Shown piece by piece: positions 1 through 32,437 of a stretch of DNA of 32,437 nucleotides. Within the stretch, counting starts at the first letter, position 1; each line of letters begins with the position of its first letter. The notes beneath the pieces were generated by a model, which was not told the origin of the DNA, ran no database searches, and was given only the letters and a program-made list of their open reading frames with translations. The stretch lies in IMG/VR virus record IMGVR_UViG_3300035670_000846, positions 1 to 32,437 of that record; one strand, 5' to 3'. Source of the stretch: a virus. Made by a program: the position numbers and the translations under genes.

Positions 1-2026
1 TGCGGAACTTGATCATTGGGAGCAGGGCAATATTATAGGGTCGCGTTTCGTCAGGGTATGGTGGAGACGGCGGAGAGTTGTCCACGGTAAGGCCGGTGGT
101 AACAATGTCTACTGTTAGACCTGTTGTACTAGGGCTAAGAGCCAGATTGGTAACTGCGGCGTTAGTTTGCGTAATACCTGTCTTAACGCAATTAGAGTTC
201 GGTCCCTGAGGGGCACCATAGCAGTTGTTGCCCTTGTACATAACAGGGGTGCCCCCGGCAGACAACTGATCTGTTAGACCAAGCGAAGTGTAGTGGCTGT
301 GTACCCCGGTGTTAACATGAGTGTGCTGCACAGTTCCGGAGTTAGACGGGTGAGCGTGCTCCGGCAGAGGTAACTGATGGATATGCCCAGGGTCTGTAAC
401 AGTGTGGTTGTGCTGTTTATAAGCATCCGCCTGCAAACTCGCAAAGGTGCGGCCAGGGTCGAGAGCAGTGGGGGTCGGATTCGGGCCACCGGAGCTGAAG
501 CCGCGAACGAATACACCGCGAAGGTCCGGAATACGGAAGAAACCAGCGGGGTCTCCAGGCTGGTTGTAAGTCGTACCAATCAGAGTATAAAGCTCATAGT
601 ATTGGTCGAGTGGGCTTGCATCAAGAAGGCGCCCATCGCATTCGAGCCAGAGGGCTGTGGGGGCGAGTGGGGCCAAGTACCAAATAATGGCACCAACAGG
701 CCAAGAAACCAGGGACTGGCTTACGGTCCAGTCTAGAGAACCTTGGGCAGGTTTGGTGGTGTCAACCGTCAGCTGGGAACGTGTGGTTCCGAGAGGTAGA
801 GAGAAAGGGGTCTGATAGCCAAGACCCACAATCAAATCGCCCTTGGCGGTCACGTTCGCTGTGTCCAGAGTCGAATCGTGATAGATCTTAAGGGCGTTGG
901 AAGTGGGTGCTTCGGTGGTAAGAGGGTTGGCGGTGGAGTCACTGAGAAGCACCAGTCCACGTGTCAATGGCGACGCTTGCAGAGAGCCAAGACCCTTGGC
1001 GGTGACGGCTCGAGTATTGTCTGTAAATGCCTGGGTTTCAGCATCATCAGCCAACTCGACGAAACCAACTTGGGTTTCGGAGGCAACCATACCGGCCAAG
1101 TCAAACGGTGTCACCGACTTGTTCGGAACGGTTAGAGCTAGGGTCTCTGCCGGAGTCGCGAAGGTCGTTACGCCCCATACAGTCGTAGTCGCCGGAACCA
1201 AGCGAAGACCGGACTGAATGACGACCCAGGCACCATTGATGCAGATGACCTTGTCGTTAGGAACACAGGCGGTAGCTACTCCACCAGGGGGTGTATAGGT
1301 GGCAGTGCCGGTAGTGTAGAAATAATATCCGTCGTATGCGGCAGTTGCAGCGGGGAGGGGGCTACCAACAGCAAAAGCGGGAACAGGAACTGTGCCGTCA
1401 GGGGTGAGAAAAGTCACGTCGCCAGTGGCAACATTGACAACACCAGCGAGAACTTGGTTGGCCAGGCCGTTGCCGATGAACGACATCTGCATACCAAGGT
1501 TGAAACCTTGAAGTGCGGTCAGAGCACGAGTGTTATCGGTGGACCCAACGCTGTCGATAAGCTCAACGGCGCCAGACGCGGCTACTGTCCCTCGGTAAAT
1601 ACCAAGGTTCACACTCGGGTTTGCACCCGTAACATACATCGGAAAAACACCAGTCAATGTCATGACCGGTGTTGGTCCGTTGGCAGCCAGAGTGACTTTG
1701 CCGTACTGGTTAACGGCGATTGTTGGATAGGTGTAAGACCCCGGAGTGACTGTTGGGATCGTCTTCAGCGCAACGCTTCCGGTAGTTGTAATACCGCCAA
1801 CGGGGGAGGTTACAATTCCGGTGCCCGCAACAATCAGCTTTACTGTGCCATTGTTGGGTGGATTCGGAGAGACGGAAATCCGACCGGTGGCATAGTCAAC
1901 AAAAAAGTTGGCGCCAAAAATCAGCTGTCCAGTGGGATAGGACAAATTGTACCGATTCGCATCCGGATTATAAAACGGATTATTTGGAATCGGAGCTTGG
2001 GGATTATACGGTGGGATACCGGCCAT
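1..2026 (-). CDS. Tail fibre with phage tail-collar domain (3' end outside window)
   Basis: This frame is open from the ATG at 2026 to the window edge, 675 codons, starting MAGIPPYNPQAPIPNN. The N-terminal two thirds are Gly/Thr/Val-rich beta-type sequence. They include fibre-like segments such as GFVELADDAETQAFTDNTRA, which recalls the phage tail-fibre repeat. Around residues 435-515 is a phage tail-collar domain (PF07484 type), with PVGAIIWYLA, ALWLECDGRLLD, YYELYTLIGTTY and FFRIPDLRGVFVRG visible. A His-rich segment with five HxH motifs follows (293-412). The last visible residues, RPYNIALLPMIKFR, match the usual end of this family, so only a few codons are probably missing. Inferred role: distal receptor-binding tail fibre or short fibre of the virion. 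It follows a GGGTAAAA element, with GAGAG as a weak ribosome site. It is the last gene of a fibre cluster. Confidence 0.9.
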   Translation of the reverse strand, partial: MAGIPPYNPQAPIPNNPFYNPDANRYNLSYPTGQLIFGANFFVDYATGRISVSPNPPNNGTVKLIVAGTGIVTSPVGGITTTGSVALKTIPTVTPGSYTYPTIAVNQYGKVTLAANGPTPVMTLTGVFPMYVTGANPSVNLGIYRGTVAASGAVELIDSVGSTDNTRALTALQGFNLGMQMSFIGNGLANQVLAGVVNVATGDVTFLTPDGTVPVPAFAVGSPLPAATAAYDGYYFYTTGTATYTPPGGVATACVPNDKVICINGAWVVIQSGLRLVPATTTVWGVTTFATPAETLALTVPNKSVTPFDLAGMVASETQVGFVELADDAETQAFTDNTRAVTAKGLGSLQASPLTRGLVLLSDSTANPLTTEAPTSNALKIYHDSTLDTANVTAKGDLIVGLGYQTPFSLPLGTTRSQLTVDTTKPAQGSLDWTVSQSLVSWPVGAIIWYLAPLAPTALWLECDGRLLDASPLDQYYELYTLIGTTYNQPGDPAGFFRIPDLRGVFVRGFSSGGPNPTPTALDPGRTFASLQADAYKQHNHTVTDPGHIHQLPLPEHAHPSNSGTVQHTHVNTGVHSHYTSLGLTDQLSAGGTPVMYKGNNCYGAPQGPNSNCVKTGITQTNAAVTNLALSPSTTGLTVDIVTTGLTVDNSPPSPPYPDETRPYNIALLPMIKFR
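293..412 (-). other. Five HxH metal-binding-type motifs in the tail fibre
   Basis: On the coding strand the motifs come in the order HNH, HIH, HAH, HTH, HSH, about 9 to 12 residues apart, just after the collar domain. In the T4 long-fibre tip (gp37), HxH motifs from three chains coordinate iron along the trimer axis. A similar metal-stabilised trimeric needle is inferred here. Confidence 0.7.
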
Positions 2027-2058
2027 TGCTACTTTTCTCTCGGAGTCCTGTTAACTGT

Positions 2059-2068
2059 TTTTACCCGG
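2059..2068 (-). promoter_or_regulatory. CCGGGTAAAA element before the collar fibre gene
   Basis: On the coding strand the stop TAA (2071-2069) is followed with no gap by CCGGGTAAAA, then ACAGTTAAC. The start codon lies 32 bases downstream. Candidate promoter; no start-site data. Confidence 0.55.
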
Positions 2069-2617
2069 TTACTGGACAGGATTACCGGAAACCTGCGTCC
2101 ACTGACGGCTGTCACCATCATTATACAACACGTACATCAAACCGGTGCCAGAATCCCACCAAAGGGTGCCATCAGGGTGTGTGCCGAGTGCAGGCTCAAC
2201 GTTTGAGACAATAGTGTTGGCGTAGGTGTAAGGCATACAGTTGATCCACTGTGAGCCATCCCATACCTTGAGCTTGGGTCCAGGGGAGTCAACGGTCGAG
2301 GTGGTATCCAGCCAGAGTTCTCCAAGAGTGTTTCCAGGGGCTGCCGGAGAAGACTCATTGCCCCAGTAATAAATGTCAGGACCCCCAAAAGGGTCGGGGA
2401 CTTTTTGATTACTATTGGGGGGATAGTCCCCGATGGTGCAAGGGCCAATCTTGACGAGACTGGTTCCTGTGCTGTCGGCAACGAAGAATCCAGGCTGGTT
2501 GGAGGCGGTATTTACGGCAGCTTGTCCTGGCAGTAACTTGGCCGGGTCTGGGCGCTTGTTTGGCACAAGCGACCGCAGAAGCTGAATGGGGGTTACGTTA
2601 TTTGCTGGGAATGGCAT
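2069..2617 (-). CDS. Small fibre-associated virion protein with shared N-terminal module
   Basis: This 182-residue protein has no recognised enzyme motif. Residues 8-57 (LLRSLVPNKRP, LLPGQAAVNT, GFFVAD) match the N-terminal module of the 1649-residue protein encoded just upstream, which suggests both attach to the same partner. Two beta-hairpin-like units follow: GELWLDT...KVWDGSQWI at residues 99-125 and GTLWWDS...QW at 150-174. Such G-x-L-W-x-D units recur in several virion proteins here. The ATG at 2617 is the only sensible start and no clear Shine-Dalgarno is visible. Inferred role: tail-fibre adaptor or decoration protein. That it is a gene is well supported; its exact role is not. Confidence 0.85.
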   Translation of the reverse strand: MPFPANNVTPIQLLRSLVPNKRPDPAKLLPGQAAVNTASNQPGFFVADSTGTSLVKIGPCTIGDYPPNSNQKVPDPFGGPDIYYWGNESSPAAPGNTLGELWLDTTSTVDSPGPKLKVWDGSQWINCMPYTYANTIVSNVEPALGTHPDGTLWWDSGTGLMYVLYNDGDSRQWTQVSGNPVQ

Positions 2618-2638
2618 GGTGACTAGGCGTCGTTACGA

Positions 2639-2653
2639 CTCGGTAGACCCGAG
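2639..2653 (-). other. Short leader hairpin before the 182-residue gene
   Basis: CTCGG and CCGAG form a perfect 5-bp stem with a 5-base loop in the untranslated leader, between the GGGTAAAA element and the ATG at 2617. It has no U-tract, so it is not a terminator. It may stabilise the mRNA. Confidence 0.35.
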
Positions 2654-2666
2654 AAGGTTTAAGTGG

Positions 2667-2676
2667 TTTTACCCGG
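2667..2676 (-). promoter_or_regulatory. CCGGGTAAAA element before the 182-residue gene
   Basis: The stop TGA of the 1649-residue gene (2679-2677) is followed directly by CCGGGTAAAA and then CCACTTAAAC. The distance to the next start is 49 bases, the longest of the set. Confidence 0.55.
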
Positions 2677-5600
2677 TCAGCTGAAAAGACCCGAGTCGAT
2701 GTCAACAATCTGATTGTTCTCGTTGACGGTGATTCCGGGACCATCTTGCAGCGCGGTGTTGTAAAGCTGCTCAGGAATCGGGCAAGTGAGGAACTCGTCG
2801 GAAGTAATGATCCGAATATTGCAAGTGGTGCCTGTGGCAGGGGGAACGGCGAAAGTGATTTCCAGACTCTTGGTTACGGAATTGATACCAACTGTGTAGG
2901 CTAGACCGGCCAAGGAATCACCCTTTTGAGCCACAGGAATCTGCATAACGCCACCAAGACTGACGAACATATTCTCTTTATTAACTTTATTAGGGTCCAG
3001 CGGCAAGTTGTTAATCAGGAGCGGGAAAGTGCGAACAGTATTGTTAAAGAGTGGGGCAATGTCGTCCACAGACGAGACAAATACCGTGGAAACACCGGCA
3101 TTACGATAACGCTCGCCGGACAAGATACCGCGCATATCGAGAACGGTACCTGCTTGCGGTGCGCCACCAATAAATGACAGGGAAAGAGAGCCAGAAGAAG
3201 AGTCGAGCAAGTAGGCGGAAGAGGTCTGAGCGGGACCGGCGGGATTCTGTTCAACACCACTTAAGAACAGGAAAGAGTTCAAGTTGGTAAGTTGCGGAAG
3301 ATCCGGGCTAACGGTAAAGGTCGTCTGGATACCGTCGAATGCGGGGCCAAGAGTGAAAGAAATGACTTCCATTGTTTGCTCGGTGTCGTCCGAAGTTACG
3401 ATGCGAATGTCGCAGCTGGTTCCTTCCAGAGGCGCTTCGGAGAAAATGATCTCTGGGGCTGTGGCACCCGTGGAGTCACCACGAATAATGTAAGCCTCGT
3501 TAGGCTTCTGAACAACTCCCCCTAAAAATACAAATGTACTATTGGTGGAAAGTTGTGATACGGGGATATTAAAAGTACCTCGTGTGAGTGTAAAGACCTG
3601 GCGAACTCCATCGAACTGACCTGAGATATCGTCGGAGGAGTAGACCAGGACGGGATTGGGTAGAACGACGGGATCGGGGCTCTTGTAGATTTGGCGATCG
3701 GCAGCGTAGGACAGGGGGCTTTCTGTTACGTAATACTGGGCGGTGAGTGCTTCGCGAATAGGGCCAAGGAAAACGAGGGAGCCAGTGTCGTCGGCGCCCA
3801 TAACAGTTAGGCGGCCACCCCAAGAGGTTGTACAGAGATAGTCGTACGACAGTTTCTTGGAGATCTGGTTAACTTGATATTTCGGTAGACCGCGAGAGTA
3901 GTCGAAGTATCCAACGTACTGCCAAGTGTGGGTATTAGCGATGATGGCGGAGGGGTTGTTAAACTCAATCGGCCAGGGGGCAGTCAGGTTGGCGTAACCG
4001 TTAATCGGAGACAGGGGCAAGCTGGTGTTCAGCAGGAGGCGTTCACCGGAATACTTAGGAAGAAGATACTGGGCAATGAGCGAGGGAGCGTATCCCATCA
4101 ACTGGAAGAAGCGATACATTGTGGTTTTCGTAGGAGCCCAGTCAGGGTCGTACACGGAGGGTTCTGGATAACCGCTAGAAACGCAGACTTTGGCAACGGT
4201 ACCACTCGGCCATTGCGCTGGCAGAATTCCTACGGAATACTGAGGGTAATAGTTGCGAATGACTCGTAAGACGTTAGAGTTAAGTGAAATTACACGAACG
4301 TATTCGACAGCGTCTATGTCCTCATTGCTAAGTTGCAGGATGCTAACTCCTTCTTTCGGCAGAACAACCTGTTGTACAGATAGCAACTCAAGTTGAGCCA
4401 CAAGGGGACGACCAAACGTGGGAGTGGCCACGTAGGGACTTGTCATTGCTTGCGCTGTTTGCACTGTGGAAGTAGGGGCAACAAGCGGGATAGGGTCCCC
4501 CTCAAGAGCAGTGCGCTTAAAAATAATGCCCAAATCGGGGGAACTATCGTCGTCGTCAATCTGGTATTGAGGAGCGAACTCAGTGTAAGGAATGACCGCA
4601 CCACGCATATACGATAGGTTAGCGTTATAGGGGGCGGGAATACCGTTTACGTAGTAATCATAGTAGGGGTCGGGAGCGAGTTTCCCTTGCCAAGACTCGG
4701 TGACTAACTCGGTTTTCTCGAGAACGCTGGAGACCACAAAAGGTGAATCACTTTTTTCTGGCGACACTTTTGTGGGGCCGTTAATCGAATTGAATGTTGT
4801 TTCGTAATACAGCGAGGTCCAGAGATTATTCTCGGCAGCGTAGTAGTTCTTGTTGTTATAGGTGATATAGGCACCTTGCGGATTATAAAATGGCACCAGG
4901 GGACTGTCGAGGTCGGTCGGATCTGACGGGACAGACTGAACCCACGGCGTACTTGCGTCTGTCAAGGTTGCATAAATAACATAATTGGTTGCCTGCGACG
5001 AATCTGCAATCTTGTAGTTAAAGTTTGCCGACACAGAGTACTGTTCTGTCTCAACCAAGTCTACGGTAAATACTTGCGAGATACCGCCATATTGTCCAGG
5101 GTCAAACTGAAAGTTACGCTTGAGGGTGTTCGAAAGGTTCTGACCAGTTTGGTTTAGGCGAAGAACTGACCCGAGCTGAGGAGCTTGGGAGGTTGGGTTT
5201 GTGGATTGTACGTAGAACCCGTAGGACTTCTCAGAGGGGGTTCGGGGATCAATAAAACGACGAATATAGGGAATGTCAAGCGTGATGGACCCACTATCGT
5301 ATTCCATCGAAGGAATGGTAGAATCCGAGAGTCTGACGCGAAGGATTGCCCCACCTTCGGAAGGATTCTCCGTGGGTCCTGCCGTCAGAACGCAAGTGGG
5401 AGTACCATCTGTGACAAAGAAGGCTCGATACGTACAGGTTCCATCGGATGTAAACACCGCAGAGCCTGGTTTCAGGGAGAACGGAAGGATGGAGGCTGGA
5501 TCGAAAGAACGTTGCAAATAAATCTGCTGAACTGCTGGATCGTTCGGGTCGGGGGCTACTTTGACGACTTTACTGCCGAGGAACATAATCCGTTTTTGTT

Positions 5601-7626
5601 CATCGGAGGTGACAGATTCTTCCAGCAGCTGTAGTGGACGCATGATACCAGGGAGCAGGAAACCACGGTTGATTTGGTTAGCCCCTCCGAGTGTTCCAAG
5701 ACCCGCGAAACCTTCTGCCTGGAATGCAACAGAACCAAAGTTTGTTGTTGCGTTTGTCAGAGACATGATGGCGCCATCTTTCGTCCAACAGGCAATGGCA
5801 GCACCGATTGTATAGGTGGATTGCGCCTGCATATAAGAGTTGGGGCCACTGATTCGGAAGCCGAAATGACGAAAATCGTTATTTGGGTCTGGAACACCAA
5901 TGCTTTGCTGCTGGTTGGTATCCTCATTCAGGATTGAGAGAGTGGTGTAGTAATAACGGATATTTGGAATGGAGGCGTCATTGAGATTCTGCAGCTGATA
6001 CTTTGTGGGAATGGCAGTAATTGGATCGGCTCCTCCCCGTGTTTGCTGAGTATACTGGGTCAACTGAATCCAGTTTTGACTTGAGGTTGAGTACAGCTGA
6101 TAGGCAACTGGATCCTTCTGAAGGATAACGGCTGTAGAGGCATTGATGATTACAGACTTGAAACCTGCGACGATATTACCATCGTAGTCACCATTTGCCA
6201 TACCATAGTCAGAACGGTGGTTGACTGCATTCTGATATGGGGAGGAGTTGTCTGTACTATTGGCAGGAAGGTTATTCGGGTAATCTCCAAGAGTGGGTGC
6301 TACAATGTCATACTCCGGTGGAGATGCCAATGTGGTGTTCACTTGGCCAAGAAAAACATTGGGGAACGCCTTTTGGACCTTTACGTAGAAGTCGTTCAGC
6401 TGCGGCAGGGAGACATTCTTGAGAACGCTCAGGCGGTGGTGGGAGTACGACGAAAGCTCGTAGGACTCACCATCAGTTGGAGAGTAATAAGGATATATGT
6501 TATATACTTCAAACTTCGGATCTTCTATGTCCGATGTCAGAAAATAAGATGCAGGGAGTTCGGAATAAGGCACTGGTGCTTCATCCGGGCCATCCCAATA
6601 GCCATAAGATACCGCGAAAGTATAGCTTGTTAAAGGATAGACATAATAAGCACGGCTTTTAAAATCAGCTCCTACCTGGTCAGCCGAATCGCTGTACGTG
6701 ATTTGAACAAAATCGTTGAAGTTAAGGCCGTGGGGGCGGGACGATTTGAAGATGGCCCAGTCGGTACCTACCTGGCGGGTAACCTTAGTCACAAGACGAT
6801 AATCGAGTTTATCCAGCCCCGTAAAGTTGGAGACATAGGTGTTGCCCGACCACCTAAAGATAGAGGATAGGGGTTGATTTTCGTATACCGGGCCGAGAGG
6901 CTCTTGCTGATAGTTCGGCGGGAATGCTGGATGAGTATACTTCGGTACATATGTAGGATGAATCTCACATTTCTTAAGGTCGAGACCAATAATGGAAACA
7001 CCGCGAGGAAGCACCAAACCGCCTACACCCTCAGGGTTAAAAGCAGCCAGAATATCCTGGGTTATTTCAGTGTAAGGGTTGGACAGATCCAGAGAGAAGG
7101 AGTTTGCGTTTGCCCCTGGGCTGTTGACCACACAGTGCTGCCCAGGGGCAAGAACAATCAAATAACGATTATTTCCGGTTGCTGTGCCGTTAATGGCGGA
7201 TTGAATAATATATTTGGATACTTCGAGAATGGCACGATTGATGGTGATAAACGGAACGGTTTGACCATCATTTGCCAGAGAGTCCGTTGCGCTCGGAAAC
7301 TCGGGAGCCACAAACACAGTGAGGCCATTGGTGCCGCCAAGGTAGGGTGCAGCAACTTTTTGCCAGTTACCTTCGTCGTCGCCGATACTAAGAGCTTTTG
7401 TGTCTTTATCCACCCACAGCTCACCACGAGCCGGAATCTGCGCAGGAGCTTCAGGGAGGTATGCGGTGGGGCCTGCTTTTACAACGCTGCCGTCGTTAAC
7501 TTCGAAGAAGAGGCCAGGGTCGTTGCTGTTGGTATTGAGACCGATTTCCCCTGGCTCAAGGTTCGCTCCGGTTGGACGCTTGCCCAAAAGGCTGGAACGC
7601 TTGAAGATAATTTTGACAGCAGACAT
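2677..7626 (-). CDS. Very large virion protein with beta-helix-like region (1649 aa)
   Basis: Residues 4-55 carry the shared N-terminal module (IIFKRSSLLGKRP, LEPGEIGLNT). Residues 68-92 carry a GELWVD hairpin unit. From about residue 103 to 245 the sequence (PFITINRAILEVSK, RYLIVLAPGQH, LVLPRGVSIIGLDLKKCEI) resembles a pectate-lyase-like right-handed beta-helix. It also recalls large structural proteins of marine cyanomyoviruses, as do later segments such as GNIVAGFKSVIINAS and DGAIMSLTNATTNFGS. Three tandem domains of about 94 residues lie near residues 1331-1612. The C-terminus GPGITVNENN...DIDSGLFS resembles that of the 156-residue protein at 22611-23081. Probable role: tail or fibre component facing the host surface. 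No catalytic residues can be assigned. The ATG at 7626 follows a leader hairpin and lacks a clear Shine-Dalgarno. Confidence 0.88.
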   Translation of the reverse strand: MSAVKIIFKRSSLLGKRPTGANLEPGEIGLNTNSNDPGLFFEVNDGSVVKAGPTAYLPEAPAQIPARGELWVDKDTKALSIGDDEGNWQKVAAPYLGGTNGLTVFVAPEFPSATDSLANDGQTVPFITINRAILEVSKYIIQSAINGTATGNNRYLIVLAPGQHCVVNSPGANANSFSLDLSNPYTEITQDILAAFNPEGVGGLVLPRGVSIIGLDLKKCEIHPTYVPKYTHPAFPPNYQQEPLGPVYENQPLSSIFRWSGNTYVSNFTGLDKLDYRLVTKVTRQVGTDWAIFKSSRPHGLNFNDFVQITYSDSADQVGADFKSRAYYVYPLTSYTFAVSYGYWDGPDEAPVPYSELPASYFLTSDIEDPKFEVYNIYPYYSPTDGESYELSSYSHHRLSVLKNVSLPQLNDFYVKVQKAFPNVFLGQVNTTLASPPEYDIVAPTLGDYPNNLPANSTDNSSPYQNAVNHRSDYGMANGDYDGNIVAGFKSVIINASTAVILQKDPVAYQLYSTSSQNWIQLTQYTQQTRGGADPITAIPTKYQLQNLNDASIPNIRYYYTTLSILNEDTNQQQSIGVPDPNNDFRHFGFRISGPNSYMQAQSTYTIGAAIACWTKDGAIMSLTNATTNFGSVAFQAEGFAGLGTLGGANQINRGFLLPGIMRPLQLLEESVTSDEQKRIMFLGSKVVKVAPDPNDPAVQQIYLQRSFDPASILPFSLKPGSAVFTSDGTCTYRAFFVTDGTPTCVLTAGPTENPSEGGAILRVRLSDSTIPSMEYDSGSITLDIPYIRRFIDPRTPSEKSYGFYVQSTNPTSQAPQLGSVLRLNQTGQNLSNTLKRNFQFDPGQYGGISQVFTVDLVETEQYSVSANFNYKIADSSQATNYVIYATLTDASTPWVQSVPSDPTDLDSPLVPFYNPQGAYITYNNKNYYAAENNLWTSLYYETTFNSINGPTKVSPEKSDSPFVVSSVLEKTELVTESWQGKLAPDPYYDYYVNGIPAPYNANLSYMRGAVIPYTEFAPQYQIDDDDSSPDLGIIFKRTALEGDPIPLVAPTSTVQTAQAMTSPYVATPTFGRPLVAQLELLSVQQVVLPKEGVSILQLSNEDIDAVEYVRVISLNSNVLRVIRNYYPQYSVGILPAQWPSGTVAKVCVSSGYPEPSVYDPDWAPTKTTMYRFFQLMGYAPSLIAQYLLPKYSGERLLLNTSLPLSPINGYANLTAPWPIEFNNPSAIIANTHTWQYVGYFDYSRGLPKYQVNQISKKLSYDYLCTTSWGGRLTVMGADDTGSLVFLGPIREALTAQYYVTESPLSYAADRQIYKSPDPVVLPNPVLVYSSDDISGQFDGVRQVFTLTRGTFNIPVSQLSTNSTFVFLGGVVQKPNEAYIIRGDSTGATAPEIIFSEAPLEGTSCDIRIVTSDDTEQTMEVISFTLGPAFDGIQTTFTVSPDLPQLTNLNSFLFLSGVEQNPAGPAQTSSAYLLDSSSGSLSLSFIGGAPQAGTVLDMRGILSGERYRNAGVSTVFVSSVDDIAPLFNNTVRTFPLLINNLPLDPNKVNKENMFVSLGGVMQIPVAQKGDSLAGLAYTVGINSVTKSLEITFAVPPATGTTCNIRIITSDEFLTCPIPEQLYNTALQDGPGITVNENNQIVDIDSGLFS
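2791..3636 (-). repeat. Three tandem ~94-residue domains in the 1649-aa protein
   Basis: Each unit reads roughly FDGV..tFtl, then a variable stretch, FvfLGGVvQ.P, a Y strand, I.F...P..GT.c.iRi and TSD. Unit 1 spans about residues 1331-1422, unit 2 1423-1518 (most diverged, ending MRGILSGERYR) and unit 3 1519-1612. Units 1 and 3 share FVFLGGVVQKP/FVSLGGVMQIP and CDIRIVTSDD/CNIRIITSDE. Divergence is too high for recent duplication. These look like beta-sandwich fibre domains. Confidence 0.75.
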
Positions 7627-7647
7627 TTGCTAACGAGCGAGTGGTGA

Positions 7648-7665
7648 ACCGTGTAAAGACACGGT
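7648..7665 (-). other. Leader hairpin before the 1649-aa gene
   Basis: ACCGTGTAAAGACACGGT (plus strand) is a perfect 7-bp stem with a 4-base loop. It lies entirely in the 47-base gap, 21 bases before the ATG. No U-tract follows on the minus strand. It is likely an mRNA stabilising or translation-tuning element for a highly expressed virion gene. Confidence 0.45.
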
Positions 7666-7671
7666 CCTTAC

Positions 7672-7680
7672 TCTTACCCC
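7672..7680 (-). promoter_or_regulatory. Variant GGGGTAAGA element overlapping a stop codon
   Basis: Here the TAA inside GGGGTAAGA is itself the stop codon (7676-7674) of the 175-residue gene. One base differs from the GGGTAAAA core. The start downstream is 45 bases away. Confidence 0.35.
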
Positions 7681-8201
7681 TGTTGCTCCATATATGCTTT
7701 CATTGCTTCTTCGAGAGCCTCAATCTGAGACCCAATTTCTTCCATTTCCGAGTAGCTAGATTCTTGCTCGTAGGTGCGATTGTAATCGGTTATTTGCTTC
7801 TGACCAACATTACCGCCAGGGGCAGCCACAGCCATCTTAGCGTCCAAGCGCTCTTTCTCTTTGATCATATCCTGCATTTCTTGCATACAACGGTGAAACT
7901 CCTGGAAGTTTCCACGCATGCGGCAGACACGGAGTTTGTCTTGTTGTTTATCAATCTTGAGGTTAAGGGCATGAGCTTGCTTCTCAAGATCCTCGTACTT
8001 ATCGCCCTGCATTACGTTGGCAGGAGTCAGCTCAGCAAAAGCTTGGCGGATCTTGGAGTTGGCTTCTGGCTCCTCGACCGTATTGCGCTTATAGTCAGTT
8101 GGCGGATGCGAAAAGTCGTAGTCAACGATCTGGTGACCGTGTTCTTTGTAGATTAAGTAGGCTTGCTCAAGAGCCTTGTTATCGATCGAATCCTTACGCA
8201 T
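7674..8201 (-). CDS. Coiled-coil protein, function unknown (175 aa)
   Basis: The protein is charged and largely helical, with no membrane segment or signal. Residues 65-125 (YEDLEKQAHALNLKIDKQQD and following) show heptad-like spacing, and a second short coil lies at the C-terminus (SQIEALEEAMKAYMEQQ). It sits alone in its unit between two intergenic elements, upstream of the giant virion protein, so a virion assembly, chaperone or scaffold-like role is possible but unproven. The ATG at 8201 begins MRKDSIDNK and has no Shine-Dalgarno. I do not recognise a family. Confidence 0.8.
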   Translation of the reverse strand: MRKDSIDNKALEQAYLIYKEHGHQIVDYDFSHPPTDYKRNTVEEPEANSKIRQAFAELTPANVMQGDKYEDLEKQAHALNLKIDKQQDKLRVCRMRGNFQEFHRCMQEMQDMIKEKERLDAKMAVAAPGGNVGQKQITDYNRTYEQESSYSEMEEIGSQIEALEEAMKAYMEQQG

Positions 8202-8220
8202 CGCCGAACGGGGACATTAT

Positions 8221-8237
8221 GTAGGGTTTTACCCTAC
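8221..8237 (-). other. Hairpin containing stop codon and GGGTAAAA core
   Basis: GTAGGGTAAAACCCTAC on the coding strand is a perfect 7-bp stem with a 3-base loop. It includes the TAG stop of the 117-residue gene and the whole GGGTAAAA core. This is the only copy where the element is embedded in a hairpin, so it may act as RNA as well as DNA. Confidence 0.5.
8227..8235 (-). promoter_or_regulatory. AGGGTAAAA element before the 175-residue gene
   Basis: The stop TAG (8236-8234) overlaps the element as TAGGGTAAAA. The next start is 25 bases downstream. Confidence 0.5.
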
Positions 8238-8587
8238 CATTTTACTCGGTCGGCCCAATAGGCTGCTGACATTTTTCCTCTAGCAATATTTTTAGCGTGC
8301 CGTGCTTTGAAAGATTCTCTACGCTTACGGTATGCTTCAGATTCACCCTCTTTTTTAGGGGACCCCTCAACCCCCCTCGCTCCAAATCTGATTAACTTTT
8401 CTTTCCCTCCTTCACAGGCTTTTACCACGTGGCTTTTTCCTCCGTGTGCTTCTGCACGGGGTTTATTACAAGCCATCTCACTTTTATCAGCGAAGTTGGG
8501 CATAGGATAGCCAAGGGCCATGGCTTGCCTCTCAGCGTAATCACGCTTGAACTGTTCCAGCAAGTCATCGGGGAAATCGCCAAACAT
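8234..8587 (-). CDS. Conserved small basic phage protein (117 aa), function unknown
   Basis: Residues 51-117 form a block I recognise as widespread in phages: KSHVVKACEGGKEKLIRFGA, then GESEAYRKRRESFKARHAKN, IARGKMSAAYWADRVKW. It is strongly basic and ends in WADRVKW, the usual end of this family. The biochemical role is not established to my knowledge. Nucleic-acid binding or a head/packaging role is inference from charge and neighbours. Start ATG at 8587, two bases after the stop of the 44-residue gene, with GAGG inside that gene's end. It is the last gene of the block beginning at 10941. Confidence 0.88.
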   Translation of the reverse strand: MFGDFPDDLLEQFKRDYAERQAMALGYPMPNFADKSEMACNKPRAEAHGGKSHVVKACEGGKEKLIRFGARGVEGSPKKEGESEAYRKRRESFKARHAKNIARGKMSAAYWADRVKW

Positions 8588-8589
8588 AA

Positions 8590-8724
8590 CTACCTCGGCT
8601 TGTTTTGTTTCAGGGTCACTTTATTCTCAGGGACCGCCGCTTGCGGATCTTTCTCTACGGGCACATCCGACCCACGTGTTGGTGTTCTCTCGCTGTTCCA
8701 GCGATGGTGCAGTTCCGGGTTCAT
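8590..8724 (-). CDS. Tiny conserved-position ORF (44 aa)
   Basis: The ORF starts ATG at 8724, overlapping the previous stop as ATGA, and ends TAG at 8590, two bases before the next ATG. It has one of the strongest ribosome sites in the window, GGAGGAGAGTC before the ATG. The product starts MNPELHHRWNSERTPTRGSD and ends LKQNKPR. It is hydrophilic, with no recognisable domain. It fills an otherwise unexplained 133-base gap in a chain of tightly packed genes. A longer ORF in another frame across 8627-8866 lacks this coupling and is rejected. Confidence 0.75.
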   Translation of the reverse strand: MNPELHHRWNSERTPTRGSDVPVEKDPQAAVPENKVTLKQNKPR

Positions 8725-9287
8725 GACTCTCCTCCGAATCGTAGATAGTCGGCAACGCTAGCCAGGCCAACACCTGCATTCGCAATCTTGGTGGCTGCCC
8801 AAGGCTCCAAATTGTCATCCGGGTAGAGCATCCCAAGCATAATATCAATTTTTTCTCGTGCAACACGAAGTTGCGTGATCAACATATTACCGTTGGGTTC
8901 GTCAGAGTAGAAACGGTCGGAGTAATCTTCGGTCTCTGCGTAGTTCGGGGCAGCGGCCATTGCCAGGTGACTGTTTCGATTAGACGATTTTTCGATTTCC
9001 TCCATACGGGGCATTCTAATACCCGCCTCCTTCATTTGAGGATTCTTCTCGTCGCCCTTACCGGGTTCTTTCGGTAAGTAATTCGGAGTCATTTTGGCAG
9101 TGGCCACGTCACCTTCTCCGTGGTCGGAATCGGACTTCACCTTCACGCAATTGGGCACTTTACGGCCGTTCTTAGTTTTCATGCCAATGGCTTGATAGCC
9201 TTTCCAGCAAGGGTCATCTTTCATCTTCTCGATGAAATCATCAGACCAACCGAGGCCTTTCAATCTTTCAAAGTCGTAATCAATCAT
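8721..9287 (-). CDS. Phage protein with DPCWKGY...VPNCV motif (188 aa)
   Basis: Near the N-terminus (residues 24-48) is DDPCWKGYQAIGMKTKNGRK followed by VPNCV. I know this short motif from many phage structural and hypothetical proteins, but its function is unknown. The middle is charged, and the C-terminal 60 residues are probably helical (QLRVAREKIDIMLGML, ANAGVGLASVADYLRF). I chose the ATG at 9287, which overlaps the upstream stop as ATGA and has GGGAG 11 bases before it. A GTG four codons earlier (9299) would sit on top of that ribosome site. The stop overlaps the start of the 44-residue gene. Confidence 0.82.
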   Translation of the reverse strand: MIDYDFERLKGLGWSDDFIEKMKDDPCWKGYQAIGMKTKNGRKVPNCVKVKSDSDHGEGDVATAKMTPNYLPKEPGKGDEKNPQMKEAGIRMPRMEEIEKSSNRNSHLAMAAAPNYAETEDYSDRFYSDEPNGNMLITQLRVAREKIDIMLGMLYPDDNLEPWAATKIANAGVGLASVADYLRFGGES

Positions 9288-9607
9288 CGGTGTTTCCACT
9301 CCCGTAAGGATGAAAGTTCTTCTCGAATGTCATCGAGTCGGCGGTCAATCGAAGCGTGCCAGGTTTCTTCGCCACGAATGTGAAGCATAAGCTCCTCTTT
9401 GGTTACAAACTTCTCAGGGAGTGTAACGCGAACCTCAGTGAGAGTTTGATCAAGTCTCTCAACTTTGGTCCCGAAGTTAGCAAGCATATCGGAACTTGCT
9501 TGTTGCATTGAGGCAAACTTTTTGGAGTTTCGGTCGAGGATCCACCCAAGGCCGGAAATGATAGTGGCAAAAGAGGCTACTACACCTAAAATGTCAAGAC
9601 CCACCAT
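9284..9607 (-). CDS. Membrane-anchored small coiled-coil protein (107 aa)
   Basis: Residues 2-24 (VGLDILGVVASFATIISGLG plus WIL) form one hydrophobic membrane segment at the N-terminus. Two helical segments follow: one around KVERLDQTLTEVRVTLPEKF and one near the C-terminus (SIDRRLDDIREELSSLREWK). The general shape, one membrane anchor plus coiled coil, resembles small lysis-accessory or holin-partner proteins. No endolysin is present here, so that is only a possibility. The ATG at 9607 has GGAG eight bases upstream and lies 3 bases after the previous stop. Confidence 0.8.
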   Translation of the reverse strand: MVGLDILGVVASFATIISGLGWILDRNSKKFASMQQASSDMLANFGTKVERLDQTLTEVRVTLPEKFVTKEELMLHIRGEETWHASIDRRLDDIREELSSLREWKHR

Positions 9608-9610
9608 GGC

Positions 9611-10324
9611 TTACTCCGTCGGCAAACCAGACTCACCAGCTGCCAGACGTTTCTTGACGGATTCGGGCAGACCCGATTCCCAGCCATGCTTTTTCGCGAT
9701 CGAGATAATCTTGCGCATGATGGCCCTAGGATTAGCGGCACGTCCGACAGAGGACCAGGCAGCGGCTACGTCAACGGGGCCAGCAATGGGGAAAGACATG
9801 TCCGGCCCTGCGAATTCTCCGGCAACCTTTCCCTCTTTCAACGCCTTGCGCTTTTCGGTGCTCCATTCACGGTATGACATCTCAGCATATTTTTGGCTGG
9901 CGCAAATAGGGCAACCGGGTCCCTTACAATTATGGTCCTCTTTGAAGGAAGGCAGTGGCATGCTTAGGAGTTCGGAGTCTTGAGAGTCACCCTCGGCAAA
10001 TCCGTATTCGTTCTTCTTCATTTCCTTGAATGAAGACATCCGAGACTTTTTCCGATCGAAGATTTCCTTCATTGCAGACTGACTGTCTGCATTTTCGTTA
10101 TAATCGCGATTGACGAGACTGGCACGCTTCTCGCGATGCTCTGCATTCATTTTTAGAATGTTTTCGTTGTGGTTGCTCATCATGCCATCTGGCCCTGGGC
10201 GCCATTTTTTACCAGATTTATTCATCTCTTCGAGCTGAGCACCACTGATGGCATTGCTTGCATTAATACCTCCACCAACACCGGGTAAAGTTACCGAACT
10301 AAAATCAAAAGAAGAACCGTACAT
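9611..10324 (-). CDS. Protein with Cys cluster and DUF6582-like C-terminus (237 aa)
   Basis: Residues 168-220 (AGEFAGPDMSFPIAGPVDVA, AAWSSVGRAANPRAIMRKII, SIAKKHGW) match a motif I know from phage head proteins and maturation proteases, the DUF6582 type, where F-A-G-P-x-x-S-F-P recurs. Residues 131-141 (HNCKGPGCPIC) give H-x-C-x4-C-x2-C, a possible zinc knuckle. The first 110 residues are polar and charged and may be disordered. The start is the ATG at 10324, seven bases after AGGGGG; a TTG at 10330 in the same frame is less likely. Inferred role: capsid assembly or packaging accessory. No protease residues are visible. Confidence 0.82.
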   Translation of the reverse strand: MYGSSFDFSSVTLPGVGGGINASNAISGAQLEEMNKSGKKWRPGPDGMMSNHNENILKMNAEHREKRASLVNRDYNENADSQSAMKEIFDRKKSRMSSFKEMKKNEYGFAEGDSQDSELLSMPLPSFKEDHNCKGPGCPICASQKYAEMSYREWSTEKRKALKEGKVAGEFAGPDMSFPIAGPVDVAAAWSSVGRAANPRAIMRKIISIAKKHGWESGLPESVKKRLAAGESGLPTE

Positions 10325-10326
10325 GA

Positions 10327-10941
10327 TCAAGCCCCCTGCCAGTCGATTTTTCGAACATTGAATTTTTGAAGCAAGTTATCTGGGGATACGCCTGTAAGAG
10401 TAACAAACTCATCCAGTTCCAGAGGCACCATCTTACCATCTCGTTTGATAGCAAATACGCTGTCATCGGCTTGGGGAAGACTAAAGCCCAAAGCTTGCTG
10501 AATCTTTGTGCGGGCAACGGTTTCGGACTCAGGGTCCTTAGGATTTACTTTACCGCGAATAATAAACCCCTCGGGCAAACAAGGGATAACAGCGTTCCAC
10601 ATTTTACGCAGAAGGAGCCCAGCGCCCACGGTCATTTCTACCGGAAGCTCATAGTGCGTAGACTCATTTACGTAAAACCGCCACATATTGTCTCTAACTA
10701 CGAGAGACACAGTATATTCCTCGCTCTCCGCTGTGAGAATAATTTCAGGACGGTGATGAAGAAGCACCATCGTTTTCTCAGGCGCTACCTTGCGAATCTC
10801 GTTAGCAAATACGGCATGGTCTTCCAGCCTTGCACGGTAGTCAGGATGAGCGTCTACAAGAGTAACGTTGATTTGTGTGGTGAGTTTTGCTTGTAAGTCG
10901 TACTCCTTTTGTATAGTCTCTTGGGAGCGAAGAGATGCCAT
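10327..10941 (-). CDS. Hypothetical protein (204 aa)
   Basis: First gene of the block running down to 8234. It is a soluble alpha/beta-type protein with segments MVLLHHRPEIILTAESEEYT, VSLVVRDNMWRFYVNESTHY and a C-terminal region ending LLQKFNVRKIDWQGA. I recognise no family and see no catalytic motif. The ATG at 10941 follows a 33-base gap with a GGGTAAAA element but no clear Shine-Dalgarno. Its position with small acidic, basic and Cys-motif proteins suggests assembly or packaging rather than replication, which is inference only. Confidence 0.8.
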   Translation of the reverse strand: MASLRSQETIQKEYDLQAKLTTQINVTLVDAHPDYRARLEDHAVFANEIRKVAPEKTMVLLHHRPEIILTAESEEYTVSLVVRDNMWRFYVNESTHYELPVEMTVGAGLLLRKMWNAVIPCLPEGFIIRGKVNPKDPESETVARTKIQQALGFSLPQADDSVFAIKRDGKMVPLELDEFVTLTGVSPDNLLQKFNVRKIDWQGA

Positions 10942-10967
10942 GGTTGCCGAACTTTACCTATATTGCC

Positions 10968-10976
10968 TTTTACCCT
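10968..10976 (-). promoter_or_regulatory. AGGGTAAAA element before the 204-residue gene
   Basis: The stop TAG (10977-10975) overlaps the element as TAGGGTAAAA, followed by GGCAATATAGG. The start lies 26 bases downstream. Confidence 0.55.
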
Positions 10977-11334
10977 ATCCCTCTGGTTCTTCTTCTTCTT
11001 CTTCTTCTTGACTACCTGTGATTTCATTCACAAGGTGCTCAACCTCTTCATCCGTCATTTCTTCAATTTCTCCGTCCCCATCCACAACTTCGTCAGAGAG
11101 ATAGGCATTCGGGTTGAAGGGGGTCTTCAGATCGTCATCTGGGCCTTTACCGCTAGGGTACTTCCACAAGCCCGTATGCTCAATCCACGGGGAAGTATTT
11201 GTCACTACATTAGTTGGCAATCCTGAGTTGTTGGCAATCGTATCTTCGTCAGGAGTGGCAAGTTGCTGTGCATAAGCAGCTCGAAATGCCTCGATGGTTT
11301 CGGCGTTAAAATCGCCCCCAATTCTGTTAGTCAT
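10975..11334 (-). CDS. Acidic-tailed small protein (119 aa)
   Basis: The N-terminal 80 residues contain NAETIEAFRAAYAQQL and SPWIEHTGLWKYPSGKGPDD. The C-terminus is very acidic (DGDGEIEEMTDEEVEHLVNE) and ends in seven consecutive Glu encoded by seven GAA codons (10987-11007). Such acidic tails occur in phage scaffold and DNA-mimic proteins, but I recognise no family here. It follows the 117-residue gene by 9 bases. There is no Shine-Dalgarno, though a GGGTAAGA variant lies in the end of that gene. Confidence 0.78.
   Translation of the reverse strand: MTNRIGGDFNAETIEAFRAAYAQQLATPDEDTIANNSGLPTNVVTNTSPWIEHTGLWKYPSGKGPDDDLKTPFNPNAYLSDEVVDGDGEIEEMTDEEVEHLVNEITGSQEEEEEEEPEG
10987..11007 (-). repeat. 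(GAA)7 trinucleotide run encoding poly-Glu
   Basis: Seven uninterrupted GAA codons on the coding strand. Slippage would change tail length by whole residues without breaking the frame. Confidence 0.85.
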
Positions 11335-11343
11335 GTTGGTTAA

Positions 11344-11697
11344 TTACCGTTTTTTGATCTTACCCGAGGTGTTCTGAAGGAGCTTACTGTTACCCATCAC
11401 TTTCTCCTCGTATTTCTGCACCTCTTTCTTTACATCGACTTTCATCTTTCCTTCTCGGATCATCCGTTCTTTCTTTTCTTTATCTGTCTCCTCTGGTTCT
11501 GGAGGTTCTGGAATCTCCACTTGCTCCTCCATTGCAAGAATATCCTCATCAACGCCTACCGGGTGAATGTCATGTGTTAATTTGTCGAGCATCGCGTCAT
11601 ACTGATCTTTCAACCGACGCCGACAAACTCCCTGAATGTTAACAGCCATTGGGCCACAAGGAAGACGATGCTTCTCAATTTCTTTCTTCGGGTTCAT
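11344..11697 (-). CDS. Charged helical small protein (117 aa)
   Basis: The N-terminal domain has two cysteines (C14, C25) and MAVNIQGVCRRRLKDQYDAM. A Pro/Glu-rich linker (EIPEPPEPEETDKEKKER) and a basic C-terminus ending GKIKKR follow. No family is recognised. GGAG sits six bases before the ATG at 11697, which follows the previous TGA by one base. It belongs to the phoH block and is probably co-translated with its neighbours. Confidence 0.78.
   Translation of the reverse strand: MNPKKEIEKHRLPCGPMAVNIQGVCRRRLKDQYDAMLDKLTHDIHPVGVDEDILAMEEQVEIPEPPEPEETDKEKKERMIREGKMKVDVKKEVQKYEEKVMGNSKLLQNTSGKIKKR
11359..11367 (-). promoter_or_regulatory. Possible variant CGGGTAAGA element inside a gene end
   Basis: CGGGTAAGA lies within the last codons of the 117-residue gene, 24 bases before the ATG at 11334. 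The spacing fits the other elements, but the sequence is coding (GKI), so this may be chance. Confidence 0.2.
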
Positions 11698-11698
11698 G

Positions 11699-12031
11699 TC
11701 AAGCTCCGGTGCGTGTTGGCATCCAGCCGTCGGGATAGGAATGATAGTGAATCCCTTTCTTCTTCTCTTTGCGAGGATTCTTATCCTGGCGATTAGCCTC
11801 TCGCATTGAGGTGACCATAGTGTCTCGCATAATTCTCAAGTTCTCTCTCGGAACAGAACAATGTTTACTGTCTCGGAAAGAGCGATAAGTGTGCGAAACA
11901 TCGGAGGGATCATCATTTTGAAGCATCATATTCCACACACCTAGAGCTTGCGGGTCCGACAAGATGCCCGCCGGCAGTTTGGATTCAATTTCCGCCCTGT
12001 CCGGTCGGGCAAACCTTGTGTCTTTGCGCAT
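11699..12031 (-). CDS. Hypothetical protein downstream of phoH (110 aa)
   Basis: Start ATG at 12031 overlaps the phoH stop as TAATG, a strong sign of coupled translation. The sequence is basic, with ALGVWNMMLQNDDPSDVSHT, a central KHCSVPRENLRIMRDTMVTS and a Lys-rich stretch followed by YHSYPDGWMPTRTGA. Arg and Lys content suggests nucleic-acid contact, but no motif is recognisable. It overlaps nothing else. Confidence 0.78.
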   Translation of the reverse strand: MRKDTRFARPDRAEIESKLPAGILSDPQALGVWNMMLQNDDPSDVSHTYRSFRDSKHCSVPRENLRIMRDTMVTSMREANRQDKNPRKEKKKGIHYHSYPDGWMPTRTGA

Positions 12032-12846
12032 TAGTCGTCGTATCTATCTAGAATGTGAGCGATAACCGAGTTGCGAACAATGTCTTCTTTGGCGAACTCA
12101 ACGATCCCCACCTCCGATAGGTGACGGAGCCGATGAATGGCGTCCACAAGACCGTTTTCACGGCGGAACACTTCCATGTCGGTTTGTTTGGTGTCTCCGA
12201 TTAGCAGAATCTTGGAATCTTTACCTACGCGAGTAAGTACGGTCTTGATCTGTGAAGGAAGGAAGTTCTGCGATTCGTCAACGATAATAAAGGCTTCGTT
12301 GAGGGAGCGTCCGCGAATATCTTCGAGGAGCACTGGCTCAATGATCTTCTTATTCAGAAGGTATTCTGCAGCGCCTTGGGAGCGCATAATGCAAGGTAGG
12401 TTGTCTAAAACAGGAGCAATCAGCGGAGCGATTTTCTCAGATAAATCGCCAGGTAAAGCACCTCTTCCCCGTTGGAACTCGACGCCGACATCGCTACGAA
12501 CATAATAAACTTTGTCGAACTGCCCTTGAGCGATTCCGAAAAGTCCGTAGTGAAGTGCGATGAGAGTTTTGCCAGTTCCGGCATGACCGGAAGCGATAGT
12601 AACGGTGTTGCGCTTGAGTGTATTCCAGAGTTCTTCCTGTCGCCAAGTCAGGAACTTGGGAGGTTGAACATCCATTCCTTTCGAGTAGGATTGTTCTAGC
12701 ATCTGGGCATTCTCAGCGCGACGGTTCTTGCGCTTTTCCTTAGAATTTAACATGAAGGTGAGATGGCAGTCGGTGGGTAATAAAAACTCTTTGCTGCTTA
12801 GAAGGACTACATCCTGCTCACCCCCTTGACTTATATCCTGTGACAT
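12031..12846 (-). CDS. phoH: PhoH-like P-loop ATPase
   Basis: This 271-residue protein has the PhoH core: Walker A GHAGTGKT (87-94), Walker B FIIVDESQN (186-194), GDTKQTD (217-223) and a C-terminal FAKEDIVRNSVIAHIL (251-266). The family is related to the ATPase core of helicase superfamily 1 and is common in marine phages. Its cellular role is still unclear; RNA metabolism and phosphate stress have been proposed. The N-terminal 60 residues, including a basic KEKRKNRRAEN stretch, are outside the core. Start ATG at 12846 with GAGG ten bases upstream, possibly masked by a small hairpin. It heads a four-gene unit down to 10975. Confidence 0.96.
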   Translation of the reverse strand: MSQDISQGGEQDVVLLSSKEFLLPTDCHLTFMLNSKEKRKNRRAENAQMLEQSYSKGMDVQPPKFLTWRQEELWNTLKRNTVTIASGHAGTGKTLIALHYGLFGIAQGQFDKVYYVRSDVGVEFQRGRGALPGDLSEKIAPLIAPVLDNLPCIMRSQGAAEYLLNKKIIEPVLLEDIRGRSLNEAFIIVDESQNFLPSQIKTVLTRVGKDSKILLIGDTKQTDMEVFRRENGLVDAIHRLRHLSEVGIVEFAKEDIVRNSVIAHILDRYDD

Positions 12847-12873
12847 TGGAGGACTGCCTCAGGGACTGACGTA

Positions 12874-12883
12874 TTTTACCCGG
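12874..12883 (-). promoter_or_regulatory. CCGGGTAAAA element before phoH
   Basis: It lies directly after the hairpin at 12882-12897 and 27 bases before the phoH ATG. The nearest stop upstream is the TAG at 12889-12887 of a 23-codon frame, not the TGA at 12926-12924. Confidence 0.55.
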
Positions 12884-12897
12884 ATGCTAGAGCATCC
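12882..12897 (-). other. Hairpin upstream of phoH
   Basis: GGATGCTCTAGCATCC on the coding strand is a perfect 6-bp stem with a 4-base loop. It abuts the GGGTAAAA element and contains the TAG at 12887. No U-tract follows. It may mark the 3' end of the upstream transcript. Confidence 0.45.
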
Positions 12898-12958
12898 ACC
12901 ATTCGTCTTTTTCTAGTAACCAGTCAATGTAGGCGCTCTGCGTAGTCATCCCAGCCAT
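12887..12958 (-). CDS. Possible 23-aa overlapping ORF or frameshifted gene tail
   Basis: In the +1 frame relative to the 62-residue gene, an open stretch starts ATG at 12958 (second ATG at 12949) and reads MAGMTTQSAYIDWLLEKDEW then WML and TAG. The composition looks protein-like. Its stop sits three bases before the GGGTAAAA element, as in the other units, whereas the 62-residue frame stops 37 bases earlier. It is either a tiny overlapping gene or the real C-terminus of the upstream gene reached by a +1 shift. There is no good ribosome site. Confidence 0.35.
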   Translation of the reverse strand: MAGMTTQSAYIDWLLEKDEWWML

Positions 12959-13112
12959 CTTTACCACCACACCATCGTGAGTAACGCTCGGTGCCATGCT
13001 TGGCCGCTTTCTCAAGGTAGCGGTCTGCTGCGAGATCGGTAATCAAAACTCTGGTTCCAAAGTCCTCCTGCATTAAGCTGGGGACATTATCGGGATTAGG
13101 GTTAATAGCCAT
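12924..13112 (-). CDS. Small protein downstream of TerL (62 aa)
   Basis: Starts MAINPNPDNVPSLMQEDFGT and ends GGKDGWDDYAERLH. No domain is recognised; the middle (LITDLAADRYLEKAAKHGTE) is probably helical. I chose the ATG at 13112; the frame stays open to 13139 but only with non-ATG codons inside a hairpin. It lies alone between the terminase block and phoH, preceded by a leader containing TAAAAGTTGC. Its end may be wrong, because a protein-like continuation exists in the +1 frame. Confidence 0.65.
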   Translation of the reverse strand: MAINPNPDNVPSLMQEDFGTRVLITDLAADRYLEKAAKHGTERYSRWCGGKDGWDDYAERLH

Positions 13113-13118
13113 GGTAAT

Positions 13119-13136
13119 CTGTTGAAGGAACAACAG
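13119..13136 (-). other. Leader hairpin before the 62-residue gene
   Basis: CTGTTG and CAACAG form a perfect 6-bp stem with a 6-base loop, ending seven bases before the ATG at 13112, where a Shine-Dalgarno would normally lie. None is visible. Confidence 0.4.
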
Positions 13137-13145
13137 CAACTTTTA
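13136..13145 (-). promoter_or_regulatory. Variant ATAAAAGTTGC element after TerL
   Basis: The coding strand reads CTATAAAATAAAAGTTGCTG. The TAAAAGTTGCT part equals the right half of the element at 16616, although the GGG is absent. TATAAAATA also resembles the T4 late promoter TATAAATA. The start lies about 28 bases downstream of the TAAAA. Confidence 0.35.
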
Positions 13146-13152
13146 TTTTATA

Positions 13153-13178
13153 GAGTGGTGGTTACCAGATCACCACTC
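13153..13178 (-). other. Hairpin at the end of terL
   Basis: GAGTGGTG and CACCACTC form a perfect 8-bp stem with a 10-base loop, beginning within the terL stop codon. It is followed on the minus strand by TATAAAATAAAAG rather than a U-tract. A weak terminator or 3' stabiliser is likely. Confidence 0.5.
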
Positions 13179-14928
13179 ACATATCGAGATCCCAGCCAAT
13201 ATTACGCTGCCCACTCCGAATACCTCGCAAGAATGAAGAGCGAGGATCTGCTTCCTGACTTACTGCGTCATAGTCAGGGTCATTAAAAGCATGGTCAGCA
13301 GGGAACATTCGTAAACGACCTCTAGACAAATTGCTAAACACGTTTTTATCTTGAAAGCCAGGTCTTGTCAATTCTCCTACAAAACGTTTGTTCTGAATGA
13401 TGGAATCTTGCAGCCCTTTATCAACTTTATCCAGCTTCATGGAAAAATAGGTCAAAGCCCAAGTAAAAGCGTCTGTCCTATCGTCATGTTTCGTAAAAGG
13501 AAAAGCTGTCAGTTCTTTTACAAACGGGTCGATCCATTCTCCCTCCAGGAAACGGACTCGATTGAACTCCATCAAAGGGGCAACCGCTTGAAGTCGCACC
13601 GTCTTGGACTTCAAAGGTTTCATTTCCTCAATGGGAATCTTCGCCTCTTTTTTCAACATTTGGATCAAAGACTGACCGGAAGCTGCTTTCTCAATGCAAA
13701 GAACCCGAGCCTCATAATAAGAATACAGGTGTTTTACCTTGGCAATGAGGTCTGGGAACCCCAGCCGCCCTGTAATAATTTCTCTGATATAGACTATTCC
13801 CGGGGTGGAGTGAGAAATGGAGGCTACGCAAATAGCCGTTTCGTCGGCCATTTCTTTTTCAGAAAACGCACAGTCAACAGCGAGCCAAGTCAAGTCATAG
13901 TTGACGTAAGGGTCCTGCTCCACACGGCATATCCAGCTATCCTTAATAATCTGCCCTTCTGCCGCAACCGGATTACCTTGGTACAGAGCAGCAAACGCAA
14001 ACGAACCCATGGTCTTTTTCTGGGCCATAAGCATGTCGACGGTAAAGGCGGTATTGCTCGGCCAATGAGACTCACCTAGATCGCGCTCCAGTGGGTCTTC
14101 CGCTCTCTGCTCTGCAGTCTCGATTAAGCCCGCAATATTTACCCAGCGCCAGCCATTTGGATTCTCAATCTCGTCATATACACCGTCTGCCTCCAGCAAT
14201 ACTCCATGCAAATCATGTGAATGGAATCGCGTAGCAATTACCATTTGACACCAGTTGTTGGTGCGTCGAGTGGATGCCTGCTCACCCCACCAGCTTTCAA
14301 GAGCTTCAAGGGCAGCAGTAGAAGTCGAATCCTTTAGAGGGTCGTCCACAATCATTGCCCCCACGCCTGGACTAGAGATATTTGTAGTCCCTGCGGTAAA
14401 ACCCGTTAACACGCCGCCAACAGAAGTGGGGAGGATGTATCCGCCACCGAGCATATCATACTTGGAATCCCGGGAAAAACCTTTCCATTCCGGAAAAATC
14501 TTAGTGAATTCCGGCATCTTCAGGAAACTGATTGCGTCCTTGTGAAATTTACCAGACAGTTGCTGACCATAAGAAGCGATAATGTGTTGAGTCTGTTGAT
14601 CACGGCCTAAAAGCCATGCCACAAACATCGAAGCCATCATCGATTTACCGGAACGAGGAGGACATGAAACGATTAGACGCCGATAACGTTTTTTCGCTAA
14701 ATCCTCAAATGCCGACCCAATAATCTCATGGAACGCGACTACTTTCAAATCGCCTTTCTTCATAATGTCAGCAAACGCGAGGAAACAATCTCGCGCAGCT
14801 CGGTATTTATACTCCTCAATTACAGAAGCAGGAGCCTCCATAACGACTAGTTCTTGAATACCTCGAATGTATTTTCGCCAGCTACTATGTTCATCAAGCA
14901 AGCTGGCTTTGGTGATGATAGGTCGCAT
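13177..14928 (-). CDS. terL: Terminase large subunit (packaging ATPase and nuclease)
   Basis: The protein has 583 residues. The ATPase domain has Walker A CPPRSGKS (89-96), Walker B AMIVDDP (191-197) and a coupling motif ATRFH (232-236). The C-terminal RNase H-fold nuclease has LAVDCAF with D352, CIEKAASG with E413, and HDDRTDA (481-487) supplying the third acid. It cuts concatemeric DNA and drives it into the prohead at the portal. The fold and motif spacing resemble the Terminase_6C-type proteins of many siphoviruses and myoviruses more than T4 gp17. The last ~80 residues (after about 500) are an extra tail. Start ATG at 14928, one base after the previous TGA, so translation is coupled to the candidate small subunit. 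Confidence 0.96.
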   Translation of the reverse strand: MRPIITKASLLDEHSSWRKYIRGIQELVVMEAPASVIEEYKYRAARDCFLAFADIMKKGDLKVVAFHEIIGSAFEDLAKKRYRRLIVSCPPRSGKSMMASMFVAWLLGRDQQTQHIIASYGQQLSGKFHKDAISFLKMPEFTKIFPEWKGFSRDSKYDMLGGGYILPTSVGGVLTGFTAGTTNISSPGVGAMIVDDPLKDSTSTAALEALESWWGEQASTRRTNNWCQMVIATRFHSHDLHGVLLEADGVYDEIENPNGWRWVNIAGLIETAEQRAEDPLERDLGESHWPSNTAFTVDMLMAQKKTMGSFAFAALYQGNPVAAEGQIIKDSWICRVEQDPYVNYDLTWLAVDCAFSEKEMADETAICVASISHSTPGIVYIREIITGRLGFPDLIAKVKHLYSYYEARVLCIEKAASGQSLIQMLKKEAKIPIEEMKPLKSKTVRLQAVAPLMEFNRVRFLEGEWIDPFVKELTAFPFTKHDDRTDAFTWALTYFSMKLDKVDKGLQDSIIQNKRFVGELTRPGFQDKNVFSNLSRGRLRMFPADHAFNDPDYDAVSQEADPRSSFLRGIRSGQRNIGWDLDM

Positions 14929-14929
14929 A

Positions 14930-15214
14930 TCAGAAGTTCGAGATGCGCTTCAAAAGCTCTTCAACCTTGCCATCGTATTCTTTTGCCAGAGACTCCTCTG
15001 ATGGGGACTCTTTGGCAGTCAAAACCACAATATCTTCGGTAATCTCACGATGTGCTTTAACAGAAGCTGAAAAAATCTGCACGAGGTCGCGAGTTGAACA
15101 CTCCGACATTTGATCTTGCAGGAGACCGATGGCCTCATTAGCCACTTTAAGAGCTTCTTCTGCTAGAAACTCTTTTTGACGAACAATTTGATCTTTTGCA
15201 GTAGAGTCTGACAT
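14930..15214 (-). CDS. Candidate terminase small subunit (94 aa)
   Basis: This short helical protein lies immediately upstream of terL, the usual place of the small subunit. Residues 1-60 (QIVRQKEFLAEEALKVANEA, LLQDQMSECSTRDLVQIFSA) and the C-terminus (KVEELLKRISNF) look like oligomerising helices. No clear helix-turn-helix is visible, and 94 residues is short for the family. Start ATG at 15214 with AGAGG eight bases upstream, overlapping the previous stop as TAATG. The small-subunit assignment rests on position and size. Confidence 0.6.
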   Translation of the reverse strand: MSDSTAKDQIVRQKEFLAEEALKVANEAIGLLQDQMSECSTRDLVQIFSASVKAHREITEDIVVLTAKESPSEESLAKEYDGKVEELLKRISNF

Positions 15215-15372
15215 TAGTAGAACCTCTTTTTACATTTGGCACAGCCTCCTGGAGGAGGCGGGGGATTTCCTTTGTAGTTTTGTAAACTGCGTAGAATACG
15301 CTTTGCCAGGTCGGTGTTTCCTGCTTTCATTGCGGCGTGATAGTTTTGCCAGAGCTGCTGAGCTGACTGCAT
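15214..15372 (-). CDS. Small helical protein with C-terminal CxxC (52 aa)
   Basis: I chose the ATG at 15372, which overlaps the stop of the 406-residue gene as TAATG. A longer version from 15432 would overlap that gene by 60 bases. The product starts MQSAQQLWQNYHAAMKAGNT, has a Pro run (PPPPP, 37-41) and ends GGCAKCKKRFY with a CxxC pair. A single CxxC is not enough for a zinc site alone, but it could form one in a dimer. It is in the terminase unit; its function is not recognised. Confidence 0.78.
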   Translation of the reverse strand: MQSAQQLWQNYHAAMKAGNTDLAKRILRSLQNYKGNPPPPPGGCAKCKKRFY

Positions 15373-16592
15373 TAGCAAGGTTGCGACGGGGTATTGAGGC
15401 CATCTGTGCATGGAAGGCACCCAAGCTTCCACAAAGAGTTCACAGAAGCCAACTCAAACGTGCCCTCTAACATCCAACCCTTACCCACCGGGGATTGCCC
15501 CACGTAATAGAAGCGTCCCTTTGGGGTTTGGATGAATGTTTGCATCTGCACTCCAATCAAGGCACCCCCGTCAATGGAAAGTTGCGGAGAATCCGGATTG
15601 AGGGGGTCCACATACAGGAATTGATACCCTCCGAGAACCACCGCAAACTCCCCAAAGTTCATACTCTGATACCAGCTCGCGTCTTTGGTTGCTTTCGCAG
15701 AAATTGCTCCTACTTTGTTCACAGTATCGTTCCAAAGTTCCACCGCATACCGAGCCAGTTTTTTGCCAGTGTTGCAGTAGAAAACTTCTCTAATGGGCTC
15801 TTTGGTGTTGGCGTCAAAGATTGTCACAACAAGGCGGCCATCTTCAGTGTAACTATTGTTAGAGAGTAGATAAATCGGTTGACCGAGAGGATCCTCCAGG
15901 AAGACGCAATCGGGGTCACAAATAAAGACCCAGTTACCGCTTTGTGTCAGTTCATTACTCCATTTTATCCCGTAACACGCATCGTAGTCTTCCGGGGGCT
16001 GACCGTCGCAGTCATACGCAGGAACGTAGATGTCTCCGGTGGTCTCGTCAAGAATGCCCCCAAGCGGGAGTTTTGCTTCGACGCCAAGGGCTGGGAAGAT
16101 CTGACGACAATCGCCACGTTGGACGCAAGGATCCAACGCAATGTAGGGCAGAGCCTCTTCGATAATCAGCTGATAGACTTGAGTGTAGGTATATTGAGAC
16201 TCGTCACTGAGGCCGGTAAAATCTTCGCTGACGCAAACAAAAGGTTCAATGACCTGAACATATGCGCCGCCAGGGACAGAACCATTCAGGGTGATGAACG
16301 CACCCGTCAGCAACTGAGTGGCGAAATCGTGCCCCGAGGAAGTTAAATAATTCTGACACGAAAAATTTAGCTCGAAACGCATCGAGCGCTCGAATACCAT
16401 CGGCACACGGTTCTTCACCGTATTGTTAGCACCAGTGTAGCGAACAACAATATTATTCGTCTGAGAGACAACACCCTCCTTGTCAATCACATCTGCAAGG
16501 CGCAGCACATTCACGCCAAGCGGAATCAGTGGACTCGCAATTAGCGCGTCGCACATATATTGCTCGATGCGCGTAATGGTACTCAGCTCCAA
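15372..16592 (-). CDS. Putative neck or tail-terminator-like virion protein (406 aa)
   Basis: Residues 1-150 (TITRIEQYMCDALIASPLIP, a V-V-R-Y strand, MRFELNFSCQN, QLLTGAFITLNG, YTYTQVYQLIIEE) have the layout of Mu gp37-like and tail-terminator proteins: an N-terminal helix, beta-sheet, then an outer strand. The remaining 250 residues are beta-rich with several cysteines and no recognised domain. The start is uncertain. The in-frame candidates upstream of the first internal ATG are TTG at 16592, CTG, and ATT at 16577, the last with GGAG nine bases upstream. I report TTG. The gene follows an intrinsic terminator and a GGGTAAAA element, so it starts a new unit with the terminase genes. Confidence 0.8.
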   Translation of the reverse strand: MELSTITRIEQYMCDALIASPLIPLGVNVLRLADVIDKEGVVSQTNNIVVRYTGANNTVKNRVPMVFERSMRFELNFSCQNYLTSSGHDFATQLLTGAFITLNGSVPGGAYVQVIEPFVCVSEDFTGLSDESQYTYTQVYQLIIEEALPYIALDPCVQRGDCRQIFPALGVEAKLPLGGILDETTGDIYVPAYDCDGQPPEDYDACYGIKWSNELTQSGNWVFICDPDCVFLEDPLGQPIYLLSNNSYTEDGRLVVTIFDANTKEPIREVFYCNTGKKLARYAVELWNDTVNKVGAISAKATKDASWYQSMNFGEFAVVLGGYQFLYVDPLNPDSPQLSIDGGALIGVQMQTFIQTPKGRFYYVGQSPVGKGWMLEGTFELASVNSLWKLGCLPCTDGLNTPSQPC

Positions 16593-16615
16593 GTTACTTC
16601 ATGCCAGATAGCAAC

Positions 16616-16625
16616 TTTTACCCGG
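16616..16625 (-). promoter_or_regulatory. CCGGGTAAAAGTTGC element after a terminator
   Basis: This copy comes after an intrinsic terminator rather than at a stop codon. The coding strand reads GCCCGGGTAAAAGTTGCTAT, 23 bases before the TTG at 16592. It is the strongest single argument that the element is a promoter. Confidence 0.65.
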
Positions 16626-16629
16626 GCAC

Positions 16630-16656
16630 AAAAAGACCCCCGCCGAAGCGAGGGTC
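16630..16656 (-). terminator. Intrinsic (Rho-independent) terminator
   Basis: GACCCTCGC, loop TTCG, GCGGGGGTC, then TTTTT on the coding strand. The 9-bp GC-rich stem has one G-U wobble, a stable UUCG tetraloop and a five-U tail. It lies 19 bases after the stop of the 320-residue fibre gene. The plus-strand orientation has no U-tract. Confidence 0.92.
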
Positions 16657-16675
16657 CGGAGAGTTAGAGTAATAA

Positions 16676-17638
16676 TCAGAACTGTTGCTGGTTACCGCCA
16701 CCACCAAAGGTACCAAGATCGATACCGTTTTCAATGTCGGCAATCCGAGCACTCAGAGCAGCCTCAGCAGCCAGAGCGCGGGATTCCTCAGCGGAGACAG
16801 CGGCGGAGTTAGCAGCGTCACCTGCAACGCGGGCAGAGGCCTCGGCATCGATGTTGGCCTGCAGAGTTACATCGGCAGCAACACGGGCAGAAGCTTCGCT
16901 GTCAATGTTAGATTGCAGGGTGCTGTCGGCAGATGCACGGGAAGCAGCCTCAGCATCAATGTTGGACTGCAGGGTGTTGTCGGCAGCGGCACGAGCAGCG
17001 GCTTCGCTGTCGATGTTACCTTGGAGTACACCTTCGGCAGCCAGGGCCCGGGCTTGCTCAGCATCAATAGCGGCTTGCAGGACGGCTTCAGCAGCCTCGG
17101 CACGGGCAACCTCAGCGGCCAAGTCAGCAGCCAGAGAAGCTTCGGCAGCCTGAGCGCGAGCAACCTCAGCAGTCAGATCGGCGGTCAGGACTCCTTCCGC
17201 GGCTTGGGCGCGAGCAATTTCGGCACCCAGAGAGGCATTGAGGGAGGCCTCAGCGGACTGGGCGCGAGCAACTTCGGCATCCAGGTTGGTTTGAACAGTG
17301 GCAACCGAGTTGGTGACGGTGGTGACGAAGTTTGCGTCGTCGCCGATAGCAGCGGCCAGCTCGTTCAGAGTGTTGAGCAGTTCGGGGGCGGAGTCGACCA
17401 GATCAGCGATCTTCTGATCGGTGTAAGCGCTGGAAGATACCAGGCTCAGGTCGCTCTCGAAGTAGCCTTCGCCCAGGAGGACGGACTCGGTGGTGCCGTC
17501 AAGGCGCTTGATGGTGTCAGTGCCGTCACCAACAAACAGTTTTTTGTCAGGCAGGTTGAAGGCGATTTGACCAGCAGCCAGAGAGACGGGCGAGGTGCCA
17601 GCGTTCAGACTGCGAAGAAACTGAAGATTGTTAACCAT
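16676..17638 (-). CDS. Fibre protein with ten 18-residue helical repeats (320 aa)
   Basis: Residues 3-50 are the shared N-terminal module (LQFLRSLNAG, LAAGQIAFNLPDKKLFVGDG). Residues 84-115 (APELLNTLNELAAAIGDDAN, FVTTVTN) form a motif common in phage tail fibres. Residues 122-301 are ten repeats of exactly 18 residues, such as EVARAQAAEASLAADLAA, very Ala- and Glu-rich. The C-terminus is a Gly/Gln-rich tail (GGGGNQQQF). Inferred role: a trimeric helical rod, perhaps a whisker or fibre shaft, anchored by the N-terminus. The ATG at 17638 follows an AT-rich leader (TTTTAAATAAA) without Shine-Dalgarno. A single intrinsic terminator ends the unit. Confidence 0.9.
   Translation of the reverse strand: MVNNLQFLRSLNAGTSPVSLAAGQIAFNLPDKKLFVGDGTDTIKRLDGTTESVLLGEGYFESDLSLVSSSAYTDQKIADLVDSAPELLNTLNELAAAIGDDANFVTTVTNSVATVQTNLDAEVARAQSAEASLNASLGAEIARAQAAEGVLTADLTAEVARAQAAEASLAADLAAEVARAEAAEAVLQAAIDAEQARALAAEGVLQGNIDSEAAARAAADNTLQSNIDAEAASRASADSTLQSNIDSEASARVAADVTLQANIDAEASARVAGDAANSAAVSAEESRALAAEAALSARIADIENGIDLGTFGGGGNQQQF
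16736..17275 (-). repeat. Ten tandem 54-bp repeats (18-residue units)
   Basis: All ten units are exactly 54 bp, each beginning with a Glu codon. Early units read E-x-A-R-A-x-A-A-E-x-x-L and late units E-A-x-A-R-x-A-A-D-x-T-L-Q-x-N-I-D. Neighbouring units are more alike than distant ones, which suggests growth by local duplication. Confidence 0.9.
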
Positions 17639-17675
17639 TTTATTTAAAAGCTATGGGTATCGTTGGTTACGTAAC

Positions 17676-17683
17676 TTTTACCT
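17676..17683 (-). promoter_or_regulatory. Variant AGGTAAAAGTTAC element before the 320-residue gene
   Basis: The stop TGA (17685-17683) overlaps the element as TGAGGTAAAAGTTACG. One G of the core is replaced by A, but the AGTTA extension is kept. The start is 37 bases downstream. Confidence 0.45.
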
Positions 17684-17943
17684 CAGGAGCGGGTAGAAGA
17701 GGAGGACCCCCCACTACTGCGCGGATAGAAAATGCCGAAATCAGGATTGAAGTCGGCCATATCAAGAACGAGTTTGCCGTTCTCGACTTTGACAACCCCG
17801 AGGTCTGTTCCATCTGGAATAACTTCGGGGATGGCGAGTACCGGAGTAGGTAAGGGAAGAGGCTCCTGAGGGAGGATAGCTTCCCCACCTACGTATCTAA
17901 CTCCCTGCGCTTGTTGAAGACGAATCTGAGAAACAGAGGCCAT
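17683..17943 (-). CDS. Small Pro-rich protein between two fibre genes (86 aa)
   Basis: The N-terminus (MASVSQIRLQQAQGVRYVGG) is followed by a Pro-rich linker (PQEPLPLPTPVLAIPEVIPD), a beta-like segment (LGVVKVENGKLVLDMADFNP) and a Ser-rich tail (SSGGSSSSTRS). No family is recognised. Its place between two fibre genes with related N-termini suggests a small fibre-binding or virion adaptor protein. Start ATG at 17943; AAGG two bases upstream is too close to be a good ribosome site. Confidence 0.72.
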   Translation of the reverse strand: MASVSQIRLQQAQGVRYVGGEAILPQEPLPLPTPVLAIPEVIPDGTDLGVVKVENGKLVLDMADFNPDFGIFYPRSSGGSSSSTRS

Positions 17944-17974
17944 TGCCTTATTAGCGAGAGTACCTTTTGTTTAA

Positions 17975-17992
17975 GGCGCCCCGAAGGGCGCC
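17975..17992 (-). terminator. GC-rich UUCG hairpin after the 1535-aa fibre gene
   Basis: GGCGCCC, loop TTCG, GGGCGCC is a perfect 7-bp stem in the 55-base gap, followed by TTAAAC instead of a U-run. This is the only long gap without a GGGTAAAA element. Either a weak terminator or a 3' stabiliser; the next gene may depend on read-through. Confidence 0.55.
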
Positions 17993-17998
17993 CAATTA

Positions 17999-20900
17999 TC
18001 ACCAAGCGGTTGCATCCCAGGCAACACGTTGCCAGCGGCCGCCAGTGTACATATAGAAGTAGGTTGCGTCGGAGGCGATTTGACCCTGCGTGCCAGCATC
18101 TGTAGATGCAGTGGGAGCTGTAACTTGCGGGAGGGAGGAGGACCAGGCTGAGGCAGCACCCGTACCGGAAGATGTAAGAATCTGCCCAGCGGTACCGTAG
18201 CTCGGAGTGGTTCCAACACCGACTGCACCGTTCTCATTGATTTGCAGCTTGATATTGCCTGCACCGTCAGAGAGAACAACATTATTGGCCAGGGTTGCAG
18301 TTCCCTGATAGCCTCCTACTAGAGTGTTGCAAGCTCCAGTTGTGAGAAGCAGGCCCGAGCCGACCCCGACAAGTGTGTTTGAAGCTCCCGTGGTAATTGC
18401 TCCGCCAGCATTAGCTCCGACAATGGTGTTGCAGCTGGAGGTAAGATTATCGCCTGCAGACCAGCCCACCAGTGTGTTATCAGCGCCAGTAACAACATTA
18501 TTGCCAGTCAGATAACCGAGGGCCGTATTACGGGCACCAGATGTTAGAACGTCGAGAGCACCAAATCCTACCGCAACAGCGCCATTGGCGCCAAAGGTGG
18601 AGACGCCAAGAGAACCATTACCTATTGCAACAGCGTTACAGATAGTAGTTGCAGTGCCCCCTGCATTGACTCCAACGAAAACGTTGCCGTCTCCGCTAAC
18701 ACTATTGCCCGCACAAGAGCCGATGGCGGTGTTACTTACCCCCCCAGTACCTGTGCTAATCGCTTTGAATCCGACGGCGGTGTTATTGGTGGAAGTTGTG
18801 ACTGCAGAAAGAGCACCACAACCAATGGCCGTATTATTGGATCCAAGAGTAACCGAACACGCCGCAGCGGCACCAACAGCAACGTTGCTATCGCCTGTGG
18901 TAGCCGCCCCTAGGGAAAAGATTCCTACACCAACGTTGTTGGTTCCCGTCGTAATAGCGTCTGAAGATTGATACCCAACAGCAACATTATTGCTTGCGGT
19001 TGCAGAAGAGTTACCCAGGGCACCGTGGCCTACAGCAGTGTTTTGGGAACCAGTTCCGTAGTTTGCAAAAGAGCCTAGGGCAACGTTGTAATCGCCTCCA
19101 CTTATGTTTGTGCCCGCTTGGTAGCCTACGGATACGTTGTAAAAGCCGGTTGAGGTTGCTGAGTCGCCAGCCTCAAATCCGAGCGCTGTAGTGTAAGGGG
19201 CTTCACTGGATCCACAAGTAATTCCCTTTAAGAATGCACCTGGAGCGGTAGTCCACTTAATGCCGCCAATGCAGGTGCTATCGGCAACCAGGAACTGATT
19301 ATCCGTGCCAACTGTAAGGGCGGAATAAGTGGATACTCCTGTGCCTACCAACAGCACGCCTTGGCCAGTGTAAGCGGAGCAAGGAACACAAGCAAGAGAC
19401 AGAGTGCACCAGGAGGGGGCGGCAACGGTGCCGTTTGATGCAAGGAACTGACCGGCGGTGCCGTAGTTAGTACCATCTGGAGACCAAGCGCCAGAGTCAT
19501 TGGCCTGGAACTTGATTGTGGTACCAGCGGCAAGAATAAGGTTGCCAACCAGGCTGGTATTTCCAGACACATCCCCAATAATGGTGTTGTTAAATCCTGT
19601 GGTAATGCTGTCGCCCGCGTTGGCGCCGAGCAGGATGTTGGTGCCGCCTAACGTCAGAGCGCATCCAGCGTTAAATCCAAGCAGAGTGTTTACGGAGCCC
19701 GAAGTCAAAGAGTCTCCCGCACTGTAACCGATCGCTGTGTTAGAGGCTCCGCTGGTCAGGCTGCACAAAGCCCCAAATCCAACAGCAACTTGGCAACCTG
19801 CAGTCAACCCGCCGCTAAGGGCAAAACTACCTAAAGCGACTGAATTTCCTGTCGCACCAGAGGAGTCGCCAGCAAAAGACCCGACAAAGGTGTTAGTACC
19901 GCCCGTGGTAGAGCCGAGACCGGCATTCTTACCCACGAACACGTTGTCATTGCCAGTGGTTACGCCCTTCCCAGCCTCAACACCCACAGCCACGTTTGCG
20001 TTACCCCCGCCACCACCAGCAAGGGCGCACCACCCGATAGCAGTGTTTGTATTCTGAGTTGTAGCACCGCCGAGAGCCAGATTACCGATGGCAACGTTAC
20101 GGAAACCGGTTGTCAAAGAGTCACCTGCCTGATAACCAACTACGGTGTTATCTCCACCTGTGGTAATGGCGGTGCCAGCATCGTATCCAATGAGTGTGTT
20201 ATTGATAGCAGAAGTGACTGAGTCTCCAGCGTTCGTACCAAGGGCAGTGTTGAATGGTGTGGCAGAACAAGTGTAACCTTGTAGTGCAGTGCCCCATTTA
20301 AGGCCTGTGGCGCAGGCGGTGTCAACAAGCAGAACCTGGCCATTAGTGCCAGATGTAAGAGTGCTGTATGTGCCGATTCCGGTACCGACCACTAAATCCC
20401 CGAGCGCAGTGAAGCAGGCGTCAGGGACGTAACAAGCGTTGCCCCACTCCAAGCCAGTGGCGCAGGCAGAGTTTGCCAGGAGAACCTGGCCATTTGTGCC
20501 GACCGTTAGAGCGCTGTAGGTTCCAGCAGCGGTACCACCAAGGATATTGCCTTTCGCAAGGAAAGAAGAGCAAGGAACAGCAGCTTGAGCAATAGTGCAA
20601 GCAGACACACCTTTGTCATAAGCGGTCTTGGCGGCGTTTGCGGTAGCGGCTTCGGTGGTAGAGGTGGAGATTACCGTATCGTTAAGCTGCACTGCACCAG
20701 ACTGTGTTGTGGATGCAGCGTCAATGCCAACGATTGGGTTTTGGGGATCGGTGTTATCAACGGTAACCGGAGAAGTTGCGGTGACGGAAGTAACATCCCC
20801 AGGAGTGTCAGTTACCCACTCGAGACCCGTTGCACAAGTACTATTGGCAATGAGCACTTGGCCATCGGTACCGACGGGGAGCGCAGTTGGGGTAGCGCCA

Positions 20901-22606
20901 GCTCCACCGACGACAATGTCGCCGACAGCTGTGATGGTGGCACAAGGAATTGCTGCGGCACCAATATCATAAGCAGCCTTGACAGCAGTTGCAGAAGCAA
21001 TCAGGTTACTGTCGGTTGTTGTAACACTGTCAGTGATTTTATCCTGCAGTGAGTTCGGAGTGACCGCTTCTGTGTCCGAGGTACCGGTATAGGTAACAGC
21101 AGTGTCAGCAAGCTGAACAATGCCAGCAGTGGTGTAAGACGCGGACTGGGGGCGAGAGCCTACACCAAGATATTGCCAAGAAGTGCCATTAGAAAGGAAC
21201 CAGTCACCGTTCTGAGCATTGTAAGGGCCACCACCACCCGGAGGGCTGTAAGAACCGCCAATAGTAACCAGAACGTAATAATCGGCGTTTCCGGCAGCAG
21301 GAGCAGGAAGTCCTGAGCCAGCAACAAATCCAGCGCCAGCACCTTGAGTGGTTACGGAGTCGAGCAGCCCCGTTGTAGCATTCAGGGAACCTGCCAGAGT
21401 AACATTGCTTGCCAGGGTGATGGCATCAATCTGAGACTGCAGATCTGCGCCCGCCCGAGCCGTAAGGGCCTCATCAGTAGCACTACTCGTCAGTGTATCA
21501 TTCAGCTGGACCACACCTTTATTGGAGGTTGTGGAGTTTAGGATGCTAATAACCCCCGCAGCAATCTGAATGTTGGTGCCAATCTGGACAATACCTTTTT
21601 GGGCAGCAGTCGCATCTTGAATGCCGGACACAGGAAAGATTTGGCCGGCGGCAAAAGTGATGGTGCCGGTCATTGTGCCGCCGGAGCGAGCTAAGGCAGC
21701 ATTGGCGAGATCGTAAGTGAATCGGAGTGCGTTAGCAGACGCAGCCAGAGTGCTAGACGTGGAAGTGGTGGAGTCACTAATGCCGTTGATGATACCATTG
21801 CCAGTTGCCGCGAAGGAAATATCGCCAGCACCAGTAAAGGTGATATTGTTGCCAGCCTGAACGTTGATGGCGCGGGAGACAATCGTACCCGTCATCGTGC
21901 CACCGGCCTTCGGCAGAGCGGCGTTCGCAATGCTTAGGGCAGAGTTGGCGGTGGAGTTGGCAGTGTTTGCAATCGCAGTTGTGGCAGCGAGGCCAGCATC
22001 CAAGTCGTCAATTGCACCCTGAACCGTAGGAGTCAGACCTGTGACGGTATTATCGTAGATAACCTCGGAAGCACTCGGATAAGCGTAGGCTGCGCCCTTC
22101 ACCCATTCAGTGGTAAAGAAGTAAAGTCCCTCGTAGACGTCGTCAGGGAGACCAGTCACGATGGTAACATCGCCCTCATCTGGGGAGGCTACGCCGATAG
22201 CCGCAGTGATTTTAGCGCTGGTTGTGGCGCCAGGGGCAGCAGCAACGTCAGCGTTAGTGATAACGTAAACCTGGTTACCACCACCACCACCACCGCCGGA
22301 GGTCCAAATGGGGTGATTGAGAGCGGTGCTCCAAGTCAGAACTTGTTGATCGGTAGGAACGTCGCCCCAATAGCTAGGGTTGGCAACATAGTAATCGCCG
22401 AGGGATGCGAAATCCATCGGCATTGCATACCAGCCTTCTCCAGGAACGCCAGGAGTTTGTGTGCCATCAAAGGCGGTCTTAAAGTTAGTGCCATCGCCTA
22501 CATACAGAACCTTGTCCGTGATGTTAAAGGCAATTTGACCGGGGAGCAATGAGGCGGGCTCAACACCAGTGCCCACTGCGCGAAGATTTTGAACGGTAAG
22601 AGCCAT
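17999..22606 (-). CDS. Giant tail fibre/adhesin with beta-roll repeats (1535 aa)
   Basis: I chose the ATG at 22606 (MALTVQNLRAVGTG), five bases after the previous stop. An ORF from 22660 would overlap that gene. Residues 4-50 are the shared module (LLPGQIAFNITDKVLYVGDG). Residues 200-660 hold fibre repeats of the GVVQLND...T...A type (335-390, 495-550, 635-665). Four copies of a VVGTG..TYS.LT.GTNGQV...CATGLEW unit lie near 562-597, 684-721, 735-771 and 1082-1118. Two blocks, about 786-1015 and 1138-1434, contain some 14 and 18 repeats of N-T-A-I-G-Y-x-A-G type, the left-handed beta-roll seen in trimeric adhesins. The end is FYMYTGGRWQRVAW. Role: host-contact fibre. No intramolecular chaperone domain is visible. 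Confidence 0.92.
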   Translation of the reverse strand: MALTVQNLRAVGTGVEPASLLPGQIAFNITDKVLYVGDGTNFKTAFDGTQTPGVPGEGWYAMPMDFASLGDYYVANPSYWGDVPTDQQVLTWSTALNHPIWTSGGGGGGGNQVYVITNADVAAAPGATTSAKITAAIGVASPDEGDVTIVTGLPDDVYEGLYFFTTEWVKGAAYAYPSASEVIYDNTVTGLTPTVQGAIDDLDAGLAATTAIANTANSTANSALSIANAALPKAGGTMTGTIVSRAINVQAGNNITFTGAGDISFAATGNGIINGISDSTTSTSSTLAASANALRFTYDLANAALARSGGTMTGTITFAAGQIFPVSGIQDATAAQKGIVQIGTNIQIAAGVISILNSTTSNKGVVQLNDTLTSSATDEALTARAGADLQSQIDAITLASNVTLAGSLNATTGLLDSVTTQGAGAGFVAGSGLPAPAAGNADYYVLVTIGGSYSPPGGGGPYNAQNGDWFLSNGTSWQYLGVGSRPQSASYTTAGIVQLADTAVTYTGTSDTEAVTPNSLQDKITDSVTTTDSNLIASATAVKAAYDIGAAAIPCATITAVGDIVVGGAGATPTALPVGTDGQVLIANSTCATGLEWVTDTPGDVTSVTATSPVTVDNTDPQNPIVGIDAASTTQSGAVQLNDTVISTSTTEAATANAAKTAYDKGVSACTIAQAAVPCSSFLAKGNILGGTAAGTYSALTVGTNGQVLLANSACATGLEWGNACYVPDACFTALGDLVVGTGIGTYSTLTSGTNGQVLLVDTACATGLKWGTALQGYTCSATPFNTALGTNAGDSVTSAINNTLIGYDAGTAITTGGDNTVVGYQAGDSLTTGFRNVAIGNLALGGATTQNTNTAIGWCALAGGGGGNANVAVGVEAGKGVTTGNDNVFVGKNAGLGSTTGGTNTFVGSFAGDSSGATGNSVALGSFALSGGLTAGCQVAVGFGALCSLTSGASNTAIGYSAGDSLTSGSVNTLLGFNAGCALTLGGTNILLGANAGDSITTGFNNTIIGDVSGNTSLVGNLILAAGTTIKFQANDSGAWSPDGTNYGTAGQFLASNGTVAAPSWCTLSLACVPCSAYTGQGVLLVGTGVSTYSALTVGTDNQFLVADSTCIGGIKWTTAPGAFLKGITCGSSEAPYTTALGFEAGDSATSTGFYNVSVGYQAGTNISGGDYNVALGSFANYGTGSQNTAVGHGALGNSSATASNNVAVGYQSSDAITTGTNNVGVGIFSLGAATTGDSNVAVGAAAACSVTLGSNNTAIGCGALSAVTTSTNNTAVGFKAISTGTGGVSNTAIGSCAGNSVSGDGNVFVGVNAGGTATTICNAVAIGNGSLGVSTFGANGAVAVGFGALDVLTSGARNTALGYLTGNNVVTGADNTLVGWSAGDNLTSSCNTIVGANAGGAITTGASNTLVGVGSGLLLTTGACNTLVGGYQGTATLANNVVLSDGAGNIKLQINENGAVGVGTTPSYGTAGQILTSSGTGAASAWSSSLPQVTAPTASTDAGTQGQIASDATYFYMYTGGRWQRVAWDATAW
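18305..19195 (-). repeat. Second beta-roll block, ~18 repeats
   Basis: Units of about 16-18 residues with the core N-(T/N)-x-(A/V)-(V/I)-G-x-x-(A/S), for example NTAIGCGALSAVTTSTN and NTLVGWSAGDNLTSSC. Corresponds to about residues 1138-1434 of the fibre. Confidence 0.82.
19562..20251 (-). repeat. First beta-roll block, ~14 repeats
   Basis: Units such as NTVVGYQAGDSLTTGFR and NTLLGFNAGCALTLGGT, about 51 bp each. The block is separated from the second one by a GTYSALT-type linker unit. Corresponds to about residues 786-1015. Confidence 0.82.
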
Positions 22607-22610
22607 GGTA

Positions 22611-23081
22611 TTAAACGATAAGTCCGGAATCAATGGAAAGGACCTCACCATTGAGGTCAAGTTGAATGCCGTTGCCAGCCCTCATGTACCCTTCCTGCAC
22701 AAGGTAAGCAACCAATTGGTCTTGAAAATAGCCAACGGTGACGAAGGCGGAGGGGTTGTTGGGGATTTCGTACTGAGCGTAGATTGGGCCCTGGAAAACA
22801 CCGCCGTATTCGTTGATATTATCCTGCGGATATGGTACCACGGATACCCACTGACCTCCATTCAGGTCGGTGTACCAGATGTTAAGGTTCGAGTTATTGC
22901 TATCGTACCAGAGAGAGCCTTGAATGGGCTTCGGTGGTGGCGATACACTGACGTAGACGGGAGCAGATGTTGGAGAGGAAACTGCCACGGCTGTCCACTG
23001 AGTGCCGTTCCATCGCCACGTACGCCCATTGGACGTATATATCTGTCCCACCGTTGGGCTAGGTGGAAAGGAGTATGCCAT
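22611..23081 (-). CDS. Small adhesin-like virion protein (156 aa)
   Basis: Residues 6-31 (PPSPTVGQIYTSNGRTWRWN, GTQWTAV) are a short beta unit common in phage fibre proteins. Residues 55-80 hold a GSLWYDS...NGGQWV hairpin unit like those elsewhere in the window. The C-terminus GNGIQLDLNGEVLSIDSGLI closely resembles the end of the 1649-residue protein. Immediately upstream of the giant fibre gene, it may be its attachment partner. The ATG at 23081 has AGGA directly adjacent, too close to be a normal ribosome site. Confidence 0.82.
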   Translation of the reverse strand: MAYSFPPSPTVGQIYTSNGRTWRWNGTQWTAVAVSSPTSAPVYVSVSPPPKPIQGSLWYDSNNSNLNIWYTDLNGGQWVSVVPYPQDNINEYGGVFQGPIYAQYEIPNNPSAFVTVGYFQDQLVAYLVQEGYMRAGNGIQLDLNGEVLSIDSGLIV

Positions 23082-23105
23082 TCCTGTTAGGCTTACATCA
23101 GTTGG

Positions 23106-23115
23106 TTTTACCCGC
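23106..23115 (-). promoter_or_regulatory. GCGGGTAAAACC element before the 156-residue gene
   Basis: It lies two bases after the stop TGA (23120-23118) and 24 bases before the start. Sequence on the coding strand: GGCGGGTAAAACCAACTG. Confidence 0.55.
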
Positions 23116-23117
23116 CG

Positions 23118-24200
23118 TCAGGGTCCGAATCCTTGGTTGCCATCAATCACATAGCCACCTGCATCCGTTGGCTCCATAATCTGAGGAGTTCCCCCAGTAA
23201 GTTCCGTATAGTTATCGACAGTGATCCAGTTCGGGAAGTCATCGTTCTGACCGACTGCTCCCCACCCTATTCTGTAATCGGGAGCCTGGTCACCAGCGGC
23301 ATCGGTGGTCCAACCGCTCAGACCCTTACCGGAAACCATATTATAGCGCTGAGGAATACGCCAGGACCGCATGATACCTTGCGGAGTATCAATCGCCGAA
23401 TCGCCATTACCTGCGCGAATCGCCGTCATCTGCATTTCAGCAGCCAGTTGCTTCAATGCCGTCTCGTAATCCGCCTTTACGTCTTCGCGACGACGGACTG
23501 TGTCAAGATAGTATCGAGCAATAATAAGAGCAGTGCGGCGGCGATTGCTGGTAATGAGAACCATCCCGGCCTTGCCAGACTGTTCTATATAGCTATCAAT
23601 CAAGCTGTTGGCATCTTGGATTGCCATCCGAAGCTTTGCCACATTGACCGTAGTGGCAGCAGCATCGTCAATATTTGTAAGTTGGATTGCCTCTTTGAGG
23701 CCATAAGCTACAATGAAGTCATCCGGAGAAGCCGATTTGGGGTCCGACTTGTGCTCTGTGAGGGTGCCCGACCGATTCTGATAGGGGAAGCCATAGCCCC
23801 CAATCGTTTGGCCTAAGTTAGCCTGGACTTGACTTCCGTCAGTCTTCTCATCCGGAGCAAGCTGGTTTCTAGCAGGAACTCGATAAAAAGCCCGAACCGC
23901 ATTTCGCTTTACTACAACGTCGTTGGCAGTCGGAGGGACGGGGCCACGGAGGCACTGCTTCAGATCAAGTGGTGGCTCATACGAGACAAACACCTCATCC
24001 CAGGGGCTCAGGAAAGAATCCAGCTCCAACACGATCATTGTATCAGAGGCATAGTTGACGGTGGTTACGCCATAGTTGCCGTAGTTTACTGTAAACGATC
24101 CAACAGGCACCGGAACTTTCGAGTCCAGTGGTCCATCGAACCACAACATTACTGTGGATGTAGAGGGTACAGTTATTTCCTTGATCTGGGGCAGACCCAT
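23118..24200 (-). CDS. Mu gp36-like (DUF1320) neck protein with Ig-like N-terminus (360 aa)
   Basis: Residues 159-260 (PDDFIVAYGLKEAIQLTNID, VAKLRMAIQDANSLIDSYIE, ALIIARYYLDTVRRREDV, DYETALKQLAAE) follow the pattern of phage Mu gp36/DUF1320 head-tail connector proteins: an acidic start, a helix with D-A-N-x-x-I-D-S-Y, then a helix with I-A-R-Y. Residues 10-76 (PSTSTVMLWFDGPL, FTVNYGNYGVTTVNYASDTM, WDEVFVSYEPP) resemble an Ig-like domain of the SwmB-repeat type. The fusion is larger than the usual family member. Inferred role: connector at the neck with an outward decoration domain. Start ATG at 24200, no Shine-Dalgarno. Confidence 0.75.
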   Translation of the reverse strand: MGLPQIKEITVPSTSTVMLWFDGPLDSKVPVPVGSFTVNYGNYGVTTVNYASDTMIVLELDSFLSPWDEVFVSYEPPLDLKQCLRGPVPPTANDVVVKRNAVRAFYRVPARNQLAPDEKTDGSQVQANLGQTIGGYGFPYQNRSGTLTEHKSDPKSASPDDFIVAYGLKEAIQLTNIDDAAATTVNVAKLRMAIQDANSLIDSYIEQSGKAGMVLITSNRRRTALIIARYYLDTVRRREDVKADYETALKQLAAEMQMTAIRAGNGDSAIDTPQGIMRSWRIPQRYNMVSGKGLSGWTTDAAGDQAPDYRIGWGAVGQNDDFPNWITVDNYTELTGGTPQIMEPTDAGGYVIDGNQGFGP

Positions 24201-24225
24201 GACGCAGCAACCAGAATATAACTGC

Positions 24226-24235
24226 TTTTACCCGG
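24226..24235 (-). promoter_or_regulatory. CCGGGTAAAAGCAGTTATATT element before the gp36-like gene
   Basis: One base after the stop TAA (24239-24237), 25 bases before the ATG. The AGTTATATT continuation overlaps the other copies' AGTTA. Confidence 0.58.
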
Positions 24236-24236
24236 T

Positions 24237-24722
24237 TTACCGTAGTAAGTAATCGTCCGGTTTGTTAGTCAAAGGATTATAACGCTCGCTCACCCAAAAA
24301 GCGTAGGGGTCTTTATTTGCAACATCTATAGACTCCCCGGCCTGGTTATAGACCTGGTCTCCGGCGACCCGTATAGTGTAGCCTTTTACAGTAGGATACA
24401 AGCATTGGGTAATGTAGTTTACGCCTAACCTCAGAGGCCACTCATCTCGAAAGTTTACATTCCAGGCATAAATCGTAATCAAGCGTGTGGAAGCGTTGAT
24501 CTCGTAATCAATCTGCCCGACTATGCTCCCGCCGCGTTGCTCTGAGCCTACATAGGGGGGATCACTGTAATCAAAACTTTGCGATATCCGGGTATATGGT
24601 TGCCCATCCCACTTGATTTGCACATAGCGCAGTTCCGAGCCGCCCGGAACATCCGCAGCCTGATACAAAAAGTCTTGAAAGAGCCAGTCAGGCGATGAGA
24701 TGCTAGGGCGACGGATTGCCAT
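24237..24722 (-). CDS. Hypothetical virion protein (161 aa)
   Basis: This beta-rich protein starts MAIRRPSISSPDWLFQDFLY, has YVQIKWDGQPYTRISQSFDY and ITIYAWNVNFRDEWPLRLGV in the middle, and ends DPYAFWVSERYNPLTNKPDD then YLLR. No family is recognised. It lies three bases after the OB-fold protein gene and is followed by the gp36-like gene, so a baseplate or neck component is plausible. No cysteine pair, signal or membrane segment is visible. There is no clear ribosome site, and translation is probably coupled. Confidence 0.8.
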   Translation of the reverse strand: MAIRRPSISSPDWLFQDFLYQAADVPGGSELRYVQIKWDGQPYTRISQSFDYSDPPYVGSEQRGGSIVGQIDYEINASTRLITIYAWNVNFRDEWPLRLGVNYITQCLYPTVKGYTIRVAGDQVYNQAGESIDVANKDPYAFWVSERYNPLTNKPDDYLLR

Positions 24723-24725
24723 TTG

Positions 24726-25526
24726 CTATTCGGGGGGCGCATTCCAGGTGGCTTCACCACCATAGGGATTGGATCGTGGGGAGGTGCCGTAGGCCGAAGA
24801 TTTAGGCATCTCCTGAGCGGACGTGGGGAACACGTAGTCCCAAACTGACTGTTCTGCCACGGGTTGTTCGCCATCGCCTGCAGAGTCGTTCGGCTGCTGA
24901 CCATCGTTCTCGCCTGCGTGTCCGTGCTGCAAGTCAACGTGACGAACCCAGATGTATTTTCCGTTTCGTTTGAGACAGACACACACCCAGTCCGAGTTCA
25001 TCGGGCCATCTTCCTCAATGACCATACAGCCGTGGTTTTCTTTCCCGGCAGGCGGTAAGTCCCCAGAACCATAAATGGGTAACCTCGTCATCGACGAGTT
25101 GTTGGGCATATCGAGTTTCTTGCCTTTCCCTTTCGCTAACAGCTGAGGGTCATACATCACGTCTTGTAAGACAGCATACTGATACTGACCGTTGGACGCG
25201 GCAATGTTGACTCGCTTTCCCACCAACCCTTTTGGTTGTTTCCCCTTGAATGCGGGGGAAGTGTCGATCCAGTGGGACTTATCGGGTTCTTCCCCGAGCC
25301 GTTCTTTTGACCAGTCCCCAGCTCCCGATACTTGAGGAATGTCGGGATTCATATCGTCGAAGATGACTCGAACACGGCCACGATCTTCAGGATCGTCTAC
25401 ATCAACGATGGTTCCGCGTAAAGTCCCATGAGGCAAACCCGCAAACTTCATGTTCGCTTCCGTTTGCTGCTGCATGAGCGCGAGGCTCTGAACAAGAGGA
25501 GTAGAACGAAGTTTAGGTGGGCGCAT
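24726..25526 (-). CDS. Baseplate spike-type protein with gp5-like OB fold (266 aa)
   Basis: Residues 33-58 (HGTLRGTIVDVDDPEDRGRV, RVIFDD) match the first strands of the OB domain of T4 gp5 and gpV-type proteins, where D-P-x-x-x-G-R-V-R-V is the hallmark. That domain joins the central spike to the tail tube and baseplate hub. Residues 60-190 continue as beta sequence (HWIDTSPAF, GLVGKRVNIAASNGQYQYAV, WVCVCLKRNGKYIWVRHVDL). The last 70 residues are Pro/Ser/Gln-rich and probably flexible. No lysozyme domain or triple-stranded spike repeat is visible. Start ATG at 25526, two bases after the previous stop. Confidence 0.75.
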   Translation of the reverse strand: MRPPKLRSTPLVQSLALMQQQTEANMKFAGLPHGTLRGTIVDVDDPEDRGRVRVIFDDMNPDIPQVSGAGDWSKERLGEEPDKSHWIDTSPAFKGKQPKGLVGKRVNIAASNGQYQYAVLQDVMYDPQLLAKGKGKKLDMPNNSSMTRLPIYGSGDLPPAGKENHGCMVIEEDGPMNSDWVCVCLKRNGKYIWVRHVDLQHGHAGENDGQQPNDSAGDGEQPVAEQSVWDYVFPTSAQEMPKSSAYGTSPRSNPYGGEATWNAPPE

Positions 25527-25528
25527 AG

Positions 25529-25828
25529 TTACTTAGTACGAGAAAACTTGGGGATGTTTCGAGGATGCCGCCGTGGAGCCACCGGTTGAGGCGGCTGAGG
25601 TGTTACCACAGGAACGGAGGGTTCCGGTGCCTTCTCAACAAAACGTGGTCCGGGGTCTTCCGTTGGAATAATGGACTCGATTACCACAGGAATCGGTGGA
25701 GCTGGCTCTTCCTTTTGAGAGATAGCTTCGAATACTTCCTGCGCTGCCTCTTCCAAAAATTCCTCAATTTTCGTTTCTTCAGCCGGTTTTTCGGAGAAGC
25801 CTGATGACCTCTTGCGTGGGGTTGCCAT
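25529..25828 (-). CDS. Small Pro/Glu-rich protein (99 aa)
   Basis: The basic start (MATPRKRSSGFSEKP) is followed by an acidic helical stretch (IEEFLEEAAQEVFEAISQ), a Pro-rich half (PIPVVIESIIPTEDPGPRFV and PQPPQPV) and a basic end (RRHPRNIPKFSRTK). It is probably disordered. No family is recognised. Its position directly before the OB-fold baseplate gene suggests an assembly or linker protein. Start ATG at 25828 after a short leader, with GGAAACGAG upstream as a possible weak ribosome site. Confidence 0.72.
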   Translation of the reverse strand: MATPRKRSSGFSEKPAEETKIEEFLEEAAQEVFEAISQKEEPAPPIPVVIESIIPTEDPGPRFVEKAPEPSVPVVTPQPPQPVAPRRHPRNIPKFSRTK

Positions 25829-25849
25829 AGATGTTGCTCGTTTCCACGG

Positions 25850-25859
25850 TTTTACCCGC
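25850..25859 (-). promoter_or_regulatory. GCGGGTAAAACC element before the Pro-rich gene
   Basis: The stop TAA of the 1101-residue gene (25862-25860) is followed without gap by GCGGGTAAAACC. The start codon lies 21 bases downstream, the shortest distance of the set. Confidence 0.55.
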
Positions 25860-28800
25860 TTACCGAGGTGTCAGGTAGAGGGTCTTGGGTTGGGTCACAG
25901 GGTAACGCCAAGCAGCTTCTTGCGAGATGTCGAAGAAAGCATCCTCGGCGGCAGAAGCGTCTGCAACAAAGTAGGCATAGCCAATCTTATAGTGATTGGC
26001 ATCCACATTGTAAGACGCTTTGGCATTCTCACACGTGGGAGCGAACCTGTAGATGGAAGCGTCCCAAACAGGGGCAGTTACAGGGTCGAGACCCCCACTG
26101 AGTAAGTCCGTGGTGAAGAAACCGGTTAGAGGGGCGCAGGGGTTAATGTTGGCATAATCCCCAACCCAGTCACCATACACTTTTGCTTCGAGTTTACTTG
26201 TTTGAGAGGTTAGCTCAAGGACTGCGGTTATATTGCCTACGTCAAGATAATCGTTGAGCAACGATAAAACACGCTCTACCTCAACTGACAACAACTTCAT
26301 GTCAGTGAAGGCTTGGCGATTATGCAAGGGTTCGTAAGAGATTAGTTCAGCCTCGTTAAACTCGTCAAACTCTACATCGCTAGCTGGGAAAACTCCTGCA
26401 TTCTGGTAGGATCCAGACTCAACCGCATTGTAGTAAGCTAAGTTGGAGTAAAGATAAGGTTCGCAGTAAACGTAAGTATAGTCGGGAATGGGTTGATCGT
26501 ACAGGAAGAGTTCCTCGTAAATAGCGGGAAGGTCGTCTTCCGGTGGGCAACGCATCTCCTCGGGCTCAATGCTCGAACCCCAGTACGCGAAATCCTGGCA
26601 AGTAAGAGCCACCTTTTGCCAAACTGCCCCATTCCTATCATAGTCAAGAGGTAGACGAACAAAATACTTCTCCCAGTTTTCTGGTCCCGGGCCATTATTA
26701 AGGTCGGCCAGCAGCGGATTGATGTAGTTGTCTTCTTCCAGGTGAGCAACTGTTTCTGCCACCTGTAAGTCCTGAGCCTTCCACAGCCGCAAAGTAGTCT
26801 CAGCATTATACACATTGGGGCTCATATAGTAAGTGATGCCACTGAATACAAGCTCGGTTATGTCTGCTCTATATACTGTTGAGAGATTGTCCGATATTGT
26901 GATAACGGGAAGCTGAGCTTTTCCTTTGAGTGTGAGCGGGGAGTACGTGAAGTCGTAAGTTCCGTCCACTGTGTTGTAAGTATATGTAAACGTGAAGTCG
27001 TCAGATACATGCGCCACACCGTTATTAACTAAGGTGCCATCGCAGTAGATTAAAACGGTAGAAAGATCAAGGACAGGGTTGGGAGCTGCAAACTGCGGGT
27101 GGGAGTTCACGGCGATCCAAGCCTCTGCCGTTGTCTCTGTCACTTCAAACACCGCCCCGACCAATTGAGGGTGTGTCAAAGGGTCTGGCCCAACTAAATC
27201 CCCCAGCTGGAACTTGTCCCCGGTGCCAACCGGATTGATAGAGAATGAAATGACTTGATTACCCAGAACGGTGATGTTGGCTACTGCCAATCCGCCTGTA
27301 CCAGATAGTGCAACGAGAGGTACCCCAATATACACGCCATCGTCAAGATCAGTGCCGGCATAGGAGATGGCAAGGTCCAAAATTGCAGAAGGGGAGGAGT
27401 AGTACAGTGCAGCAGCTCTTGTATTGGGATCAGAGTTTGCATAATCCCACCACATTTCTCCCTGTTTCGGTCCACCGTACAAGGCTGAATCGGCAATGTA
27501 CTTCAAGATTGAGTCGGGATAAATCTCCCAGGTTTTGTTGTTGTAGTACTTCATCAGAAGTACGTCGTAGTTTCCTGCAATGGTGATACTCAGATTTTGT
27601 ACCGTGTATTGCAAAGTTGTCGGACTCAAACCTGTACCATCAAAGATTTTGACGGGAACTTTGTAAGGAAGGAGCTGAGCGTCGACAGAAAAATCAGTAA
27701 CGTTTACATAACGAAACTCATCCGGAATCCAGTAGGGGGTAGCGTCTTGATGAAGAACCAGCGTTCCAGGGGTTGTCAATGTACCTTGCACTCCAAGTAC
27801 ATTGTCAGTGATGGTCAGTCCCGAAATATCGTCGATACGAACCACAGTCCCGACCGGGATGGTACTCGCCGCCGCCCGAAACGCAGTCATATCGACGAAT
27901 GTCATCATCGGGGCAGGTGTTTGCCGAGGCGACTGCCGGTAATCAATCTCCACCCAGGATCCGCACCCAGAATCGCTCGGTAACCACACAGAAAGCACGC
28001 CATTATTCTCATTCCACCACAGATCCCCTTCCTTGGCACCTCCGGGGGCCAGCTCGGATACTACGGTCTTCTGGTAGTAGATATAGTTTACAATCTGATT
28101 AAACGACAGACTGCCGGCGATTGGCGGCAAATATAGAGATTGAGCTTCATCAAATCCGTGGATGCTTAAAGAGTCGAAAACAAGATTAAATGGCAATGCG
28201 CCACCTTTATTACCCCAAGCCCCTCGGAAGTTATCCAGAGTAGAGATATTATTCCAGTCCGAGTTGTCAGCCCAAGGTCGGATTGTAACCTGCGTGGAGT
28301 AGTTATTCGCTTCAACGGCATTTGAGTTTGCCTGAGCTAAATAACCAGCAATTCCTGCTGGGCTACTGAGGCTATCCGGTATGCGGATAAACCACTGACT
28401 TAGGGCAGGGTCGTAAGTTGGTGAGATTTCTGGCTGAAGCGTAGACGTCAGTGACAAATAAATAGGCTGATTAAAGTAGTATGTTGACCCTGCGAAGAGT
28501 ATGGGGAACTTTACAGGAAATTTTTTATCGGAGTCGTAACCAGGATATAGCAGTAGCTCTGAGCCACTGCTACCACACACAAAGGAGTAATCACCTGATA
28601 CTCCAACGGAGGGTCGATAGAACGGTGTGGGTCGATAAGTTGGAATGTCAATGCGCAGCGGCACATTAGCTGCGATCTGGTCATAAAAACTCTGTGGAAG
28701 AGTTCCGATGGAAATTATATACTTGTCACCATCGACATCTACCGACTGAATCTGGTAAACATCGTCGCCTAGCAGTATACGAGCAACTTGCGTTGTTCTC

Positions 28801-29165
28801 CCAGGTTGCAGAAATTGCAACCGATCGGTAACAATCGCATTCACAATAGTTTTTACAACTTGCCCAGCCGAATTTTTAACCTCCGTGTTCCAGTTGCGAA
28901 CTTCGTAGATCTTCGGAATAATATAGCTATTATAGACCCCGAATGTTCCGCCCAAAAGCTGGCGCTTCTGATCCGGAGTGCTAGGAAGATTCCCCCAATA
29001 GTTAGGACCATTCCAGCCAAGCATTTGTGCCAGAAAGTCTAGCTGGGAGTTAACCCTACCCTCAGTTTGAGTAACTTCCGTGCTTTGGGTGGGTGTCAAC
29101 CAAGGGTCAGTGAAGTTACGCAGCTCGAAACCTGAAACATTAAAGGTGGGATTATATTGCGTCAT
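25860..29165 (-). CDS. Large virion protein with GxLWW units (1101 aa)
   Basis: Start ATG at 29165, one base after the previous stop, with GGAG seven bases upstream inside that gene. The N-terminus contains VNSQLDFLAQMLGWNGPNYW. Two hairpin-like units of the type seen in the fibre genes occur at residues 380-410 (GDLWWNENNGVLSVWLPSDS) and 569-590 (GEMWWDYANSDPNTRAALYY). Between and after them lies long beta-rich sequence with many Tyr and Pro and no enzymatic motif. The last ~200 residues contain acidic segments (EEMRCPPEDDLPAIYEELFL, ASDVEFDEFNEAELISYEPL). Its location next to baseplate-type genes suggests a tail or baseplate component. The family is not recognised. Confidence 0.87.
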   Translation of the reverse strand: MTQYNPTFNVSGFELRNFTDPWLTPTQSTEVTQTEGRVNSQLDFLAQMLGWNGPNYWGNLPSTPDQKRQLLGGTFGVYNSYIIPKIYEVRNWNTEVKNSAGQVVKTIVNAIVTDRLQFLQPGRTTQVARILLGDDVYQIQSVDVDGDKYIISIGTLPQSFYDQIAANVPLRIDIPTYRPTPFYRPSVGVSGDYSFVCGSSGSELLLYPGYDSDKKFPVKFPILFAGSTYYFNQPIYLSLTSTLQPEISPTYDPALSQWFIRIPDSLSSPAGIAGYLAQANSNAVEANNYSTQVTIRPWADNSDWNNISTLDNFRGAWGNKGGALPFNLVFDSLSIHGFDEAQSLYLPPIAGSLSFNQIVNYIYYQKTVVSELAPGGAKEGDLWWNENNGVLSVWLPSDSGCGSWVEIDYRQSPRQTPAPMMTFVDMTAFRAAASTIPVGTVVRIDDISGLTITDNVLGVQGTLTTPGTLVLHQDATPYWIPDEFRYVNVTDFSVDAQLLPYKVPVKIFDGTGLSPTTLQYTVQNLSITIAGNYDVLLMKYYNNKTWEIYPDSILKYIADSALYGGPKQGEMWWDYANSDPNTRAAALYYSSPSAILDLAISYAGTDLDDGVYIGVPLVALSGTGGLAVANITVLGNQVISFSINPVGTGDKFQLGDLVGPDPLTHPQLVGAVFEVTETTAEAWIAVNSHPQFAAPNPVLDLSTVLIYCDGTLVNNGVAHVSDDFTFTYTYNTVDGTYDFTYSPLTLKGKAQLPVITISDNLSTVYRADITELVFSGITYYMSPNVYNAETTLRLWKAQDLQVAETVAHLEEDNYINPLLADLNNGPGPENWEKYFVRLPLDYDRNGAVWQKVALTCQDFAYWGSSIEPEEMRCPPEDDLPAIYEELFLYDQPIPDYTYVYCEPYLYSNLAYYNAVESGSYQNAGVFPASDVEFDEFNEAELISYEPLHNRQAFTDMKLLSVEVERVLSLLNDYLDVGNITAVLELTSQTSKLEAKVYGDWVGDYANINPCAPLTGFFTTDLLSGGLDPVTAPVWDASIYRFAPTCENAKASYNVDANHYKIGYAYFVADASAAEDAFFDISQEAAWRYPVTQPKTLYLTPR

Positions 29166-29166
29166 A

Positions 29167-30462
29167 CTAAGACTCCACAGTGATTTGGTCTGTTTCCAAG
29201 TTTACATACTCTTGCTTCATACAAGAGATGGGTGCCATCCAGAGATTGGCGTAATCCGAGACTTGTTCGTACAAGTTTATAAGGTCCTGATCGAACGGTG
29301 CAGTCAGCCAGTTGGCCACAGGAACATAGTCTCGGTGGATTATTTCTCGAGTGTCTTGGATCTCTGTGATCGAGAAGTTGTTGTCAATGCTTACCTGGGC
29401 CAGAGTAGCATAAGTTGCTGGAATTTCTTCCCCCTGGCTGTTAACAAAAGTCTTTGGCAAAGTTCCTGCTGGGTACATTACCAACGTTGCCCGAGGTGAC
29501 AGAGTCGCTTGAGAAGATAACAGCGTCAAAGTTCCCGTCACAGTAATAGACTGAACGGAAACAGTGGTTGAGGAGAATGTAACATTCCAGCCCGTCTGCA
29601 TTACTGGGTCTTCTACAGTGAACTCAAAAAATTGTCCCGTGGTATCCTCCGACACCGACACCGTGCTTACTTGAGATAGTACACCATTGTTAACATAAGA
29701 CAAAGTGGCCGTACCCTTGTATGCAGTCCCGGAAGGACAGCGGAGTATTATGGTAGAGTAAGCAGACCCCAGCTCACTCTCCCATTGCAGGAAAGCCGTC
29801 GCAGGTTGTGCGTAAGACGGATAGTAGGTGTCCTCGTTCGACCATCTTGAGCTGCCGTCATTCAAAAAAGCATTCACACCAGGATAGCGCCAACCGGTAA
29901 TAGCATCTGTGCTACTTGTAATGTTTAGCGGTTGTCCAGTGAGAGCAAAGTCAGTGACGGAGTATATTTCGGCAGTCGGTGCATCGTCATAAATAAGTTG
30001 ATACGCAATGTCATATACGGACTGACTCACATCGAGAACCTTGAGGTCTACAATCGTAGGTCTTACCAGAGTCTTTCCGTATCTCCAGACGATGGCACCA
30101 CCCTTAATGAGCATTACTTGAGAGTTGTTTGACTTGGTTACCTCCAGCGAAACTGCCCCATTGATGCTCTCTCCCCAGGGAATATAGACATAGCCTATAC
30201 TCTCAATGTTCGTGCGAACCGATGTGTTGCCAGTAACGTTTGACTCAGTGACCAGATTAAAGAAGTCAATCTGGTATGTTTCACTGATGGCCGGTAAACG
30301 ACGGTAAATTGGTCGGCCACCGGGAATCCACTCCGTCGGTCGCGAGTGCAAATTATTAACATCGATGTACTGTGGGGAGAGCACATTGAGTCGAGACTGC
30401 ACGGTCGTGGTCTGGACCTCGGGAACAATGCCTCCACTGATTGGCGTAAGTTGCTGACTCAT
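29167..30462 (-). CDS. Virion protein of unknown role (431 aa)
   Basis: Start ATG at 30462 overlaps the previous stop as ATGA. It is beta-rich throughout, with VNNLHSRPTEWIPGGRPIYR near the N-terminus and a central Ser/Thr/Val-rich beta region (TGWNVTFSSTTVSVQSITVT). The C-terminal 80 residues are different, with FSITEIQDTREIIHRDYVPV and LINLYEQVSDYANLWMAPIS possibly forming helices. No cysteine or catalytic pattern is conserved to my eye. It lies between two larger virion genes in one translation-coupled chain, which argues for a shared complex, perhaps the baseplate. Confidence 0.85.
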   Translation of the reverse strand: MSQQLTPISGGIVPEVQTTTVQSRLNVLSPQYIDVNNLHSRPTEWIPGGRPIYRRLPAISETYQIDFFNLVTESNVTGNTSVRTNIESIGYVYIPWGESINGAVSLEVTKSNNSQVMLIKGGAIVWRYGKTLVRPTIVDLKVLDVSQSVYDIAYQLIYDDAPTAEIYSVTDFALTGQPLNITSSTDAITGWRYPGVNAFLNDGSSRWSNEDTYYPSYAQPATAFLQWESELGSAYSTIILRCPSGTAYKGTATLSYVNNGVLSQVSTVSVSEDTTGQFFEFTVEDPVMQTGWNVTFSSTTVSVQSITVTGTLTLLSSQATLSPRATLVMYPAGTLPKTFVNSQGEEIPATYATLAQVSIDNNFSITEIQDTREIIHRDYVPVANWLTAPFDQDLINLYEQVSDYANLWMAPISCMKQEYVNLETDQITVES

Positions 30463-32437
30463 AACTTCATCGTTCCGTCTCTGTAGTCAGGCGGTGTAAA
30501 CTGGTAAGGAGTTCCAGAATACCAGGACAGCTGGGGTACTTCTGTCAGTGTTGCTGTGTTTTCCCAGACGTACACCTCATTATTACGAGAGTTGGAGTAG
30601 CGTCCGCTGTTTTTAGGAATAACCGTGATTTGAGCCACCCCAAGTTTAATCGCCGAGATGTCCCGACCGAACTGAGACAGAATGTCTTCTTCGCAAACAT
30701 ACTGGTCAACATAGCGAAGCAAGTTACCGGACCCCTCGCGCCCGGTATTCCGGGGAATGAACTCTTCATAACGCGCTGTATTTGCAACGGTTGTATTCGT
30801 CCAGTTGACAACGGTTTCCGGGGGAGTAAAGGCCAGCATTACGCGATACAGATTTCTCCCGTCCTCCGAGAGGACCGTATCCTCAGAGTATTCTACATAT
30901 GTTGGATTAAAGTAGGGGATATAATCTTGGGACTCAAACTGCGCTGGCAAGTACCTTGCTGTCTCAACAAAAATACCGTTCTCGAGATAAATGTAGAACT
31001 CAAAAAGTGGGTGCACGTTGGTGGTGGCAGTGTAGGAAATGACTTGAGACCCTTGACGGAAGAAAGTTCGATCTCCTTTGAAGAACCGGAACATTCTTGT
31101 AGGTCTTTGAACTTTAGATAAAGGATTCTCTAACAGTAAAACATAAGAAGAATACTGTACGCTGTTAATATACAACGGAAATATCAAGCCTTGGTTTACC
31201 AAATCCTGAGCATTTGTGCTAGTAGGTGTAAAATACTTTGCGGCAATAAAGTATTCCGGCACCGATCCCGAATCAGCCCGGTATTCTAAGTAAGTTGCGG
31301 CAGGAAAACGGGGACTGTACTTGGAGATGGGGAGACCGTTATCCCCATTTTGAACTAGAACTTCCTTGATGATGCCTTGTTCAACAAGCTCATCGAAATA
31401 AGCACTTACGGTGCGACCGTCTGGGTCAAATGTAAACGATTGAACCACGTAAGCATACTTATTCACCACACCAAGGCGAATGTCTACATAGTTGTAGTAA
31501 GGGTCTGCGACTGGGTTTGGGCCAGAGCCTATCTGAGGCGTATAGACCCAGGTGCCAGCACTATAAGCTCCGTCAGATTCCAGCAGGTTTGGCGCCACGG
31601 GGGACCCTATCTTGAACGCTGTTTGAGCTCCCGTGATGTCATTGGTTGGTGGCTGTAAAGTGAAGTTTTGGCCGACAACCCAGATAAAAGCTCCTGGTCG
31701 CTTACTTAGGGGAACAATCGACAAGGGTTCAGGGACATATTGACCGTTTGCGGCAACCCCATCTACAATGGGCGTAGGGTAGTCATATTCAACGATTTCC
31801 GGATCATAGATGCCACCGCTGGTAGTCTCCTGGTAAGAGTTGCCAACAACCCAGGGAGAATAAACTTTGGCGTCAGAAATCGTTCCTTTTTGATATAGCC
31901 GTTGAATGTCCGCCTGAGACCCAATAGTGACATTCTCCGTAATAACGTGGAGTTCATTGTCACCACCATTGGCAGGGTCCCAGTAAACCACTTGACCTTG
32001 CAGATAGTCCCCTGGAACAAGCGGAACAATCTGTTGAAGAACTAGATTTCCGTATATGGTCTGATCTTTCTTCTCTTTTGAGTAAGGGGTGAAAGCGGCT
32101 TGAACAGGGTAGTAAATAGGTACAGGTTGAGTCGTCTCAATCAGATCGTATTGATCTAACAATGCCCCAGTGGGCTCAAATGTATACACGTTTGTGTAAG
32201 TTGCTGCCTCAGGATCCAACAAGGGCGGAGTGTTGTAGGCTGCGCTTATCTCGATATGAGGATCAATAAACCTGGTGTTTGCATCGAATGTTGAGTAGAA
32301 AGCTGCATCAACGTCACTGACTGTGGGGTTTACCGTAGAGGGAAACACGTTACCGGGACGCAAAATCTCAAACAAACGGTCGCGGAAGTTGAGAGAAGAG
32401 TCTTTAAGGTTGACTCCAAAAGAACCATTGGCATCTA
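30459..32437 (-). CDS. Virion protein, 5' end outside window (658 codons visible)
   Basis: The frame remains open through the window edge. Upstream of an internal TTG at 32375 it continues as DANGSFGVNLKDSSLNFRDR before LFEILRPGNVFPSTVN, which is protein-like, so the true start is beyond the window and 32375 is not the start. The visible part is beta-rich with many Tyr/Pro and contains LQQIVPLVPGDYLQGQVVYW, GAFIWVVGQNFTLQPPTNDI and YVDIRLGVVNKYAYVVQSFT. The end is PQLSWYSGTPYQFTPPDYRD then GTMKL. No family is recognised. It overlaps the 431-residue gene as ATGA. A baseplate wedge-type role is possible from context. Confidence 0.85.
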   Translation of the reverse strand, partial: DANGSFGVNLKDSSLNFRDRLFEILRPGNVFPSTVNPTVSDVDAAFYSTFDANTRFIDPHIEISAAYNTPPLLDPEAATYTNVYTFEPTGALLDQYDLIETTQPVPIYYPVQAAFTPYSKEKKDQTIYGNLVLQQIVPLVPGDYLQGQVVYWDPANGGDNELHVITENVTIGSQADIQRLYQKGTISDAKVYSPWVVGNSYQETTSGGIYDPEIVEYDYPTPIVDGVAANGQYVPEPLSIVPLSKRPGAFIWVVGQNFTLQPPTNDITGAQTAFKIGSPVAPNLLESDGAYSAGTWVYTPQIGSGPNPVADPYYNYVDIRLGVVNKYAYVVQSFTFDPDGRTVSAYFDELVEQGIIKEVLVQNGDNGLPISKYSPRFPAATYLEYRADSGSVPEYFIAAKYFTPTSTNAQDLVNQGLIFPLYINSVQYSSYVLLLENPLSKVQRPTRMFRFFKGDRTFFRQGSQVISYTATTNVHPLFEFYIYLENGIFVETARYLPAQFESQDYIPYFNPTYVEYSEDTVLSEDGRNLYRVMLAFTPPETVVNWTNTTVANTARYEEFIPRNTGREGSGNLLRYVDQYVCEEDILSQFGRDISAIKLGVAQITVIPKNSGRYSNSRNNEVYVWENTATLTEVPQLSWYSGTPYQFTPPDYRDGTMKL

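Follow-up and report, generated by a model that had tools for sequence, protein, structure and literature searches.

An intrinsic terminator and a putative -10-only promoter element separate fibre and packaging genes in an Aokuangvirus-like cyanophage

Results

Organisation of the locus

The window analysed here is a virus record of 32,437 bases whose main genes lie on the minus strand (Table 1). Along that strand stand, in order, a gene for a 320-residue fibre protein, a hairpin and its U-tract, the bases GUGCCC, the octamer GGGTAAAA and a gene for a 406-residue protein (g406), after which come small genes and the gene for the terminase large subunit (TerL).

The hairpin reads GGACCCTCGC-TTCG-GCGGGGGTCT in DNA and GGACCCUCGC-UUCG-GCGGGGGUCU in RNA. 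Its stem has ten pairs including a terminal G-U pair, or nine without it, and UUUU and then GUG stand 3' of the stem, so that the G+C-rich stem, short loop and trailing U-tract of an intrinsic terminator are all present. The RNA fold of positions 16680-16610 has an energy of -24.9 kcal/mol (z = -2.7). A terminator scan of positions 8000-27000 gave 19 terminator-like sites where 19.1 are expected by chance, and its count is therefore uninformative, but the present hairpin stands first among the 19 listed and is the sole one with ten pairs, seven of them G-C. A reading made earlier from the sequence alone had proposed an intrinsic terminator at the end of the fibre unit; our analysis confirms both the structure and its place after the fibre gene. 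The same reading put the element four bases after the U-tract, which holds for the run of C, whereas the octamer itself begins 7 nt past the last U (UUUU-GUGCCC-GGGTAAAA; in context CCCGGGTAAAAGTTGC, positions 16626-16611, minus strand). The fibre stop codon ends 53 nt upstream of the octamer, close to the distance of 50 bases given before, and stop-codon context is most unlikely to explain the element. From the end of the octamer to the TTG start of g406 there are 23 nt. When searched at the DNA level in phage records the site gave no match, and Rfam and tRNA scans of the window found nothing. A sigma-70 promoter scan returned 18 sites against 15 expected and was set aside as uninformative.

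Table 1. Features of the window discussed in the text
Feature	Position	Strand	Remarks
Tail-fibre gene, 320 aa	16676..17638	minus	PHROG tail-fibre matches; terminated by the hairpin
AGGTAAAA, variant element upstream of fibre gene	17676..17683	minus	
Intrinsic terminator hairpin	16634..16657	minus	U-tract to 16630; 10 pairs, UUCG loop; other hairpins at the same place in relatives
GGGTAAAA, putative -10-type promoter element	16616..16623	minus	Proposed at about -14 to -7; most relatives keep it some 31 nt ahead of the g406 start
Inferred transcription start	16609..16609	minus	A preceded by T; from base preference in family and S-CBWM1
g406, virion-region gene, 406 aa	15372..16592	minus	First gene after the element, starting at TTG; S-CBWM1 homologue is gp096; aligned ATG/TTG starts in homologues
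TerL gene	13177..14928	minus	In the unit downstream of the element
GGGTAAAA before PhoH-like gene	12874..12881	minus	Element in 62/66 homologues
GGGTAAGA, one-mismatch variant before 119-aa gene	11358..11365	minus	Element before 32/39 homologues
GGGTAAAA before 204-aa gene (g204)	10968..10975	minus	9/10 homologues
GGGTAAAA before 175-aa gene (g175)	8227..8234	minus	12/12 homologues
GGGTAAAA before 182-aa tail gene	2667..2674	minus	Element before only 1/10 homologues
GGGTAAAA before 675-aa collar-fibre gene	2059..2066	minus	Window copy count
GGGTAAAA before 156-aa gene (g156)	23106..23113	minus	14/14 homologues
GGGTAAAA before 360-aa gene (g360)	24226..24233	minus	9/11 homologues
GGGTAAAA before 99-aa gene	25850..25857	minus	Window copy count

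Abundance and strand bias of the octamer

GGGTAAAA occurs nine times in the window, always on the minus (coding) strand. Dinucleotide shuffles give an expectation of 0.98 for both strands together, with a maximum of 4 in 100 shuffles, and an order-4 Markov model gives 1.7 for the sense strand (maximum 6 in 100). As a comparison set we used 80 related loci from IMG/VR, most of them much closer to the window than is the isolate Synechococcus phage S-CBWM1. The window and these relatives together hold 280 sense copies and no antisense copy, a second set with an S-CBWM1 stretch in and the window out gives 282:0, and GGGTAAAA is the most over-represented octamer in the relatives' loci. The sense to antisense ratio is 33:1 in S-CBWM1, and larger contigs are one-sided from end to end (29:0, 0:19, 0:18, 16:0 and 31:0); one small contig of 18.6 kb has 1:8. 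Because the family loci are related, these counts overstate independence; removal of similar sites leaves 116-145 non-redundant family sites, and S-CBWM1 stands as a separate lineage. Two one-mismatch forms share the bias, AGGTAAAA with 51:10 in the family and 9:1 in S-CBWM1, and GGGTAAGA with 29:0 in the family. Both lie in promoter position within the window and are probably working variants. The copy before g175 sits within a perfect small palindrome, GTAGGGTTTTACCCTAC (positions 8221-8237).

Position relative to genes and terminators

In S-CBWM1 the distance from the end of the element to the next annotated start has a median of 27 nt and mostly falls between 22 and 31 nt, while the distance from the previous stop codon varies from overlap to more than 300 nt. 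A few elements are far from any start and some overlap stop codons. Across relatives the element precedes the same genes, including g406 (43 of 53) and the PhoH-like gene, g175, g156, g204 and g360 (fractions in Table 1), and genes internal to a unit go without it (TerL 0 of 73, g107 0 of 21, g110 1 of 44). When 54 sequences of the g406 locus are lined up, the element, where present, is mostly 28-32 nt before the start; the sequence further upstream ranges from assorted hairpins to no terminator at all, and the element is kept. Since it is retained before homologues of the downstream gene whatever lies upstream, it is tied to that gene. Oriented, at a set distance upstream of genes and linked to the gene that follows, the element has the general properties of a promoter. 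At position 19573 of S-CBWM1 it precedes a tRNA-Gly gene (tRNA at 19612), which argues against a translation signal. Another copy, at 24755, is just ahead of tRNA-Thr, and some phage tRNAs may come from the same promoter class.

The pairing of terminator and element recurs among the relatives. Of the 280 sites, 46 have a hairpin and U-tract no more than 70 nt upstream, compared with 22 of 3000 positions drawn at random (Fisher p ~1e-34, with sites treated as independent), and a control shifted by 140-600 nt yields a terminator at 0-4 of about 270 positions. The hairpins differ in sequence between relatives, with forms beginning GGACCCTCGC as well as GGGCACCTTCGGGTGCCC, AACCCTCCTTCGGGAGGGTT, GAGGCGCCTTCGGGCGCCTC and others. 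A start signal placed right after a stop signal fits a promoter and not an RNA processing site.

Several further features of these upstream regions were noted. Upstream of the g406 start in many relatives (for instance L005, L007 and L032), a second small palindrome, TTTTGCAAAGCAAAA, lies between the terminator and GGGTAAAA and lengthens the U-tract. Four sites in S-CBWM1 (NC_048106; 26662, 65887, 126638 and 135703) carry a repeat with ACTGTCCCA just before GGGTAAAA, three of them in a longer form, GTGAAAGATT..TCACTGTCCCA or similar, and this is possibly a further regulatory repeat. An extra gene is present between the terminator-element pair and g406 in L012 (7664-8338), L001, L008, L013, L027 and L030. 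The L012 copy encodes 224 residues with no Pfam match and ends in ...CPGEGWVRGRIKKWS; L036, L037 and L070 seem to keep just a scrap of its 3' end. Our guess is that this gene came and went in the manner of a mobile endonuclease-type insert.

Shape of the element and predicted start

Beyond the octamer, the bases T-A-(A/T) are favoured at about the sixth to eighth position after the element in both the family and S-CBWM1, with A six bases past it in 63% of the 116 non-redundant family sites and 52% of the 33 S-CBWM1 sites. Pyrimidines are favoured just after the element in both lineages, and in the family C or A tends to stand immediately ahead of it. The sites of neither lineage showed a -35 signal. 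Counting the favoured A as +1 places GGGTAAAA at about -14 to -7, the -10 region, and from this we infer a start at 16609 in the window, in line with the position near 16610 guessed from the sequence alone.

As to timing, no copy of GGGTAAAA occurs at 27.0-47.5 kb of S-CBWM1 against 4.9 expected (p ~0.005, for a block picked after looking), a region of small unknown genes, topoisomerase and DNA polymerase, and many copies stand before structural genes. The units opened by the element are therefore likely to be late ones.

Candidate sigma factors

S-CBWM1 encodes two proteins of the sigma-70 family, gp055 and gp045. The gp055-type sigma is 49% identical between S-CBWM1 and the 112-kb relative G007, and an IMG/VR search with it led to G007 and two further contigs. 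The two contigs reached through the sigma alone, with the element ignored in their choice, hold GGGTAAAA at 9:0 and 0:13. A gp55-like sigma, as expected of a T4-type late-promoter system, is found in S-CBWM1, G007, G013 and G014. No sigma gene is among the window genes examined; the window is a fragment, and the link to the sigma comes from its relatives. The T4-like cyanophages S-N03 and S-CREM2, with sigma factors 25-29% identical to this type, have two and no copies of GGGTAAAA, and S-TIM5 has 8:4 with no clear bias. From sequence and a structure model, the gp055-type protein comprises sigma region 2 and a C-terminal helix-turn-helix-like part; the model is of moderate confidence (pLDDT 69) and matches the sigma-70 family with poor overall superposition. 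The protein is distantly related to the gp55-type sigma found in T4-like cyanophages. Searches for a multi-subunit RNA polymerase gene, in which positive controls gave matches, found none, and neither did a search for a single-subunit (T7-type) polymerase run without a positive control.

Discussion

Taken together, the site comprises an ordinary terminator and, after it, what is very probably a -10-only phage promoter specific to this lineage. We hold with considerable confidence that GGGTAAAA is the core of a phage-specific promoter of this kind, opening many structural (late) units in Aokuangvirus-like cyanophages, that transcription is terminated and restarted at the present site, and that host RNA polymerase carrying a gp055-type sigma is the most likely reader. 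Having transcribed the fibre gene, RNA polymerase would come off at the hairpin and U-tract, and initiation from the element just downstream would begin a new transcript near 16609, about 17 nt of leader preceding the TTG codon of g406 and its downstream terminase unit. As the element sits right after the hairpin, the fibre gene and the packaging genes would be copied as separate units. The order of terminator and then promoter had been suggested by the sequence-only reading, and gains support from the sense bias, the start-codon spacing, the linkage to the downstream gene, the recurrent pairs, the tRNA sites and the favoured A. Its further suggestion that the fibre genes are set apart from the terminase genes likewise stands, with the element dividing the fibre gene from g406, the small genes and the terminase unit. 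What the comparison adds is that the element is found throughout the lineage, has no -35 box and goes with a phage sigma factor.

An oriented octamer at this distance from start codons could also act in RNA, as a site of nuclease processing or regulator binding in the 5' leader, and the sense-strand bias and fixed spacing would suit an mRNA element too. This is very improbable: directly after a terminator there would be little RNA without a new start, the element stands ahead of a tRNA gene and is missing before operon-internal genes, and its GGG-TA-AAA shape, together with the A found six bases later, resembles a -10 element and +1. That the octamer instead reflects stop-codon context, or is another strand-oriented word such as a Chi-like, primase or packaging site, is scarcely credible. 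The TAA within it is often a stop codon (8 of 33 copies in S-CBWM1), but most copies, like the one studied here, lie away from stops, and they are placed at a set distance before the starts of particular genes and not scattered through genes.

If GGGTAAAA is a promoter, as we prefer, its reader has to be considered separately. Cyanobacterial promoters of the group 3 sigma factor SigF have GGTAA at -12, in common with GGGTAAAA (PMC2758279), which makes this host sigma a candidate. However, the SigF core promoter as mapped includes a second box, TAGGC at -32, and 0 of 313 sites have it in the right region; the family has no conserved -35-region signal, and the phages bring their own sigma. Host SigF would thus be a weaker candidate than the gp055-type sigma, and we regard it as very improbable. 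The second phage sigma, of the S-CBWM1 gp045 type, is a sigma-70 family protein as well, and it might read the element, or another phage activator might be needed. We consider this unlikely, as no gp045 homologue separate from the gp055 type was found in G007, which has 31:0 elements in a contig that is possibly incomplete; gp055 would be the more probable reader of the two.

If correct, GGGTAAAA provides a nearly exact sequence rule for the starts of transcription units in a mostly uncultured group of cyanophages, and operons and late genes could therefore be read from sequence alone. With a new promoter word paired to one particular sigma family, it becomes possible to test how promoter recognition of the gp55 type evolved, and the arrangement of terminator and element suggests insulation between the packaging genes and the variable fibre gene. 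We see about even chances for a broader picture of late transcription throughout this mostly uncultured lineage: the new -10-only promoter GGGTAAAA would be recognised by a gp55-like sigma that has diverged and carries a C-terminal helix-turn-helix of its own, and fibre modules would be insulated by terminator-promoter pairs exchangeable as units. No earlier report of the motif was found in the literature searched, which did not extend to the S-CBWM1 genome paper; the octamer string occurs in 666 papers, and the 40 matches listed were mostly primers or unrelated.

Comparison with known systems

The closest isolate found is S-CBWM1 (Aokuangvirus), whose TerL is 53% identical to that of the window and which has the same element in the same orientation and spacing. 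Unlike in the window, the element at the homologous site has no terminator and shares bases with the stop codon that ends the gene before it.

Late promoters of T4, TATAAATA, are read by gp55 together with gp33 and gp45. Each is a lone box of eight bases that lies roughly one helical turn ahead of the start (PMC2988020), and the late promoters of cyanophage S-PM2 are NATAAATA (PMC2984593). Like GGGTAAAA, these are eight-base boxes without a -35 box that stand before structural genes (PMC2988020, PMC2984593), and T4 and the phages with GGGTAAAA alike have a sigma of the phrog_351 group. The boxes themselves differ, as the consensus in T4 and S-PM2 is (N/T)ATAAATA and not GGGTAAAA. TATAAATA is absent from S-CBWM1 and occurs 0-1 times per strand in the relatives' contigs. 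It was tried as a second promoter; in TerL loci it is enriched at 36:4, yet of the six copies inspected, five were the same TerL coding stretch, and the candidate was dropped. The sigma factors differ as well, the gp055 type having 25-29% identity to that of T4-like cyanophages and in addition its C-terminal helix-turn-helix-like part. Ma-LMM01 is likewise a cyanophage with staged transcription, but its late genes are expressed without gp55, from SigA-like promoters (PMC5780444). Against this background, it is very likely that the GGGTAAAA system represents a new form of the simple switch for late genes known in phage T4.
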